Positions 1 through 64,000 of a stretch of 64,000 nt of DNA are shown piece after piece (position 1 is the first letter of the stretch; each line of letters opens with the position of its first letter). The stretch covers positions 1-64,000 of the forward strand of contig NZ_JAAGRY010000006.1 in assembly GCF_015707995.1 (NCBI RefSeq), read 5' to 3'. The notes under the pieces were generated by a model, which saw only the letters and a program-made list of their open reading frames with translations, searched no databases and was not told the DNA's origin. The position numbers were made by a program, and so were the translations under genes. The stretch comes from Microbacterium paulum (lineage in GTDB: Bacteria; Actinomycetota; Actinomycetes; Actinomycetales; Microbacteriaceae).

Positions 1-293
1 GCACGCCGGCGTTCAGTCCGCGGCTCTTGGCAATCACGCGCTCTGTCGCGCGCCTCATGTAGGCCGGACGATCGCTGCAGCGTCGTCGTGAAGAAATGCA
101 AGGTCGAGGGAACTGCGTCGAGGTCACCCGGGAATCGACAACATCCATGGCCGGAGCATATTGCGCTTCCTTTCTCGCCACAGCCACGTCAGAAGCTGAG
201 GCACCTGAAACTGATACGTTCGCGACGACGAGCCAGCGGCGCGCTATCGTCGGCGCACCGCCGCTACTAGTAGCGGAGCACCAGGGAGAACAG

Positions 294-1196
294 ATGACGG
301 ACGAGACTCACGCCGCGTGGCGCCCGCTAGGCGTCGATGACGCGGACGATATCGCCGAGTACGACGCCCTCCACGACGGGCTGCCTGCATGGATCGGTGC
401 CGCATTCTGGGCCTGGGTGCGGGAATCTCTCACCGAGCGTCGGAGGTATCGGGACGGTTCGGGTTCAGTGGATCACCTGAACGAAGGCTTGGCAGAGTCT
501 TTGGCTCAGGCGTTGCGGGTTGTGGCGCCGAATCTGCGTTTCGCGGGGGCTAACTCAACGGCAGGTCGAACCCAGTTGGATTCCATGCTTACCCTGCTCC
601 AGAACAAGTCAGATCCGTTACAGGTCGCGGACTACATCGTCGCCTTTGGGTCTCCCCGGCGTCCGGACGTCCTCGAGGAGCTATTGGTACGCGGGAAATC
701 CGCTTGGAGGGTGGGGACGCGGTCTGGTCAACCGGGTCTGGTGCGGCGCGTCCCGGAAGGAGTACAAGCCGGGGCAGACGAGACGATGGCGCGTGCCGGG
801 CGCGCGGGTGTGAGACTCGCGAAGGCTTGGGAGAATGTCTACGGGATAGATCCAAATCCCAGTGAGGGGTTCCGACTCGCGATCCTTGCTGTTGAGGACG
901 CCTCGATACCCGTTGTGTCGCCGAAGAATGTGAGGGCGACCCTTGGGACGGTGATCGCTCAGATGAGCGACCAGAACGACTGGGACCTCCCTCTCGGAAG
1001 AGAACACCAGGAAACTCCAACGCGTGATGTGCTGATCGGCATGATGCGGGCACTTTGGCACGGCCAGCACGACCGCCACGGTGGCCAGCCATCCGCTCCT
1101 GGTGACGTCTCCATGGATGAGGCGACCGTTGCCGTCGGGCTAGCAACCACCCTCGTCCAGCTCTTCGATGCGGGTCTGGTGCGACGAGCGAAGTAG
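294..1196 (+). CDS. unrecognised 300-residue protein beside a type III R-M locus
   Basis: I do not recognise this protein. The reading frame is open from 96, but the ATG at 294 follows a purine-rich AGGGAGAAC about 5 nt upstream, so I choose that start. No signal peptide or membrane segment is visible. The first half is acidic and Leu/Ala-rich. The second half (about residues 165-285) contains a stretch around AWENVYGIDPNPSEGFRL followed by LAILAVEDASIPVVSPKNV and a late RALWHGQHDRHGG. The arrangement recalls C-terminal abortive-infection-type domains of actinobacterial defence proteins, but that is an impression and not a motif match. It lies 590 bp upstream of mod on the same strand. A defence role is inferred only from its neighbours. 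Confidence 0.6.
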   Translation: MTDETHAAWRPLGVDDADDIAEYDALHDGLPAWIGAAFWAWVRESLTERRRYRDGSGSVDHLNEGLAESLAQALRVVAPNLRFAGANSTAGRTQLDSMLTLLQNKSDPLQVADYIVAFGSPRRPDVLEELLVRGKSAWRVGTRSGQPGLVRRVPEGVQAGADETMARAGRAGVRLAKAWENVYGIDPNPSEGFRLAILAVEDASIPVVSPKNVRATLGTVIAQMSDQNDWDLPLGREHQETPTRDVLIGMMRALWHGQHDRHGGQPSAPGDVSMDEATVAVGLATTLVQLFDAGLVRRAK

Positions 1197-1788
1197 TTGT
1201 CGTCTGGACCCCACTCCCACGCCTACCCGGAGTGGCGGCCCGAGTTCGTTCTCAGCCCTCAAGTGTCACGCGCACAAAGTCGAAGGGCTTCTTGACGCGG
1301 AATCCGTGGCGTCCCTCGCGGATGAGACGAAACGTGTTGTTCTCGGTTCGGTTCTTGCCGTCGAGTGCGAGCTCGTCGTCGCCGACGGGAATGAGCTCGG
1401 CCTGGCTCCAATCGCTAGAGATTGCTGAGCCGACGGGGAGGCCGGGGGATGTCACGACAGGCGCTCCGACGGAGCCCTCGGTCTCGCTGCACGACTTGAA
1501 CAGGAACCTCCGCCTCGCACTTCCTGTATCCGCACCAGCACGAGGGATCCTCAAACGTGCGGCGCTCGCTGGGGCGACGCACGCGTGCGTTTGGGATTGC
1601 GGCGGGGAGGGCTGCGCGCTCAGGACCGTAGGTCGTGGAGATAGCTGTGAGGATCCAGTCCTGGTAGCCGGCCAGATCGGTCGCCGGCCGCGCCCTCGGC
1701 GGTCGCAGCCCCGCTTCACTGGGGGGCCCTCGACATGCCCTCCCGACGGCAGGCTGTCCGAGCCGCCCTTCTGTAGGCTCGGGGTTCT
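1197..1788 (-). other. 592-bp gap with a possible minus-strand gene remnant
   Basis: No gene can be called with confidence. On the minus strand an open frame (1719 down to 1252) ends in a stretch with normal protein character: VGDDELALDGKN, then RLIREGRHGFRVKKPFDFV, then a stop. Its first two thirds are Arg/Pro/Ser-rich and look non-coding. This could be the C-terminal stub of a deleted gene. The promoter of mod should lie in the last 100 bases, but I see no clear -35/-10 pair. Confidence 0.25.
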
Positions 1789-3564
1789 ATGAGACGGAAG
1801 CCGGCGGGGCAGCTAGAGCTCGCATGGATGGGGAAGGGCCTCGGGCTCATCTCAGCCCAGGACGGAAAGTACGACTACACCTGGGTCGACCGAAATGACG
1901 TGCGCGTGCGCGAGGTCCGCACCATCGACACGGTTGAGACTGTCGGCGACAACACTGACGGCAACCTGCTCATCCTCGGCGACTCCGGTGACGCTCTGCG
2001 GAGCCTGACGACCATCCCGGAGTACGCCGCCCGGTATCGCGGCAGGGTCAAACTGGCCTATATCGACCCGCCGTTCAACACCGCGAAGTCCTTCGACCAC
2101 TACGAGGACCAGCTCGAGCACAGCGTGTGGCTGACCCTCATGCAGGACCGCATCCGCATGCTGATCGACCTCCTCCACCCCGACGGCAGCCTCTGGGTCC
2201 ACCTGGACCAGGTCGAGGTCCACCGCATGCGACTACTGCTCGACGAGGAGCTCGGCGCCGACAAGTTCATCGCGGCGATCGCATGGGAGAAGGACAAAGG
2301 ACGCCGGAACGACACAGACGTCTCGAGCGCCTACGACACGATCCTCGTCTACGCACCGCGCGGCAAGAAGTGGAAGGCCGTTCGCAACCTTCTCCCGCGC
2401 GACGGCCAGAACGCCAGATACAAGAACCCCGACAACGACCCCCGGGGTCCGTGGATGCAGGGTGGTGACGGTGCAGCCAAGAGCGGCACCGACGCCTCGC
2501 GCTTCCCAGTCACTCTCCCCAGTGGCAGGGTCGTCACACCCAAGGGCGGGGGCTGGCGGTTCACGAAGGAGGGACTGGAACTCGCCCGGAGCGAGGGTCG
2601 GGTCTGGTTCGGGAGAACCGGCGACTCACTGCCGGTAATCAAGCGGTACCTCACCGACGTGCAAGACGGCCTGGTGCCTCGGGACTGGTGGACGGCCGAC
2701 GAGGTAGGCACCAACCAGGATGCCAAGAGAGACCATCTGAACAAGATGTTCCCCGACGTCCCGGTGCCGTTCGACACGCCCAAGCCCGAGACGCTCATGC
2801 AGCGCATCATCGAGATCGCCACAAACCCCGGCGACCTCGTGGCAGACGTGTTCGCGGGCTCGGGCTCAACGGCCGCAACGGCGCACAAGCTTGGCCGCCG
2901 CTGGGTGAGCGTCGAGCTGCAAGAGTCCACTATTGACACCTTCACGAAGCCGCGACTCGAGAAGGTAGTCGCTGGAGAGGACCCGGGTGGCATCACGGCC
3001 CGCCGGGTCCGAGTCGCAAAGGACGCGCTTCCGGAGGGGATGACGGCCGATGAGGCGGTCAAGTTCCAGAGTCTGCTCCGCAAGGTTGTCGGTGACCCGA
3101 GGACCGCGGGCGCTGGAGCCGCAACCCTCAAGCTACTGCGCGACGTGACCGCGACCCACTGGGACGACACGCCACTCTGGGAAGGCGGTGGAGGCTTCGC
3201 GTACGCCAAGCTCGGGCCCTCCATGTATGAGGTAGACGACGAGACCGGTGAGGTGTTCTTGTCGCCGGCCGCGACTAACGGCGCGTGGTCTCGTGCAACC
3301 GCTGGCCAGCTCAAGTTCACCCTCACCCCTGACCACCCGGTGTTCGCGGGCGCTCGCAATCGTCAGCGCCTCGCAGTCGTGGACGGTGTCGTCGACGAGC
3401 GCGTCGTGGACGCTGTTGTGGCAGGGCTCGGGGAGCGGGAGCGCGCAGTGATTGTCGCCAAGGCAGTCCTTCCCGAGGCGGAGCAGCGACTCCGTGAGTT
3501 GTCGCCCGGCTCTCGAATCCGGCAAGCACCCGACCAGGTCTTCTCGAAGGGCATCGTGTCATGA
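1789..3564 (+). CDS. mod: type III restriction-modification DNA methyltransferase (Mod)
   Basis: Adenine-N6 (or cytosine-N4) DNA methyltransferase of the beta class, 591 residues. The catalytic motif IV is YIDPPFN at about residues 90-96, a DPPF variant of DPPY. It is followed by a target-recognition region and then the AdoMet-binding motif I, FAGSGST, at about residue 355, close to a C-terminal GRRWVSVEL. Motif IV before motif I is the order typical of Mod subunits. In type III systems Mod gives sequence specificity to both methylation and restriction and forms a complex with Res. The stop overlaps the res start by four bases (ATGA), so the two are translationally coupled. All key motifs are intact. 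The target sequence cannot be read from the protein. Confidence 0.93.
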   Translation: MRRKPAGQLELAWMGKGLGLISAQDGKYDYTWVDRNDVRVREVRTIDTVETVGDNTDGNLLILGDSGDALRSLTTIPEYAARYRGRVKLAYIDPPFNTAKSFDHYEDQLEHSVWLTLMQDRIRMLIDLLHPDGSLWVHLDQVEVHRMRLLLDEELGADKFIAAIAWEKDKGRRNDTDVSSAYDTILVYAPRGKKWKAVRNLLPRDGQNARYKNPDNDPRGPWMQGGDGAAKSGTDASRFPVTLPSGRVVTPKGGGWRFTKEGLELARSEGRVWFGRTGDSLPVIKRYLTDVQDGLVPRDWWTADEVGTNQDAKRDHLNKMFPDVPVPFDTPKPETLMQRIIEIATNPGDLVADVFAGSGSTAATAHKLGRRWVSVELQESTIDTFTKPRLEKVVAGEDPGGITARRVRVAKDALPEGMTADEAVKFQSLLRKVVGDPRTAGAGAATLKLLRDVTATHWDDTPLWEGGGGFAYAKLGPSMYEVDDETGEVFLSPAATNGAWSRATAGQLKFTLTPDHPVFAGARNRQRLAVVDGVVDERVVDAVVAGLGERERAVIVAKAVLPEAEQRLRELSPGSRIRQAPDQVFSKGIVS

Positions 3565-6056
3565 CCGCTGTGAGCATCGCTTACGATCTCGACCTTATTG
3601 CCGAGATTGCGGCGCGCTTTGACCTGCGGACCCCGAATCGCAAGGCGCTGGGCGACATCGTGCGCAAGCTCGCGGACGTAAACGGAAGCTATGTCGAAAT
3701 GGTGGCAGACCTCGCAACCGGTGTCGGCAAGACCTACCTGATGTCGGCGCTCGTTGATTACCTCGCGGCGCAGGGGGTTCGTCATGTACTCGTGGTGACC
3801 CCGGGCTCCACAATTCAGGCCAAGACCGTCGCGAACTTCGATGAGGCCCACGCAAAATACGTAGCAGGCGCCGAGCTCGTGCCGTACATCATCACGCCAG
3901 AGTCGTTCCAGCGGCAGGCTGTCGGCGCGGCTCTGCGCAATCCCGATGAGCTCAAGGTGTTCGTGTTCAACGTCCAGCAGCTCATCGCTCCGCGAGGGGA
4001 GCTGTCTCGGAAGGTTCGCCAAGCGGACGAGACCCTCGGCGCGGGGCTCTACGACCTGCTCCACGGACTCGACGACCTCGTCATCATCGCGGACGAGCAT
4101 CATCTCTACCACGAGAAAGCGAAAGCGTTCAGCGCCGCGATCCGCGACCTGAATCCGGTCGCGCTGGTCGGCCTCACCGCGACCCCCGACCAGTCAGACA
4201 TCGACGCTGGTCGCATCGTCTCCCAGTACTCACTCGCCCGCGCAATCGCAGAGGGACATGTGAAGGTGCCGGTCATCGCCTACCGAGTCGACGGAACAGA
4301 CGACCATCGCACTCAACTCGCTGACGCGTGCGCGCTGTTGCGACTAAAGGCGGACGCCTACTCGGCATATGTCGCAACCACCCCTGGCGCCGCGACTGTG
4401 CCGCCCGTGCTGTTCGTCGTATGTCGTGACGTCGACGAGGCCGACGAGACGGGGCAACTGCTCGCGGGCGCAGGATTCATCGGGGACCCGAATGCCGTGC
4501 TCGTCGTGACCTCAAAGTCCAGCGATGAGGCGCTGCAGGCCCTCGCGGATGTCGAGAAGCCTGATTCACCCATTCGAGCCATCGTCTCGGTGAACATGCT
4601 CAAAGAGGGCTGGGACGTTAAGAACATCGCGGTCATCGTCACGCTACGAAAGCTTGCCTCTCAGACTCTCACGGAGCAGATTCTCGGTCGTGGGCTTCGC
4701 CTGCCGTTCGGGAAGCGGACCGGAGTCCCCATGGTCGACCAGGTGGACCTTGTCGCGCACGACTCGTACAAGCAGCTGCTCGCCCAGAAGGAGATTCTGC
4801 GTCAGCGGCTCGTGCGGTCGGTCAAGCCGGCACCTGTCGATGACTCAGGTGCGGCCGTGATTCCCGAGCTCTCGGGTCTCGAGGACCCCGCAAACCTGCC
4901 TGACGCGCCCATCCAGCCCGAGGACGGCGTCGCTGAAGAGGTCCAGCCAGTCGATGCCCCGCGCTGGGACGGTGACGAGCTCATGGTGCCCGGCGAGGAG
5001 GGCGCCGACGAGGAACTGCCCCAGCCCGGCCTGGTCCTTGTGGAGACGGATACCCGCGTTGCCCAGCCGGCACCCGCTCAAGCTGAGCGCGTAGCGGGAG
5101 CTCCGCAGGTGATATTCCCGGTCCGTACACCACGTCTCGTTCCGACCCCGTTCAGCCTCAGCAGCATCGACTCGCCGACCGCGAAGAAGGCGGGCGAGCG
5201 CTTCAAGGAGGAGTTCGACGTCATCATCGCACGCGTCGCTGTCGAGGGCGAGGTGGTCGGCGAGGACGACGCGACGCTCAAGCAAGTCCCGCAGGCGCAC
5301 GCACAGGCCGACCAGGAGCTCAGCGGCATCGACACTGTGCGGGAGGACCTCGTCACCGCCGTCGGGCGAGCGCCGGAGACTCCGCGTGTCAAGGAATCGA
5401 AGGGCGCCGCGGATCGCATCGTCAAGGCATTCCTCGCAGGAGCGGGCGCCACGAACGACACCGACCAGTGGGGCGCACAGAGGCGGGCGGCGGCGGTGGA
5501 CGGCATCCGTAAGCTCGTACGAGAGGAGTTCCGGAAGGTCCCGCAGACCACCACGTACGCGATCACTCCGGTAGATCTGCCTGTCGAGCCGGTCCTGGTC
5601 AGCGACTCCCTCGACGCCCACAATGACGCATTCGTCCCGCACCGGCAGTTCACCGGATGGAAGAAGGCCATCATGCCTGTGCAGATTTTCGACGCAGGTA
5701 CGACGGAGTTCCAGGTCGCCAAGCTCATGGACCTGGACCCGAACATCACCTGGTGGCAGCGCGTATACACAAGCGGAGCCGCGAACATTCCACGGTCGGG
5801 CGCCTCGCCCTACTATCCGGACTTCGTGGTGCTCGACAAGGACGGTGTGCAGTGGGTCGTCGAGGCCAAGGCGGACGACAGTGCGCAAGACCCTGATGTC
5901 GTCGCGAAAGCCGCCGCGGCGCGTGAGTGGGCTCGTGCGGTGACGGACGACGGTGACTACGGCGAGTGGAAGTACCTCTTCGTCACCGAGAGCGACATCA
6001 GGAAGGCTGCGGCGTCGTGGAAGGCGCTGGTGCTCGCGGCCCACATCGAGGCGTAA
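3561..6056 (+). CDS. res: type III restriction enzyme Res subunit (helicase-nuclease)
   Basis: 831-residue SF2 helicase fused to a nuclease. Walker A is ATGVGKT at about residues 52-58, the DEAD-like motif II is DEHH near 177, and motif VI is EQILGRGLR near 372-380 after KEGWDVKN. A low-complexity acidic linker (about 440-500) precedes the C-terminal domain. Near 753-771 a PD-(D/E)xK endonuclease core is visible as YYPDFVVLD and VVEAKAD. In this family Res uses ATP hydrolysis to signal between two head-to-head recognition sites and cuts about 25-27 bp from one of them. The gene is coupled to mod by an ATGA overlap. Length and motif set are complete, so the system is probably functional. Confidence 0.93.
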   Translation: MTAVSIAYDLDLIAEIAARFDLRTPNRKALGDIVRKLADVNGSYVEMVADLATGVGKTYLMSALVDYLAAQGVRHVLVVTPGSTIQAKTVANFDEAHAKYVAGAELVPYIITPESFQRQAVGAALRNPDELKVFVFNVQQLIAPRGELSRKVRQADETLGAGLYDLLHGLDDLVIIADEHHLYHEKAKAFSAAIRDLNPVALVGLTATPDQSDIDAGRIVSQYSLARAIAEGHVKVPVIAYRVDGTDDHRTQLADACALLRLKADAYSAYVATTPGAATVPPVLFVVCRDVDEADETGQLLAGAGFIGDPNAVLVVTSKSSDEALQALADVEKPDSPIRAIVSVNMLKEGWDVKNIAVIVTLRKLASQTLTEQILGRGLRLPFGKRTGVPMVDQVDLVAHDSYKQLLAQKEILRQRLVRSVKPAPVDDSGAAVIPELSGLEDPANLPDAPIQPEDGVAEEVQPVDAPRWDGDELMVPGEEGADEELPQPGLVLVETDTRVAQPAPAQAERVAGAPQVIFPVRTPRLVPTPFSLSSIDSPTAKKAGERFKEEFDVIIARVAVEGEVVGEDDATLKQVPQAHAQADQELSGIDTVREDLVTAVGRAPETPRVKESKGAADRIVKAFLAGAGATNDTDQWGAQRRAAAVDGIRKLVREEFRKVPQTTTYAITPVDLPVEPVLVSDSLDAHNDAFVPHRQFTGWKKAIMPVQIFDAGTTEFQVAKLMDLDPNITWWQRVYTSGAANIPRSGASPYYPDFVVLDKDGVQWVVEAKADDSAQDPDVVAKAAAAREWARAVTDDGDYGEWKYLFVTESDIRKAAASWKALVLAAHIEA

Positions 6057-6232
6057 GCATGCGCGGAGGGTCCATCCGCAACGCCCAGCCAGGCCGTCAG
6101 GCGAGATCAGGCCCCATGCCCGCATTCCAGCCGCCGCTGTCGTGATGGTTCTCCGTAGCGCCGAGCGACAAGCAATCCGAGTCTGCGGACGATAGCCAGT
6201 CGCTCTAGCGAGGAAGGCGGTTCGGCTTGCAC

Positions 6233-7264
6233 CTACTGAATCGGCGTTGGAAGAGTCCTCACTGCTGCCGGCGGTGAGGACCAAAGCTCCTCCGTCTGCC
6301 AGCCCGCGGGGAATCCCATGTCGCCGTCCGGCGTCACTGAGAGGCTGGCCGGGAACTTCGACATCTGCGTCTTGAACGTCCGGTGCCAGTTCGAGGTGTC
6401 GTTGTAGCTGCGGAGGCTATAGCCAAGCACGGCCATCCAGGAGTATAGCTTCGAGCGTTCTGTGACGGCCGAGAGGTGGTGAAGTCTGCTCGAGACGGTC
6501 GCTGCTGGCACCGCCGCAAGAGTCGTTGAAAGGCGTCGGTTCCACAGTCGGTTGTGATGAGCGCAGTGGTTGCGCACGACCCCGAGGCCGATGAGCCAGC
6601 GGTGAAACAGGCGACCGTCGGACATCCCGAACCTCTTCGCGATCGCGTTCTGATCGCTGCGTTCAAGAAGCCCGTATAGACGCGTCAGACCCCCGAAGTC
6701 GAAGGTTTCGACCGCAATCCAGATCGGAATCTCGGACGAGTACTTAGCTTTCGTGTGCTGGATGAAGTCCTCGCTGCTCGCCCTGTCCACGAGCCTGTCG
6801 TAACTATCGAGCCAGTAGTCAAGCTCCGTCGCGAACTTGTGGCGGAGCGGCGCCGGCGGCGGTGAGTCGCACGCTCGTGCGTCGAGGGAGGCGCGAGCGG
6901 TGTGCCCGAAGGGATCGCGTCGACCGAGTACGTGGGCGACCTGAAACCGAAGGCTGAGTTCCAGCATCGTGATTCCGTCGAAGACCTTGTCTCGGAGGCC
7001 AGCGTCGAACTTGGCGAGCGCGACGCCATCCGCGAGTCTCGCGCCGCCGACATACTCATCAGCGCGAAACTGCAATGGTGTGTCACGAGGCTCCGAAGGT
7101 TCGAGCAATCGTCGGAACGGGTAAGTGTAAGCGGTGAGCCGGTAGTACCCCAGGTCGTGCAGAGCTTCAGCAGCCAGGCCGGGATCGCCGCAGTTCAGGC
7201 CCTTCGATTCCAGGTGCGCGATCTGCTGACGTATCGTCAGGAAGGGCTTCTGGTAGGGCTGCAC
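6233..7264 (-). CDS. Abi_2/AbiF-type abortive infection protein (HEPN)
   Basis: About 343 residues. I place the start at the GTG at 7264; an in-frame TTG sits one codon upstream and no strong ribosome site is visible. Family hallmarks are the N-terminal QIAHLESKGL and LGYYRLTAYTYPFR, and the C-terminal RNHCAHHNRLWNR, which contains the HEPN Rx4-6H ribonuclease motif (RNxxxH). Abi_2 proteins such as AbiD and AbiF block phage development, and HEPN members are usually RNases that must be held inactive. The gene is convergent with res (177 bp apart). Its upstream region carries two adjacent hairpins (see the ncRNA entry), as expected for AbiF-type loci. No frameshift or missing key residue is seen. 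Confidence 0.85.
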   Translation of the reverse strand: MQPYQKPFLTIRQQIAHLESKGLNCGDPGLAAEALHDLGYYRLTAYTYPFRRLLEPSEPRDTPLQFRADEYVGGARLADGVALAKFDAGLRDKVFDGITMLELSLRFQVAHVLGRRDPFGHTARASLDARACDSPPPAPLRHKFATELDYWLDSYDRLVDRASSEDFIQHTKAKYSSEIPIWIAVETFDFGGLTRLYGLLERSDQNAIAKRFGMSDGRLFHRWLIGLGVVRNHCAHHNRLWNRRLSTTLAAVPAATVSSRLHHLSAVTERSKLYSWMAVLGYSLRSYNDTSNWHRTFKTQMSKFPASLSVTPDGDMGFPAGWQTEELWSSPPAAVRTLPTPIQ

Positions 7265-7274
7265 CAACCGACTC

Positions 7275-7372
7275 TATCCACGCGAAAGAAAACCGGCCCT
7301 TACCAACTCAGTGAGTCGGAAGAGGGGCCGGTGTGTATGAAACCAAAGTACACACAAGTGAGGGCATTCTCC
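7275..7372 (-). ncRNA. candidate structured RNA upstream of the Abi gene (abiF-like)
   Basis: Two inverted repeats lie side by side just upstream of the Abi gene. The first has 8-bp perfect arms ACCGGCCC/GGGCCGGT (7292-7299 and 7325-7332) enclosing a smaller near-palindrome, ACTCA/TGAGT. The second has 7-bp perfect arms GTGTGTA/TACACAC (7331-7337 and 7349-7355) around an 11-nt loop. On the minus strand the GC-rich hairpin is followed by TTTTCTTTC, as in a terminator, and ends about 25 nt before the Abi start. A conserved RNA motif upstream of abiF genes is known; I cannot test the match here. It could instead be only a leader or attenuator. Confidence 0.5.
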
Positions 7373-7909
7373 ACTTCCGTCCGCGTATCTGTTGACAACT
7401 CCCAGCTCGACAGGGGTGGAGGCTGAGACCGACCGAGTTGCGATTCGCGAGGGTCGCGATCGGTGCGCGCTCACGTGAGTCGGGATGCATGCCAGAGCGT
7501 CGAGCCCGTCGGAAAGCGGCACGGCTGGACGACGCCGACAGCGGCTCTGACGCCCGAACGCTAGACGGTCGTTCAGCGGGTGACAAGCATCGACTCGACC
7601 TTCGTCCTCGCGATTCGAGGCACCCACTATCGCGCCACTGCTCCAAACTTCCGTGAGTTTGCGATCGCGGGATCACGATCGGCTGGCCGCTAGCCGAGGG
7701 TGCACGAACCGACCCTCTACTTGACCTCAACGGTCGATGGCGTCGAAGCCGCCACGCTCGTGGTTGCGTTATACCGCGGGGGTCGACTCACTGGCCGAGT
7801 AGGGGGTGAGTTAGTCCCCTGACGGTTCAACTCCCCCACGCAATCGCCTGGACGCCGGCAACAGAGCCCAGATCACACCGAAGGTATGCACTCCTCCCGA
7901 GGCTCACCT
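7373..7909. other. gap with no supported gene
   Basis: This stretch between the Abi leader and the convergent-side end of the ImmA gene holds only open frames of poor, Arg/Ser-rich composition. I see no RNA gene and no repeats. A TTGACA-like TTGACAACT at about 7391 and its complement TTGTCAAC are present but without a convincing -10 partner. Confidence 0.4.
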
Positions 7910-9073
7910 CTAGTCCCTGCTGACCGCGCGGCCTGTGAGAAGTGGGACGATGTTGGACGCTCTGCTCTGGACCTCTACGTCATCGTCACGGCCATCGAAG
8001 CGAGGGACCCGTGCAACGGCGATGTCGAAGAGGTCGCGGGGCGCGCGTGCCTGATCCACGAGAGACTCGCGCGGGATGCCCGACGCCTCCAGCAGCTCCG
8101 TCGATCGAGGCAGCATGGACGGCTGCTCGACTGCTGTCACCAGTCCGGGCTCGTTCCTGCGCCAACCGCGCTGGCTCAGGGTGATGATGGCGTTGCGGTA
8201 GGTCACGTCGCTGATGGCGCCCAACCGGCGCGCGCGGAAGAGGAGCGCCTGGATGCTGACGCCCCATTGCTCCTTGAGCGTCCCGAGGGTGTCCCACGCG
8301 CGAGCGTTCATCGCGGTCGGCAACACGTTCCGAATCTCCGCCGCCGGCATCAGCAGCTCCGACGCGAATCGGTTGGCCTGCTCCTCGACGGCTCGGCCTC
8401 CGGGCTCGGCGTCACGATGCATCACGAGGTGGCCGAGTTCGTGAGCGACGTCGAACCGCTGTCGGTAGTAGTCGCTCTTGACGGGGTTGAGGACGACTAC
8501 CGGTCGGCTCGCGGACTCGAAGGAGTACGCGTCCACCGAGGATGTTTGCGTCGGACTGAACACGACGAGCACGCCGCGGTTCTCAAGCAGGCGCACCATG
8601 TGTTTCATCGGTCCCGTGTCGATGCCCCATGCGCGCCGGAGCTCGCGGGCTGCCTCCTCTGGGCCGTCTCCCACGTCGTCGGCTGACACCTCGAAGGAAG
8701 GAACGTCGGCCTCGGGGAACTCGACATGCTTCTCGATGGCGTCCGCGATGTCGACGGCAAGCAGTCCATACGCGAAAGCCTGGTCACGAGCCCGCTGGCT
8801 CGTTGACCGCAGCGAGCGGAAGTGAGGGACAGCGTCCTCGGTAGTCGATTCTGTGCCTCGGGGTGCGAAGAACGCCGGTGTCACACCCAAACCCAACGCC
8901 AACTGAGCCACGTTGGCAGCGGTGGGACGCTTCGTTCCTGCCTCCCACGCAGCGACGGTCGTCGCACTCTTCTCGATGCGGGCGGCCAGGTCACTCTTGC
9001 GCAGACCCTCGAGCTGACGTGCGAGCGTTAGCCGGTCGCCGGCGAAGAGGGTGGGCACCTGCGGCGTGCTCAA
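7910..9073 (-). CDS. XRE regulator fused to ImmA/IrrE metallo-endopeptidase
   Basis: 387 residues. An N-terminal helix-turn-helix (residues about 12-65, with LEGLRKSDLAARIEKSATTV and WEAGTKRPT) is followed by a zinc protease domain with the HExxH motif in VAHELGHLVMH near residue 215 and a downstream E in EEQANRFASELLMP. ImmA/IrrE proteases cleave partner repressors or antitoxins; XRE-fused versions are common in prophages, mobile elements and toxin-antitoxin-like pairs. The TTG start overlaps the stop of the upstream gene (TTGA), and a GGAGGCGGG ribosome site precedes it, so the two are co-translated. It is probably autoregulated by its own HTH; candidate operators lie upstream of the operon. 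Confidence 0.85.
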   Translation of the reverse strand: MSTPQVPTLFAGDRLTLARQLEGLRKSDLAARIEKSATTVAAWEAGTKRPTAANVAQLALGLGVTPAFFAPRGTESTTEDAVPHFRSLRSTSQRARDQAFAYGLLAVDIADAIEKHVEFPEADVPSFEVSADDVGDGPEEAARELRRAWGIDTGPMKHMVRLLENRGVLVVFSPTQTSSVDAYSFESASRPVVVLNPVKSDYYRQRFDVAHELGHLVMHRDAEPGGRAVEEQANRFASELLMPAAEIRNVLPTAMNARAWDTLGTLKEQWGVSIQALLFRARRLGAISDVTYRNAIITLSQRGWRRNEPGLVTAVEQPSMLPRSTELLEASGIPRESLVDQARAPRDLFDIAVARVPRFDGRDDDVEVQSRASNIVPLLTGRAVSRD

Positions 9074-9867
9074 CCCGCCTCCTCCGCTTCATCCTTCTTG
9101 CGCAGGCGCACAGTGACGTCCGGTTCCTGCTGCGTCGGCGCGGGAGCGTCGGGGACCACACGGCCGGCCTGGTCGGGCTCCGGTCCACTCAAAAGATCCT
9201 CATGCCAATGCCACGGCCACCCGAGGTCGTCGTTGTAGCGGGCGTGACCGATGGCGAGTTCGCGTTCGGCTGTCTCGCGGTCCAAGGCATGCACCAGGAC
9301 CAGCGTGGGCATGGGCACCGTCGGAAGGTCATCCTGAGAAGCGAGATCGTTGCGCTGCTCGATGTCGAGCATCACGTCGAGCATCGTCAGAAGTTCCGTC
9401 TCGTCGGGCCGCTGGCGGGCAACCGCCTGAAGCGTCGGGCTCGCCTTTGTCCAGTCGATGCGTGCGATCTGACCTCGCGAGAACGAGTGAGTGATGAATC
9501 GGAACCCGCCAACCGTCCAGCCGTTGCTGCCGCGGAAGTTCGAACGGGTCACGGTGCCGGCGGGGATCACGGGCATCGTGAGACGCGCCCGCTCGCTCAG
9601 TCCCTCGTAGAGCACATCGAGGCCGACCAACTCCATGCCTTCGGCGACTTCATACTCTCCACAGGAGAAGACACGGTCGAGGCGGTCAGCGATGAGTTCG
9701 TACCTACCGACCCCGGCGGTGAGCGCTCCGTACCCGTTGCCGCGGGTGAGGTCGTCGAGCGCCTGCTCGCAGGCGGAGTTGAAGGCCCATGCGATACCGC
9801 GCGCGACATCGTTAGCCTGGAGGACATCGAGGGCGCGTTCGCGGGTGATCACGGGATCAGAGTACAC
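9070..9867 (-). CDS. unrecognised 265-residue protein, first gene of the ImmA operon
   Basis: I do not recognise the family. The GTG at 9867 starts a soluble acidic protein. Residues about 85-125 contain MPVIPAGTVTRSNFRGSNGW, then a run of conserved-looking aromatic and charged residues, and WPWHWHEDLL near 225. The last 35 residues are Pro/Gln/Lys/Glu-rich and probably disordered. There is no membrane segment. It is coupled by TTGA overlap to the XRE-ImmA protein, so it is a likely partner or substrate of that protease. A toxin, antitoxin or phage-regulator role is inference only. Confidence 0.7.
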   Translation of the reverse strand: MYSDPVITRERALDVLQANDVARGIAWAFNSACEQALDDLTRGNGYGALTAGVGRYELIADRLDRVFSCGEYEVAEGMELVGLDVLYEGLSERARLTMPVIPAGTVTRSNFRGSNGWTVGGFRFITHSFSRGQIARIDWTKASPTLQAVARQRPDETELLTMLDVMLDIEQRNDLASQDDLPTVPMPTLVLVHALDRETAERELAIGHARYNDDLGWPWHWHEDLLSGPEPDQAGRVVPDAPAPTQQEPDVTVRLRKKDEAEEAG

Positions 9868-9889
9868 CCACAGCCAGTATTTGTGTTCA

Positions 9890-9948
9890 TGGAATCACCC
9901 GTGTGTCAACTTTTTCGTCGTAGGCGCGCTATAGAGTGTGGATTCCAC
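9890..9948. promoter_or_regulatory. candidate XRE operators upstream of the ImmA operon
   Basis: An 11-bp perfect palindrome GTGGATTCCAC (9938-9948) and a related half-site TGGAATCA (9890-9897) lie 25-80 bp upstream of the operon start. A consensus -35, TTGACA on the minus strand (9909-9904), lies between them, but I find no good -10 at 16-18 bp. The arrangement fits autoregulation by the XRE domain of the second gene. Confidence 0.4.
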
Positions 9949-10111
9949 GAAGGAGCCCCGACCGGCAGTTCAGAGACGGGCTCTGGACGCAGCAGGTCGG
10001 GGCTGAGGTGTCTGGTCGACTCCTTGACTCTAGGGGCTCTGTGGTCTCTGCACGAATGGACTCAAGTCCGGTCGAGTGATGTGCTTCTCAGTAACAGAGA
10101 AGGAGTGCATC

Positions 10112-10243
10112 ATGGCGAAGTCGTCGTCTCGGTCGTCCAAGCCCTCGAAGGCCTCGCTGAGCAAGGCGGGACGGACGCTCGCGTCTAACTCGTCGAGCAA
10201 GCCGGCCAAGTCGAAGGCGGGCTCGACGCTCGGCAAGGGCTGA
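10112..10243 (+). CDS. 43-residue basic Ser/Lys/Ala-rich small protein
   Basis: The ATG at 10112 is preceded by a strong ribosome site, GAAGGAG, 7 nt upstream. The product has about nine Lys, three Arg and no acidic residue, and shows an internal duplication: SKAGRTLAS around residues 17-25 and SKAGSTLGKG at the C-terminus. No hydrophobic segment is present. It is too short for usual annotation thresholds. The composition suggests nucleic-acid binding, but no function is known to me. A hairpin at 10306-10344 lies 60 bp downstream. Confidence 0.6.
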   Translation: MAKSSSRSSKPSKASLSKAGRTLASNSSSKPAKSKAGSTLGKG

Positions 10244-10305
10244 GCATCGAGGGGGTCGACGGCGTTGCCGTCGGCGCCCTCTGCTGTGACTGCTCCCATC
10301 AACTG

Positions 10306-10344
10306 CCCCAGCATGGTCCCCGAGGGTTTGCCTCCCTGCTGGGG
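10306..10344 (+). terminator. long hairpin after the small basic gene
   Basis: Arms CCCCAGCA (10306-10313) and TGCTGGGG (10337-10344) enclose an inner stem GAGG/CCTC (10322-10325 and 10331-10334). There is no T-run after it, so it is either a factor-assisted terminator or a structured element of another kind. Confidence 0.4.
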
Positions 10345-10433
10345 TCAGCCTGACGGGGTTACGACCGCGACTTTCCAGACCGCTGGGCCGCGGAGGCGGG
10401 GGTTCGGCGAAGATTCGACGCTAGTCTGCCGCC

Positions 10434-10845
10434 ATGACCTTGGTTCCCACACCCGCAGATGTCGCGCGGCGCGTATCCGCGGAGATTGGTCCCGTGACCG
10501 ATGGTCATGCTGACCGTCTGCGAGCATTCGCCTTCTTCCCCTATCGGGGACCGCGACGCAGCCCGGGAGACCCAGAAAGTGCCGAGCTGAGCAAGCTCGC
10601 ATGGGAAGAGACCCTGACGTCGCTGGCCGGTTTGGCTGAGTCGGAAGAGTGGACGGGCTCGAACCCGACGGGGCGTCCGCTGCCGATCCCTGAGCGATGC
10701 GGGCAAGCAGGACATGGTGCAGCTGCTCACCGACGAATCCGACCGCGTTGCCGGCACGATCACCAGCTATGACATCGACCCGAAGGTCAACAACACCCGC
10801 ACCGCCGACCCCACGGACCCGACCCTCATCGAGCGCTCGGGGTGA
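10434..10845 (+). pseudogene. frameshifted remnant of an unrecognised gene
   Basis: An ATG frame from 10434 reads as a plausible protein (MTLVPTPADVARRV, then AELSKLAWEETLTSLAGLAE) up to about 10690 and then turns Arg/His-rich. From about 10691 a different frame reads SDAGKQDMVQLLTDESD and ends with DPTLIERSG at 10845. Either one gene has suffered a frameshift near 10690, or two gene fragments are fused there. I do not recognise either half. Confidence 0.45.
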
Positions 10846-10921
10846 TCTGCACGGACACGGGTAGGGCGGCCCAACACCGCCGCCCTCGAGACGGGGCCGA
10901 GGGTGGCGGTGTCCGCGCCCA

Positions 10922-11137
10922 TCACGGGAAGAACGTGATTGTGAGGACGCCGCTGGCGGTCAGCTGACCGATCACAGCCGTGATTGTGACCAGTCCGACG
11001 ATCACCGATCCGATGAGCGTCACGAGGGAGGTCGCCGGGGGTGAGGCCGCGGGGGACGGTCCGGTGTTGACGTTCACGGTCACGTTGACCTCGCGGGCAT
11101 TGCCTGGCTCAGAGGACTCTGGCGGGCTATCATTCAT
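10922..11137 (-). CDS. small single-span or two-span membrane protein
   Basis: 71 residues with a good ribosome site (TTAGGAGACCCAG before ATG). Residues 1-35 are Ser/Pro/Asn-rich and acidic (NVTVNVNTGP). Residues about 37-70 are hydrophobic (LVTLIGSVIVGLVTITAVIG, then a second short apolar run). Small proteins of this type are common beside replication genes in actinobacterial mobile elements; the role is unknown. It follows the rep-like gene on the same strand after a 122-bp gap that contains a CGGGCG/CGCCCG inverted repeat (11193-11206). Confidence 0.6.
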   Translation of the reverse strand: MNDSPPESSEPGNAREVNVTVNVNTGPSPAASPPATSLVTLIGSVIVGLVTITAVIGQLTASGVLTITFFP

Positions 11138-11259
11138 TCTGGGTCTCCTAAAGTGACCTGGTGGATTTGAGCGCTCGGTGCTACCAACACCGGGCGTTCG
11201 CCCGTTTCCGGACGAAACGCCTGGATCGCGGTTCTTTCTTTTGGTGTCCTATGAGCGCA

Positions 11260-12042
11260 CTACGGCACCCCCTTGAAGCCGGGCAGCGAGCGGGTGTCGA
11301 ACGGTGAGGCCAGCGTGTATTCGAGGTCGTAGTTGTATGCGAGTCCCTTCATCCAGTTCCGTCTCTTGCCTCGCTTGGTTGTGACTAAGCCGGCCTTCTC
11401 GAGTTCGGCTGCGCCGGTCGACCAGGTGTCGGGGGAGATCCCGTACCAGGCCTTCACCTGTGTCAGCGGGATCACGAAGCCGGGCTCCAGTGTGAGCGAA
11501 ATCAGCAGGACCGCCTTCGCCGGCATGGTGAGCTGACGGTGCCACTCCTGCTGCCAGTACGCGAACGGGAGGCGGAGGTAGCGCTTGGTCGGGGACGTGT
11601 ATGCATCACCGGACCCGTCCTCGTGAAGAGAGGTGACCTTGCCTCCCCGGCGCGCCTTGTCTCGGCTGACGAGCTTGTAGTTCTCGTCCAGGCGGCGGAA
11701 AATCCGAGAGACACGTTCGGCGTGCATCTGGCTATCTGACACGGAGAGTCCGAGGGCCCGCGCCCATACGCCTGCGTCTTTACCTGCGTCCCACGGATCC
11801 GAGCTGGCGATCATGCGGTGGAGTAGGAACAGGTCCAGGCCGCCGGCATCGTGTGCCGCCACCATCTCGGCAAGGCGCCCAGGCTCGGGGGCGCCCTTCT
11901 TTCCGCGCTGCACGAAGGCGTTGCGGATCTGGACCATCTCGCTCGGGCGCTTGGAGGCGGTGAGCATCGCTTCGATTGTTTCCTTCTCACCGAAGCCAAG
12001 TTTGCGTGTCATAGGAACTATGTTGCCCTGCTCCGACTCCAT
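11260..12042 (-). CDS. putative replication initiator (winged-helix Rep-like)
   Basis: I choose the ATG at 12042 (260 residues); an ATG ten codons later (12012) is also possible. The N-terminal half is a charged helical region. The C-terminal half, around YLRLPFAYWQQEWHRQL, KAVLLISLTLEPGFVIPL and STGAAELEKAGLVTTKRGK, reads as a winged-helix domain like those in plasmid Rep proteins. The assignment rests partly on context: an array of four tandem 12-13 bp repeats lies 60-115 bp upstream, a TATATA box lies between, and small plasmid-like genes are nearby. It could instead be a wHTH transcription regulator of a mobile element that binds those repeats. Confidence 0.5.
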   Translation of the reverse strand: MESEQGNIVPMTRKLGFGEKETIEAMLTASKRPSEMVQIRNAFVQRGKKGAPEPGRLAEMVAAHDAGGLDLFLLHRMIASSDPWDAGKDAGVWARALGLSVSDSQMHAERVSRIFRRLDENYKLVSRDKARRGGKVTSLHEDGSGDAYTSPTKRYLRLPFAYWQQEWHRQLTMPAKAVLLISLTLEPGFVIPLTQVKAWYGISPDTWSTGAAELEKAGLVTTKRGKRRNWMKGLAYNYDLEYTLASPFDTRSLPGFKGVP

Positions 12043-12091
12043 AGTGCCGCCGATGGCATTCGGCAAAGAACCCGCCTGGCCGTTGCTATAT

Positions 12092-12157
12092 AGAAGAACC
12101 GTTGCGAGTACCCAGTGCGAGTACCCGGTCAGAGTTCCGGTGCGAGAACCGAGTACG
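12092..12157. repeat. tandem iteron-like repeats (candidate origin or operator)
   Basis: Four head-to-tail units are visible: TGCGAGTACCCAG (12103-12115), TGCGAGTACCCGG (12116-12128), TCAGAGTTCCGG (12129-12140) and TGCGAGAACCGAG (12141-12153), with partial units on both sides (GAAGAACCG at 12092-12100, TACG after 12153). An AT-rich CTATATAGAAGAA (12086-12098) abuts them on the rep side. Iteron plus AT-rich tract upstream of a Rep gene is the classical origin layout; autoregulatory binding sites would look the same. Confidence 0.6.
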
Positions 12158-12396
12158 CCGAAAATGCTTGCCAGCGACGGTGAACGAGCGACCGGTGGCG
12201 GCGACCTTCCCAGCGGTCGGGGACTTCGTGACCTTCTCGACAAAACGCGATGAAGACCGGGCGGATCGGCGTGTTCTATCAGGCGATTTACAGACGGCGG
12301 CATCGCCCGCGCCCCACCGTTAGCGGTACGTCAGACGACCGCGTACTACTGATCTGTGGTCGGGCAGCTGTCCGGTCCTCATGAGACGATCCGAGC

Positions 12397-12692
12397 ATGG
12401 CGTCAGGAAACACCGCGAAGCTGCACCATTACGTGCCGCAGGGATATCTGCGCGGCTTCGCGACTGGCAAGGAACGGATCACCGCCGTGCCGTTGGACCG
12501 CGCCCGAGAACCGTTCACAACGCTAGTCAAGAACGTGGCGGCCCAGACGCACTTTCACACGGTGCCCGGCCACGAGGATCCTGACGGGTTTGAGAAGATC
12601 CTCAGTAACGTGGAAGGCGACGCGATGGCGATCATTCGTCGGATCGAAGGCGGCGAGTTCCCGCTCCCCCAGAGCGACCGCGAGGCTCTGCG
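12397..12692 (+). pseudogene. DUF4238 gene, 5' part, cut by insertion
   Basis: The first about 98 codons encode the DUF4238 signature HHYVPQGYLRGFAT at residues 10-23 and continue sensibly to GEFPLPQSDREALR. There the frame runs into the C-terminal end of an istA fragment on the other strand (junction at about 12685-12697, ambiguous because both sides share CTGCGCGAGG). The 3' part of the gene resumes about 2.7 kb downstream at about 15406. DUF4238 proteins have no firmly established function but are frequent in accessory and defence-rich regions. Confidence 0.75.
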
Positions 12693-13560
12693 CGAGGGCG
12701 GTGGAGCCGGGGAACGCGCCGGGCTTGTGCCGCAGCACTTCGAGGTAGTGGTCCAACTCGACCCGGGTCACGCCACGGGTGCCGAGGCGAGGGTGGGTGG
12801 CGACGACGGTGCGGCCCTCGAACACGACCACGCACGAGGCCCGCAGGGACACGCGGACGCGTTGCCCGATCAGGTGCGCGGGGACGGAGTACTTGACCAT
12901 GCGGACGGTGATCAGGGCGGAGCGATCGACCCGGGGGTGGAGGATCAGGCCGGGGTCGAAGTCGTCGGCCGGCAACGGTGCCAGGTGGGGCAGCTCGGCG
13001 TGGTAGTCCTGCCCGATCGTGTTGGCGTGGCCGGTGATGCGGCGGGTGTTGTCGTCGACTTCCCAGGCGCGGATCTTGTCGTTGAGTTCGTCCAAGGTGG
13101 CGACCTCGGGCATGGGGGTGAGATGGTTTCTGCGGAACCAGCCGACCTCGCCCTCGACGCCGCCCTTCTCGTGGGCGCCGTCGATGCCGGGCTGAGAGTA
13201 GAACGCGTCGAAGCCATAGTGGGAGCGGAACAGCACCCAGCGTTCGTTCTCGTCGCGGAGCCGGTTCCCGCCGTGGATGACCTGCACGACGACGGAGGTG
13301 AGGTTGTCGTAGCGGATATGGCGGGTCGGGATGCCACCCAGGGCGTGGAAGGCCTCGATGTGTCCTTCGAGGAAGGCCTCCTGCCCGCCCGTCGGGTAGA
13401 CGCGGTGGATGGCCTTGCCGGAGTGGGACAGGCGGTAGACGAACATGTGGCACTTGGTCTTGACGCCGTCGAGGATGACGTAGACCTCGCCGAAGTCGAC
13501 CTCGGCCTCGGCGCCGGGGCGTGGTCCTGCGGCACCATCGCTTCCACCCGGCGCATCACC
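12690..13560 (-). pseudogene. istA: IS21-family transposase IstA fragment, truncated at both ends
   Basis: The minus strand encodes the integrase core of IstA: AEVDFGEVYV (first catalytic Asp), RYDNLTSVV (second) and KGGVEGEVGWFRRNHL (Glu), then the C-terminal region up to HYLEVLRHKPGAFPGSTALAQ. The N-terminal HTH region is missing, the C-terminus stops where DUF4238 coding begins, and the start of the core is out of frame with the codons just upstream. No istB is present. It cannot transpose by itself. Confidence 0.85.
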
Positions 13561-13562
13561 GG

Positions 13563-14918
13563 TCAGGCCAATGGCTCCAGGGTGCCGAGCACCTCGTTGA
13601 AGGCCTCGGTGCTGGACGGGTGGGTCCAGATCCCGTCGCGCAGGTCGGAGACCTTGGCGCCCAGCCGGATGGCCAGGGCGACCATGTTGACCAGCTCCTG
13701 GGAGTCGATGGAGAAGATCGTCGCGCCGAGGATCTCTTGGCTGTCGGCGTCGACGAACAGCTTGAACAGGCCGTGGGTCTCGCCGACGATCTTCGGCCGG
13801 GGCATGGCGGCGATCTTCGCCACCTCCTTCTTCGCCATCAGGACGTTGCGGCCGGACTTGCGGGCCTGGGTCTCGTCCATGCCCACCATCGACAGCGGCG
13901 GGGTGATGAAGGTGGTGTTCGGCACCGCCACGCGGTCGCTGCGGCGGCGCGTGCCCTGGCCCATCACCGCGTCCCACACGATGCGGTTGTCGTCCAGCGA
14001 GATGTAGGTGAACTGCGGGCCGCCGTTGACGTCGCCCACCGCGTACACACCGGGGACGCTGGTCTGCAGCTGGTCGTCCACGACGACGAAGCCCCGCTCG
14101 TCCACCTCGATGCCGGCGGCCTCCAGGCCCAGCTCGCCGGTGACCGGCACGCGTCCGGCGGCCACCAGCACGGCCTCGGCCGCGAAATCGCCCTTGGTGG
14201 TGTGCACCACGGCGTGTGTGCCGTCGTCGTCCAGCGACGTGGGCCGGACGCCCTGCTCGATGGTGACGCCCATGTCGAGCAGGGTCTGCCTCACGGCCTC
14301 GGCCACGTCCCGGTCGACGCGGGGAAGGAACTCCTCGCCGCGGTCGAGGATGGTGACCTTGGAGCCGAAGTGGGTGAACATGCTAGCGAACTCCAGCCCA
14401 ATGAAGCCGCCGCCCACGATCACCAGCCGTTCGGGCAGCGGGTCGATGTGCTGGATGGTGGTCGAGTCGAACACCCGCGGTGAGTCGAAGCCGGGCAGGT
14501 CGACGCGGCGCGAGGTCGCACCGGTGCCGATCACCACGGTCTCGCCGGTGAGCTCCACCTGGCCCTCGGCGGTGTCGACGACGACCGTCCGCGGGCCGGT
14601 GAACCGGGCGGTGCCGTCCACCAGGGTGACGCCCGGCTTCTCCAGCATCTGGTGGTTCGCGGCGTTGAGCGTGCCGATCAGCGCGTCGCGGCCGGCGACG
14701 GCGGTGCGGAAGAACTCCTGCGGGTCGTCGGAGTCGCGACGCTCCTCGGCCGAGACGACGAGGTCCTTGGTCGGCACGCAGCCGATGTTGATGCAGGTGC
14801 CGCCGTACATCTCGGGCGAGCGCTCCACCAGCGCCACGGTCTTGCCGGCGGCCGCGAAGCGCCCCGCCAGGGTCTTACCTGCCTTGCCCCAGCCGATCAC
14901 CAGCAGGTCAACGTCCAT
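13563..14918 (-). CDS. RclA-like FAD/NAD(P) disulfide oxidoreductase
   Basis: 451 residues. The start ATG at 14918 has a strong AAGGAG site. N-terminal FAD-binding Rossmann motif is LLVIGWGKAGKTLA; the redox-active disulfide is in GGTCINIGCVPTK (Cys-x4-Cys); the NAD(P) Rossmann is VIVGGGFIGLEFA; the FAD-closing motif is GVYAVGDVNGG; and the dimerisation domain ends with WTHPSSTEAFNEVLG. This matches the RclA/hypothiocyanous-acid-reductase branch of the MerA/Lpd superfamily rather than MerA, since no C-terminal Cys pair or N-terminal HMA domain exists. RclA relatives protect against reactive chlorine species or HOSCN, or act on Cu(II). It sits between two IS fragments, as cargo of the insert that split DUF4238. 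Confidence 0.8.
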   Translation of the reverse strand: MDVDLLVIGWGKAGKTLAGRFAAAGKTVALVERSPEMYGGTCINIGCVPTKDLVVSAEERRDSDDPQEFFRTAVAGRDALIGTLNAANHQMLEKPGVTLVDGTARFTGPRTVVVDTAEGQVELTGETVVIGTGATSRRVDLPGFDSPRVFDSTTIQHIDPLPERLVIVGGGFIGLEFASMFTHFGSKVTILDRGEEFLPRVDRDVAEAVRQTLLDMGVTIEQGVRPTSLDDDGTHAVVHTTKGDFAAEAVLVAAGRVPVTGELGLEAAGIEVDERGFVVVDDQLQTSVPGVYAVGDVNGGPQFTYISLDDNRIVWDAVMGQGTRRRSDRVAVPNTTFITPPLSMVGMDETQARKSGRNVLMAKKEVAKIAAMPRPKIVGETHGLFKLFVDADSQEILGATIFSIDSQELVNMVALAIRLGAKVSDLRDGIWTHPSSTEAFNEVLGTLEPLA

Positions 14919-15066
14919 CACAATTCTCCTTCGCGTAGGCACGCTCTCGCTCGCAACGCTCGCAATCCACGAGGTGCGGGATTTGCCGGTGGGCATCCTT
15001 CCAGCGGCACCGCTGAGATGGAAGCCAACTGCTGACATCGCTCTGCTGGTCGGAGCCACGGCAGGT

Positions 15067-15405
15067 TCAACCGGTCGTCGCAACACCGGCTTCTTCCAAG
15101 GATTGTAGTTGCTCTTCGAAGACCTCGGCCGGTGTTCTCCAGCCGAGGGTCTTGCGGGGGCGGCTGTTTAGGGTGTGGGCCACGGCTTCCAGATCTTCTG
15201 CTGTCCAGCGGGACAGGTCGGTGCCCTTGGGGAAGTACTGACGCAGCAGCCCGTTGGTGTTCTCGTTGCTGGGCCGCTGCCATGGGCTGTGGGGGTCAGC
15301 GAAGTAGACCTTCGTGCCGGTCTCCAGGGCGAAGGTGGCGTGAGCGGATAGTTCCTTGCCGCGGTCCCAGGTGATGGTCTTGCGCAGCTGCTGCGGCAGA
15401 GCGCA
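15067..15405 (-). pseudogene. IS30-family transposase, C-terminal fragment
   Basis: About 113 residues of the IS30 DDE domain end: [16 protein letters not shown] (second Asp region), [20 protein letters not shown] (Glu region), [13 protein letters not shown] and [20 protein letters not shown]. The N-terminal two thirds are absent; the break is at about 15400, where the sequence passes into DUF4238 codons. Non-functional remnant. Confidence 0.85.
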
Positions 15406-15964
15406 GCCTGGTGGGCCTCCCCTCACGATCGCCACCATGGACCACATCACCCATATGGTCGAGACCGCCGAACACCTTTCGAAATACCTTGTGACGCGCC
15501 CCTGGACGCTGGTCCGATTCAACCGACGCTCGCTCATCACCTGCGACGCACCCGTAAGTCTGATTCGCGACGCAAAGGACGACGACTTCTGGTCTGGCGT
15601 TGGTTTCGCCACCGCATGGGGAATCTCTGTCCCACTCACGCGGAAGCTAGGCCTACTGATGAGCGATCCGATGATCATGATCGAGCGTCTCGAAGCCGAT
15701 GATCCGAGGGTTCAGGAGATCCGAACGGCGGTGGTGCAGGGCAAGGTTGACCGCGTTGAGGCCGGGACCACGGCGATGGAGCTGCTCTTCAATGAGCACA
15801 CCGCGGAAAGCGCGCGCGAGTACGTATATCGACATCCAGACGACGAGAGATTCGTGCCCGACGAGCTACACGAGCCGGTCCTCACCAATATGGACGCCAT
15901 CGGGTTCGGGGACGGCGACTTTAGTGGTGAACCATGGTTTGGCGGCGAAGCTTCCTCGGGGTGA
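15406..15964 (+). pseudogene. DUF4238 gene, 3' part
   Basis: Continuation of the gene begun at 12397. The frame reads [21 protein letters not shown], then the family's conserved [18 protein letters not shown], and ends at 15964 with WFGGEASSG. Together the two parts give about 280 codons, close to the usual DUF4238 length; a few dozen codons at the junction seem lost, so the event was insertion with deletion or a recombination between elements. Confidence 0.7.
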
Positions 15965-16202
15965 GCGAGACGCCGGATCGTTGGTCCGGGGTCTACTGCC
16001 AACTGGTTGGCCCGGCGCTGCCTGCGAACCTCAGGATGTAGCTGCACAGGTGTATCAGATGGGGATCCTCGGAGCACCCATCGAGCAAGCTGCGAACGGG
16101 CGTCCACGTCGCACGTGCTCACCCGTCTGCCGGCAACGCCTCGCCCGCCGCACACGCGCCCTGCAGGCGCGTCGGTAATCACGCTCGCGCACCCGAGCCG
16201 GG

Positions 16203-17723
16203 ATGCCCCACAATCGGGATGTGGACGCACAACCCGACGCACAGGACCCGCAAACCCCGGCTGAGATCGAGGCAGCCCCGCCGTCGCGGCCGCCGTTGTG
16301 GCGTCGGTTCGGCGTATGGGTGACCGTCGGCGTCGTCCTTTACGTCATCGCCGGCGCGATCCTGCTCGTGAAAGTTCCCGATCGACTCCTAGCGCACTGG
16401 TTCCCCACGCTGGATGAGAGCGCGCGTGCAGCGTTTCTGGGGCCCGCCGCGAACGTTGTGCTCTTCGGGCTTGGCGGGACGATCGCGCTCGTCGGTGTCG
16501 GCCTCAGTCTGTCCCGCCACCGTCAAGAGCTCGAAGCAGCAGAACGGGACCGTCAGCGCCTCGTCGACGACCAGGCGCGCGAACGCGCACGTCAAGGTGA
16601 GGTCGACGACCAAAGGCGCATCGATACCGAGCGGGCGCTGCGGGAACGGTTCGTGACCACCGTGAAGCTCCTCAGCGATCCCGCACCCGTCAACCGGCAA
16701 GCAGCCCTCTTCGCCCTCGGCGCCCTCGCAGACGACTGGCACGCCTTCGAGAAGCCCGACGAGGTACAGGTGTGCATCGAAGTCCTCACCGGATACCTCC
16801 GCGCCCCGCGCACCGACGACATGCTCGTTCCCCTCACTCAAGAACAGTTGGACACGCTTTCGCGTGAAGAACGTCACGCCGCGCAACGCACCACCGCGCA
16901 GGAGATCTCCGTCAAGCAGGCCGGCTATACCGTCATCAGAAACCACCTCGCCGGACAGGCAGCGCCGCACTGGCATGACCGACGCATCGACCTCTCAGGT
17001 GCGCACATCGATTTCCGTATTGGCCTCCAGGGTGCGACGGTCAGCGGCTCCGGGCGTATGCAGCTCGAGGGCGCGACGGTCGGACCGGGCGGAGGGGTGG
17101 ACCTTGAGGGTGCGACGATCAGCGGCGGCGGGCGTATGCAGCTCGAGGGCGCGACGGTCGGACCGGGCGTGTGGGTGAACCTTAAGGGTGCGACGATCAG
17201 CGACGGCGGGCAGGTGAACCTTGGGCTTGCAACGATCCGCGGGTGGGTGAACCTTGAGGGTGCGACGATCATCGACGGCGGGCTGGTGGACCTCACGTTT
17301 ACGACGATGAACGACGGGCAGGTGAACCTTGAGGGTGCAACGATCATCGACGACGGGCAGGTGAACCTCACGTTCATGACGATGAACGGCGGGCGGGTGG
17401 ACCTTGAGGGCGCGACGATCAGCGACGGCGGGCAGGTGAACCTCACGTTCACGACGATCGGCGGGCGGGTGAACCTTAAGGGTGCGACGATCAGCGACGG
17501 TGGGCTGGTGGACCTTGACGCCGCAACGATCGACGACGGCGGTCTGGTGGACCTCACGAGTGTCACGATCAGCGGCGCCGGGAGGGTGGGCTTCGGGGCT
17601 GCGACGATCGGCGACGGCGGGAAGGTGGACCTCACGGGTGTCACGGTCGGCGACGACGCGAAGGTGGACCTCGCGAGCGTGACGGTCAGCGGCGACGGTC
17701 AGCTGGTGCACGAAGCAATCTAA
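16203..17723 (+). CDS. membrane-anchored repeat protein (beta-solenoid)
   Basis: 506 residues. Two N-terminal membrane spans (about 38-60 and 78-100) are followed by a coiled coil rich in Arg/Glu (about 103-145), a helical segment with NRQAALFALGALADDWHAFE (about 160-185), and from about residue 277 to the end roughly 18 degenerate repeats of 11-13 residues with consensus G-A-T-I-S-D-G-G-x-V-(N/D)-L-x. The regular spacing of small and aliphatic residues predicts a right-handed beta-helix. Similar architectures (two spans, coiled coil, pentapeptide-like repeats) are widespread in actinobacteria without known function. The gene stands alone, with no operon partner. Confidence 0.7.
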   Translation: MPHNRDVDAQPDAQDPQTPAEIEAAPPSRPPLWRRFGVWVTVGVVLYVIAGAILLVKVPDRLLAHWFPTLDESARAAFLGPAANVVLFGLGGTIALVGVGLSLSRHRQELEAAERDRQRLVDDQARERARQGEVDDQRRIDTERALRERFVTTVKLLSDPAPVNRQAALFALGALADDWHAFEKPDEVQVCIEVLTGYLRAPRTDDMLVPLTQEQLDTLSREERHAAQRTTAQEISVKQAGYTVIRNHLAGQAAPHWHDRRIDLSGAHIDFRIGLQGATVSGSGRMQLEGATVGPGGGVDLEGATISGGGRMQLEGATVGPGVWVNLKGATISDGGQVNLGLATIRGWVNLEGATIIDGGLVDLTFTTMNDGQVNLEGATIIDDGQVNLTFMTMNGGRVDLEGATISDGGQVNLTFTTIGGRVNLKGATISDGGLVDLDAATIDDGGLVDLTSVTISGAGRVGFGAATIGDGGKVDLTGVTVGDDAKVDLASVTVSGDGQLVHEAI

Positions 17724-17743
17724 GGACCTGGCGTTCGTTTGGG

Positions 17744-17768
17744 GATCCCTATCCGGGCATTGCACGCA
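17744..17768 (+). repeat. 25-bp border repeat, copy 1
   Basis: Starts GATCC, then N3-T-N, then CGGGCA, one variable base, and TGCACGCA. It matches copies 2 and 3 (34331 and 35065) at all 20 of these fixed positions. This copy lies 20 bp after the solenoid gene and 27 bp before the direct repeats at the edge of the Tni module. Confidence 0.75.
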
Positions 17769-17794
17769 TGAGGAGCGTGGTGGGCTGTGGAGTT

Positions 17795-17836
17795 GATCGC
17801 TCGGTGGCGGTGTTCTGTGATCGCTTGGCGGCGTTA
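17795..17836. repeat. 18-bp direct repeats at the Tni module edge
   Basis: GATCGCTCGGTGGCGGTG (17795-17812) and GATCGCTTGGCGGCGTTA (17819-17836) are direct repeats with a 24-bp period; 14 of 18 positions agree. Tn402/Tn5053-like ends carry several about 19-bp transposase binding repeats, so these are candidates for TniA binding sites at the tniB-side end. A matching opposite end was not found by eye. Confidence 0.45.
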
Positions 17837-18643
17837 GTTGCCGATGACGAGGATGCTAGCTGCGGCTTCGATGACGTCGTCGGTGATGGTCTCAAGCCCG
17901 TTGATCTTCAGCACTCGGGCGATCTGAGGGAAGAGCCGTTCAAGGAGACGAAAGTTGCCACGGGTGATGCGTTCGATCGCAGCTATCGCCTGCGCGTCGG
18001 TGAAGTCCTCTGGGTCGAGTTGCTGTCCTAGGTGTTTCCAGTGGCGGTCGAGGACGAAGAGGAGTTCTTCTCGGCCGAGGGTTCGGTAGTGGTGGGAGAA
18101 GCCGAGTCGGCTGTAGAGCTGTGGGTAGTGGCGGAAGCGTTGGTCGATTCCGGGCATGCCGATGAGGATCATGGAGAGGTGTTCGCGGTCGTGGCGGTCG
18201 CGGAGCATCTCGAGCGCAGTCGGTGTGAGCCTTTCGGCTTCGTCAATGATGAGCAGCTCGACGAGGTGAGACATGCCTATCGCCGTGGTGGTCGGTTCGG
18301 TCTCCCGTGAGCGGAGGTGTTCGTCGGCGCAGATCTCGATCTTCGCCTGCCAGCGCTCGATGTCGTGTATGAGGTCTTTGGGTCTGCAGAGGACCTCGGG
18401 TGTGTAGAAGACGGTGCGGGCTCGGTTGGCGAGGGCGTAGTACTTGGCGTCGTGGTCGCCGCGAGGTCCCCACGTGTTGATGTAAGGCTCGAGCGCGTCC
18501 CAGTTCGCGTAGCGGCGGGCGGAGTTGGTCTTGCCGACTCCGGCGTCGCCGTGGCAGATGCCGATGGTTTTCTCTTTGCGGACGGCGTTCGCGAACTCGG
18601 TGAAGCGCCGGTGCTCCTTGGTGACGATGAAGGCCTGGTTCAT
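17834..18643 (-). CDS. tniB: TniB-like AAA ATPase of a Tn5053/Tn402-type transposon
   Basis: 269 residues from the ATG at 18643. Walker A is GDAGVGKTNSAR (about 32-43) and Walker B is ELLIIDEAERL (about 128-138). The AAA domain belongs to the TnsC/TniB group, which binds target DNA and activates the DDE transposase. The start overlaps the tniA stop by one base (TGATG). The protein is complete. Confidence 0.8.
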   Translation of the reverse strand: MNQAFIVTKEHRRFTEFANAVRKEKTIGICHGDAGVGKTNSARRYANWDALEPYINTWGPRGDHDAKYYALANRARTVFYTPEVLCRPKDLIHDIERWQAKIEICADEHLRSRETEPTTTAIGMSHLVELLIIDEAERLTPTALEMLRDRHDREHLSMILIGMPGIDQRFRHYPQLYSRLGFSHHYRTLGREELLFVLDRHWKHLGQQLDPEDFTDAQAIAAIERITRGNFRLLERLFPQIARVLKINGLETITDDVIEAAASILVIGN

Positions 18644-20031
18644 CACTCGTCCTCTTCATAGGTGCGAAGCCGCCGACGATGCGGAGGCGGCGCGACGTCG
18701 CGCGGCTCCTCGCGGGTGACGGCGGTGGGGATGCGGTCATTAATCGCGTGTCGGAGTTCTCGGCGACGGGCTCGGCGAGCGGTTTCGATGTCGCGGAGGC
18801 TGAGGCGGAGATTGGGGTGGGCTTCGTCGACGGCAACGCAGACGAAGGTGTCGCGGTCGTACACGCGGATCTCGGAGATGTCGCGCGGGTCGTAGCGGAT
18901 CGTGATCGTGTGCCCGACGAAAGGTGCGAGTGTCGGGGCGAGGTAGCACTGGCCCTGGAAGTGGATACCGTCGCGCTGCACGACCCGATTCTTCGGAACG
19001 GTGAGCAGGAGACCATCGAGTTGTTCCAGGCTCTCGGGCATTCGCGGAAGCCAGCCGTCCGCGACCCACGCGTCCCGAGGCGAAACTCCGAGCTCGCGGT
19101 GTGGTCGCGCGTTGTACGTCGCGATGAACGCGCCTATGGTGTGGTCGAGCGCCGCCAGGTCGAGAGTGGCGTGAGGGTTTCTGTCGCCGGGTCTGAGATG
19201 TCCGGGGAGGGTGGCGAGGAGTTCGGTGTTGATGGTGCGGAAGAAGCGTTCGACCTTGCCGCGGCCTTGGGGCCGGCCCACCGTGGAGTGGATGATCCGG
19301 ATGCGCAGCTCGATGGCGGTGCGTTCGAGGTGGTGGCTGGTGAAGTCGGAGCCGTGGTCGACGTGGAGGACGTCGGGGATGCCGCACATCGCCCACGTTG
19401 GGTCGGTCTTCCGCCAGATCGCCTGCCGGAGCGCGAGGGCTGTGTTCATCGCGGAAGGGGCGCCGGTGAAGACGGTGTAGCCGCAGATCGCGCGTGAGTG
19501 GTCGTCGATCACGATCGTGAGCCAGGGCCGATCCGACCATCCGCCCGCGGCACTGGTGATGAGGATGTCGAGTTCGGTGTGATCGGCCTGCCAGATCTCG
19601 TTGGGGCGGTCGGCTCGGCGGCGGTACACCAGCTCGTGTCGATCGCGATAAGCCGCGGGTCCATCCAGGGCGAGCGTCACGAGAGCCGGATCGAGGGACT
19701 GCACAATATCTCGGACGGTGGCGTAGCTGGGCACCGTCAGGCCCTGCCGCATTGCTTCTGCGCTGACAAGGCGATGCAGCGTCGTGAGTGCCGGCCTCGG
19801 CCTGGTCAACGCGAGGTGCTCGATGAACGCAACCAATTCGCCCGCCGTGCGACGAGTCCCCGCGTCGACTCTCGGTTGAGGGTCGAGGGCAGTGATGCCG
19901 CGCTCTTGGTAGAGCTGGTGCCAGCGTTGCAGCGTGCGCAGGCCGATCCCGGTTTCTCGGGCAAGAACGGTGAGAGGTATCCGGTCTTCGACGTGAAGTC
20001 GAAGAATCCGCCACCGCTCCTCGCCGCTCAT
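18643..20031 (-). CDS. tniA: TniA-like DDE transposase (Mu/TnsB type)
   Basis: 462 residues from the ATG at 20031. N-terminal HTH (RIPLTVLARETGIGLRTLQR), then the integrase core with catalytic Asp in WQADHTELD, second Asp in LHVDHGSDFTS and Glu in GRPQGRGKVERFF, then a Mu-type C-terminal beta-barrel (HFQGQCYLAPTLAPFVG). The order tniR-tniA-tniB on one strand, with one-base and 7-bp junctions, matches replicative transposons of the Tn402/Tn5053 class. A TniQ gene is not visible in this module. Confidence 0.85.
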   Translation of the reverse strand: MSGEERWRILRLHVEDRIPLTVLARETGIGLRTLQRWHQLYQERGITALDPQPRVDAGTRRTAGELVAFIEHLALTRPRPALTTLHRLVSAEAMRQGLTVPSYATVRDIVQSLDPALVTLALDGPAAYRDRHELVYRRRADRPNEIWQADHTELDILITSAAGGWSDRPWLTIVIDDHSRAICGYTVFTGAPSAMNTALALRQAIWRKTDPTWAMCGIPDVLHVDHGSDFTSHHLERTAIELRIRIIHSTVGRPQGRGKVERFFRTINTELLATLPGHLRPGDRNPHATLDLAALDHTIGAFIATYNARPHRELGVSPRDAWVADGWLPRMPESLEQLDGLLLTVPKNRVVQRDGIHFQGQCYLAPTLAPFVGHTITIRYDPRDISEIRVYDRDTFVCVAVDEAHPNLRLSLRDIETARRARRRELRHAINDRIPTAVTREEPRDVAPPPHRRRLRTYEEDE

Positions 20032-20038
20032 GACATCG

Positions 20039-20635
20039 CTACATGGTGGTGCTCTCGCGGCCGGCGAGGGCTTGCTGGTGGCGATAGAGCGTGGCGCGAC
20101 TCCACCCGACGAGCCGTGCTGCATCTTCGGCGGTACGCCCCTTTGCTCGGGCATCGGCGGCGATCGCGAGCTTGTCGGCGATCACCGCTGGGTCCGAGAG
20201 TGGTCGACCGAAGCGGGTGCCACTCTGCCTGGCTGCGGCGATCCCGGCATTCACCCGCTCGACGATCAGTTCACGCTCGTACTCAGCGAGCGTGGCGAGC
20301 ATGTTCAACATCAACCGGCCCGTCGACGTCGCTGGATCTATCCCGTCCGAGACGGAACGCACGTGTACACCGCGCTCGCGTAACAGGTTCACCGTGTTCA
20401 ACACGTCGATGAGGGAGCGGCCGAGGCGATCGACTCGCCAGACGACGACGGTGTCACCGGGCTCTGCATGCTCGAGCAGCTTCTTCATCCCGCGGCGCTC
20501 GATGGCCGTCTTGCTGCCAGAGGTGACATCGGCGAACACGTCGCGCTTCTGAACGCCGGCCATCACGAGGGCGTCGAGCTGCAGCTGCGCATCCTGATTG
20601 GCCGTGCTTACGCGGGTGTATCCAAGGAGTCTCAC
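20039..20635 (-). CDS. tniR: serine recombinase (TniR-like resolvase)
   Basis: 198 residues from a GTG at 20635 (VRLLGYTRVSTANQD, with the catalytic Ser in TRVST). Conserved arginines are in VWRVDRLGRSL, the E helix is LATLAEYERELI, and a Hin-type HTH ends the protein (RTAEDAARLVGWSRATLYRH). It would resolve cointegrates formed by TniA/TniB. The reading frame is open further upstream, but the conserved domain begins at the chosen GTG. Confidence 0.85.
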   Translation of the reverse strand: MRLLGYTRVSTANQDAQLQLDALVMAGVQKRDVFADVTSGSKTAIERRGMKKLLEHAEPGDTVVVWRVDRLGRSLIDVLNTVNLLRERGVHVRSVSDGIDPATSTGRLMLNMLATLAEYERELIVERVNAGIAAARQSGTRFGRPLSDPAVIADKLAIAADARAKGRTAEDAARLVGWSRATLYRHQQALAGRESTTM

Positions 20636-20820
20636 CCAGCCATTGTGCCTCGCAAAACCCTCCGCGTCATCTCGCTGAGACACTTTCCGGTGAGACGCAT
20701 TGTTGAGACGGAGGCTGACCCGGGATCACACAGAGCGGGGATCACGCAGCCGGCATCTGGCTGATGTCTCAGAAAGCTGTAGCTTTTCGAGATGCCCTGC
20801 TGGTGCGTACAACGACGGGT

Positions 20821-21225
20821 TTACGGTAGCGGCCGCGGGATGACGTTGCAGATGCTGCGCTCCGAGCACGTCGCTGGGTCGACGGCCGAACTGGTGGTGA
20901 GCATGTCGACGAGTTCTGTTTCGAGACGGGCGAGTTCTTGTTGACGGACCCTGACTTCATTGAGTTTGCCATCGAGCAGCGAGTGCACGTGCGAGCAGGG
21001 CGCCTGCCCGTCTTCCCGGAGAGTGAGGACTCCGGCGATGTCGGCCAGCGTCAATCCGGCAGATTGAGCGGCGCGAATGAATCCGACGCGGGAAGCGACC
21101 TCATCGTCATAGACCCGGTATCCATTGCTTTGTCGACTCGGTGCAGAAAGTAGCCCTTCGCGTTCGTAGAAACGAAGGGTCTGGGTGCTGACTCCCGTGG
21201 TGGCGGCGAGGTCTCCAATGCGCAT
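20821..21225 (-). CDS. MerR-family metal-responsive regulator
   Basis: 134 residues. Winged HTH at the N-terminus (IGDLAATTGVSTQTLRFYERE), then a dimerisation helix and a metal site with cysteines at PCSHVH (near 79) and in ATCSERSIC (near 115-121). Three such cysteines match the thiophilic/Cd-Pb-Hg group of MerR proteins rather than organic-compound sensors. It is divergent from the thioredoxin-like gene; the operator between them is listed separately. It should bind the shared promoter as repressor and metal-dependent activator. Confidence 0.85.
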   Translation of the reverse strand: MRIGDLAATTGVSTQTLRFYEREGLLSAPSRQSNGYRVYDDEVASRVGFIRAAQSAGLTLADIAGVLTLREDGQAPCSHVHSLLDGKLNEVRVRQQELARLETELVDMLTTSSAVDPATCSERSICNVIPRPLP

Positions 21226-21241
21226 ACCCCCATTTCACCAC

Positions 21242-21272
21242 TTGACCTTGTACCGGGCTGCAACGTTTACGG
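21242..21272 (+). promoter_or_regulatory. MerR-type promoter with 19-bp spacer
   Basis: -35 TTGACC (21242-21247) and -10 TTACGG (21267-21272) are separated by 19 bp, the long spacer typical of MerR-activated promoters. An imperfect dyad, ACCTTG and CAACGT, lies within it (21245-21250, 21261-21266). Transcription would start about at 21279-21280, that is at the ATG, so the message is probably leaderless. Confidence 0.65.
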
Positions 21273-21279
21273 TCGATGC

Positions 21280-21594
21280 ATGCAGATCACGTTGCAGTAC
21301 TTCGATGGGTGCCCGAACTGGGAGACGGCCGCGGATCGCCTCACGGTGATCGCCGCGGAACGATCCGACGTCACGGTGAGCCGGCAGCTCATCGAGACGC
21401 AGGAGGAAGCGGAAGCTCTCGACTTCCGCGGGTCCCCGACTCTCCTGGCCGACGGTGTGCCGCTGTTTCCCGCGCCAGAAGCTCCGCCCGGCCTGTCGTG
21501 CCGGGTGTATTTGACACCGGCAGGTCTTGCCGGGTCGCCCACGACAGAGCAGATCCGGGACGCCATCAGGACCGTCGAAGCGGGTATCCGGTGA
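21280..21594 (+). CDS. thioredoxin-fold protein of a MerR-controlled operon
   Basis: 104 residues: ITLQYFDGCPNWETAADRL at the N-terminus with a single Cys at residue 10 and a later RGSPTLLADGVPLFP, the cis-Pro loop of a thioredoxin fold. Such proteins accompany MerR regulators and MerA-like reductases in actinobacteria; a role in metal or thiol handling is inferred. The single active-site Cys (CPN) means it is not a classical CxxC thioredoxin. It probably starts without a leader and overlaps the next gene (GTGA). Confidence 0.75.
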   Translation: MQITLQYFDGCPNWETAADRLTVIAAERSDVTVSRQLIETQEEAEALDFRGSPTLLADGVPLFPAPEAPPGLSCRVYLTPAGLAGSPTTEQIRDAIRTVEAGIR

Positions 21595-22940
21595 GTGACG
21601 CGTTCGATCTGCTGGTCATCGGTGCAGGCATGGCGGGCACGTCCGCTGCGAACAAGTGTGCGGCGCAGGGCTGGCGGGTCGGGATTGTCGACGCGTTGCC
21701 CTACGGCGGTACCTGCGCGCTCCGGGGATGCGACCCGAAAAAGATCCTCCGCCGCGGCGCCGAAATCGTCGATGCCGCCCGGCTGATGAACGACACCGGC
21801 ATTACAGAAGGCGGCCTCCGTGTCGACTGGCCGGCCCTGATGCGGCGCAAGCGCGGCTTCACCGACGGTGTCCCGAAAGGCATGGAAGACGAACTCACCG
21901 GCAACGGTGCCACCACTTTTCACGGCCACGCCGAGTTCACTGGCCCGAACACCCTCACCATCGATGGCACTACCCACCACGCCGACCGCTTCCTCATCGC
22001 CACCGGGGCCACCCCGAGGCCGTTGACGTTCCCCGGTGCGGCACACCTCATCGACAGCACCCAATTCCTCGACCTCGATGCTCTACCGCAGCGGATCGTG
22101 TTCATCGGCGGCGGCTTCATCTCGTTCGAGTTCGCGCACATCGCCGCCCGCGCCGGCGCGCAGTGCACGATCATCGACCACGGCCCGCGACCCCTGCGCG
22201 AGTTCGACCCCGACCTGGTGGAGTTGCTGACCTCCCGCACCGAGCAAGCCGGCATCCACGTCTACCGAAACACCAACGTCACCGCCATCGAGGCCGCCCC
22301 CGCCGGGTTCCAGATCAGCATCAACACCCACGGCACGACCACCCGTCTTGACGCGGACCTCGTCGTTCATGGAGCAGGTCGCGTCCCCGCCCTCGATGGC
22401 CTCCATTTGGACGCTGCCGGTATTGCCGGCAGCCTACGTGGAGTCACCGTCGCCGGGCACCTGCAAAGCACCACCAACCCCGCCGTCTATGCCGCAGGAG
22501 ACGCCGCCGACACCGCGGGACGTCCCCTGACTCCGGTGGCCGTGTTTGAGGGGAAAGTCGCCGCGTCGAACATGCTCAAAGGAACCACCACAGCACCCGA
22601 CTACACCGGGGTCCCCACGACCGTGTTCACCATCCCGGAGCTGAACCGGGTCGGCCTCCTCGAAGAAGAAGCCGCCACAAGCCACAACACCGCCGTTCGC
22701 TTCACTGACACCAGCAACTGGTACTCCACCTACCGGGTCGCCGAAACCACCGCCGCCGCGAAGATCATCATCGATACCGACACCGATCAGATCCTTGGCG
22801 CGCACCTGCTCGGCCCCGGCTACTCCGAACTGATCAACACCTTCGGCATCGCCATCAAACTGGGTCTCACCACCCGGCAACTCAAATCCACCACCGCCAC
22901 CTACCCCTCCCTCGGCTCCGACCTCGGCTCCCTACTCTGA
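21591..22940 (+). CDS. MerA/Lpd-superfamily flavoprotein disulfide reductase
   Basis: 449 residues from the GTG at 21591, which overlaps the stop of the preceding gene. FAD motif LLVIGAGMAGTSAA, redox disulfide GGTCALRGCDPKK (Cys-x4-Cys), NAD(P) motif IVFIGGGFISFEFA, and GD motif AVYAAGDAADT. The C-terminus ends at YPSLGSDLGSLL with no Cys-Cys pair and there is no N-terminal HMA domain, so Hg(II) reduction in the manner of MerA is not supported. Glutathione-reductase-like or other metal/thiol activity is more likely. Expression follows the MerR-type promoter. Confidence 0.8.
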   Translation: MSDAFDLLVIGAGMAGTSAANKCAAQGWRVGIVDALPYGGTCALRGCDPKKILRRGAEIVDAARLMNDTGITEGGLRVDWPALMRRKRGFTDGVPKGMEDELTGNGATTFHGHAEFTGPNTLTIDGTTHHADRFLIATGATPRPLTFPGAAHLIDSTQFLDLDALPQRIVFIGGGFISFEFAHIAARAGAQCTIIDHGPRPLREFDPDLVELLTSRTEQAGIHVYRNTNVTAIEAAPAGFQISINTHGTTTRLDADLVVHGAGRVPALDGLHLDAAGIAGSLRGVTVAGHLQSTTNPAVYAAGDAADTAGRPLTPVAVFEGKVAASNMLKGTTTAPDYTGVPTTVFTIPELNRVGLLEEEAATSHNTAVRFTDTSNWYSTYRVAETTAAAKIIIDTDTDQILGAHLLGPGYSELINTFGIAIKLGLTTRQLKSTTATYPSLGSDLGSLL

Positions 22941-23009
22941 CCAACTAACACACAGAGCCGACTACCTCTGCTTTCCGTCAGTCGCCGGCCAGCCACACCC
23001 GTCACTAAG

Positions 23010-24680
23010 CCTCGATCCACCGATGAGCTTTGGGTGGGCCGGGCTGGCGTGGTCGGTGTGCGGTGGCGTGTCGTGGGCAGGGTTGAGCTCCGGGCGTCGC
23101 ATCCCGGTCGTCCACTGGCTCCTCGGTCGTGCCGCGGTCGTGGCCATGGTCAGACGGCCGCGACTGGTGGCGGCGCGTGCGTGATCGTGAATAGCTGGGT
23201 GAACGCGTTCTGCCAGGGCCAGGCCTCAGGTAGGTGCAGCGTGATCCGGCGCGCGGAGCGCGCCAGCCGCGCCGGGACGTGGATCAGGGTGCGGCGGATC
23301 GTCGCGGTCGTCGCTCTCGCGAGCCGTCCCACCCGATCGGCGATGATTCCGGCAGTCCGGGTGAGGTTGAACGCGATCACGGCGAGGACGAGCCAGGCGC
23401 TGTTCGCGGTGAACACTCCGCAGGGCAGGTGCGCGAGCGGCCCGGCTTTGAGGTCGGCGTGGACTTGCTCGATGATCGCGTGAGCGCGGTGGGTCTTGTC
23501 CGCCACCACGGTGTCCATGTCGTCCGTGTTGGTCGTGGTGAAGAACGCGTGGTGCCGCCAGGTGTCGAACAGTGTCGGTTGCTCCGCCTGTGCCGGGTTC
23601 AGGTCGGGGATCCGGCGGACCACCAGCCGTCCCGCGACGCGTTCGGCTTTCTTGCGGGAGCGGAACGCGGTGAAGTCGATCTCGGCGACCTCGGCTTTGG
23701 AGATCAACTGGCCTGTGGCTTCGTCACGGATTGAGTCGGTGTACTCGATCATCTCCCACGCGTCATCCGGGATGGTCGCGATCGCGGCCTTCACCGCCGG
23801 GTCCATCCGGACGGTCACCGACACGTCGGCGCCGGCTTTGATCGCGGTGCCGATCGTGGCGTGGCCGTAGAACGCGGAATCCGCCCGCAGCAACGGCCGA
23901 GCCCCTGCGGCGACGCCGGTGCGGCGCAGGGTGGCGAGGGCGTCACCGACGATCCGTGCGGCGCCTTTCGGGGATCCGGTCTTCCCCTGCCGCAGCCGCT
24001 GCCCGAGGATCACCGGCGCCGATGCCGACGTCGATGCCGTGGCGATCAGTGCGTTCAAACCGCGGACACCGGAGTACCCGAACGAGGCGCCCTGCTTCTG
24101 GTATCCGTGGACCTCGATGATCGTGTCGTCCAGATCCACCATCACCCGCTCACCAGCCCGCACCCGCAGCAGCGGCGCAGCCGAAGCGAGGTTCGCCAGG
24201 ACGCGGGAGGCGACCGCATCGAGCTGCCGGACGTGTCCGAACCGGAACTCGCGAAGGAACGATCCCAGCGTCGATGGCGCATACGTCCGATCGAACAACC
24301 GGCCCATCCCGCCGTGGCGGAGCAGATTCATGTCGTCGATCGAGTCCGCCCCGGCGAGCATCCCCGCCACCAGCGACATCACCTTCGCGCCCGCGTTCGC
24401 GCCCTTGTCCGTCGGGACGCTCAACCGCTCACGCGCGAGCTCGTCCAGCCCCGCGGAACGCGCGAGTCGCAGCATCGGCACCAGCCCCGCGGCCGACACG
24501 AGATTCGGATCATCGAACACCGCTGACACCGCGGCAGGAGCGTGCTTGAATTGCATCTACGAGATGCCTCTCGTTTCTGGGAATTGGAACCTTAGACAAG
24601 CTCTATTTTCCCTGATCCGAGGGGCATTTCCGGTCAATGCTCCCACCCATTCAATACTGCGATTCATCGGTGAATCGAGG
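23010..24680 (-). mobile_element. IS1380-family insertion sequence
   Basis: Bounded by inverted repeats: CCTCGATCCACCGATGA at 23010-23026 and, reversed, TCATCGGTGAATCGAGG at 24664-24680 (16 of 17 matching). Length about 1.67 kb with a single intact transposase gene. No target duplication is obvious next to these ends. Confidence 0.85.
23150..24556 (-). CDS. IS1380-family transposase
   Basis: 468 residues, full length for the family. DDE residues: VMVDLDDTIIEVHGYQKQG (first Asp), RPLLRADSAFYGHA (second Asp) and HAIIEQVHADLKAGPLAHL (Glu). The N-terminal motif MQFKHAPAAVSAVFDDP and C-terminal LTRTAGIIA are typical. It appears intact, so the element may still be mobile. Confidence 0.92.
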   Translation of the reverse strand: MQFKHAPAAVSAVFDDPNLVSAAGLVPMLRLARSAGLDELARERLSVPTDKGANAGAKVMSLVAGMLAGADSIDDMNLLRHGGMGRLFDRTYAPSTLGSFLREFRFGHVRQLDAVASRVLANLASAAPLLRVRAGERVMVDLDDTIIEVHGYQKQGASFGYSGVRGLNALIATASTSASAPVILGQRLRQGKTGSPKGAARIVGDALATLRRTGVAAGARPLLRADSAFYGHATIGTAIKAGADVSVTVRMDPAVKAAIATIPDDAWEMIEYTDSIRDEATGQLISKAEVAEIDFTAFRSRKKAERVAGRLVVRRIPDLNPAQAEQPTLFDTWRHHAFFTTTNTDDMDTVVADKTHRAHAIIEQVHADLKAGPLAHLPCGVFTANSAWLVLAVIAFNLTRTAGIIADRVGRLARATTATIRRTLIHVPARLARSARRITLHLPEAWPWQNAFTQLFTITHAPPPVAAV

Positions 24681-24852
24681 GTGCGCTCAGGAGCTTACTG
24701 ATGGAGCTTGATCGCGCGATGGATTCTGCCCTGGTCTGTGGCGCGTCGGGACATGCCGATGCGAGCCCCGCATCCCGCTCCAGCGGAGGGGGCTACCCTG
24801 ATCGATCGCTTGCCAGACCGAGAACCGTGTTGAGCTGTTAGAAAGGGTTGTG

Positions 24853-25182
24853 ATGAAAGCGCAGGGGTCGATGAGCAACCGGTCCGTGTGGGTGTTCGAG
24901 TCGGTCGTCACCGCGCTCGTCGTGTTAGGGCTCATATACGTTGCGAGCTTCCGCTACGCCCGACCACTCGTGGATCCCGCACCGCCGCCCCCGGACTACG
25001 CCCTGCAGGCAACCATCGCATATGTCGGCGCCGGGCTCGTTTCCATCCTTGCCGTGCTGCTGACACTGTTGCTCACACGTCGGCCCACGCCACGATTCTC
25101 GTCGGCGCTCGGGGTAGCAGCGATCATCGTGGCGAGTGGAGTCGGCGTCGTAGTCGTCGCGTTCTTGGTCCCTGCGGCGTAA
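24853..25182 (+). CDS. small three-span membrane protein
   Basis: 109 residues from an ATG preceded by GAAAGGG. Three hydrophobic segments (about 14-32, 50-70 and 80-105) with a Pro-rich loop DPAPPPPDY between the first and second. Unrecognised. It lies between the right end of IS1380 and the related IS remnant, and may be a survivor of the locus into which they inserted. Confidence 0.6.
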   Translation: MKAQGSMSNRSVWVFESVVTALVVLGLIYVASFRYARPLVDPAPPPPDYALQATIAYVGAGLVSILAVLLTLLLTRRPTPRFSSALGVAAIIVASGVGVVVVAFLVPAA

Positions 25183-25334
25183 ATGTATGCAGGAGCATCT
25201 AGGCAAGCGCATTCCGGATTGATACTTTCTCAAGATGTCTCGCGCTCGCGGGGCAACTTGAGAGGAACACATGAAACGACGGATCTTCGCAGGAGCCTGC
25301 AGTTCGCGTCCTTGTCCGGATCGCTCAACGCTAC

Positions 25335-25489
25335 GGGCACCGACGCCGGGGCTTGTTTGCGCTGCATCTACGAGATGACTGTCAGGGTTGGATGAATAGG
25401 ACCACAGGGATGCTCCATCCTTCCCGGTCAGAGGGACATTTCCGAGTCGCGTTAGCTGCCCAGCACCCACGGTCATCGGTGGATCGGGG
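25335..25489 (-). mobile_element. remnant of an IS1380-type right end
   Basis: The sequence repeats the right-hand 140 bp of the intact IS1380: it shares CTGCATCTACGAGATG-like and GAGGGACATTTCCG-like blocks, and ends in TCATCGGTGGATCGGGG (25473-25489), 15 of 17 identical to the intact right inverted repeat. On the minus strand it encodes MQRKQAPASVPVALSDP, a divergent transposase N-terminus, then decays. It is a relic of a second, diverged copy in the same orientation. Confidence 0.7.
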
Positions 25490-25651
25490 CTAAGCGATCA
25501 CAAAACACCGCCAAAAAGCGACAATGTCCACAGTCAGACACCGCCTGATTCCAGCCCGGAGGAGCTCGGGGAGAGGTGTGTCACTAGCCGATCCCCTTAC
25601 GGGCATGCGATCTGGGCTGACGCCTGTGACCGAGTGTTCAGTGCGCGCTGT

Positions 25652-25674
25652 ATAGTTCAGTCCATGCTGACTAT
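25652..25674. promoter_or_regulatory. CmtR operator overlapping its own start
   Basis: Inverted repeat ATAGTTCAG (25652-25660) and CTGACTAT (25667-25674), one base different in arm length, overlaps the -10 box TATAGT (25651-25656) and the ATG at 25664. The -10 position implies a leaderless message. Binding here would block transcription until Cd/Pb is bound. Confidence 0.6.
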
Positions 25675-26023
25675 TGCTTCGCGTCTCGACGTGATGAACC
25701 GCCTGGGTCGTGCACTGGCCGACCCCACTCGATCCCGGATCATCTTGACCCTGCTCGACCATCCCGCTTACCCGGCGGAACTGGCCCGAGATCTGGACCT
25801 GACACGCCCGAACGTGTCCAACCACCTGGCATGCCTGCGCGATTGCGGGATCGTCGTCTCCGAGCCCGAGGGTCGTCGGACACGATATGAGATCGCCGAT
25901 TCGCACCTGGCGCAGGCGCTGACGGCACTGGTCGATGCCACCCTGGCAGTGGACGAAGACGCCCCGTGCATCGATCCCGCCTGCTCGCTTCCCGGATGCG
26001 ACGCAGCTGGGGAGGGCGCATGA
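25664..26023 (+). CDS. cmtR: CmtR-type ArsR/SmtB cadmium-lead sensor
   Basis: 119 residues. ArsR winged helix with recognition helix RPNVSNHLACLRDCG: its two cysteines (C-x3-C) match the alpha-4 metal site of mycobacterial CmtR, and a Cys-rich tail (CIDPACSLPGC) supplies the third ligand. CmtR-like proteins release DNA on binding Cd(II) or Pb(II). The gene overlaps the CadD-like gene by ATGA, so sensor and exporter form one operon, controlled by the palindrome across the start codon. Confidence 0.88.
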   Translation: MLTIASRLDVMNRLGRALADPTRSRIILTLLDHPAYPAELARDLDLTRPNVSNHLACLRDCGIVVSEPEGRRTRYEIADSHLAQALTALVDATLAVDEDAPCIDPACSLPGCDAAGEGA

Positions 26024-26622
26024 TCCTCACCTCGGTCTTGCAGGCGATGGGCCTGTTCGCAGCGACCAACATCGACGACATCATCGTGCTCTCCCTCTTC
26101 TTCGCGCGAGGGGCAGGCCAGCGCGGCACTACCGCCCGCATTCTGGCCGGCCAGTACCTCGGATTCGCCGGCATCCTCGGTGCCGCGGTCCTGGTGACCA
26201 TCGGTGCCGGAGCATTCCTGCCCTCGGCAGCCATCCCGTACTTCGGTCTCATCCCTCTGGGCCTCGGCCTCTGGGCCGCATGGCAGGCCTGGCGCGGAGA
26301 CGATGACGACGATGACGACGAGGCCAAGGTTGCCGGCAAGAAGGTCGGCGTGTGGACAGTCGCAGGCGTCACCCTTGCCAACGGCGGCGACAACATCGGC
26401 GTCTACACCCCTGTCTTCCTCAGCGTGGAACCTCTCGCAGTAGTCGCCTACTGCATCGTCTTCCTCGCGCTCGTCGCGGTCCTGGTGGCCCTGGCAAAGT
26501 TCGTCGCCACCCGCCCCCCGATCGCCGAAGTGCTCGAACGCTGGGAGCACATCCTCTTCCCCATCGTTCTCATCGGCCTCGGCATCGTGATCCTCGTCAG
26601 CGGCGGAGCCTTCGGACTCTGA
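26020..26622 (+). CDS. CadD-family cadmium resistance transporter
   Basis: 200 residues with five or six hydrophobic spans. The family signature AATNIDDIIVLSLFF lies in the first span and VTLANGGDNIGVYTPVF in the middle; a cytoplasmic acidic patch DDDDDDDE (about residues 93-100) separates the two halves. CadD proteins export Cd(II). The ATG is embedded in the cmtR stop and has a GGGGAGGG ribosome site. Confidence 0.88.
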   Translation: MILTSVLQAMGLFAATNIDDIIVLSLFFARGAGQRGTTARILAGQYLGFAGILGAAVLVTIGAGAFLPSAAIPYFGLIPLGLGLWAAWQAWRGDDDDDDDEAKVAGKKVGVWTVAGVTLANGGDNIGVYTPVFLSVEPLAVVAYCIVFLALVAVLVALAKFVATRPPIAEVLERWEHILFPIVLIGLGIVILVSGGAFGL

Positions 26623-26792
26623 CGTAGCGGCAGCGATCCAAACGGCCCCGACCGGGCGCACCCCTCTCGGTTCAGACCGCGACACCTACCTGCAGCCAGT
26701 CCTGCGTGATCGCGGCAACAAGACCGCCACGGAGCGCTGCAAAAACCCCGCCACCAAGCGAACGAAGCCACAGTGGTGGGCGGCTCAGCGTC

Positions 26793-27425
26793 CTATCCCA
26801 AGACGGCGGTGACGGCGTCGGCTGCGATATTGACAGATGTCGTCGAGCTGACCATCGTTCCTTGGACGATCGCCCAAACGTTCTCATCGAGTGCGTAGCC
26901 GAGGTAAGTTCCTATACCTTCGGGGACCCCTTTCGAGAACATGGCGATGTCGCCGCGCGTGGTGTGTTCGTACTCATTGGACGCTTCAAGCGCAGACACA
27001 AGCTCCGATGCTGACGCCGCGTCGACTGCGAGAACGATCACGTAGAAGCCGCCGTCCGAATACGGGATGCCGTAGCTGCAACCGACCGCATCGGTCGCGG
27101 TTTCGAACGTATGACGCGCTGCCGGCCCCACCACAGATGGCGCCTCGATCGCATCGAGGGGGTCGGGGCCCTCCACCCGGTCGTCGTTGAGAGTGACACG
27201 GACCTGCTCGAGACTAAGCAGCTCCGCGCAATTTGGCACCGCAACCGGCTCCGGCGAGTGTGTGGGATCAGGTGCCGGTGTCGTGCTCGGTGTCTCAGCG
27301 GCCAGCGACGCACCGTCTGTGTCGGGCGATGCTGACGAGACGGTGCCAGGCGGCTTTGCTGAACATCCGCAAAGCGCCACGAGCAGTGCTGTCAGAACTG
27401 CGATCCGGACACGGCGCGAGGGCAT
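26793..27425 (-). CDS. putative lipoprotein
   Basis: 210 residues. Signal peptide with lipobox VALCGC (Cys at about 21), then a Ser/Thr/Pro linker to about residue 60, and a C-terminal globular domain with CSYGIPYSDGGFYVIVLAVD. Surface-anchored actinobacterial lipoprotein of unknown function. Monocistronic. Confidence 0.75.
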   Translation of the reverse strand: MPSRRVRIAVLTALLVALCGCSAKPPGTVSSASPDTDGASLAAETPSTTPAPDPTHSPEPVAVPNCAELLSLEQVRVTLNDDRVEGPDPLDAIEAPSVVGPAARHTFETATDAVGCSYGIPYSDGGFYVIVLAVDAASASELVSALEASNEYEHTTRGDIAMFSKGVPEGIGTYLGYALDENVWAIVQGTMVSSTTSVNIAADAVTAVLG

Positions 27426-27562
27426 GCCTCGACCTTATCGACCGGCGCCACTGGCTACGGTGGTCAAGGATCCTCTTCCGGGCATCGCCCGTTCGACGTC
27501 CTCAGCGCTCGGTCCTGATGGTCCACGTCGGAGTCTGGATCGGCGGGATTCCTCGGAGTTAG

Positions 27563-27589
27563 TGTCGTATCCGACCGTCGCCGTTCGTA
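27563..27589 (+). promoter_or_regulatory. possible ECF42 target promoter
   Basis: TGTCGT (27563-27568) and CGTA (27586-27589) with a 17-bp spacer precede the DGPF gene. ECF42 promoters are described with TGTCGA-like -35 and CG-rich -10 boxes. The match is partial. Confidence 0.35.
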
Positions 27590-27667
27590 GAACAGGTGGA
27601 TCGACCGATTCGGGTCGGTGTACCGAGGAGCCGACGACCGGCCCTCGTCCGATGAGAGGACACGACA

Positions 27668-28060
27668 GTGCCGAAGTATCTGATCGCATTCAACGACGAG
27701 TGGGTGCCCTTGCACACCCGCGAGCAGCTCGTCGCCAAAGGCGAGGCATCCAGAGCCGTGATCGACGACATGCAGGGGGCGGGTGTCTTCCTCTACGCGG
27801 ACGGCGGGATCGATGCGTCCACCGCCATCTTCAGCGTCGTGAGCAAAGACGGCACCGCCGTGTTCACCGACGGACCCTTCGTCGAGACGAAGGAGCACCT
27901 GGGCGGCTTCACCGTCATCGAGGCGGCCGATGACGAGGCAGCGCGGTACTGGGCGGGACGTCTCGCAGTCGCCCTCGACTGGCCGCAAGAGGTGCACCGC
28001 TTCCCTTCGGGCATGGACGAGATCGTCGAGAAGCACGGCGCCGACGCACAGGAGTCGTGA
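27668..28060 (+). CDS. YCII/DGPF-domain protein
   Basis: 130 residues from a GTG behind GAGAGGA. A ferredoxin-like YCII fold with the motif TDGPFVETKEHLGGF. DGPF proteins are the standard partners of ECF42 sigma factors; their biochemical role is open. It overlaps the sigma factor gene by GTGA. Confidence 0.85.
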   Translation: MPKYLIAFNDEWVPLHTREQLVAKGEASRAVIDDMQGAGVFLYADGGIDASTAIFSVVSKDGTAVFTDGPFVETKEHLGGFTVIEAADDEAARYWAGRLAVALDWPQEVHRFPSGMDEIVEKHGADAQES

Positions 28061-29313
28061 CGACCTCAGCCGTTGAGGACGCCCTCGCCCGCGCCCACCG
28101 CGACGAGTGGGCGTGGGTGGTGGCGGGCCTTGCCCGCCGGTTCGGCGACCTCGACGTCGCGGAGGATGCCGCCGCCGAGGCCTATGTCACCGCGCTCGAG
28201 CATTGGCCGCGCGATGGCGTTCCGCCCAACCTCGGGGCGTGGCTCACGACGACCGCGACGAGGAAAGCCATCGATCGACTGCGCCGCGAGTTGCGGCGAG
28301 CCGACAAGCATCTGGCGGCTCACATGCTGCGCGATCACAGCGCCCACGATCCGGTGGGACCCGTAGAGGATGACCGGCTCCGCCTGATCTTCGTCTGCTG
28401 TCACCCCACCCTCGCGGTGGAGTCCCGCATCGCCCTCACGCTCCGCCTCGTCGGCGGCCTGACCGTCGGCGAGATCGCCCGAGCCTTCCTGGTGCCCGAG
28501 ACCACGATGGCGCAGCGGATCACCCGCGCGAAGGCGAAGATCAGAGCATCGGGGATCCCCTTCCGCGTGCCGTCGACGGCCGACCTGCACGAGCGGCTCG
28601 CCGGAGTGCTGGCAGTGGTCTACCTGATCTACAACGAGGGCTACCTCGGGTCCGGAGACGGCGACCCGGTGCGCACCGAGCTCACCGATGAGGCGGTCCG
28701 CCTCAGCCGCCTGCTTCGCGCGCACCTCCCCGATGAGGGCGAGGTCACCGGACTGCTCGCACTGATGCTCCTCACCGATGCCCGCCGCGCGGCTCGCGTG
28801 TCCGCCACGGGCGAGCTCGTGACGCTCGACGAACAGGACAGAGGCGCGTGGAACCGCGCCCTCATCGCTGAGGGGCACGGGCTGGTGCGCGAGAGGATCG
28901 CCAGCGGGAGCCCACCCGGCCGGTATCAGCTTCTGGCATCCATCAACGCCGTCCACACGTCGGCCGCGTCCGCGCGCGACACTGATTGGGCTCAGATCGT
29001 CGCCCTCTACGACCGCATGATGCAGGTGGACGCCTCCCCGATCACACGGCTCAATCGCGCGGTCGCCATTGCCGAATTGGACGGACCCGATGTCGCCCTG
29101 GCCGACATCGAGCGACTCGGGCACGCCCTCGACAGGTACCACGCCTTCCACGCGACGCGCGCCGACCTGCTGCGGCGGATCGGGCGCAGCGACGAGTCCC
29201 GCGCTGCATACGATCGTGCCCTCGAGCTCGCCGGAAATCCGGCCGAGCGGGCCTACCTCAGCCGGCGCCGCGGCCAGCTCGGCGGCGGACCGCTGAGCGG
29301 CACGGGAAGTTAG
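28057..29313 (+). CDS. ECF42-type RNA polymerase sigma factor
   Basis: 418 residues. Sigma region 2 (DVAEDAAAEAYVTALEHWP) and region 4 (LTVGEIARAFLVPETTMAQRITRAK) at the N-terminus are followed by a 230-residue helical C-terminal extension (YNEGYLGSGDG, RVSATGELVTLDEQDR, AHVGAG-free TPR-like repeats near LDRYHAFHATRADLLRR). That extension and the coupled DGPF gene define ECF42. In Streptomyces the C-terminal domain is required for activity and no anti-sigma factor is used. The GTG start overlaps the DGPF stop. Confidence 0.88.
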   Translation: MTTSAVEDALARAHRDEWAWVVAGLARRFGDLDVAEDAAAEAYVTALEHWPRDGVPPNLGAWLTTTATRKAIDRLRRELRRADKHLAAHMLRDHSAHDPVGPVEDDRLRLIFVCCHPTLAVESRIALTLRLVGGLTVGEIARAFLVPETTMAQRITRAKAKIRASGIPFRVPSTADLHERLAGVLAVVYLIYNEGYLGSGDGDPVRTELTDEAVRLSRLLRAHLPDEGEVTGLLALMLLTDARRAARVSATGELVTLDEQDRGAWNRALIAEGHGLVRERIASGSPPGRYQLLASINAVHTSAASARDTDWAQIVALYDRMMQVDASPITRLNRAVAIAELDGPDVALADIERLGHALDRYHAFHATRADLLRRIGRSDESRAAYDRALELAGNPAERAYLSRRRGQLGGGPLSGTGS

Positions 29314-29987
29314 TTCCGCTCGCCGTCACTTCGCGCGCGGGTCCGCCCCGTCTGGTGCGCCCAGATGGCGATCTCGACGCGGTTGCGGGCGTCGAGCTTG
29401 GTCATGAGGCTCGCGACGTGCGTCTTCACCGTGCTCAGCGTGATGTAGAGCTCGCTCGCAATCTCGCTGTTGCTCAGCCCCCGCGCGACTGCCGCGAGCA
29501 CCTGCTCCTCGCGTTCGGTGAGCGGTTCGACCGGTTGCGGCAGTGGGTCGGCGGGGCCGGTTCCGGCGAAGGCCTCGAGCAGCCGCACCGTGACGTTGGG
29601 GGCGATCAGGGCGTCGCCGCGGGCGGCGGCGCGGATCGCCTGGGCGAGCAGCTCCGCGCCGGCATCCTTGAGCAGGAATCCCTTGGCACCCGCCCGCAGC
29701 GCGGCGAAGACGTACTCGTCGAGGTCGAAGGTCGTGATGATGACGACCGCCATCGGGTCGTGGACGCCGTGGCCTGCGAGCATGCGCGTCGCCTCGATGC
29801 CGTCGAGGCCCGGCATCCGGATGTCGAACAGGCAGACGTCTGGTCGCAGGCTTCGCGCCAGGGCGACCGCTTCGTTGCCGTCGACCGCTTGTCCGATGAC
29901 CTCGATGCCGGGCTGCGCCTGAAGGATCATGCTCAACCCCGTGCGCACGAGCTCCTGGTCGTCGGCGACGAGCACGCGGATGGTCAT
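29310..29987 (-). CDS. NarL/FixJ response regulator
   Basis: 225 residues. Receiver domain with acidic pair DD at 9-10, phospho-acceptor Asp in VCLFDIRMPGLDG (about 54), Thr in VIITTFD and Lys in FLLKDAG. LuxR-type HTH near the C-terminus (LTEREEQVLAAVARGLSNSEIA, TVKTHVASLMTKL). ATGA overlap with the histidine kinase gene. Target genes unknown; the pair is convergent with the sigma factor gene. Confidence 0.92.
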   Translation of the reverse strand: MTIRVLVADDQELVRTGLSMILQAQPGIEVIGQAVDGNEAVALARSLRPDVCLFDIRMPGLDGIEATRMLAGHGVHDPMAVVIITTFDLDEYVFAALRAGAKGFLLKDAGAELLAQAIRAAARGDALIAPNVTVRLLEAFAGTGPADPLPQPVEPLTEREEQVLAAVARGLSNSEIASELYITLSTVKTHVASLMTKLDARNRVEIAIWAHQTGRTRARSDGERN

Positions 29988-31120
29988 GGTGCCCATCCAA
30001 CACGAGGAAGCACAGCGGTGACGGCCCAGCCGCCGCCCGGCGCCGGTCCTGCGTGGCAGGTGCCGCCGAGCAGCGCGGCGCGCTCCATCATCCCGATGAT
30101 GCCGAAGCCTGGCGTGGGCGATGTGGGGATGTCTCCGTCGTTCGTGGCGCTCAGCCGCACGCCCTGCTCGTCGGCCTCGACGCGCACGGTGACGTCGGTG
30201 ACCTGGCGCGCGTGACGGAGGGCGTTGGTCACCGACTCCTGCGCGATGCGGAACACCGCAGCGGCCACCGGCGGCGGGATGCTGCCGTCGTCGCCTTCGA
30301 CCGTCACGGCGACCACCACGCCGCCTGGCCGTGTACCGGCGAGCTGCGCGATGTCGCCGAGGCTGGGGCTCGGCGCGAGATCGGCCGTCTCGCCGTGCCG
30401 CAGCACCCGCACCATCGACCGCAGTTCGCCCAGGGTCTTGGCGGCCTCGGACTCGATCACGCCGAGTGCGTCGCGTGCGGCGCTCGGGTCGTGCGCCGCC
30501 ACCGCCAGGCCCGCCTGCGCGCGGATCGCGATGGCTGACACGTGGTGGGCGACGGTGTCGTGCAGGTCGCGCGCGAGGTGCTCGCGCTCTCGTGTGCGGA
30601 TGCTGTCGAGCAGCCGCTCCCTCGACGCCGCCCGGCTGCGCAGCGCGACGCCCAGCAGCACCGCAGCGAGCAGCAGCGCGAACCCGCCGACCAGCTCGTC
30701 GATGCCGCCGCCCCGGCTGAACGTGAGGGCGAGGCTGACGAGCATCACGGCCGAGCCGATCATGAGGTCGCGTCCCGATCCCCACCGGAACAGGGCGTAC
30801 ACCATCACCACGACGAACAGGCTCGCGTACAGGGCCGAGTCGGGCAGCAGCAGATCGACCGGCACCATCACGATCACGAGCATGAGCAGCGGCCGGGTGC
30901 GCCGCCACAGCACCGTCGGCGCCACCGCGAGCAGCGCGATCGCCGCGGGCAGCGGGTGTGCGAGGTCGGTGCGGAAGAGTGCCTCGACCACCGCTGTGGA
31001 CGTGATGAGGGCGAGCAGCAGCCAGTCCCGCCAGACCCGGCGCGGCGGTGACGGCACGGCGCCGGGCGCAGTCCACGCGGAACGCCAGAGCCCGGTCACC
31101 GGGTCAGGATACAAGCGCAC
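29984..31120 (-). CDS. sensor histidine kinase (HisKA_3)
   Basis: 378 residues from a GTG. Five or six membrane spans (about 30-165), then the dimerisation/phosphoacceptor motif ARDLHDTVAHHVSAI (His in DLHD) and an HATPase domain with RIAQESVTNALRHA and GFGIIGMMERAALLGG. It phosphorylates the coupled NarL-type regulator. No extracellular sensing domain is visible, as in DesK/LiaS-like kinases that sense membrane state. Confidence 0.92.
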   Translation of the reverse strand: MRLYPDPVTGLWRSAWTAPGAVPSPPRRVWRDWLLLALITSTAVVEALFRTDLAHPLPAAIALLAVAPTVLWRRTRPLLMLVIVMVPVDLLLPDSALYASLFVVVMVYALFRWGSGRDLMIGSAVMLVSLALTFSRGGGIDELVGGFALLLAAVLLGVALRSRAASRERLLDSIRTREREHLARDLHDTVAHHVSAIAIRAQAGLAVAAHDPSAARDALGVIESEAAKTLGELRSMVRVLRHGETADLAPSPSLGDIAQLAGTRPGGVVVAVTVEGDDGSIPPPVAAAVFRIAQESVTNALRHARQVTDVTVRVEADEQGVRLSATNDGDIPTSPTPGFGIIGMMERAALLGGTCHAGPAPGGGWAVTAVLPRVGWAP

Positions 31121-31130
31121 GACCGGATGC

Positions 31131-31817
31131 TCACGGAGTCGCGTGGGCGGGCACGCAGGGCATCCGCCGGGCGGCCCGTCGCCGGATCAGCACCTCGGCC
31201 ACGACGGCGTTGATCACGAACCCCGCCGCGACGACCCACGTCTCGCCGGCGGCAGCGGGCTCGCCGAACGGGATCGACCACACGATGGAGACGACCGCCT
31301 GGGTTCCGCCGGTGACGGCGAGCGCGTACGCGCGTGTCATCCAGGCTCCGTGCGCGGTGAAGTCTCGTCGCCGGATCGCGATGACCGCCTCCACGAGGAA
31401 TACCGCCATCGCCGCGGCGAAGACGAGACGGACCATCGCGGTCGCGAACTCATCGGGCGGCCCGCCGAAGAAGACCGCCAACCAGATCGCGGATGCCGCC
31501 GCGAGGAACCCGGAGGGGATCAGGGTGCGGCCGGCGGTGCGGTGCCAGCGGCGCCGGGTTCGCAGCGCGGGTGAGAACTGGAACCCGCCGAGCAGGCAGA
31601 ACACCGTCATCGCCACGATGTGCGTGACGATCGCCACCGCCGCGACCCCGCTCGGGGCGCTCCCGGGGTCGGCGCTCACCTCTCCCAGGCGAAGCGCGCC
31701 GCCGATCACCGGGAGCACGCTCAGCAGCACCAGGCCCGCGATCACCGGCCATCCCGTCTTCGCGCGCGTTGTGCCGTGCGCGGCTGTCGGGCGGGTGGCA
31801 TTCGTGGGATACGACAT
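31131..31817 (-). CDS. DUF2306 membrane protein
   Basis: 228 residues from the ATG at 31817 (MSYPTNATRP). About six hydrophobic spans; HIVAMTVFCLLGGFQFSP, TRRRWHRTAGR and the late HGAWMTRAYALAVTGGTQ are typical of DUF2306. Histidines in these motifs suggest a cofactor or metal, but the function is unknown. It is divergent from the oxidoreductase gene. Confidence 0.8.
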   Translation of the reverse strand: MSYPTNATRPTAAHGTTRAKTGWPVIAGLVLLSVLPVIGGALRLGEVSADPGSAPSGVAAVAIVTHIVAMTVFCLLGGFQFSPALRTRRRWHRTAGRTLIPSGFLAAASAIWLAVFFGGPPDEFATAMVRLVFAAAMAVFLVEAVIAIRRRDFTAHGAWMTRAYALAVTGGTQAVVSIVWSIPFGEPAAAGETWVVAAGFVINAVVAEVLIRRRAARRMPCVPAHATP

Positions 31818-31950
31818 GCCTCGATGCTCGCCGGGGCGGCCGGCTCGGGGCATCCGTCGTCGGCACGGACTGCGAACCGTACTTTCGGCTGACGGGATGA
31901 GGGCCTCCCGGCCGATGACGCGGCGCCGGTGCGACGGCGATGCTCGAGCC

Positions 31951-32943
31951 ATGACAACGAACACGACCCTGACGATGCGAGCCGCGGTGCAGCACCGCTA
32001 CGGGCCGCCCTCGGTGCTCGAGATGAGCGATGTCGCCGTACCGGAGCCCGGGCGCGGTGAGGTGCTCGTGCGGGTGGGTGCCGCCTCAGTGCATCCGGGT
32101 GACTACTTCGTCATGACCGGCGAACCGTACATGGTGCGCCTGATGTTCGGGCTGCGGCGCCCGCGCCACGGCATCCCCGGCATGGACCTCGCCGGTGTCG
32201 TGACCGCGGTGGGCACCGATGTCACCGCACTGCACCCCGGCGACGAGGTGTTCGGATGGACCGGCTCGGGTGCGCTCGCCCAGTACGCGTGCGTGAGGGC
32301 CGAGAACCTCGTTCCCGTCCCCCCGGGCTTGTCGATCACAGAGGCGGCGGCGGTGCCCACGTCGGGCATGACCGCGCTGCAGGCTCTGCGCGATATCGCG
32401 AAGGTGCAGCCGGGCCAGACGGTGCTGGTCACCGGCGCGTCGGGCGGAGTCGGCTCGTTCGCGGTGCAGATCGCGAAGGCGCTCGGCGCCGAGGTGACCG
32501 GCGTGTGCCGCACCGCCAACCTCGAAATGGTCCGGATGCTCGGCGCCGACCACGTCATCGACTACACGGCGACCGACGTCACCCGCGCCGGGAGCCGGTA
32601 CGACGTGATCTTCGACAACGTCGAGGCGCAGCCGCTGGCCGAGGTGCGCGCCGCGCTCGCGCCGACCGGCACCCTGATCCCCAACAGCGGGCGCGGTGGA
32701 CGCTGGTTCGGGCCGCTGGGGCGCATCGCGAAGGCGCGCATCCTGTCGGGGTTCACCCGACAGCGGCTGAGGCCGTTCACATCCGTCGGCAGGCGCCAGG
32801 ACCTGCTCGCCCTCGCCGACCTGCTCGCCACCGGAGAGGTCGCGCCCGCCATCGACCGCACCTACCCTCTCGAAGCCGCGGCCGAGGCCCTCGCCCACGT
32901 CGGCGCCGGCCACACCCGGGGGAAGGTCGTGGTCGCCGTCTGA
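31951..32943 (+). CDS. MDR-superfamily NAD(P)-dependent oxidoreductase
   Basis: 330 residues. GroES-like N-terminal domain (MRAAVQHRYGPPSVLEM, HPGDYFVM, GMDLAGVVTAVG) and Rossmann domain with VLVTGASGGVGSFAVQIAK. No zinc-ligand set is apparent, so a quinone-oxidoreductase-like enoyl or quinone reductase is likely. Substrate unknown. Confidence 0.88.
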   Translation: MTTNTTLTMRAAVQHRYGPPSVLEMSDVAVPEPGRGEVLVRVGAASVHPGDYFVMTGEPYMVRLMFGLRRPRHGIPGMDLAGVVTAVGTDVTALHPGDEVFGWTGSGALAQYACVRAENLVPVPPGLSITEAAAVPTSGMTALQALRDIAKVQPGQTVLVTGASGGVGSFAVQIAKALGAEVTGVCRTANLEMVRMLGADHVIDYTATDVTRAGSRYDVIFDNVEAQPLAEVRAALAPTGTLIPNSGRGGRWFGPLGRIAKARILSGFTRQRLRPFTSVGRRQDLLALADLLATGEVAPAIDRTYPLEAAAEALAHVGAGHTRGKVVVAV

Positions 32944-33010
32944 CGAGCGCGACTCGGGCGCACCGAACCTGCCGCCACTCCGGCGGATCACCTCAAGGAA
33001 AGAAGGACCG

Positions 33011-33481
33011 ATGACCATTCCGAAGCTCCAGGCCCCGCTCGCCACCGTGGCGATGCCTGTGCAGGCGAAGCTCGCCGCCGCATGGGCGAGCCTCATGTTC
33101 CTCTACATCTACGTCGACTACTACCACCTGTACCGACCGGGAATCCTCGACGACATCCAGGCCGGGCTCGTGTTCGAGTTCGAGATCAGCCCGCCCCTGA
33201 TGACCGCGTTCCTCGCGCTGCTCGCAGTCCCGTCGCTCATGATCACTCTCTCGGTGGTGCTCCCCGCTCAGGCGAACCGGATCGCGAACCTCCTGGTGGC
33301 CGCGCTGTACATCCCCGTCACCGCTTTCAACGCGGTCGGGGAGAGCTGGGAGTGGGCGCCCTTCTACGTCCTCTCGATCGGCGTCGAGCTGCTGCTGCTC
33401 GCGTTCATCCTGCGCGCGTCGTGGGCATGGCCGCGCATCCCGGCCGCGGCGCCGGTGCCGGTCGACGAGATCCGTCGCTGA
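33011..33481 (+). CDS. DUF6326-like four-span membrane protein
   Basis: 156 residues with a good ribosome site (AAGGAAAGAAGGA). Four spans; an aromatic stretch, FLYIYVDYYHLYRPG, follows the first. The family is a small actinobacterial integral membrane group, usually next to TCS or oxidoreductase genes. Likely co-transcribed with the MDR gene 67 bp upstream. Confidence 0.75.
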   Translation: MTIPKLQAPLATVAMPVQAKLAAAWASLMFLYIYVDYYHLYRPGILDDIQAGLVFEFEISPPLMTAFLALLAVPSLMITLSVVLPAQANRIANLLVAALYIPVTAFNAVGESWEWAPFYVLSIGVELLLLAFILRASWAWPRIPAAAPVPVDEIRR

Positions 33482-33495
33482 GAGGCGCAGCGCGA

Positions 33496-34218
33496 ATGGG
33501 CATCCGTCGTATGATCGGCCGCACGACCCTGGTGGTTGCAGCGCTCGCCGTCACCGCGCCGCTCGCAGCCTGCGGGCCGGTGCTTCTCGCCGGTCCGCGG
33601 GCGACCCAGGAGCGAGACATCGCCGGGGTGTCGGCACTCGATCTGCGCACGAGCGGCGACCTCACCGTCACAGTCGGTGAGACCGAGTCGCTCACGATCA
33701 CCGCGGCGAGCAATGTGATCTCGTCGCTCACGGCCGAGGTGGACGACGGCACGCTCGTGCTCGACTCCGACCTCGGGGCGCTGGGGCCGACGCTCATCCG
33801 GTACGAGCTCACCGTCCGGAGCCTCGACCGAGTGCGGATCACGGGCTCGGGGAGCGTGTCAGGCGCCGGCGCATTCGGCCGGACGGGCACGATCGAGATC
33901 CGCGGCTCGGGCAGTGCGACGCTCACGGGAGTCGAGACCGACGACCTGACCGTGACGGTCGTGGGCTCGGGCGACGTCACCGTCGAAGGAGCGAGCGAGT
34001 CGCTGCAGCTGACCCTGGACGGGTCGGCCGACGTCGACGCCGGCGACCTGCGCACGAAGACCGCGAGCGCTTCGCTCAGGGGAAGCGCCGACGCCCGCGT
34101 GCACGTCAGCGAAGACCTCGACGCCACCGTGAGCGGCAGCAGCGAACTCGTCTACACGGGCGACCCCGCACAGATCACAAGAGGCACCAGCGGCAGCGGT
34201 GAGATCGCTGCCGGCTGA
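33496..34218 (+). CDS. GIN-domain (DUF2807) lipoprotein
   Basis: 240 residues. Signal peptide with lipobox LAACG (Cys about 26), then a beta-helical DUF2807 domain rich in short repeats such as SLDRVRITGSGSVSGAG, IEIRGSGSATLTG and TVVGSGDVTVEGAS. Putative auto-transporter adhesin-like head domain of unknown role, displayed at the cell surface. Begins 15 bp after the DUF6326 gene. Confidence 0.85.
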   Translation: MGIRRMIGRTTLVVAALAVTAPLAACGPVLLAGPRATQERDIAGVSALDLRTSGDLTVTVGETESLTITAASNVISSLTAEVDDGTLVLDSDLGALGPTLIRYELTVRSLDRVRITGSGSVSGAGAFGRTGTIEIRGSGSATLTGVETDDLTVTVVGSGDVTVEGASESLQLTLDGSADVDAGDLRTKTASASLRGSADARVHVSEDLDATVSGSSELVYTGDPAQITRGTSGSGEIAAG

Positions 34219-34330
34219 GCCGCGCTCCCATGCGCGGCTGGGTCGCGGCGATGCACACCGACGTGGTCGGGGAGCGCATGGGTGACGCGAAGCATAGGCA
34301 GCGGCCTCCCATTGGTCCCCTCGCCGTGGC

Positions 34331-34355
34331 GATCCCCTTCCGGGCAGTGCACGCA
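34331..34355 (+). repeat. 25-bp border repeat, copy 2
   Basis: GATCC, N3-T-N, CGGGCA, G, TGCACGCA. It lies in the 177-bp gap after the GIN lipoprotein and is the first of two direct copies, 734 bp apart, that enclose the next lipoprotein gene. Confidence 0.75.
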
Positions 34356-34395
34356 GAGGGCGCCGCTCCGCGCGGTGGGATCCGAGCGGGAAGTC

Positions 34396-34998
34396 CTACT
34401 GGCCGAGGTTCTCGCCCATCTCCCGGTACGACCCGGTGTCCAGCACCGCGCCCGTCGCGTCGTCGACGAATTCGACGATCACGTCGATGTCGTCGGGAGC
34501 GACGCCATTGAACTGCTGGTAGAGCGCGCCTTGGATGTAGAACCCGAGCGCGAGCAAGCTCTCCAGCGCACCGTACCTCGCAGCATCGACAGACACCTTG
34601 ACCGACGTCATCGCGTCGTTGAACTCCACCCCAGTTACGGAGTTCGTGTCGTCAGCGATCAACTCATCGGCGGCGTCCTGCGCGGAAGAACGCATCTGCG
34701 CGAGCATCTCGTCACGCTGAGGCTTCGTCATCGTGTAGACGACCGTGTCGCCCTCAACGACCGCGGCGATGCCCTTCTCCTTTGCGCCGGCCACGATCTC
34801 TTCGTCGGAGAGCGACCCGCCCTGGTCCAGGAGCGACCGGGCAATCCGCACATCGACGGTGACCAGATCCTCCTCGACCTCAATCGCGGCAGGCGAGGCG
34901 GACGAACTGTCGGTCTCAACGTCTCCGCCGGCAGAGCACCCGCCCAGCACGAACATCGAACAAGCGATAAGCGAAACGATCGCACCACGAATCTTCAC
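34396..34998 (-). CDS. lipoprotein (DUF4854-like) flanked by direct repeats
   Basis: 200 residues from the GTG at 34998 behind GGGGAG. Lipobox VLGGC (Cys about 21), acidic linker, then a two-part domain: VDVRIARSLLDQGGSLSDEEI, DTVVYTMTKPQRDEMLAQM and VSVDAARYGALESLLALGFYIQG. Similar to DUF4854 lipoproteins of Gram-positive bacteria. The gene and its promoter lie between two copies of the 25-bp border repeat, as if it were a small cassette. Confidence 0.7.
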   Translation of the reverse strand: MKIRGAIVSLIACSMFVLGGCSAGGDVETDSSSASPAAIEVEEDLVTVDVRIARSLLDQGGSLSDEEIVAGAKEKGIAAVVEGDTVVYTMTKPQRDEMLAQMRSSAQDAADELIADDTNSVTGVEFNDAMTSVKVSVDAARYGALESLLALGFYIQGALYQQFNGVAPDDIDVIVEFVDDATGAVLDTGSYREMGENLGQ

Positions 34999-35064
34999 GA
35001 AGAACTCCCCAGGTCTGTCGTCGGACTTCCGACCTATCGATCCTATGGAAGCCAGCCGACACGC

Positions 35065-35089
35065 GATCCGTATACGGGCAGTGCACGCA
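35065..35089 (+). repeat. 25-bp border repeat, copy 3
   Basis: Same 20 fixed positions as copies 1 and 2. In this copy the left half is a perfect palindrome, CCGTATACGG (35068-35077), and the right half contains GTGCAC. It separates the lipoprotein cassette from the Pycsar genes. Confidence 0.75.
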
Positions 35090-35226
35090 AGCGGGGCCCG
35101 TTTTGGAAATCGGGCGCCCGCCACGGGCTTCCGGTGGGGTACGGCTCATGCTAGGTGCCGTCGATTCGACGCGAGGGCACCGCACGTCGTCCAGTAACTC
35201 GAGTGCGACGTCAGTAGGTTGACACC

Positions 35227-35787
35227 ATGGCGCTCAGACTCTTTTCGCGCGTACACGGCCGCCCTGCACCCGTCGTGCCCAACCCTGACCACGCGTGGAA
35301 GCTCCTCGGGCTCGTAAACGAGTGGATCCGTCACTCCGACGCGAAGGCAGGAGTGACCCTCGCCTTCACAGGTGTCCTCGCGACAATGGCGTTCAACCTG
35401 ACGAAGGACTTCGATGCACGGACCATCCTGTTCGACGTGTGCGTGGTCCTTGCATGTCTCCTTCTCGTGACAACGGTGGCCCTCTGCGGATGGACCCTCA
35501 CGCCTCGCATCAATGACAAGGATGCGGACCCCGAGGCAATCAACCGGGTCTTCTTCGCAAGCATCTCCACCAACTTCAAAGGGGATCGGACGGGGTACAG
35601 CCAAGTCCTCCGCACGCTGTCAGCCGACCCCGACGAACTGGTAAGAGACCTCGCCGACCAAATTCACGCGAACGCGAAGATCGCGACGGTCAAGGCGAAG
35701 TACGCACTGTGGGCGATCCGGTTCGCCCTACTCGCTGGGGCGGCAGTGGCGGCGCTGGCCATAATCATCGGCGTCACGAACAGCTGA
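35227..35787 (+). CDS. pycTM: Pycsar effector PycTM (membrane protein, DUF5706)
   Basis: 186 residues. The N-terminal cytoplasmic part contains the family signature AWKLLGLVNEWIRHSDAKAG; membrane spans follow at about 42-58 and 66-91, then a cytoplasmic loop (about 92-158) and a last span (160-183). In Pycsar immunity, phage infection triggers a cyclase to make cCMP or cUMP, and the TM effector then damages the inner membrane and stops infection. The start lies 6 nt after a TAGGTT box (35215-35220), so it is probably leaderless and low-level constitutive. The cyclase gene follows 104 bp downstream. Confidence 0.85.
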   Translation: MALRLFSRVHGRPAPVVPNPDHAWKLLGLVNEWIRHSDAKAGVTLAFTGVLATMAFNLTKDFDARTILFDVCVVLACLLLVTTVALCGWTLTPRINDKDADPEAINRVFFASISTNFKGDRTGYSQVLRTLSADPDELVRDLADQIHANAKIATVKAKYALWAIRFALLAGAAVAALAIIIGVTNS

Positions 35788-35891
35788 ACGGTGACGCACT
35801 CGCGTAGGGACGCCTCCTACGTTCAGCGCGGCGTATCCCGGGCGGGTCGGGTGTCGGAGGTCCCGCCTATCGTTCTTAGCGGGAGGGCCCA

Positions 35892-36833
35892 ATGCCTCAA
35901 AAGACGGACGTAGACCTAGACGTCTTGCTTGAGTCGCTCGACGACAGTACGAAGGAAGAGTTCGCCTCCAAGCCGACGGTCGAGGAGTGGAGTGACGACT
36001 TCGATGTCGCGGACCTCCCCATCCAGGCGCGCAAATGGATTCAGATCCCCGACGTCGTAGCGGTCGTCGCAGACCTCAAGTCCTCGACACACCTCGGAAC
36101 AGGAAAGCATGCAGCCTCGACGGCAAGCATCTATCAGGCAGCCACCGGCGGGACGGTAAGCATCTTCAACCGTTTCGGCGCCGACTTCATCGCTATCCAG
36201 GGAGACGGAGCGTTCGCGCTCTTTTGGGGCGAACAGCGGTACGAGCGAGCCATGTGCTCCGGGATCACCGTGAAGACCTTCAGTGAGAAGTCACTGGTGC
36301 CGCGCCTCGAGAACAAGTGGCCCGCGCACGCCGAGGAGCACCCGACCGGCTTCAAGGTGGGAGTCGCGAGCGGTCGCGTCCTCGTGAAGCGGATCGGGAC
36401 GCCGCGAAACCTTTCCGAGCAGGAGCCCGTGTGGGCCGGGACACCCGTGAATTTCGCGACGAAGGCAGCACAGCAGGCCGACCGGCACGAACTCATCGCC
36501 ACGGGGTCGGTGTGGGATCAGATCGAGAAGAACGACTACCTCACCATCACCTGCCCGTGCAGCGATGGCCCCAGTGCCACACTGTGGTCCGACGTCAACA
36601 TCGAGAAGATCCCGGAGGGCAACTCTGAGCGCGACGGACGCATGCTGTCTGCGACCTGGTGCGACGTTCATGGTGACGAGTACGTGACGGCTGTCCTCGA
36701 CGGCTTGACGAAGCGTGAGGACGCCGATGACGCACGGGCCGTGCTTTTCAAGTCGCTGTTTGCGAACGCCTTGCGAGTGACGTCTCAGCAGAAGCGGCGG
36801 GATCTCCGTGCTCGCAGGCTGGGACTCCGCTAA
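35892..36833 (+). CDS. pycC: Pycsar pyrimidine cyclase (PycC-like, class III fold)
   Basis: 313 residues with a GGGAGGG ribosome site. Class III nucleotidyl cyclase core: metal-binding Asp61 in VVAVVADLKSST and Asp105 in AIQGDGAFALFWG, and the transition-state Asn187 in AGTPVNFATKAA. At the position three before that Asn, where adenylate cyclases usually have Asp, there is Thr184, and Lys191 stands where Arg is usual. These changes and the PycTM neighbour support a pyrimidine (cUMP or cCMP) cyclase over an adenylate cyclase. Which pyrimidine is used cannot be read here. The N-terminal 40 residues are acidic and the C-terminal 100 residues are a helical extension. Confidence 0.85.
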   Translation: MPQKTDVDLDVLLESLDDSTKEEFASKPTVEEWSDDFDVADLPIQARKWIQIPDVVAVVADLKSSTHLGTGKHAASTASIYQAATGGTVSIFNRFGADFIAIQGDGAFALFWGEQRYERAMCSGITVKTFSEKSLVPRLENKWPAHAEEHPTGFKVGVASGRVLVKRIGTPRNLSEQEPVWAGTPVNFATKAAQQADRHELIATGSVWDQIEKNDYLTITCPCSDGPSATLWSDVNIEKIPEGNSERDGRMLSATWCDVHGDEYVTAVLDGLTKREDADDARAVLFKSLFANALRVTSQQKRRDLRARRLGLR

Positions 36834-37195
36834 GGGGACCGCGGCTCACGCTGAAGGTCGAGACGTTCCTCGCCGGGCGTTGGACGCGTCGACATTGCGC
36901 TCCTCGCGGGAACGCAGAGCGGTCCTCCAGCGGGCAATGGTGATCAATGGCCGGCGAGTACCGCGCCCGGTTGGCAAGCGTCTCAGTTGACCGGCCCGCT
37001 CTGAGTCGCGTAAGCGGTGCGCCAAACGCTCCGCTCGTCATGGCGAACCTTCATACCAGCCGACATCTCATGGCCGCCATCTCGACGGCGCCGCGTGCAT
37101 ACGGCGGCCGAGCTCGTCCACAGAGAAGAGCAATGCACGCAGGCACTTTCTGTGAATCCATGCCGCGAATAGACGCAAGAGCGTAGTATGCGAGC
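36834..37195. other. 362-bp gap before the relaxase; border-repeat half-copy, possible oriT region
   Basis: No gene is supported. GCAATGCACGCA at 37130-37141 matches the right half of the 25-bp border repeat (copy 4, partial). A TAGTAT box (37184-37189) 6 nt before the relaxase ATG suggests a leaderless relaxase message. MobF origins of transfer usually lie next to the relaxase gene, so oriT may be here, but I find no convincing nic-type inverted repeat by eye. Confidence 0.4.
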
Positions 37196-40186
37196 ATGCG
37201 CGGGGGACTGGAGCGCTGGAAGCGCGGCGTTGATTCGCACGGGGTGCGGTCGGCGATCTCCTACGCGTTGGAGGGCACGTGCGATGCGTCGATGCGACTC
37301 TCGAGCGGTGTTGAGGCGCTCGCCGCCTACAGCGAGACCGGGCAGCGGACGGTCACGAGGTTCGCGGTCGAAGACGGAGCGATCGAGACCGACCAGCTCT
37401 CGAAGGGGCAGCTCTGCCAGTGGGTTGACGGCTTCGATCCGCTCACGGGCGAGCATCGCGGACGTGTTCTTTCTTCGCCGCAAGCGGACCTTCTGCTCGA
37501 CGGGACGATCAACGCGCCCAAGTCGTTCAGCCTCGTCGCGATCCTGCACCCGGAACTCGCGGTCGAGTTCGAAGCGCTGCAAGACCGGCTGCGCGATCGC
37601 GTCATCCGCATCTGGCAGCGCGAACTCAACGGTCGGCGCGGCGCCGGGGGCAAGATCCGAGAGAGCATCCGCCGGCTCGAAGTCGTCGAACTGCAGCATC
37701 GACGCTCGCGCGCGCTCGACCCCCACATCCACCGCCACCTCTGGCTGAGCGTCAAGGTGCAGGGAGTGGACGGCGCGTGGTCGAACGTCGACTCGCGGGT
37801 CGCGATGAAGCTGCACACGTTGATCAATGCCGAGGGTGAGCTCGCTGCGCGCACCGATCCGCAGTGGATCGAGGCATTGGCGCGGCATGGATACACGATC
37901 AACGACGATGGCGAGGTGGCTGAGGTCGCCGCCGCAGTCCGACCGATGTCGCGCCGCTCCAACCAGATCGAAGCGAATCGAGCGGTCAAGCTCGCCGCAT
38001 GGCGAGCGGACCATCCCGGCCAGGAACCCGACCGCGACATCATCCGCCAGATCGACCGGTTCGCGTGGTCGAAAGACCGCCCGACAAAACCGCAGCACCT
38101 CGACGAGGGGGAGTGGGAGCAGCTGGTTCGCGACGAGATCGCGGCGATCGAACCTGCACTGTTGTCACCGGTCGAGCCTCGACCGGTCGCCGCGCGAGCT
38201 CCAGCGGATCCAGACCGTGACCTCCTCGCCGCCAAAGCCCTTGTCGACGCCGACAGCCGGTCCGCGGCATCCGGAGGGAGGTTCAGTCTCATCGACGTCC
38301 GGGCTGGCGCGACGCGAGCGGTCGCCTCCTCCGGCGTCATCGCTAGTCGCGACGATCTTGCGCCTTTGATCGATGACGTCGTCGCGCGCGCGACGACTGA
38401 GCTCGTCGATGTACTGAGCATCGACGCGGACCGACCCCAGCATGTCAAAGCCTTCATGACGCCGCAGACCGCTTTGCTCAAGCTCGAACTCGCCGAGAGG
38501 TTCGACAGGCTCAATGCTGCGGGTATCAACATCAGCGAAGACGTGCTCGACCGCGTTGCGGCCCGCGCCCTGGCTGGAGTCGACCTCGATCGCGGGCAGC
38601 TCGATGCTGCCGCGGCGATCGCCGGAACGAACCGACTCGTCGCCATCACGGGACCTGCCGGCGCGGGCAAGACCACGATGCTCCGGCTCGCGAGCGAGGC
38701 GCTTCGGCTGCAGTACCGCCGCATGATCGTCGTCGCGCCGACAAAGAAGGCGGCGTCGGTCGCGGCCCGCGAGATCGGCGCGGATGCGTCAAGCCTTCAC
38801 GCGCTGCTCGCCGATCACGGGTGGCGATGGGGCTACGACGGGGCTGGTCGAGAGGCCTGGATGCGACTCCGCGTCGGTGAGGTGGATGCCGCGGGCATCG
38901 CCTATCTCGGACCCCGCCGATACCCAATCGAGGTCGACGCCCGCATCGTCGTGGATGAGGCCGGCATGGTCGACCTGCACACAGCTCGTGCACTCGCGGA
39001 GCTGGCCGAGGAAACGGGCGCGCAGATCGCAATGGTGGGCGACCACCTCCAAGCGATGCCCGTGGGGCACTCCGGAGCGATGGCGTGCATGGCACGTCGC
39101 AGTGGTGCGGTCGTTGAGATGTCGGCGGTACACCGCTTCCGGGACGCTGACTACGCGGCGCTGACGTTGCGAATGCGCGACCCGGAGTCGCGAGACGCCG
39201 CCCTCGAAGTGGCCGGAGCGCTGGCTCAGCGTGGGCAGGTGCACGCCGTCACCGACGAGCGCATGGCGCGAGACGTGATGCTGCACGCGTACTTCACCGC
39301 GGCATCCGCTCGTCAGCGCATCGCGCTTGTCGTAGCCACGAACGACGAAGCCGACGCGATCAACGACGAGATTCAGCAACGGCGGGTCGACCGTGGGGAA
39401 CTTGACCTACGGGCGATCGCGGTGGGGATGGACGATCAACGCATCCTGATCGGCGACATCGTCCAGACGCGTCTCAACGACAGCGTCGCGGGGGTGGAGA
39501 ACCGAGCTATGTGGCTCGTGCGCGACATCAACGCCGAGGGTATCCAGCTGGTGAGTACGACAGACAGTGCGGACATCCGCCACGTGAGCGCAGACTATGC
39601 CGCCGACCACGTGCACCTCGCCTACGCCTCGACTGTGCACGGCATCCAAGGCGAGACGACCGACGTCTCGATGGTCGGCCCCGGTGTGGATGCCGCCGGA
39701 CTGTACGTCGGGATGACGCGCGGGCGCCTGCGCAATGATGCGATCGCTCTCGTCAGGCCGCACCAAACTGCCGCAGGAGTGATCGCTGACGCGATGATGC
39801 GCGGGCTTCCCGAGGTGACGATCGATGACTCGCGAGACGCAGCACGCGCCGAACTGGCGCGCGCGGCCCGCGATCGCCAGCCGGATGCCACAAGCTCTAT
39901 TGACGAGCAGATCGCTGAAGCGTTCAGCGCGCTGCAGCTCCTGGAGTCCCGCATCCAGGGTCGAGCCGCCATCACCCACGCTCGGGGATCGGCGAACAGG
40001 GAGCGCGCCGACGATGTCGATGCTGATGTGCTGACGGACATCGCGGCTCGCGAGGCTGCCGAGAAGCGTCTTGAAGCGCTGCTCGCTGCTCACGCCAATC
40101 CGTCGACCGAGATGCGGCTCGATTCGGACGACGCTTGGGTGGCAGCGCCTGTTGGTGCGCGGGCGACGACCTCCCTCGGTCGCTGA
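37196..40186 (+). CDS. MobF conjugative relaxase-helicase (TrwC/TraI type)
   Basis: 996 residues. N-terminal relaxase domain with tyrosines at ISYALEG and LAAYSETG and the metal-binding triad in DPHIHRHLW (His177, His179, His181). C-terminal SF1 helicase: Walker A ITGPAGAGKTTML (about 485-495), VVDEAGMVD (motif II), GDHLQAMPVG (motif III), and late STVHGIQGETTD and YVGMTRGR (motifs V-VI). It nicks oriT, stays bound to the strand and unwinds it during transfer. Actinobacterial MobF relaxases of this length serve ICEs and plasmids. Transcribed opposite to the transfer operon. Confidence 0.93.
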   Translation: MRGGLERWKRGVDSHGVRSAISYALEGTCDASMRLSSGVEALAAYSETGQRTVTRFAVEDGAIETDQLSKGQLCQWVDGFDPLTGEHRGRVLSSPQADLLLDGTINAPKSFSLVAILHPELAVEFEALQDRLRDRVIRIWQRELNGRRGAGGKIRESIRRLEVVELQHRRSRALDPHIHRHLWLSVKVQGVDGAWSNVDSRVAMKLHTLINAEGELAARTDPQWIEALARHGYTINDDGEVAEVAAAVRPMSRRSNQIEANRAVKLAAWRADHPGQEPDRDIIRQIDRFAWSKDRPTKPQHLDEGEWEQLVRDEIAAIEPALLSPVEPRPVAARAPADPDRDLLAAKALVDADSRSAASGGRFSLIDVRAGATRAVASSGVIASRDDLAPLIDDVVARATTELVDVLSIDADRPQHVKAFMTPQTALLKLELAERFDRLNAAGINISEDVLDRVAARALAGVDLDRGQLDAAAAIAGTNRLVAITGPAGAGKTTMLRLASEALRLQYRRMIVVAPTKKAASVAAREIGADASSLHALLADHGWRWGYDGAGREAWMRLRVGEVDAAGIAYLGPRRYPIEVDARIVVDEAGMVDLHTARALAELAEETGAQIAMVGDHLQAMPVGHSGAMACMARRSGAVVEMSAVHRFRDADYAALTLRMRDPESRDAALEVAGALAQRGQVHAVTDERMARDVMLHAYFTAASARQRIALVVATNDEADAINDEIQQRRVDRGELDLRAIAVGMDDQRILIGDIVQTRLNDSVAGVENRAMWLVRDINAEGIQLVSTTDSADIRHVSADYAADHVHLAYASTVHGIQGETTDVSMVGPGVDAAGLYVGMTRGRLRNDAIALVRPHQTAAGVIADAMMRGLPEVTIDDSRDAARAELARAARDRQPDATSSIDEQIAEAFSALQLLESRIQGRAAITHARGSANRERADDVDADVLTDIAAREAAEKRLEALLAAHANPSTEMRLDSDDAWVAAPVGARATTSLGR

Positions 40187-40486
40187 TCACCGCACCGCGC
40201 CCCGCCAGACCCAGCAGCGCCACTCGCGTTTGTCGGCGCGGAAACGGATCGCCACCGCGTGCTCGGTCCACATGCACGCTTCGGCATCCACGATCACTGG
40301 CGTGCTCCCGAACCGGACCCACGCGCGAACCTTTGCCGGCTTCGGGTCGGTTGTCACGGTTCGTGCATCGAGTTCGAGCTCAACTTTCGTCAAGGTTTCT
40401 AACTTGCCTTCTCGAGCGATTCCGTCGAGGATCCGTTCGTTGATGCCGCGATCGATCGACTCGGCATAGCGGCGGTTCGTCCCCAC
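40187..40486 (-). CDS. conjugation-associated hypothetical protein
   Basis: 99 residues from a GTG behind AAGGAAG. Begins VGTNRRYAESIDRGINERI and has a beta-rich body with VRAWVRFGSTPVIVDAEACMW and WRCWVWRG. Unrecognised family, but similar small proteins with the NRRYAESIDR start occur near actinobacterial relaxase genes. Convergent with the relaxase. Confidence 0.65.
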   Translation of the reverse strand: MGTNRRYAESIDRGINERILDGIAREGKLETLTKVELELDARTVTTDPKPAKVRAWVRFGSTPVIVDAEACMWTEHAVAIRFRADKREWRCWVWRGAVR

Positions 40487-40563
40487 AACCTCGGCTTCCT
40501 TTCGACATCTCGGCGCCACTTCACGCTAGGCGTGATCGAACAAAACTTCTACACTATGGAACC

Positions 40564-40824
40564 ATGATCGATGTATTCGTGGAACATGAACTCACCTTGT
40601 GGTTCGAGGACGACGTGCCCTCACGCATGTTCTACGCAGGGCGCCGCTGGCGAGTCAGCGACGTCCCCACTCGGCTCCGCGACAGCGTGTGGGCGACCGA
40701 TCCCCGAGCCGAGCGTGGCTTTTATGGCTGGCGGTTTCAGGGCACCGACAACGCCGGCGAGAGCATGGTGTTCGACGTTTATCCCACCGAGGAAGGGTGG
40801 CGTGTCTTCCACTGCTACGCGTGA
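40564..40824 (+). CDS. small hypothetical protein, leaderless start
   Basis: 86 residues: MIDVFVEHELTLWFEDDVP, then FYAGRRWRVSDVPTRLRDS, GFYGWRFQGTDNAG and FDVYPTEEGWRVFHCYA. Compact, acidic, Trp-rich; resembles small beta-rich proteins of unknown function that accompany actinobacterial transfer genes. No ribosome site, but TACACT (40550-40555) lies 8 nt before ATG, so a leaderless message is likely. Confidence 0.65.
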   Translation: MIDVFVEHELTLWFEDDVPSRMFYAGRRWRVSDVPTRLRDSVWATDPRAERGFYGWRFQGTDNAGESMVFDVYPTEEGWRVFHCYA

Positions 40825-40900
40825 TTCGGTTGCCGTTCACACGAACGCAGCGGAGCGGGCGAGAGTACGATGACTCTCGCCCGCTCCTGTTCTCGACGGT

Positions 40901-41341
40901 TCAGCGAGTGATGCCCGAGTCGGCGTACCGCGCCGGTTCTGCTACCGGCCCCGTTGCTGCGGGGCCGCTAGCTTTTGGGGCGCGGTCGACACCGACGTTG
41001 GTGAACTTGAGCGAAGCGCCCACGTTCTCAGCGACGACGTCGCGCGTCTCGCGGGTCACGCCCGACTCCTTGTCGGTGTACGACCCGAACCGCAGGTCGC
41101 CGGCGACGAGCACGCTGTCACCCTTGCGGAGCGACGCGGCGACATGGCTGGCCTGCTGGTTGAACACGACGACGCGATGGAAGACGGTGCCGGCGTCTTC
41201 CCACACACCCGTGGTCTCGTTGAGGCGCCGGTCGTTGACCGCGACGGTGAACCTCGCCCACCGGTTGCCGGCATCGGCTTCACCGTGCTCGGGGTCAGCG
41301 GTGAGGTTGCCCTCGAGCGTGACCGGGATTCTCGTTGTCAT
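40901..41341 (-). CDS. ssb: single-stranded DNA-binding protein
   Basis: 146 residues from the ATG at 41341 (GAAAGGAAAGAG upstream). OB-fold: TLEGNLTADPEHG, WARFTVAVNDRR, FHRVVVFNQQASHVAASLRKGDSVLVAGDLRF. The C-terminus lacks the acidic DDDIPF-type tail of chromosomal SSB, as in many element-encoded versions. Likely protects the transferred strand. Confidence 0.88.
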   Translation of the reverse strand: MTTRIPVTLEGNLTADPEHGEADAGNRWARFTVAVNDRRLNETTGVWEDAGTVFHRVVVFNQQASHVAASLRKGDSVLVAGDLRFGSYTDKESGVTRETRDVVAENVGASLKFTNVGVDRAPKASGPAATGPVAEPARYADSGITR

Positions 41342-41357
41342 CTCTCTTTCCTTTCGA

Positions 41358-41843
41358 TCAGGGGCGGCCGGAGCCGTCCTGGTGAGCATGGGACTGAGTG
41401 ACCCATGCGGTCCATGCCTGCTCGTCGGTGGCGTTCACCCACGAGCGAGAGAGCTGCTCCCGATGCTCACGCGTACACCCACCGCCCGCACGCGTGAGGC
41501 GGGGAAGAGCGGTCGACAGATACTGCAGCCATGTGCTCGGGCCCGTCCCTCGATCGGACGGATCGAAGAGCAGGAGATGTGCGGAGCGCAGGGCGGCCAG
41601 CTCCTCGACGATCTCGCCGTGGCGCCACCAGCAATCCGGCACGACATTGGCGGGCACATCGAAGCGCACGGTAAACCACTCGACCCATGCGCGTAGCGCT
41701 CCCCATTCCACCGGTGCGCGCTCATCGGTGAGCGTTCGCCAGTCGACGGTGCGACTTGCGTACGAGCTCGGCCCCGGGTCGGGGCGACCCGCGGACTGGT
41801 GGGCAAGTGCTTGCAGCATCTTCTCGTTCGGGTCATCGCTCAT
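41358..41843 (-). CDS. conserved hypothetical of the transfer operon
   Basis: 161 residues. ATG is embedded in the stop of the coupling-protein gene (ATGA), with GGAGGGCGAGG upstream. Trp-rich: VDWRTLTDERAPVEWGALRAWVEWF and CWWRHGEIVEELAAL. Found with this type of coupling protein in actinobacterial ICEs; function unknown. Confidence 0.7.
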   Translation of the reverse strand: MSDDPNEKMLQALAHQSAGRPDPGPSSYASRTVDWRTLTDERAPVEWGALRAWVEWFTVRFDVPANVVPDCWWRHGEIVEELAALRSAHLLLFDPSDRGTGPSTWLQYLSTALPRLTRAGGGCTREHREQLSRSWVNATDEQAWTAWVTQSHAHQDGSGRP

Positions 41844-43681
41844 GCCTCGCCCTCCTTCGCCGGGACTTCTACCGAGGGCGTCGACGGGATCGGAGACGTG
41901 GGGGTGTGCGGAGCCGTGATTGCTTCGGCGAACACGGCGCGTTGCTCGCGCTCGGTGAGAGCCTTGCCTGCGCTGACGTCCCGCGCATCGCGCCGGGCGT
42001 CCCACCCCGCAAGGTCGAGCAATACCGTGCGTTGGTTGCGGTAGGCGAGCAGGCCGATCTCGGGTGGCATCCGTCTGATCTCGTCGACTGACATCAGCGG
42101 CCGGCGTTCGTTCACGAGAGTCGTGTTGTGTCCGGTCTGCTGGGTCGACCACGAGCGCTGTCGTCGGCTCGTGTCGCGAACTCCGAGCAGTGCTTCGATG
42201 TCGCGCAGGTGATCGACGTGGGATGCGCCGCCGAGCACCACCTTCGCGGTCGCCGCAGCCCAGATGGTGTCAGCCTCAGCCCGCGACCACGCCGTCTCAG
42301 CCTGCGACAGAGCTTGCAGCACAACCAGGGTGCAGATTCCGCGGCCTCCGCCGTCGGCCATGATGCGGGGGAGGTTCGCCCACCGGAACATATTCACGAT
42401 CTCGTCGAGAATCAGCCCCAGCGGCAGCTGGAGACGCGATCCGGGGGTCGCGAGTGCCTTCGTTCTGGCATCCTCGACAATGCTGTCGAGCAGTGCGCTG
42501 ATCCAGCCTCCCATGGCCGTGGCGCCTGCGGCCGACCCGATCAGATACAGGGTGTTCTCGTCGGCGAGGAACTCCTCGACGACGAGGGGCGCGTCGCCCT
42601 CACGCGGCTGCAGGCTGTCACGCACTTGCGGGACGGCGAGCGGCGCGACAGCGTTCTGCACGCCGAACCAGATCGACGAAAGCAACTTCTCGTCACCGTT
42701 GATGGTTGCCGCAAGACTCTCCGCCCAGCCAGGTGCTCCTGCCACCCGGAGGAAGGGCACGGCATTTCGGGCGGCGAAAGGGCTCGATCCCCAGTCGTAG
42801 AGGTCATCGATCGTCCCGCCGCCGACCGCCGCAGCGTGCAAAAGGCGGGCCAGGATGATCCCCGCGGCCTGCGCCCATTCTTCATTCTGGCTGCTGCGCC
42901 CGAGCGCGGTGCCCGTGATGATCGCCATGCCCCGCTGCATCGCGACGAGTGGGTCTGCACATCCCGCTATCGGGTCTATGCGGAGCGTGTCGCGGATGCC
43001 GGACAGCCCCTGCGGATCGAAAACGTGCACCGTTCCGCGGCGTGCCCGCATCTGCATCGTCGCAGTCAGGTTGTCATTCGTGGTCGAGGTCGTGATGAGC
43101 GGACCCGCCCAGTCAAGGATCGCGGAGATCAGAACGCGGTATCCCTTGCCGGACCGAGGAGGTCCTTCGAGCGTCACGGAGTCTTCGATGGATACGAACA
43201 CGTCCATGCCGCGTGACGCTCCGACCCGCCAGGCGACATCGGTCGCCGCCGGGTGTGTGAGGTCGGGGCGCAGCTGCTTCGCACGGCGAATGGCAGCCTT
43301 CGCTGAGAGGTGCGAGCGGATGTCGGCTGCTGTCGCGAACCCTGGGCGCATTCGAAGATCCGCGATGAACGCGCGGTCTGAGTGCCGGTAGCGGCGGTAC
43401 CAAACGATGAGCGCGATGCCCCCGCCGACAACGATAAAGACAGCCAGCAGATCGGCGACGCGGATCTGCCACACCGGCAACGCGCACGCACCGGATGCCT
43501 CGTACACGTCGGCCTGTCCGGTGAGCGCGAGCCAGAGCCCCGAGAACAGATGGTCGGCCTGCGGTGCGGTGCCGCAAATCCACGTCGTGACCGTCTCGCC
43601 GATGAACGCGAAGGCTACGCTCAGCAGGAACGCGATCGCGATGCCGACCGCGACGACTTTGCCGAGCACGCTCTCGTTCAT
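41840..43681 (-). CDS. type IV coupling protein (VirD4/TraG/TraD family)
   Basis: 613 residues from ATG 43681 (GAGGG upstream); a GTG at 43693 overlapping the previous stop is the alternative. Two N-terminal spans (about 8-30 and 75-95), Walker A LEGPPRSGKGYRV (about 170) and Walker B LGLILDEIVNMF (about 420). It links the relaxase-DNA complex to the secretion channel and pumps DNA. The C-terminal helical domain ends in a Pro/Thr-rich tail. Confidence 0.9.
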   Translation of the reverse strand: MNESVLGKVVAVGIAIAFLLSVAFAFIGETVTTWICGTAPQADHLFSGLWLALTGQADVYEASGACALPVWQIRVADLLAVFIVVGGGIALIVWYRRYRHSDRAFIADLRMRPGFATAADIRSHLSAKAAIRRAKQLRPDLTHPAATDVAWRVGASRGMDVFVSIEDSVTLEGPPRSGKGYRVLISAILDWAGPLITTSTTNDNLTATMQMRARRGTVHVFDPQGLSGIRDTLRIDPIAGCADPLVAMQRGMAIITGTALGRSSQNEEWAQAAGIILARLLHAAAVGGGTIDDLYDWGSSPFAARNAVPFLRVAGAPGWAESLAATINGDEKLLSSIWFGVQNAVAPLAVPQVRDSLQPREGDAPLVVEEFLADENTLYLIGSAAGATAMGGWISALLDSIVEDARTKALATPGSRLQLPLGLILDEIVNMFRWANLPRIMADGGGRGICTLVVLQALSQAETAWSRAEADTIWAAATAKVVLGGASHVDHLRDIEALLGVRDTSRRQRSWSTQQTGHNTTLVNERRPLMSVDEIRRMPPEIGLLAYRNQRTVLLDLAGWDARRDARDVSAGKALTEREQRAVFAEAITAPHTPTSPIPSTPSVEVPAKEGEA

Positions 43682-43689
43682 GCCATCCC

Positions 43690-44982
43690 TCACAACCCTG
43701 CAGCGGTTGCGGCTGCCGCGCGGATCCAGGCTTCGCGTGTCGGAGTGCGCAGGTCATCGAACCGGAGCGGACCGCGCTTGAGGACCGGGTCGAACGGGAT
43801 GACCACGATGTCACGCACACGGCCCTCGAAGCCGAGCACGATGTCGCGCAGCTCGGCCGGACGGGCCGGCTCGGCCTGCGTAACCACCACGACGGCATTG
43901 CGCGCGAGATCGTGTGACCGTTCGTCGCGTGCTCCGAGCGCTTCGAGGAGGAGCGCGGCCGACTCGGCTGACTCGGGTGCGGTCAACGTCGGCACAACGA
44001 GCTGCGTGCTGTGGTCGACCATGCTCAGCCAGCGGTCAGCCGACTCGTCGTTGCCGGAATCGAAGACGACGAGCCGGTAGTACCTCGCGGCGACCCGCAT
44101 GAGCTGTTCGAACTCGGTCGATGTGAGGCGCTGATCGGCCGCGAGCAACTCGGGGTTCGAACGCAGCACATCGTATCGATCAGCCGATTGGTGATGAACG
44201 AAGCGGGTGATGTCAGAGACGCCGGCATCGGGGGAGAGCAGGTTCGATGTTGCGGGCAGCAGGTCGCGGATGGTGGTGTCGTAGAGTCCCGTCTCGGTGC
44301 GCCAGCCGAGGGTACCGCGAGTGTCGTTGTTGTCCCACGCCAACACGTTGCCGCCTCCAAAGCGACCGAACACCGCCGACAGCATCGCGGTGGTCAGCGT
44401 CTTGCCGACACCTCCCTTGCCATTGACGACGGCGATCGTGCGGCAGCCCGCCCAGTGCCGGGACGCGAGACGAATGCGTTCGTCGTGCTCAACCTGCGTG
44501 GGTGACGGCTTCACCACCAACCCCCATCGAGCAAGCAGCGCGCGCCACCCGTTCGCTCGCTCGCTCGGCCCAGTGCTCGCGGGGATGAATGAGGCGCGCT
44601 TCGCGGTCGGTGCCGGCTCGACAGGGTGAGGCGTTTCGGTGGTCGGGAGTTCGTCGACGACTGCTGACGGGGTGTCAGCGTCCAGGTTTGACGCGAGGTC
44701 GGGATCATTCCGCGTGCGCCGCAGCGTCGACGCGCCGTCATCGACAGGCGAGGACGTGCCGTCAGGAGCGACGTGGATGCGGTGGCTGCCGCGGTCGCCC
44801 GACGTCACCAGCTCGACTGTGGAACCGGTGCGGCGAGCCTCGACAATCGCGCGCTGGATGATCGCCCGCCGGATGTCGGATCCGTCTTGCGCGGCGAGAT
44901 CTTCGCTGCGCCCGTCGAGTGTCGTGAACCTTGCCGTCGACCCTTCGACGGTCGCGAAGGCTCGGTTGAGTGTGGTGCTCAT
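43690..44982 (-). CDS. ParA/MinD-like ATPase of the transfer operon
   Basis: 430 residues from ATG 44982 (GGAGGAG). The first 170 residues are a variable linker (disordered, Thr/Pro/Asp-rich) after a short folded head; the ATPase follows with deviant Walker A VNGKGGVGKTLTTAM (about 190) and LVVFDSGNDES. In actinobacterial conjugation loci such proteins may position the machinery or the element. ATGA overlap with the VirB4-like gene. Confidence 0.85.
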   Translation of the reverse strand: MSTTLNRAFATVEGSTARFTTLDGRSEDLAAQDGSDIRRAIIQRAIVEARRTGSTVELVTSGDRGSHRIHVAPDGTSSPVDDGASTLRRTRNDPDLASNLDADTPSAVVDELPTTETPHPVEPAPTAKRASFIPASTGPSERANGWRALLARWGLVVKPSPTQVEHDERIRLASRHWAGCRTIAVVNGKGGVGKTLTTAMLSAVFGRFGGGNVLAWDNNDTRGTLGWRTETGLYDTTIRDLLPATSNLLSPDAGVSDITRFVHHQSADRYDVLRSNPELLAADQRLTSTEFEQLMRVAARYYRLVVFDSGNDESADRWLSMVDHSTQLVVPTLTAPESAESAALLLEALGARDERSHDLARNAVVVVTQAEPARPAELRDIVLGFEGRVRDIVVIPFDPVLKRGPLRFDDLRTPTREAWIRAAAATAAGL

Positions 44983-46577
44983 TTCTGCTCCTCCGGGGAG
45001 GGGGTGGAAAGCCACCCGCCGATGTCGGTGTCGATCTCTTCGTCGATAGGCCAGAGTGCGTCGAGGTCGACCGCGAGGTTCTCTGCGTCGTCGTCGTGGT
45101 CGCCTGAATCGATGGCGTCGTCGGTCTGAAAGAGGTTTCGCTCCCAGTCGGTGCTGGTCGCGAAGCAGTCGACAAGGTACGAGTACTGCCCCACATAGGC
45201 GAGAAACTCACCCTTGCGCAGCTGCCGGGCGAGGTCGGCATGTGCTGGAGGTAGCTGTAACCGGTCGCGGAGGCCCCGGTACTCTTGCTGGTTCACGCGG
45301 AAGACGAACTTGTTCTCGATGTCGCCGATGATCGAGTACGCGAGCGCTCGCTCGACGGAATCGGCCTCGCCGACGGCGTCGAGGTCGCCGATCTTGTGCA
45401 GGATGACGATGTTGCTGATGCCGTAGTGCCGCGACAGCTTCAACCACTGCTGGAACATCTGCAGGGCGGCGAGCGAGGTCATGTCGCGCCAGCCTTCTTC
45501 GCGCACGACGTAACGAGTGCGGTGCGCGCCCCTGTCGCTGATCACGGCCTGGATCCACGCCGTCGTGCATACCTGTGTCAGTTGCGCGGCGAGCTCACCG
45601 CGCGCGAAGAGTTCGCTGGTGTCGGTGACGACGATCGGGGCATCCTGGTCGAACTCGACGGTGGACTCGTCTTCGAAGAGACCCGAAAGGTCTCCGGTCA
45701 CGAACCGCCGAAGCACGAATCGAGGCTGCAGTGCGCCCTGCTGGGAGTGAGGGTCTGTGTTGGCTTCGGATGCCATTTCGCCCAGCTCGTCGTAGACGCC
45801 GCGCAGCGTCGGGTGATCGGCGGTCCGGTCGATGCACCGTTCCAAAGCGTCGTGGATCGCCGCGTGCTCGACAGCGGTCAGCCGAACAGTGCCGAGCGCC
45901 ATCTCGACCAGGGCGATGAGAGTCGCGATGCGGCGTTGCTTCACCATCTGCTCGTGCTGCTCGTCGCTGGTTCCGGTGCGCCGGGGGCCGCGTGCGAGCG
46001 GGTTCAGACGGGCACCGGTGCCGCCGCCGAGGCGGATGACGCTCCGGCCGGGAATCGCCTCGGCGACGGTGACCCACTCGCCTTTCGGGTCGGAGGGAAC
46101 GACCACCTGATGACCGAACGCGATCGAACGCGTGGCGAGCGTCTTCACCGTCGCCGACTTTCCTGAACGGTAGGCGCCCAGAACCAGGATGTTGGTCGAG
46201 AACGCCCCACGGTCGCTCGTGTCGACGTAGGCCTCCCACGGCGAGAAGTGCCACAGCGCGTCGGCGTTCAGGTCGACGCCCACGATCGGCCCGCGGTGGC
46301 CGAGACCACCATCGGCGACGAACGGGTAAATGCCGGCGATGTGCTGCGACGTTGCCTGGTGCGGTGGGATCGCTGATACCGCGAGGTTCCAGTACCCGCC
46401 CTCCGACAGGCCCGGTCCGAACGGGCCGGGCACCGCAGCATCCGGTAGTCGGCGATCCCGGCGGCTCGAGGACTCCGTCGCCGGCGCCCGTTCGGCCGCG
46501 CGCGCAGACTTGCGCAGCCGACGGCGCTCGCGGCGGTCGGCATCGCCGGGCTCGAAGATAACGGTCTTGCGTGCCAT
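44979..46577 (-). CDS. VirB4-like conjugation ATPase
   Basis: 532 residues. Walker A LVLGAYRSGKSATVKT (about 152). The region aligning with the VirB4 Walker B reads RYVVREEGWRDM, where the Asp of the usual DE pair is Arg; IVILHKIGDL stands at the ATQ position. Both departures are unusual, but family members of SCO6880 loci vary here. It should energise pilus assembly and substrate transfer. One-base overlap (TGATG) with the SCO6880 gene. Confidence 0.85.
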   Translation of the reverse strand: MARKTVIFEPGDADRRERRRLRKSARAAERAPATESSSRRDRRLPDAAVPGPFGPGLSEGGYWNLAVSAIPPHQATSQHIAGIYPFVADGGLGHRGPIVGVDLNADALWHFSPWEAYVDTSDRGAFSTNILVLGAYRSGKSATVKTLATRSIAFGHQVVVPSDPKGEWVTVAEAIPGRSVIRLGGGTGARLNPLARGPRRTGTSDEQHEQMVKQRRIATLIALVEMALGTVRLTAVEHAAIHDALERCIDRTADHPTLRGVYDELGEMASEANTDPHSQQGALQPRFVLRRFVTGDLSGLFEDESTVEFDQDAPIVVTDTSELFARGELAAQLTQVCTTAWIQAVISDRGAHRTRYVVREEGWRDMTSLAALQMFQQWLKLSRHYGISNIVILHKIGDLDAVGEADSVERALAYSIIGDIENKFVFRVNQQEYRGLRDRLQLPPAHADLARQLRKGEFLAYVGQYSYLVDCFATSTDWERNLFQTDDAIDSGDHDDDAENLAVDLDALWPIDEEIDTDIGGWLSTPSPEEQK

Positions 46578-48067
46578 CACTTCATCCCCAGTCCCAACGG
46601 CAAGGCGTTGACCATGAGTGCCTCCGCCTGCTGGCAGTACAAGGTCTGCGCCTCCATGCCTGCGCGCGAAAGAGCGTTCCGCATGCCGGCGATCGCTTGA
46701 TCGAGTTCTTCGTCGTCCGACGCGCTGATGGTCAGGTAGGCGCCGTAGCGGTACTCGCCGTGACCTGCGACGATTTCTTCTTCTTGGCGTTCGAGTGCTT
46801 CCCAGTCCGCGGCATCTGCAGCCGAGCCGTCGGTGCCGCGCTTCGCGCGCAGCTGCTCGTTTCCGCGCCAGATCTTCTTCTCGTCGCGAATGCGCTTGAG
46901 TGCCTTGGAAACGGGGACCGGCGTGAGGACAAGCGTGAAGATGTGGCTTACCGCTTCTCCGCTGACCGGGTGCCTGGCGTACACGAGGGGGGAGAGGAAC
47001 CCGATCGGAGCGTCGGACCGTGGCCACTCGTGGATCCACATCGTCGTGTGGATGCCGGAGTCGGTCAGCACGACCGCGTTGCGGCGTGACGGCTCTTCGA
47101 GATGCATGGGGCCGATGGCTGACGGATCCACACCTTCGAGGTCGCCGGCCCGATTCTGCACGGTCGCCGCGAAGTCGGGATCGAACGCGATGCGGGCGAG
47201 CGCGGCGATGTCTCGGGGAGAGAGCCAACGGCGCACACGGATCTTGGCTGCCCGCAGCGCGTCGGCGAGGTTCGCCGCCTCGATCGCGGCAAGGGAGAGG
47301 ATCGCATCCTTTCCGCCGCCGAGCGCGCGCAGCTGGGCGCTCTGACCGATCAGGTCGATCGTGAAGGTGAGGTAGTTGCGGTGCGCGACGGCGAAGCGCT
47401 CGGAGGCATCCATCACTTCTGCGTAGTTCTCTGCAACGGGGGATTGGCTGTCGAGATTGCGATGCTGCTGCACGCTCTCGTAGTGGTCTCGTGCCGCGCG
47501 GATCGTCGTGGGCAGTGTGCGTTCCTGCAGACTGACCCGCTTGATCCCGGGGCGCTGGGTGAAAGATGCCAGCACGCGTTCCCATTGCTGCGCGAGCTCG
47601 AACCGTTCGGGCAGGTCATTCATGAGAAAGCCCTGCACCTCGAGCTCGGCCGTGACAGAGACAGAGCGGTCGCGCGGGTTGTAGGCAGCGGCGAGGCCGT
47701 CGATCTCCCAGAGCTGCACCGACGCACGGACGCCGGGCAGGTTGAGGGTTCCCGCGAGGTGAGGCCCTTCGGGGCGGTAGGTCTGCTCCGTCGCCCCCGT
47801 TGCGTGGCGTAGTTGCTTCATGGTCCACAGTCCGATCATTCGAGGCGCGGAAACGCCGTGGATGGTGGTGACGGCGAGCGCACCGAACGCCAGATAGATC
47901 GGTGCCCCGTAGAGGAGGCCCAAAGGCCCGAATCGGTTCACGAACAGCAGCACAAAGGCGGCCGCAACGGTGACGAAGGCAAGCTGCCAGCCATCCATCC
48001 CCATGACGATCCCCTGCCGTGATCGGCGCGGGAGTCGCACGGGACGGGCGTAGTCGTCGAGGGTCAT
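46577..48067 (-). CDS. SCO6880-family transfer protein
   Basis: 496 residues. Two N-terminal spans (about 28-70), then a long VirB4-N-like domain: LAGTLNLPGVRASVQLWEI, NYLTFTIDLIGQ and RYGAYLTISASDDEELDQA. SCO6880 proteins are standard members of actinobacterial type IV transfer loci and form the membrane-proximal partner of the VirB4-like ATPase. ATGA overlap with the TrbL-like gene. Confidence 0.88.
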   Translation of the reverse strand: MTLDDYARPVRLPRRSRQGIVMGMDGWQLAFVTVAAAFVLLFVNRFGPLGLLYGAPIYLAFGALAVTTIHGVSAPRMIGLWTMKQLRHATGATEQTYRPEGPHLAGTLNLPGVRASVQLWEIDGLAAAYNPRDRSVSVTAELEVQGFLMNDLPERFELAQQWERVLASFTQRPGIKRVSLQERTLPTTIRAARDHYESVQQHRNLDSQSPVAENYAEVMDASERFAVAHRNYLTFTIDLIGQSAQLRALGGGKDAILSLAAIEAANLADALRAAKIRVRRWLSPRDIAALARIAFDPDFAATVQNRAGDLEGVDPSAIGPMHLEEPSRRNAVVLTDSGIHTTMWIHEWPRSDAPIGFLSPLVYARHPVSGEAVSHIFTLVLTPVPVSKALKRIRDEKKIWRGNEQLRAKRGTDGSAADAADWEALERQEEEIVAGHGEYRYGAYLTISASDDEELDQAIAGMRNALSRAGMEAQTLYCQQAEALMVNALPLGLGMK

Positions 48068-49590
48068 GAGGTTCTCCGGTCAGGGCGGCTCGGCGCCGGT
48101 GTGGATTGAGGCCCTCCAGACGGGCGGGGATTCTGTCCGGGTCTGGCGTTGGTCGGTGCGCTGGCCTTCGCCGTCTTGGGTCCTGTCGTTGTCGAACCCG
48201 GGGACGTGGCCGTGGTCGAACCCGAGGACGTGCTCGAACGGCTCGAGGTGGCGGATGACGTCTCGGTCGTGCCAGAGGGTCTCTTCACTCCGGACACCGA
48301 CGAACGTGTTGACGATCGAGGTCCACTCGGGTTCGACGGCGCGCGCCCCGCGGGGTGAGCGTTGATGCGGGCCGGCACGCTCATCGCTTTGCGTGCCACT
48401 GTGGAGGCGGCGTGGCCGGCACGCGAGCCGACACTTGAACCGCCGGCATCCGACGCCACCGCCCCGATAAAGCTGAAGAGGCCGAACACGGCAAAGGGCG
48501 CGAAGGCGACGAATATCAGGCCGACGAGCAACGGCCATGCCTGGGGGTTCCAGATCGTTTCGAGAGAAGCCAGCCCGTTGATGATCAACGTGACGAAACC
48601 GACGGTCAGAGGTCCGGTGAGCAGAAGGACGAGGACCGCTGACAGGTACCGCACGACCCACTGCGGCCCGATCGAGCGCACGGGAAAGAGCATCCAGGCG
48701 AGGGGACCAACCATGATGAGTGCTGCGAGGGCGATGTTGCGAAAGGCGAAGACGAGCATCAGAAGCACCATCGCGATGAGCAGGAGTCCGATGATGACGA
48801 ACCCGAAGAAGTAGTTGGCTTTTCCTCCCGCCCACATCACCTGCTGCAGAGTGCGGAACAGAACCGCGGGCCCGTCGCGGTTCATGACGTACCAGGTGAG
48901 GTCATCGATCGCATTCAATACGTGGCCGGTCAACCACAGCGTCGCGGCCGTCGCCGGAAATGCGAGAAATGAGCGGATGATGGCGCTCGCGAGCTGGTCT
49001 CGCTCGCCCGAGACGATGGCTGCCGCGATCGCCCAGACCATCGCGGCGAACATGACCGCGAGCACTGCCCATCGCCAGAACGACCACTCACCGACCGCGG
49101 CACTCCACAACGCCGTGGACGTGTCGAAACGCATCGTTTCTGCGACGGCGAACATCGCCGCCGTCGTCCCAGCCGCCATTCCGCGCCCGGCGTTCTCGAA
49201 CATGCCGCAGACGCCATCGCCCAGGCTGCAGCCGAACTGGATGATTCCTTCCTTGCCGCCGGCGGCCTGAATGGCGTGGGTGTGGGCTTCGTAGGTCGTG
49301 CAGACGGTTGCGCGCTCACCGCTCGTGAGGATGACACGAAGGAAGCACTTTTGGGCGACCGAGTCTGCGGGCGACTCCGGCGTGCACGAGACCTGTGCGG
49401 CCGACTCCAGACAGTGCACCGGAAAATACGGCGCCGTCCACGGTTCGGCGAACAGTTCGCGCCCTGACGGCGTACTTGCTGCAGCGACGTCAGCGACGTC
49501 AACGGAGGGCGCGGCCTGCGCTGCGGGCGCGACGGAGCTCATCAGGACACCGATGAGGATCCCGAGTGCGACCATCCAGCGCGCGTTCAT
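48064..49590 (-). CDS. TrbL/VirB6-like polytopic membrane protein
   Basis: 508 residues. Signal peptide (MNARWMVALGILIGVLMSS with AQA cleavage), an extracellular part with six cysteines (VHCLESAAQVSC, QKC, TVC, FGC, GVC), then six or so spans (about 185-400) and a Ser/Thr/Pro-rich cytoplasmic tail of 110 residues. It forms the inner-membrane channel of the transfer machine. One-base overlap with the next upstream gene. Confidence 0.85.
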   Translation of the reverse strand: MNARWMVALGILIGVLMSSVAPAAQAAPSVDVADVAAASTPSGRELFAEPWTAPYFPVHCLESAAQVSCTPESPADSVAQKCFLRVILTSGERATVCTTYEAHTHAIQAAGGKEGIIQFGCSLGDGVCGMFENAGRGMAAGTTAAMFAVAETMRFDTSTALWSAAVGEWSFWRWAVLAVMFAAMVWAIAAAIVSGERDQLASAIIRSFLAFPATAATLWLTGHVLNAIDDLTWYVMNRDGPAVLFRTLQQVMWAGGKANYFFGFVIIGLLLIAMVLLMLVFAFRNIALAALIMVGPLAWMLFPVRSIGPQWVVRYLSAVLVLLLTGPLTVGFVTLIINGLASLETIWNPQAWPLLVGLIFVAFAPFAVFGLFSFIGAVASDAGGSSVGSRAGHAASTVARKAMSVPARINAHPAGRAPSNPSGPRSSTRSSVSGVKRPSGTTETSSATSSRSSTSSGSTTATSPGSTTTGPKTAKASAPTNARPGQNPRPSGGPQSTPAPSRPDRRTS

Positions 49591-49886
49591 CAGAACCCGA
49601 AGTCGAACCCGACGAACCACTGGAAGAGCCCGCTCGCCGAGCCGAGCACCGCGGCAGCGATGAAGATCCAGAGGATGTTCTCGCCTGCCCAGGTGCGCAC
49701 TCGGTCGGAGGCGATCCCTCGGAAAGCGAGTGCGGCTCCGGCAAGGATCAGCATGATGAGCACGACAAGTAGAGCGGCGGCGAGGATGTACGACGCGATC
49801 GTCTGAAAGCCCTGGAAGAAGGGTGCCGAGAAATCCGGCTGGATGTCTGGGACATCCACGTCGAGCGGCCTGATGGTGGAATACAT
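49590..49886 (-). CDS. small two-span transfer protein (VirB2/TrbC-like)
   Basis: 98 residues. Two hydrophobic spans (about 28-55 and 70-92) with short ends; GAGAGGAACG upstream. Size, topology and position just before the TrbL-like gene suggest a pilin or channel subunit in the manner of VirB2/VirB3, but no signature is diagnostic. Confidence 0.7.
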   Translation of the reverse strand: MYSTIRPLDVDVPDIQPDFSAPFFQGFQTIASYILAAALLVVLIMLILAGAALAFRGIASDRVRTWAGENILWIFIAAAVLGSASGLFQWFVGFDFGF

Positions 49887-49907
49887 GAACGTTCCTCTCG
49901 TGGTGAT

Positions 49908-50534
49908 CTACTGCAAGGGGAGTCCCAGTGCCGCCATGAACGGTTCCGGGTCGATCGCGACGCCGTCGCGCTGAATCTCGTAGTGGAGGTGGCAGCCCGT
50001 GCTCTTGCCCGTACTGCCCTCGGCTCCCAACGGGGCGCCGATGTCGACGTCTTGGCCCACTGCGACCAGCAACGAGTCCCACTGCATGTGGCCGTAGAGC
50101 GTGACGATTCCGCCGCCGTGATCGATGCGCACCGTATTGCCCCACCCGGGCATCGGCCCGGCGTTGACGACGTGCCCTGCGCTCGCCGCGTGGATGATGG
50201 CGCCGCAGGGCATTGCGACCGACGTCATGTCGAAACCCTTGTGGTCGGAGGGGCAGTAGGCGCACCCGTCGACGGGCTGCCAACCGAACCCCCGGCCAAC
50301 CGTCCACTCGCCCTCGAGCGGGTAGCCCCAGTTGCCGTTGGTGACGGCGCCGTGCACAGGGCCGGGAGCGGCCGGACCAGCCACGGAACCCGCGATGGCG
50401 AGGGGGACGATCCACGCCGGCGCGAAGAGGAGCCCCCCGACGATGAAGGAGATGATCAGCGCAACCGCGATGATCTTCCGGCCGGTCCTCGACCGTCCGA
50501 GGACGACTGCAGCTCCTGCAACCGGCGCGGGCAT
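49908..50534 (-). CDS. M23 metallopeptidase of the transfer operon
   Basis: 208 residues. One N-terminal span (about 20-50), then a LytM domain with the zinc motifs HKGFDM (H-x3-D), YGHMQW and CHLHYEI. Such peptidases open the cell wall for the conjugation channel. All ligands are present, so it should be active on peptidoglycan peptide bridges. Confidence 0.9.
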   Translation of the reverse strand: MPAPVAGAAVVLGRSRTGRKIIAVALIISFIVGGLLFAPAWIVPLAIAGSVAGPAAPGPVHGAVTNGNWGYPLEGEWTVGRGFGWQPVDGCAYCPSDHKGFDMTSVAMPCGAIIHAASAGHVVNAGPMPGWGNTVRIDHGGGIVTLYGHMQWDSLLVAVGQDVDIGAPLGAEGSTGKSTGCHLHYEIQRDGVAIDPEPFMAALGLPLQ

Positions 50535-50535
50535 G

Positions 50536-51264
50536 TCAGGGCTCCAGCGGCTCCGTGAAGTAGCGCACGATCTTGCAGTCCCCAGCCTGCTGCGCACTGT
50601 TCGGCGTCGGGATCGACCCCGCGCCGCACAGGACCTGCACGCTCACCCGAATCGTCTCGTCGTAGGAGAGTTCCCCAGAACTCCCGTCGCTCGACGTGGT
50701 CGTGAGCACCACATCGGCAGTCCCGATGGTCATGTCGCCGGTCTGGTCTGCCGGCACTGATTGGCGAGCGATATCGCCGCTCGCTTTGGCGGCGACTCGA
50801 CCGTTCTCCTGCGCGAGCGAGTCCCATTGGTCTTGCGGAATGACCACTGCTTGCCGAAGCTCGACTTTCACCGCCTGCAGGTCTGCGGCGCGCTCGGACT
50901 CGTCGTAGCGCGTGTCAGGAGTGAGCCACGTGTCGAGGTAGGAGAGCCATTCATCGCGAGTCGACAGCGTCGAGTCGAAAGTGGATGCCGCGGCGAGGGC
51001 CGCTCGAATGTACGTGTCGGCATCCGTCGTGATGGGTTCTGGCACCCAACCCTTCTTCACCACGTTGGCGTCGACGAACTCACCGACGCCGCCGGTGGCG
51101 GGCGCGGTGGTGGTCGGACCACGGCCAGCTGTCGATGAAGGCGTGGGATCAGGTGTCCCGGTGCGTCCTGCGATCGCAGAGACGACGACCGCGACGATTC
51201 CGATGAGGAGCACACTGCCGCCGACGATTGCCCAGGCGCGTGCTCTGTTCGATCGTGCGGACAT
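50536..51264 (-). CDS. TcpC/VirB8-like transfer protein
   Basis: 242 residues from the second of two adjacent ATGs (GGAGGAGG upstream). One span (about 12-35), a Thr/Pro linker, then an NTF2-like domain with ADTYIRAALAAASTFDS, WLSYLDTWLTPD and VSVQVLCGAGS. First gene of the transfer operon, which runs from here to 40901 with overlaps or gaps under 25 bp. Confidence 0.75.
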   Translation of the reverse strand: MSARSNRARAWAIVGGSVLLIGIVAVVVSAIAGRTGTPDPTPSSTAGRGPTTTAPATGGVGEFVDANVVKKGWVPEPITTDADTYIRAALAAASTFDSTLSTRDEWLSYLDTWLTPDTRYDESERAADLQAVKVELRQAVVIPQDQWDSLAQENGRVAAKASGDIARQSVPADQTGDMTIGTADVVLTTTSSDGSSGELSYDETIRVSVQVLCGAGSIPTPNSAQQAGDCKIVRYFTEPLEP

Positions 51265-51418
51265 CATCGGCCTCCTCCGTGCACGGAAAGGATGGCGGCC
51301 GTTGCCCCAGGACGAACCGTGGCGAACGGCCGTGGCCGAATGCTACGCGCGTCTCGAGCGCGCGTGCCAGAGGCTGTGGATAACTTCGGCATCCACGCTC
51401 TTGACGTCATTCGCACCG

Positions 51419-51447
51419 TTGACATATGTGGATAGTACAGCGATACA
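51419..51447 (+). promoter_or_regulatory. sigma-70-like promoter in the divergent region
   Basis: TTGACA (51419-51424), 17-bp spacer, GATACA (51442-51447), reading toward the wHTH gene. An imperfect dyad, GTGGAT and ATACAC (about 51429-51448), overlaps it and could be an operator for that regulator. Confidence 0.55.
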
Positions 51448-51516
51448 CTCTGCAAGTGAAGAATTAACTTGATCAGTTTGTTGGACGCGTGCATCCGCAG
51501 CCGCGACAATGGTTCC

Positions 51517-51834
51517 GTGCCCCGATACACCCGCCCCGCGAACAGTGAGCACGCGGAGGATCCCATCAACGCTCTCGGCAATCGAGTCCGAGCCATGATC
51601 ATCGGCTACCTGCGCGAGCACCCCGACTCGCTCCGCGCAGAGATCACGGCTGCACTCGACATCCCGAAGGCGACCACGGCGAAAGCGCTCGCGACGCTGG
51701 TCGAGTACGGGCTCGTCGTGCCCGATCCGCCGCGCGAGACGGCAACGCGGGGCCAGTGGGTGCGGTACCGGGTAGAGGCCACGGCAGTCAGCGAGCTGTA
51801 CCTGCAGTTGGGGCAGGTGCTCGGGGAGGTCTGA
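51517..51834 (+). CDS. winged-helix regulator beside the transfer operon
   Basis: 105 residues from a GTG at 51517 (a TTG at 51469 is an alternative). ArsR-like wHTH: NRVRAMIIGYLREHPDS, AALDIPKATTAKALATLVEYGLV and WVRYRVEA. Divergent from the transfer operon, so a likely controller of it. No metal-site cysteines are seen. Confidence 0.8.
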   Translation: MPRYTRPANSEHAEDPINALGNRVRAMIIGYLREHPDSLRAEITAALDIPKATTAKALATLVEYGLVVPDPPRETATRGQWVRYRVEATAVSELYLQLGQVLGEV

Positions 51835-52003
51835 GCAGAACGCGCAGTGCAGACTAACCCCTGAATCGCCCCGTTTCAGTGGAGGGCGAGCCCTCCCACC
51901 CGCGGCTGACGGTGGGAGATGTTCGCACGGCAGTACTGCTGCGCCCATGGGTAAGCGCGCCTGGACTGTTCCCGGGGCGCTTCCATTTGATGATGGATCG
52001 ATG

Positions 52004-52380
52004 TCAATTGATGAGTCCGGCCTTCTTGTACGGATCGATGTACTCCTGCGCGTTGTCCTTCGTGATGAGCGGGTTGCCGACGTTGCCGTTGACCTCATCC
52101 TTGAGGCAGGTCGGCAGGTCGGCAGGTCGGCAGGTCGTGAGCGGCTTTCAAATTCAGTTGTGCGAGTTCCTGCGCGTTCTGGAGCGAGGTAGCCGCCATC
52201 ACGCCGTTCTGGATGAGCAGCGTCGCTTCGGGCGTGCCGTCGACACCGAACGCGAGAGTGTTCTCGAAGCCCGACTTGCCCTCGACAGCCTCGAGCGCAA
52301 CGCAGGCCATGTTGTCGTTCATCGAGATGATCGCGTCGATCTGCGGGTTCGCGGGCGACCAGCCCTCCATGAGAGTGAGA
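52004..52380 (-). pseudogene. RbsB-like sugar-binding protein, C-terminal fragment
   Basis: The minus strand encodes ANPQIDAIISMNDNMACVAL, then GVDGTPEATLLIQNGVMAATS and LKAAHDL, then, after a frame change, VNGNVGNPLITKDNAQEYID and a terminal KKAGLIN. This is the end of a ribose-type periplasmic binding protein. It is out of frame at a block of four 8-bp repeats and cut at about 52380, where glycerate kinase codons begin on the other strand. Confidence 0.8.
52105..52136. repeat. four perfect tandem 8-bp repeats inside the rbsB fragment
   Basis: GGCAGGTC four times in a row. With two or five copies the rbsB frame would be restored; with four it is shifted. It has the form of a slippage-prone contingency repeat, now inside a dead fragment. 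Confidence 0.85.
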
Positions 52381-52851
52381 GACTGGGGTGCCCTGTTCGA
52401 GGACCGCACCGCCGTCCCGGTCGCGCAGGTGCCGGGAGCAGGAGCCGCGGGCGGGTTCGCGGCGCCGTTCGTGGCGCTCGGCATCGGTGGCATCCGCTCG
52501 GGAGCCGATGAGATCGCCGCCCTGATCGGGTTCGACGCGGCCGTCGCGGACAGCGACATCGTCGTGGTGGGCGAAGGGTCGCTGGACGCGCAGTCGCTCC
52601 AGGGCAAGGGGCCGATCGCCCTCGCCCGCCGCGCGGCCGACGCGGGCGCGTTCGTCGTCGCGCTGTGCGGACGCAGCACCCTGACCGAGGACGAGCTCGC
52701 GGCGTCCGGGATCTCGCGAATCGATACGCTCCTCGACCGTGCGGCATCCCCGGCGGAGGCGTTCGACGACGCGGCCCGCGTGCTCGCGCTCGCCGCGGAG
52801 CACGTCTTCGCCGACCTCCCCCTCGTCCTCGAGGCACCGAAGCGCCCGTAG
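52378..52851 (+). pseudogene. glycerate kinase (GlxK/GarK type), C-terminal fragment
   Basis: About 157 residues: QVPGAGAAGGFAAPFVALG, IRSGADEIAALIGFD, VVVGEGSLDAQSLQGKGPIA and ISRIDTLLDRAASPAEA, ending at 52851. The N-terminal half is absent; the frame begins at the fusion with the rbsB fragment. Confidence 0.8.
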
Positions 52852-52891
52852 CGGCGTGACGAGGCGGCCCGGCGGTCGCGTCGGGAGGACG

Positions 52892-53902
52892 TCAGCAGCC
52901 GCAGGACGCGCGCAGGATCAGCTGCATCGGGAACACCTGGGCCCGTGGCGTCTTCGGACCGTCGACGAACGACTCGATCGCCGCCTGCGCCATCTTCCCG
53001 AACGGCTGGCGGACCGTGGTCAGTGGCGGCCACGCGTACTCCGATTCGGCGGTCCCGTCGAAGGAGACGATCGCGACGTCCTCGGGCACGCGGAGGCCGC
53101 GCTCGTGCAGCGCCTGCAGTGCGCCCACCGCCGTCAGATCCGATCCGGCGAAGACCGCCGTCGGAGGCTCGGGTGAATCCATCAGAATCCGCACGGCCTC
53201 GGCGCCGCCCGCCCGGCTCCAGTCGGTGACCACCGGCGCGGGCGCGCGGATTCCCGCGGCGGCAAGCGCGTTCTCCCATCCGGAGCGCCGGCCGTCGCGG
53301 ACGATGGGGTGCAGCGGTCCTTCGATGTAGGCGATGCGGCGATGCCCGTGCGAGAGCAGGTGCTCCGTGGCGAGCCGCGCGCCTTCGACGGCGTCCGCCC
53401 CGACCGTGGAGAAGCCCTGCGCGGGATGGGAGCGGTCGAGGATGAGTCTCGGGATACCCGCGTCCACGGCGCGGGTGGCCGCGTCCGCCGGATCGTCGGG
53501 GAAGAGCGACAGGAAGATCATGCCGTCGACGCCGCGCTCGACGAGGCTGGCGCGCATCAGGCGCTCCCGCTCCGGATCGCCGTGCGTACTGGCCAGCAGG
53601 ATCGAGTAGCCGCGGCGGGACGCCGCGCTGTCCAGCGCGTCGATGCACTCGGAGTGGAACGGATTGATGATCTCGGACAGCACCAGACCGAGCAGCTTGG
53701 TCGATCCCCGCTTGAGCGCGCGGGCGCTGGCGTTCGGCCGATAGTCGAGGGAGCGGATCGCCCGCAGGACGCGATCTCGCGTTGCGTCGGCGACCGGGCG
53801 AGGACCGTCGTTGACGACATAGCTGACCACCGCCGTGCTGACACCGGCAAGACGCGCGACGTCGGCGCGGGTCGCTGGTCGTGGGGGTCCGGAAAGGGTC
53901 AT
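52892..53902 (-). CDS. LacI-family repressor of the alpha-galactoside locus
   Basis: 336 residues. HTH DVARLAGVSTAVVSYVVND (residues about 14-32) with hinge RPNASARALKRG, then a sugar-binding core with NPFHSECIDALDSA and VFAGSDLTAVGAL. Ends in CGC. Divergent from the GH36 gene and close to a perfect-arm palindrome at 54028-54043. The inducer is probably an alpha-galactoside. Confidence 0.9.
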   Translation of the reverse strand: MTLSGPPRPATRADVARLAGVSTAVVSYVVNDGPRPVADATRDRVLRAIRSLDYRPNASARALKRGSTKLLGLVLSEIINPFHSECIDALDSAASRRGYSILLASTHGDPERERLMRASLVERGVDGMIFLSLFPDDPADAATRAVDAGIPRLILDRSHPAQGFSTVGADAVEGARLATEHLLSHGHRRIAYIEGPLHPIVRDGRRSGWENALAAAGIRAPAPVVTDWSRAGGAEAVRILMDSPEPPTAVFAGSDLTAVGALQALHERGLRVPEDVAIVSFDGTAESEYAWPPLTTVRQPFGKMAQAAIESFVDGPKTPRAQVFPMQLILRASCGC

Positions 53903-53971
53903 GGGTCTCCAGCAGAGAGTAGCGTCCCGACGGCCGCGCGCCTAGGGAACGTCCGGGCTCGTCCCGCGAAG

Positions 53972-54043
53972 TCTACTCGAGGTGATTCATTCGAACTCCA
54001 AAGCCGTGAAACAGTTGCATTCGGAATATCTACTGGAGTAGAT
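53972..54043. promoter_or_regulatory. LacI operators before the alpha-galactosidase gene
   Basis: ATCTACT-GG-AGTAGAT (54028-54043) has perfect 7-bp arms around GG. A second, weaker site, TCTACTCGAGGTGA, is at 53972-53985, 56 bp away. Two sites with about five helical turns between centres would allow looping. They lie in the divergent gap between the regulator and the GH36 gene. Confidence 0.65.
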
Positions 54044-54118
54044 TTCTCGACGGCGCCACATCGGCGACCGCAAGCGCGGGCAATCGAAGCCCGCATCGAG
54101 TTTCGAGACGGAGTCGTC

Positions 54119-56305
54119 GTGGTCTTGCTGCCGGGTGTCGCGTTCGCTTACGTGCGCGTCGCAGGTGCGTCCCTGCTGCTCGACTGCCGGGACGGTGGCG
54201 TACCGGTCATCGCCCACTGGGGCGCCGATGCCGGCGAACTCTCCGATCGCGATGTGGTCGGGCTCGCCGATGCCGTGATCGCGCCGCGCGACCTGTCGCA
54301 CGGCTACGCCGTGCCCGTGCGTCCGCGTCTGCTCATGCTGGAGTCCGATGCCTGGAAGGGACGGCCGGGGATCGGCGGCCATCGCGTCGACGGCTCGGCG
54401 TGGACGCCCGCGTTCCGGCTCCGGTCGATCGAAGCGGACTCCGGTGCGCACCGCTCCGCGGACGTCGTGCGCATGGCCGACGGCGGGCTGCGGTTCACGC
54501 TCGTCGACGAGACGTCGGAGCTGGAGCTGATCGTCGAGGTGGAACTGCTGGCCTCCGGGCTGGTCCGGTCACGCGCCACGTTGCGCAACGACGGTGAGTC
54601 GGCCTATCACCTCGACGAGCTCGCCGTCGCCCTGCCCGCTCCGCTCGAGGCGGACGAGCTGCTGGACTTCGGCGGGCGGTGGAGCCGCGAGCGCGCGGCT
54701 TTCCGGGGGCCGGTGGGCCCGCATGCGCACGTGCACGAATCACGCGAGGGGCGCCCCGGATTCGCGGCGGCACCCATGCTCGTCTGCGGCGCGACCGGGT
54801 TCGACTTCGGCGCCGGCGAGGTCTTCGGAGTGCACGTCGGCTTCTCGGGTAATCAGCGATCGTGGATCGAGCGCGACCACGGTGGCATCCAGATCCTCGC
54901 GGGCGGGGAGCTGCTGCTGCCCGGCGAGATCCGTCTCGGGACAGGGGAAGACTATCGCTCGCCCTGGGTCTATTTCGGGTCCGGAAACGGCCTCGACGCC
55001 CTCGCCCACCAGGTGCATGCCTGGCTGCGCTCGCGACCCGGCCATCCCGGCTTCGATCGACCCGTGACCCTCAACGTCTGGGAGGCGGTCTACTTCGATC
55101 ACGACCTGACGCGGCTGCTGGAGCTGGCCGAGGTCGCGGCGCGGGTCGGGGTGGAGCGCTTCGTGCTCGACGACGGATGGTTCGCCGGGCGTCGCACCGA
55201 GCGTGCCGGGCTCGGCGACTGGCGCGTCGACACGGATGTCTGGCCCGCGGGTCTGCATCCGCTGGTGAACCGCGTGCGGGAGCTCGGCATGGAATTCGGG
55301 CTTTGGGTGGAGCCCGAGATGGTGAACCCCGACTCGGACGTGGCGCGTGCACATCCCGACTGGATCCTCTCCGCGGGCGGCGCACTGCCCGTGTCGTGGC
55401 GTCATCAGCAGGTGCTGAACCTCACCGACCCGGATGCGTTCGCCCACGTCCACTCCCAGCTCGCCGCGATACTCGACGAGTACGACATCTCGTATCTCAA
55501 ATGGGATCACAACCGCGAGCTCGTCTCGGCGGGCGACGTGGGGCACGCGGGGCGCGCCGCCGTGCACGAACAGACCCTCGCGTGCTATCGCCTGATGGAT
55601 GCCCTCGCCGAACGCCGGCCCGGCCTGGAGATCGAGAGCTGCGCCTCGGGAGGCGGCCGCATCGATCTCGGCATGGCCGAGCACGTGCAGCGATTCTGGC
55701 CGTCCGACTGCATCGACCCGCTCGAGCGCTACGACATCATGCGATGGACGAGCCAGCTCATGCCGCTCGAGATGCTCGGGGCGCACGTGTCGGGGCCGCG
55801 TTCGCGCACCACGGGACGCACGAGCACGCTCGCCTTCCGCGCGACGGGCGCGCTCTTCGGTCATCTCGGCGTGGAGTGGGATCTGACCTCCGCCGACGAG
55901 GCCGAGCTGAACGCGCTGGCCGGCTGGGTCGAGTGCTTCCGCCGCCACCGCGAGACGCTGTTCACCGGAAGACTGCACCGTCGCGATGTCGGCGACGGAA
56001 CGCTGGCGCTGCGGGGCGTCGTCGACCCCGACGCACGTCGAGGCCTGTTCGAGCTGACCGCGCTGCGCCGGGCCGGGATGTCGCCCGTGGGCCGGGTGCA
56101 CCTGCCGGGGCTCGTCCCCGAGCGTGCCTACCGTGTGCGCGTGCACGATCCGCGCGCGGTGGACGGGCTGGTCGCACCGACATGGATGGATGCCGAGGGA
56201 ACGATCCTGCCCGGCGCCGTCCTCGGCCGAGTCGGGCTGCAGGCTCCCGAGATGTTCCCCGAGCAGTCGCTGCTCATCGAGGTCGAGGAGGTGAGCCCGA
56301 CCTGA
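54119..56305 (+). CDS. GH36 alpha-galactosidase
   Basis: 728 residues from a GTG at 54119, 76 bp after the operator; the frame is open much further upstream but runs through the operator, and actinobacterial relatives start about here. Beta-sandwich N-domain (VPVIAHWGADAG), then the barrel with FVLDDGWFAGRR, the nucleophile Asp463 in YLKWDHNRE and acid/base Asp530 in RFWPSDCIDPLERYD. It hydrolyses terminal alpha-galactosyl residues of melibiose, raffinose and similar sugars. No signal peptide, so it acts on imported sugar. First gene of an operon with the ABC transporter. Confidence 0.9.
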   Translation: MVLLPGVAFAYVRVAGASLLLDCRDGGVPVIAHWGADAGELSDRDVVGLADAVIAPRDLSHGYAVPVRPRLLMLESDAWKGRPGIGGHRVDGSAWTPAFRLRSIEADSGAHRSADVVRMADGGLRFTLVDETSELELIVEVELLASGLVRSRATLRNDGESAYHLDELAVALPAPLEADELLDFGGRWSRERAAFRGPVGPHAHVHESREGRPGFAAAPMLVCGATGFDFGAGEVFGVHVGFSGNQRSWIERDHGGIQILAGGELLLPGEIRLGTGEDYRSPWVYFGSGNGLDALAHQVHAWLRSRPGHPGFDRPVTLNVWEAVYFDHDLTRLLELAEVAARVGVERFVLDDGWFAGRRTERAGLGDWRVDTDVWPAGLHPLVNRVRELGMEFGLWVEPEMVNPDSDVARAHPDWILSAGGALPVSWRHQQVLNLTDPDAFAHVHSQLAAILDEYDISYLKWDHNRELVSAGDVGHAGRAAVHEQTLACYRLMDALAERRPGLEIESCASGGGRIDLGMAEHVQRFWPSDCIDPLERYDIMRWTSQLMPLEMLGAHVSGPRSRTTGRTSTLAFRATGALFGHLGVEWDLTSADEAELNALAGWVECFRRHRETLFTGRLHRRDVGDGTLALRGVVDPDARRGLFELTALRRAGMSPVGRVHLPGLVPERAYRVRVHDPRAVDGLVAPTWMDAEGTILPGAVLGRVGLQAPEMFPEQSLLIEVEEVSPT

Positions 56306-56371
56306 TCCCCGCGTGCGCGCATCGGCGCGCACGCGTCTTTACCGCCAACGATGTCCATGTAAAGGAAGCAA

Positions 56372-57625
56372 ATGAACACCAAGACCCTTCGCGCCGGAGC
56401 CGCGGCCGCGGTTGCCGCCGCGCTCCTGCTCACCGGATGCTCGGCATCCGGCTCCGACAAACCGACGATCACCTTCTCGCTGTACATGACCGCCGACAGC
56501 GCGGCCAAGCCGGTGTACGAGAAGCTGATCGACGAGTTCATGGACAAGACGGGCATCGCCGTCGACATGAGCTACGACACCACGAACTACGAGAACAACA
56601 TCAAGGTGCAGATGGCCGCCGGCAACTTGCCCGACGTCTTCGCGACGCACGGCTGGTCCGTGCTGCGCTACTCGGACTTCCTCGAGCCGCTCGACGACCA
56701 GAGCTGGACCGCGGATGTGAATCCCGCCCTGGACGAGTCGATGCGCGACGCGGAGGGCCACCTGTACGCCCTGCCGGTCGAGTACACCGTGGCGGGGATC
56801 GCGGTCAACCGCGCCGTGCTGGACGCCGCCGGCGTCGACGAGGACTCCATCGCGACGTGGGATGACTTCGACGACGCGCTGGCCAAGGTCGCCGCGTCGG
56901 GAGTGACGCCCATCACCGCCTCGGGCAAGAGCAGCTCGGCCGGCAACATGGCCGACTTCATCGCCTCGAACGCGTTCACCGACGCCCAGCTGACCTCGTT
57001 CAGCGACGGCGAGTTCGACACCGACGCCTGGGCCGACCAGGTGCTCTCGCACGTGAAGGACTGGACCGACGCAGGGTACATCAACCCCGACTACGTCTCC
57101 GCCTCGCTCGATGACATGGCCTCGCAGCTCGCCCAGGGCCAGGCCGCCTTCGCGCTGGTCCCGGCCTCGTCCATCCTCGCCACCGCGCTGCAGCTGAACC
57201 CCTCGGCCGACATCGGGTTCATTCCGATCCCGAACGATCAGGGCGACCGCTACCTGGTCGGCGGCGAAGGCATCCACTCCTTCGGTGTGTCCAAGGCCAG
57301 CAAGAACAAGGATGCCGCGATGAAGTTCGTCGACTTCCTCGCCGAGCCCGACAACGCCGGGGCCATCGCGTCAGCGCTCGGCTCGTACTCGGGGCTGACG
57401 AACGTGGAGGTGAACCTGGGCGTGCTTCAGAGCAGCTACGACCAGTGGGTCGCCCCCGCGGAGCTTCCCACCAAGCCGTTCTTCGACCGCGTCTACCTGC
57501 CCAACGGCATCTGGAACACCATGATCGCAACGACCGACTCCGTCATCACCGGGCAGGCGACCCCGGCAGACGCGGCGGAGCAGATGAAGATCCAGTACGA
57601 CACCCTGCGCAGCCAGGCCGGCTGA
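56372..57625 (+). CDS. carbohydrate ABC transporter substrate-binding lipoprotein
   Basis: 417 residues. AAAGGAAG site; lipobox LLLTGCSAS (Cys about 24). SBP_bac_1 fold with ITFSLYMTADSAAKPVYEKL, LPDVFATHGWSVLRYSDFLEP and TPITASGKSSSAGNMADFI. It delivers the sugar to the two permeases downstream. The ATPase is not encoded here, so a shared MsiK-type ATPase is likely. Confidence 0.9.
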   Translation: MNTKTLRAGAAAAVAAALLLTGCSASGSDKPTITFSLYMTADSAAKPVYEKLIDEFMDKTGIAVDMSYDTTNYENNIKVQMAAGNLPDVFATHGWSVLRYSDFLEPLDDQSWTADVNPALDESMRDAEGHLYALPVEYTVAGIAVNRAVLDAAGVDEDSIATWDDFDDALAKVAASGVTPITASGKSSSAGNMADFIASNAFTDAQLTSFSDGEFDTDAWADQVLSHVKDWTDAGYINPDYVSASLDDMASQLAQGQAAFALVPASSILATALQLNPSADIGFIPIPNDQGDRYLVGGEGIHSFGVSKASKNKDAAMKFVDFLAEPDNAGAIASALGSYSGLTNVEVNLGVLQSSYDQWVAPAELPTKPFFDRVYLPNGIWNTMIATTDSVITGQATPADAAEQMKIQYDTLRSQAG

Positions 57626-57720
57626 CCAGCCACCCACTCCCGGGCCGGTGCGAACACCGTGCCGGCCCGGGCGCCACCCCCCACCCGCAGACCCGATCCG
57701 AATCCGCAAGGAGTCCGCAG

Positions 57721-58644
57721 ATGAGCGTCACCGCACGTTCCCTCGACGCCCCGCCCCGGCGCGGGCGCCCACGCTTCGTCGGCGCGTCGATCAACCTCAT
57801 GTACGTGCCGGCGATGATGCTGTTCGCCGTGTTCATCGTGTACCCCGTCATCCAGGGCGTGAGCATCGCGCTCACGAACTGGGACGGCTACTCGGCGACG
57901 CGATCGTTCGTCGGATTCGAGAACTTCGCGCGGGTGTTCACCGACCCGAATTTCTCCACCGCGCTGATCAACACCTTCATCTACGGCGTGGGCTCCACCC
58001 TCATCCAACAGGTGCTCGGCCTGCTGTTCGCCGTCCTGCTCGACCAGAAGCTGCGCGGACGGCAGGTGGCGCGCGCCGTCATCTACCTGCCCGTGCTCGT
58101 GTCGCCGGTGGTGATGGGACTGATGTACTACCTCGTGTTCCGCTACCATCAGGGCGCGCTGAACGACATCCTCGCCGTCTTCGGCGCCGCCCCGGTGTCG
58201 TGGCTGTCCGATGCGGGCGTGGCCGTCGCGGTCATCGTGATCGTCAACTCGCTCCAGTTCATGGGCATCTCGATGCTCATCTACCTGTCCGGGCTGCAGG
58301 GCATCCCGCAGGAGATCAGAGAAGCCGCGGCGCTGGATGGCTCGACGGGCTGGAGCCAGTTCCGGGCGATCACGATCCCGCAGCTGATGCCGGCCTTCGC
58401 CGCCAGCGTCGTGCTGAACCTCATCGGCGGACTCAAGCTCTACGACATCATCCAGGTGCTCACCGGCGGTGGGCCCGGCTATGCCACCAACTCGGTGTCG
58501 ACTCTCATCGGGCGCACATACTTCGGAAATCAGGCTGCGGGATACGCGGCGGCGCAGGGCGTCGTCCTGTTCCTCGTGATCGTCCTGTGCACCCTGCTTC
58601 TGAACTGGTGGTTCGACCGCACGCGGTCGCGACTGGAGAACTGA
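57721..58644 (+). CDS. sugar ABC transporter permease, MalF type
   Basis: 307 residues; AAGGAG site. Six spans and the EAA motif IREAAALDGSTGWSQFRAITIPQL, which contacts the ATPase. Typical of CUT1 transporters for di- and oligosaccharides. Confidence 0.9.
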   Translation: MSVTARSLDAPPRRGRPRFVGASINLMYVPAMMLFAVFIVYPVIQGVSIALTNWDGYSATRSFVGFENFARVFTDPNFSTALINTFIYGVGSTLIQQVLGLLFAVLLDQKLRGRQVARAVIYLPVLVSPVVMGLMYYLVFRYHQGALNDILAVFGAAPVSWLSDAGVAVAVIVIVNSLQFMGISMLIYLSGLQGIPQEIREAAALDGSTGWSQFRAITIPQLMPAFAASVVLNLIGGLKLYDIIQVLTGGGPGYATNSVSTLIGRTYFGNQAAGYAAAQGVVLFLVIVLCTLLLNWWFDRTRSRLEN

Positions 58645-58645
58645 C

Positions 58646-59466
58646 ATGCGCCGACCGACCAAGATCCTCGTCGCGATCCTCGTGATCGTCGGCTGCCTGG
58701 TGCAGCTGATCCCCTTCTACCTCGCGTTCACCACCGCGTTCAAGCAGCAGTCCGACCTGTCCTCGGTGTGGTCGTTCCCGTTCGGCGCCGTGACGTGGGA
58801 CAACTTCGTGGCCGCCGTGGTCAGCGGCGGCGTGCTGCGGGCCACGTTCAACAGCGCCGTCGTGACCGTCATCGCCACCGTGCTCACCTGCGTGCTCGCC
58901 GCGCTCGCCGCCTACCCGCTGGCGCGTCGGCGCACGCGGCTCAACCGCAGCGTGGAGTTCACGATCCTCGCGGTCATGATGGTGCCGCCCCTCAGTATCC
59001 TCGTTCCGCTGTACTCCCTGCTGAACACCCTCGGGTTGCTGAACAGCTATGCGGGGCTGATCCTGCCGCTGGCGTGCCTGGAGCTGCCGCGGGCGATCTT
59101 CCTCTACACCCAGTTCCTGCGCGCCGTCCCGATCTCACTCGAGGAAGCGGCGCGGGTGGACGGTGCGAGCCGGCTGCAGACGCTGCGCATCATCATCTTC
59201 CCGCTGCTCAAGCCGGTCACGGTCACCGTGATCATCCTCACGGCGGTGTACGTCTGGAACGAGTTCGCCCTGAGTTCCTACATTATGACCAGCACCGACA
59301 TGCGCACGCTCGCCCCGTCCATCGCCGCGTTCTTCGGTGCGAACGGATCGAACACGTCAACGCGGCGGTCGCGGCGGCGCTGATCGGCGTCGTGCCGATG
59401 CTGATCGCCTACCTGTTCCTGCAGCGCTACTTCATGAAGGGGATGCTCGCCGGCGCCGAGAAGTGA
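58646..59466 (+). pseudogene. sugar ABC transporter permease, MalG type, with 1-base frameshift
   Basis: The frame from 58646 runs through six spans and the EAA motif (LEEAARVDGASRLQTLRI) to FFGANGSN and then reads STRRSRRR and stops at 59383. Reading one base back from about 59350 restores the family C-terminus (VNAAVAAALIGVVPMLIAYL, FMKGMLAGAEK) to 59466. No slippery heptamer is present, so this looks like a single-base deletion or a sequencing error. If real, the last span is lost and uptake is probably impaired. Confidence 0.85.
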
Positions 59467-59479
59467 GGATCCGGCGTCC

Positions 59480-60180
59480 TCAGCGCACCGCGGCAGGCGG
59501 CGCCGCGGTGGTCCCGCCGGCGCGGAGGCGGTACGCCGGGACCGGGGGCACATCGCTGCCGCCCCCGTGATGTAGTCGGCGGCCAGGCCGCCGAGCTGCG
59601 CCAGCGGCAGCGCCATGGTGGTGAGATCGCACACGCGTCCGGTGGCCGTTCCACCGATCCCGGCGACGGAGATTTCGTTGGTCACCCGCGCGCCGCCCTG
59701 CCAGAGGGCGGCGCGCGGGTGCGAGGACGATCTCGTCGTTGGTGTAGATGCGCGCGGTGGGGCAGCGTGCGGATGCGAGGATGCCTCGGGTCGCGTCGAG
59801 ACCGGTCTGCTGGCTCATTTCGGACTGACCGACCGCGACCGGGAGGCATTCTACGTCGTACATGGTGCGCTGATAGCCCCGCACCCGCATCTCCGCCGCG
59901 ACCAGTCCGGGCAGGCCGCCGACGAACTTGATGTCACGATGCCCGAGGCCCAGCAGGTAGGCGGTCGGTTCGTACGCCGTCGCGTCGTTGTCGACGACGA
60001 TCTGCGTCGAGGAGCACCCTCGCGGGGCCAGCACCACGACCTTGGTCCCGTCGTGGACCGCCCGCGTGACCTCGCGTGCCAGGTCGGCGGTGCCGGGGGA
60101 GCCGTCGATGTCGCAGCCGCAGAAGACGATTGCCGCAAGCCTGTCGGGTGGGCCGGTGTAGAGTGGCCGCGCATCCTTGC
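59480..60180 (-). pseudogene. LacI-family regulator, decayed
   Basis: The sensor domain is recognisable: LAAIVFCGCDIDGSPG, YLLGLGHRDIKFVGGLPG, ARCPTARIYTNDEIVLA, and in another frame VTNEISVAGIGGTATGR and LGGLAADYITG. The HTH is absent and the frame breaks near 59690. Remnant of a regulator downstream of the transporter. Confidence 0.75.
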
Positions 60181-60318
60181 TTGTGGCTGATCTTGAGCCA
60201 TCAGGTCGGCCGAAGGTCGTGGGAATAAAATGGGAAAAGCTGAACGTCTTCGAACATCGGCCAAGGTAACTGCAGGCGGTTGTCAACCGCGGAGTTACGC
60301 GGCGAACGAGGGTATGTG

Positions 60319-60366
60319 CGACCGGGTGTAGGCCCGGTTCCAGGGTTCAAATCCCTCCGTCTCCGC
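60319..60366 (+). other. 3' end of a tRNA-Ser gene (attachment-site remnant)
   Basis: The sequence holds a long variable arm (ACCGGG-TGTAG-GCCCGGT), a T arm with GGGTTCAAATCCC, and the 3' acceptor strand CGTCTCC. The D arm, anticodon arm and proper 5' acceptor strand are absent upstream, so it is not a functional tRNA. A lone tRNA-Ser 3' end is what integration into such a gene leaves at the far end of an island. Confidence 0.7.
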
Positions 60367-60568
60367 TCTGAAATGCCTGATCATAAGGTGTTTTCTTCCG
60401 TTTCTGCCACGGAATCAGCCATTTCTGTCACGTTCCTGATCGGGCTGGCGTTGAGCAGTCTTGCTGTTCCGTGGGGCTTCGCTGAGCGTTCTGCTCACTT
60501 GGCGTCTGCCAGCAGCGTGGTTTCCGCCGCGGGAGCGCGAGACGGAGAGTGTGAATCCCTCCGTCTCC
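60350..60568 (+). repeat. 15-bp direct repeats of the tRNA-Ser 3' end
   Basis: AATCCCTCCGTCTCC occurs at 60350-60364 and again at 60554-60568, 204 bp apart, same orientation. The 189 bp between hold no gene. The second copy lacks the T-arm stem, so only the last bases of the tRNA are repeated. Confidence 0.75.
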
Positions 60569-60672
60569 TGTGCGATCCGAGCAATGGAGCGTTCGCCAAA
60601 CGTCGGCGAGTCGAGAGCGCGGGTAGGCTCGCCGAGTCGATCCTGCAGTACCGGTTGCGTACGGGGACGCCT

Positions 60673-61299
60673 TCAACGCAGGATGCCGCGCTCGCGCGCG
60701 CGCGATACCGCGGCCGTGCGGGAAGAGACCCCGAGCTTCGTGAAGATATGGGCGAGATGCGACTTCACGGTTGTGTCGCTCACGAACAGTTCCGCGGCTA
60801 TGTCGGAGTTCGAGCATCCCGCGGCGACGAGCTCGAGCACCTGAAGTTCTCGCGCGCTCATGCTGGCTTGCGGCGCGCGCATCCTGTCCATCAGCCGCGT
60901 CGCGATGACGGGTGCGAGCGCGCTCTCTCCTGCCGCGGCTGCGCGGACGGCAGTGATGAGCTCGTGAGGCGGAGCATCCTTGAGCAGGTATCCGCTGGCG
61001 CCCGCCTCGACGGCGCCCAGGATGTCGCCATCCGAGTCATAGTTGGTGAGCACGAGCACGTAGGGAGCGGCATCGAGTGCGCGGATGCGGCGCGTGGCAT
61101 CTGCTCCGCCGGAGTTTGCGGATGCCCCGAACTGCAGGTCCATCAGCACGACGTCGGGACTCATCCGCTCCGCCGCTGCAACCGCTTCATCGGGCGTCGC
61201 CGCCTCTGCGACGACGTCGATGTCGTCCTCGGGTGCGAACAGCGCGATGATGCCGGTTCGAACGATGGGGTGATCGTCGGCGACAACGATGCGGATCAT
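60673..61299 (-). CDS. NarL/FixJ response regulator
   Basis: 208 residues. Receiver with DD at 8-9, Asp in VVLMDLQFG, Thr in VLVLTNYD and Lys in YLLKDAP; LuxR HTH ARELQVLELVAAGCSNSDIA and TVKSHLAHIFTKL. ATGA overlap with the kinase. Probably controls the divergent ABC transporter. Confidence 0.92.
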   Translation of the reverse strand: MIRIVVADDHPIVRTGIIALFAPEDDIDVVAEAATPDEAVAAAERMSPDVVLMDLQFGASANSGGADATRRIRALDAAPYVLVLTNYDSDGDILGAVEAGASGYLLKDAPPHELITAVRAAAAGESALAPVIATRLMDRMRAPQASMSARELQVLELVAAGCSNSDIAAELFVSDTTVKSHLAHIFTKLGVSSRTAAVSRARERGILR

Positions 61300-62480
61300 G
61301 CCGCCTCCTCGAGGGTGAGATCGATCGTCAGCGCGGTGCCCTCGCCCGGCGCGGAGGTCACGGCGAGCGTACCGCCCAGCTGGTCGACACGCTCTCGGAT
61401 GGCCCGAAGCCCGAACGAGTCGGATCGACCGGTCGGCGCGCCCGGGGACTGGGCGGGGTCGAACCCCCGGCCGTCGTCGGCTATCGTGAACTGCAGCCGG
61501 TCGCCACCGACGGTCAGCGTGATCGTCGCGCTGTCGGCGTCGGCGTGCTGAATGACGTTGGCGATCGCTCCCTGCGTGATGCGCAGCAGCGCGGTCTGCA
61601 CGTGCATCGGAAGGTCGACGGCATCCGACACCCGCACTTCCACCGGCAACCCCTGCGCGGCCCACTGCGTCGACGCGAGGCGGCGAAGCGCTCCGCCGAG
61701 ACCGCGTCCGTCGAGGTCGGGTGGGGTGAGCTCACGGATGAAGTGGCGCGCGTCGGCGAGCGCGGAGGCCGCGGTCTCGCGGGCGAGGACGACGTGTTCG
61801 ACCCCGGCACCATCGAGATCGGCCCGCTCGGCGGCGTGCAGCAGCATCTGGATGCTCGAGAGCCCCTGGGCGACGGTGTCGTGGATCTCTCGCGCGAGCC
61901 GGGCGCGCTCGGCGAGCACCCCCGACTCGCGCTCCGTCGCGGCGAGCTGTCCACGCGTCGCGAGCAGCTCCTGCATCAGCGCCTCGCGCTGGTGCGCCTC
62001 GCGGGCGAGTGCCTCGTAGCCGAGCCCGATGAGCAGTGCGACCCCGGCCCCCACGATCGGCCCGACAACGCCCCCGGCCGTCCATCCGCCGTGGATGCCG
62101 AGGGCGCAGATCGCGATCGCCGTTGCGACCACGATGGCGGCCGATCCCCACAGCCTGCCCAGGAGATGCAGGTAGAGGAAGAACAGCGGGAAGACGAGAT
62201 AGGCCGCCTCAGGGGTGAGCCACAGCAAAGCGATCCACTCGAGCGTGATGACACCCAGCCACACGGCGCCCGCGACCCGGCGGCTGCGCGGCGCCCAAGC
62301 GATGAGCGTTCCTACCGCATAGGTGCCCAGCAGTATCACCGCGAGGCAGATGGCGGCGATGCTCGCCTGCGTCGGCGCGATCACCGCCCGGACGATCACG
62401 AGGACGGTGAGTGCAACGAACAGCATGTGAAGACCGGCGCGCAGGCCCACGAAGACGGGCGTGAGCGCGGTATGCGGCAT
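61296..62480 (-). CDS. sensor histidine kinase (HisKA_3)
   Basis: 394 residues, five or six spans in the first 170. Phosphoacceptor motif AREIHDTVAQGLSSIQML and HATPase with LLRITQGAIANVIQHADAD and DDGRGFDP, SFGLRAIRERVDQLGG. Pairs with the coupled regulator; divergent from a MacB-type transporter, a layout common for antimicrobial-peptide or envelope-stress sensing. Confidence 0.92.
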   Translation of the reverse strand: MPHTALTPVFVGLRAGLHMLFVALTVLVIVRAVIAPTQASIAAICLAVILLGTYAVGTLIAWAPRSRRVAGAVWLGVITLEWIALLWLTPEAAYLVFPLFFLYLHLLGRLWGSAAIVVATAIAICALGIHGGWTAGGVVGPIVGAGVALLIGLGYEALAREAHQREALMQELLATRGQLAATERESGVLAERARLAREIHDTVAQGLSSIQMLLHAAERADLDGAGVEHVVLARETAASALADARHFIRELTPPDLDGRGLGGALRRLASTQWAAQGLPVEVRVSDAVDLPMHVQTALLRITQGAIANVIQHADADSATITLTVGGDRLQFTIADDGRGFDPAQSPGAPTGRSDSFGLRAIRERVDQLGGTLAVTSAPGEGTALTIDLTLEEAA

Positions 62481-62642
62481 GGTCCGAATCCTACGCGTCG
62501 TGGGTCAGCGGGCATCGTCCGAAAGGAGGATCCTGCACGCCATCGTTCGGCCCTGGAATGGTGTGCAGACGGCCGATGACGCGCCAGGGAGAAGTGGGGA
62601 GAGTGGAAGCGTCACCAGAACCGGCGACCAGAAAGGACCCTC

Positions 62643-63710
62643 ATGTTCGTCGCGCTTCGCGACCTCCGCTTCGCCCGCGGCCGATTCGTCCTCATCGGCT
62701 CCGTGGTCGCCCTCATCACCATCCTCGTCGGGTTTCTCAGTGGACTCACCGGCGGGCTGGCCACACAGAACATCTCCGCCGTGCTGGCGATGCCCGGCGA
62801 CCGCATCGTCTTCTCGACGCCGTCCGCTGGAGGCAGCGCCAGCTTCGCGGACTCCGCCATCACCGAGCGGCAAGCCGCCGACTGGGCCTCCACAGACGGC
62901 GTCACCGACTCCCAGCCGATCGGCATCGCGCAGACGCGCGCCGAGGCCGGCGACCGGCGTATCGCCATCGCCGCGTTCGGCGTGCAGAGCGGCTATAGCG
63001 CCGACGCGCCGACGACGGACGGCCACCTGGCGATGTCAGCCCCCGCCGCGAAGGACCTCGACGTCGCCGTCGGCGACGACGTCACCATCGCCGGCACCGT
63101 CTTCACCGTCGAGACCATCGGAGGCGACGACTGGTACAGCCACACACCCGTCGTGAAGATGACGCTGACCGACTGGCAGGCCTACTCCGCCGCGACGGGC
63201 AACCCCGATGCGTACGCCACGGTGCTCGCCGTGACCGGAGGTCCCGACTGGGCCGCCGCCGACTCCGCGAACGAGACCGTCTCGGAGTCGATCCTCGGTT
63301 CGCTGACCGCGCTCAGTGCCTTCCGCTCCGAGATCGGGTCGCTGCTGCTGATGGTCGCCATGCTGTTCGGCATCTCGGGGCTCGTGATCGGCGCGTTCTT
63401 CACCGTCTGGACGATGCAGCGCAAGGGCGACATCGCCACGCTCAAGGCCCTCGGTGCGAGCACCCCCTCGCTCGTGCGCGACGCACTCGGACAGGCTCTG
63501 GTCGTGCTGGTGCTCGGAATCGGCATCGGGATCGGCGTGGTGGCCCTCTTCGGTACGCTCGCTGGAACCGCTCTGCCCTTCCTGCTCAGCCCCGTCACCA
63601 CCATCCTGCCCGGCGTCATCATGATCGCCCTGGGTCTCGCCGGAGCCGCCTTCGCTCTTCGCTCCGTCACCTCCGCCGACCCCCTCACCGCACTCGGGAG
63701 CAACCGATGA
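62643..63710 (+). CDS. ABC transporter permease, FtsX/MacB type
   Basis: 355 residues. One N-terminal span (about 17-40), a 190-residue extracellular domain, then three spans with LLLMVAMLFGISGLVIGAFF and KGDIATLKALGASTPSLVRD. AAAGGA site. ATGA overlap with the ATPase gene. Confidence 0.9.
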   Translation: MFVALRDLRFARGRFVLIGSVVALITILVGFLSGLTGGLATQNISAVLAMPGDRIVFSTPSAGGSASFADSAITERQAADWASTDGVTDSQPIGIAQTRAEAGDRRIAIAAFGVQSGYSADAPTTDGHLAMSAPAAKDLDVAVGDDVTIAGTVFTVETIGGDDWYSHTPVVKMTLTDWQAYSAATGNPDAYATVLAVTGGPDWAAADSANETVSESILGSLTALSAFRSEIGSLLLMVAMLFGISGLVIGAFFTVWTMQRKGDIATLKALGASTPSLVRDALGQALVVLVLGIGIGIGVVALFGTLAGTALPFLLSPVTTILPGVIMIALGLAGAAFALRSVTSADPLTALGSNR

Positions 63711-64000
63711 TCAGCCTGAACGACATCACCCTCACCTTCCCCGACGGAGACGAGCGCATCACCGCCGTCGACAACGTCACCCTCACGGCCCATCCGGGCA
63801 CCGTCACCGGGATCACCGGACCCAGTGGGTCGGGCAAGTCCAGCCTGCTGGCCGTCGCGGCGACACTGATCCGCCCCGACTCGGGGCAGGTCCTCATCGA
63901 CGGCGTGGATGCCGCCGCCCTGGCTCCCCGTGAGGCGACCGAGCTGCGGCGGGAGCAGATCGGCATCGTGTTCCAGCAGTCCAACCTGATCCCCTCGCTG
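63707..64000 (+). CDS. ABC transporter ATP-binding protein, MacB/LolD type (partial)
   Basis: The first 98 codons are present and the gene continues past the window. Walker A GPSGSGKSSLLA and the Q-loop IVFQQSNLIPSL, typical of the LolD/MacB group. Functions with the permease just upstream. Confidence 0.9.
   Translation, partial: MISLNDITLTFPDGDERITAVDNVTLTAHPGTVTGITGPSGSGKSSLLAVAATLIRPDSGQVLIDGVDAAALAPREATELRREQIGIVFQQSNLIPSL

Follow-up and report, generated by a model that had tools for sequence, protein, structure and literature searches.

Conserved asymmetric ends define a family of cargo cassettes at tRNA-Ser genes in Microbacterium, with a ~5.94-kb member probably moved by an integrase in trans

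The microcin H47 island of E. coli is described as a small element without recombination genes that is bounded by direct repeats and relies on excision and integration functions from the rest of the genome (PMC3191183). CIMEs are likewise presented as att-flanked elements devoid of recombinase and transfer genes, which accrete in tandem with islands at the same site, and they are defined there as decayed elements (PMC5704250). In integron cassettes and CALINs, arrays of cassettes without a recombinase of their own are described as served by one site-specific recombinase in trans (PMC11389934), and at the ssrA gene of Dehalococcoides islands with diverse cargo are reported to gather at one tRNA-like gene, the cargo being separate from the integration module (PMC3146451).

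The Microbacterium locus examined here belongs to a family of cassettes with matching left ends (~205 bp, with two cores) and right ends (117 bp), swappable cargo and an arrangement in tandem arrays. No recombination genes were found in these cassettes, as in the microcin H47 island, which offers a precedent for an island mobilised in trans; however, microcin H47 is depicted as one 13-kb system with long imperfect repeats of 144–148 bp (PMC3191183), whereas the cassettes form a family with varied cargo, a tRNA 3'-end target and distinct ends with arm-like sites. They resemble CIMEs, as these are characterised, in being att-flanked, in having no recombinase or transfer genes that we could find and in lying in tandem with same-site islands, but while CIMEs are by that definition decayed, the cassette ends retain a conserved geometry, and individual units seem to pass from one species to another. 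With integron cassettes and CALINs, as outlined in the source above, they share arrays that lack their own recombinase and, we infer for Microbacterium, the use of one recombinase in trans, but the Microbacterium ends are asymmetric and attP-like, the target is a tRNA gene and each cassette holds several genes. The minimum-energy folds of 23 single left ends, calculated with RNA parameters, looked mutually unlike, with no common fold evident by eye. Among the Dehalococcoides islands, 16 of 31 are reported to have an integration-gene module beside the site (PMC3146451), and none was found in the Microbacterium cassettes. The family stands apart from the systems above by its two-sided arm-like sites, by having the core a second time and by the lack of any recombinase detected in those members that were examined. 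Among the papers listed by searches of open-access PMC, none describes such elements in Microbacterium.

The window, which is the whole 64,000-nt stretch analysed, comprises the first 64,000 of the 66,274 bases of contig C6 from a 3.2-Mb draft genome in 147 contigs, and window base 1 is the start of C6 (below, genomes, contigs and loci carry G, C and L numbers). The original prediction had described a tRNA-Ser 3' end without its 5' half, 15 bp of which recurred 204 bp further on, and expected the intact tRNA-Ser sharing that 3' end to the left, beyond the window. ARAGORN found no tRNA in the window, and an intact tRNA-Ser(GCT) with the same 3' end lies at C10:5869–5960 on the minus strand, adjoined by a tyrosine integrase (PF00589, 6.7e-23). 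The window stretch AGGGTTCAAATCCCTCCGTCTCCGC is identical to this gene at 25 of 25 bp (C10:5871–5895), and the repeat pair 60349–60363 / 60553–60567 is indeed 204 bp apart with 1 mismatch in 15, which bears out the truncated 3' end, the repeat and the existence of an intact gene in the assembly. What did not hold was the proposed variable arm and 46-bp tRNA match, as the match is 25 bp and the variable arm of the genome's own tRNA-Ser(GCT), gtccccttacggggac, differs from the stretch left of core 1. Likewise, island DNA had been suggested to reach as far as 60.36 kb and the spacer between the cores to be possibly the scar of another element, but a further element runs right to ~66.28 kb and the spacer is its left end. 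No 20-mer was common to the ends of C6 and those of C10 (near end) or C92. The coordinates of the features are collected in the table.

Table. Features of the window and of the remainder of contig C6 (window and C6 numbering coincide).
Feature	Position	Strand	Basis or remark
TrwC relaxase	37196–40186	+	PF08751 1.9e-30
TraG/TraD-type coupling protein	41840–43693	-	PF12696 1.9e-26
Right end of neighbouring (left) island	60210..60345	+	likeness to G276 island right end
att core 1, TTCAAATCCCTCCGTCTCCGC	60346..60366	+	identical to tRNA-Ser(GCT) 3' end
Cassette left end, core 1 to core 2	60346..60568	+	left-end sequence model
Arm-like repeat cluster	60403..60432	+	TCTGCCACG at +57 and TCTGTCACG at +78, on either side of a more degenerate copy
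Core 2, second partial att copy	60553..60567	+	repeat of part of core 1
LuxR-type response regulator	60673..61665	-	PF00072 7.2e-20, PF00196 1.2e-19
Sensor histidine kinase	61296..62480	-	PF07730 4.5e-15, PF02518 5.3e-14 (L040:3297–4481)
FtsX-like permease	62643..63710	+	PF02687 5.4e-11 (L040:4644–5711)
ABC ATPase	C6 63707–64441 (window part 63707..64000)	+	runs past window
MFS transporter	C6 64438–66084		beyond window
Window cassette right end	C6:66168–66274		beyond window; C92 cassette right-end match

Judged from the window statistics alone, core 2 is only modestly above chance: the 15-bp repeat has 2 matches in the window, compared with a mean of 0.32 in shuffled sequence, and two or more occurred in 4 of 100 shuffles. 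It becomes certain because the entire core–205 bp–core unit recurs, with homology stopping at both cores. A sequence-only model of the left end, made from 18 left ends with both cores removed (the window's own among them), matches the window at 60370–60547 with 122.2 bits (E 2.1e-35). In the same genome the unit is also present at C92:129–353, at 75% identity and between different neighbours, and it occurs at full length in at least seven places in five other Microbacterium genomes (among the matches listed, two each in G276 and G177 and one each in G138, G184 and G112); other full-length left ends are 68–78% identical to that of the window. Of 295 Microbacterium genomes, 20 contain between them at least 27 sites that the model scores at ≥44 bits, many of these strong left ends being sequences that built it, and 28 of the 295 are matched at E<=0.001; across the family 3 of 398 genomes were matched at E<=1e-5, two of them Microbacterium and one from another genus, and the scans of both genome sets used strict filters, which may lose weak sites.

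Every one of the 27 strong left ends adjoins a tRNA-Ser 3'-end core, which is degraded in G200 (5 mismatches) and has at most one mismatch in the others. Thirty left ends, made up of the 27 strong ones, G174 and two loci of named genomes, could be placed, unlike that of G106; 26 of these 30 have core 2 with no more than 3 mismatches, as do 13 of 3,776 control windows, a count that includes true copies. G059 has neither core 2 nor the right-end arm sites. One register of core 2 gives a complementarity of 0.68, compared with 0.15–0.49 in eight others, which is suggestive only of a palindrome. Among the weak matches to the model, G174 is a cassette junction, while G106 and G017 adjoin tRNA-like 3' ends as judged by eye; those in G091, G133, G005, G042 and G192 resemble coding DNA by eye and were not counted. 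Two further tRNA observations were made during these comparisons. There is a second att site at tRNA-Ser(CGA) (TTCAAATCCCACCGTCACCGC, L119–L128), with multiple copies in G138, G243, G156 and G010, and at L085:10218–10311 ARAGORN reported a second tRNA-Ser(GCT), located 1.7 kb downstream from the first one; the 3' end of this second call serves as core to a cassette left end.

The window's element also has a recognisable right end, as C6 66125–66274 is 73% identical over 110 bp to the right end of the C92 cassette; this lies 5.8 kb beyond the left-end unit and at the very end of C6, which stops ~10 bp before the expected next core, and the element is therefore ~5.94 kb in length. A tRNA 3'-end core is present on both sides in 21 elements, the bounded elements range from 2.9 to 16.3 kb, and most of them have the common 117-bp right end just before the next core, with conservation that sets in, by eye, 117 bp before the core, where a copy of the arm motif lies. 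Across the final 40 nt, 19 elements have a mean identity of 72%, with 30% for the lowest pair, in a comparison where the G276a right end is without ~31 nt, and 14 other island right ends reach 0.30–0.40 at best when compared with those of the cassettes. G276c has a different right end and was left out of the right-end counts. Left and right cassette ends differ from each other in both sequence and length. Beyond the cassettes the right flanks vary between genomes, and 15 such stretches, one being the window's own and now known as cargo, yielded only six protein matches, the best at 78% (G138 vs G184).

Arm-like sites are found at both ends and at consistent distances from the core. With up to 2 mismatches, the arm motif is at +55–58 in 22/22 left ends and at +76–79 in 21/22, and TCTGCCACG-like sites are near −106 in 20/21 right ends and near −117 in 17/21, where the G276a pair is shifted by a deletion and the window's distances assume that the contig stops 10 bp before the core. 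Two such sites spaced by 11 bp occur once in 130,910 cassette-interior positions. With a stricter cut of 1 mismatch each, both sites are present in only 6 of 21 right ends, compared with 0 of 913 inner windows. The spacing is 11 bp in right ends and about 12 and 9 bp in left ends. Overlaps counted, ~2.1 Mb of loci contain 56 TCTGCCACG clusters, made up of 40 of left-end type, six of right-end type, five left-end alignment copies, the window right end and four others with spacings of 27–40 bp; of these four, one falls within an integrase gene (L230) and another within the integrase island of G174 (L241). Integrase islands that occupy this tRNA-Ser(GCT) site in Microbacterium have the same core, but unlike the cassettes they carry an integrase beside it and other repeats: in 8 of the 12 left ends read there are exact 7-bp direct repeats 10–11 bp apart at +79–94/+90–105, with sequences unlike those of the cassettes (CGTGAAG, TGCCCAC, TTGCGTC, GAGAACA and TTTGCCC), and in the remaining four there is either no repeat (two) or only unrelated repeats (two). 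For lambda-type integrases, a complete attP consists of a core with arm sites on both sides. The cassettes have a core and arm sites on both sides, and their ends therefore look made for one integrase to read.

A tyrosine-recombinase profile gave no match (E<=0.01) in 29 left-end elements, of which 21 were bounded and 8 open and covered over 2.5–10 kb, although it picks up the integrases of islands that lie next to the cassettes in these arrays. Built from the integrases at this locus, the profile could overlook distant recombinases. Excision and integration genes of their own, as an IME encodes, were thus not found in the 29. The elements show the CIME combination of kept attL and attR with neither a recombinase match in the 29 nor transfer genes among the cargo genes scanned. 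For other recombinase classes, Pfam analysis of representative cargo genes gave only the IS3-type transposases of G239; no relaxase or transfer family was present among the cargo genes scanned, a subset of all cassette genes, and no packaging or phage-hijacking genes, by which phage satellites such as PICIs, PLEs and tycheposons are recognised, turned up in the Pfam scans of the representative cargo. A MITE or other non-autonomous transposon was considered and rejected, as 27/27 strong left ends are at the tRNA-Ser core and left and right ends are unlike.

Searches for a helper with the same arm sites were carried out at several levels. A 30-bp arm pattern, from which the window cluster differs at 3 of 30 positions, occurred at 21 sites in 17 of the 295 genus genomes (0 for the reversed control), and none of these sites lies in an element where an integrase was detected; the C6, G274, G102 and G191 elements are open-ended in these data. 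Likewise, no helper with these arm sites was found with the left-end model among the matches listed for the 295 genus and 398 family genomes, exact end patterns found nothing in IMG/VR, and blastn of both ends found nothing in INPHARED or PLSDB. An element combining the same arm sites with an integrase was not found, G174 being a possible chimera: its integrase island at 410240–418487 (L208:5241–13488) ends in a degenerate right end of cassette type (79% over 70–76 bp), while its sister island at 368652–410240 has a different right end. The former might be a chimera or might hint that a C10/G095-type integrase can serve cassettes. At E<=1e-60 this integrase type is found in 139 of 295 genomes with no clear link to cassettes, and among the matches listed it is missing at that threshold from the cassette-bearing single-contig genomes G113, G138, G157, G184 and G243 (G138 and G243 carry an integrase of another type). 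A resident integrase of this type therefore seems not to be required.

The window's cassette carries as cargo the response regulator, histidine kinase, FtsX permease, ABC ATPase and MFS transporter of the table; the ORF of the response regulator overlaps the kinase gene and its true start is probably nearer 61.3 kb. Cargo elsewhere was assigned with Pfam and PADLOC in representative elements, covering part of all genes. It includes a type I Wadjet system (JetABCD) with an HTH_17/PIN pair in G276; a sigma-70-family factor with Fic in G059, Fic also being found in G276; DUF6880 with a PIN-domain gene in G177 and, in another G177 cassette, a Dyp-type peroxidase together with a copper chaperone; two DUF1254/DUF1214 proteins in G184; a sugar-binding protein, permeases and glycosidases in G112 and in G239, which also holds two IS3-type transposases; ABC/MarR/CAAX proteins in G243; FtsX/ABC/peptidoglycan-binding proteins in G276c; and a JetD remnant in G463. 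An IS3 gene at L082:10355–11236 was initially a candidate for cargo of the G177 peroxidase cassette, but falls outside it. No gene-length protein is common to all 11 representatives. Translated matches of ~40–80 residues on the minus strand of the right end (e.g. L113:8800–9075) link eight of the 11 (G112, G138a, G177b, G184, G239, G243, G276b and G463), and we read these as conserved DNA rather than a gene, although a tiny gene is possible. Wadjet and DUF6880 cassettes also have ~1.25 kb in common, comprising toxin-antitoxin genes and the right end (~80–84%, G177 copy).

The most widespread unit is the ~8.92-kb Wadjet cassette, which is present in eight Microbacterium genomes at 84–98% identity, with the system identified in G276 and by DNA identity in the others; a copy with a damaged left part is present in a ninth genome (G113) and a decayed copy in another genus. 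Of 20 cassette pairs chosen, 10, each from a pair of species, had a usable flank value (596–1478 bp aligned upstream of the tRNA), and in all 10 the cassettes are 92–99% identical and the tRNA-upstream DNA 64–77% identical, the value of 98.8% for the window's genome and G177 being the mean of three pieces at 98.5–99.2%. As cassette identity is above flank identity, the cassettes would therefore travel between species, and this contrast is strong but not complete evidence of movement, as the rate of evolution in one flank may exceed the average. Between G138 and G276 the sigma/Fic cassettes agree at 98.9% over 3.6 kb, a pair without a flank value. The same cassette is also found in different array positions, with the order sigma/Fic, Wadjet and a segment with a DUF6880-type left end in G276; two integrase islands, sigma/Fic and Wadjet in G138; and an island with an integrase fragment, DUF6880, the peroxidase cassette and Wadjet in G177. 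Nine of the elements represent one Wadjet lineage, and counts are not independent to that extent.

Taking these data together, we consider that the tRNA-Ser(GCT) 3'-end junction in the window is probably the right end of a larger island in conjugation-related DNA and at the same time the left end of a satellite-like ~5.94-kb cassette moved by an integrase in trans. Both ends of the cassette would jointly form the attP of one tyrosine integrase, with crossover in the T-loop part of the core and TCTGCCACG arm sites on both sides; a helper would provide the integrase, which would excise the cassette as a circle, and the circle would insert either at the 3' end of the tRNA or at one of the cores of an existing array. 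We propose weakly that core 2 might be an extra site for integrase binding or docking. Against this reading stand the left-end spacings of about 12 and 9 bp, which depart from the 11 bp of integrase islands, the small share of right ends with both arm sites at the stricter cut, and the failure of all helper searches to yield a candidate. The simpler idea of an ordinary island scar, in which a leftover tRNA 3' end happens to be followed by a chance or vestigial second copy, would suit the modest window statistics of that copy, but the frequency of core 2 in left ends compared with control windows and the matching right end 5.8 kb further on make it very improbable. Alternatively, the cassettes could be decayed islands (CIMEs) that lost the integrase of a single ancestor, whose ends are kept by descent and which move passively, in cis with islands next to them or by homologous recombination within arrays. 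Several arrays do contain integrase islands at the same site, CIME accretion is described as established (PMC5704250), and the ~1.25-kb stretch common to Wadjet and DUF6880 cassettes would fit such a history; we nevertheless regard it as unlikely, as the arm geometry (−117/−106 and +55–58/+76–79) is kept even though the left ends are only 68–78% identical to the window's, single cassettes in G059, G184 and G157 immediately adjoin the tRNA and the 3.5–6.8 kb covered beyond them hold no integrase of this type, and units of 92–99% identity with core-to-core bounds occur in different array positions and species.

If a helper does act in trans, it could be the resident tyrosine integrase of the tRNA-Ser(GCT) site, for example of the G095/G174 type with TGCCCAC repeats, acting across different arm sites. 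The shared core, similar layout and 11-bp spacing are consistent with this, as are the resemblance of TGCCCAC to TGCCACG and the degenerate cassette right end of the G174 integrase island. However, five cassette-bearing genomes are without such an integrase among the matches listed, and two other complete island right ends (the first G174 island and G089) are unlike those of the cassettes, so that we think a resident helper rather unlikely. More specific than the trans-mobilised cassette that we favour is a dedicated satellite system of Microbacteriaceae, in which a phage or ICE helper integrase would read TCTGCCACG and shuttle cassettes into a tRNA-anchored array, integron-like in operation but on a lambda-type attP and with core 2 for docking; this is a possibility to be taken seriously, which we hold only tentatively. 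If it were true, several of the shuttled cassettes would bring anti-plasmid Wadjet or toxin-antitoxin cargo.

The cassettes provide a tractable example of islands passing from one species to another with no recombinase found inside them, and their arm sites predict the DNA sites that a missing helper must read. They also indicate one route by which an entire Wadjet system is spread, namely as a self-contained unit of ~8.92 kb at a single tRNA gene. Methods that start from the integrase gene easily miss islands that have none, and such families may therefore be under-counted.

The DNA left of 60.3 kb had been suggested to be island DNA, and it does look mobile, as it contains the TrwC relaxase, the TraG/D coupling protein, Mu-type and DDE transposases and a piece nearly identical to part of the tRNA-Ser island of another species. 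Its right boundary, 60210–60366 (157 bases, core included), is 73% identical to an island right end in G276, another Microbacterium (C75:27311–27464). The shared piece, 26773–35097, matches part of the G138 tRNA-Ser island in inverted orientation at 99.8% over 8,325 bp, and 17743–17785 matches the adjoining 43 bp of that island. The 8,987 bp between them (17786–26772) are missing from the G138 island and the two flanking matches overlap by 9 bp, a pattern as after transposition with a 9-bp duplication; the insert encodes a Mu-type transposase, a pyridine-nucleotide-disulphide reductase and a DDE transposase. The gene for the latter (23150–24556, minus strand) directly adjoins an Rfam match to the actinobacterial sRNA Ms_IGR-7 at 24559–24679 (47.8 bits, cut-off 45), which may belong to this insertion sequence.

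Several minor observations were also made. At the contig ends, the first 111 bases of C92 (L039:1–111) are also present, identically, at C10:1–110 and C9:65121–65231, and this common end is probably an assembly fork beside a cassette right end. At 1789–6056 a ResIII-type restriction subunit comes after an N6/N4 DNA methylase, and the two form a probable type III restriction-modification pair. Closer to the junction, 52892–59383 holds a sugar-use operon with a LacI regulator, a melibiase, a solute-binding protein and two permeases, and in this region 58600–59460 matches 3 of 58 genomes searched, the window's own genome among them.
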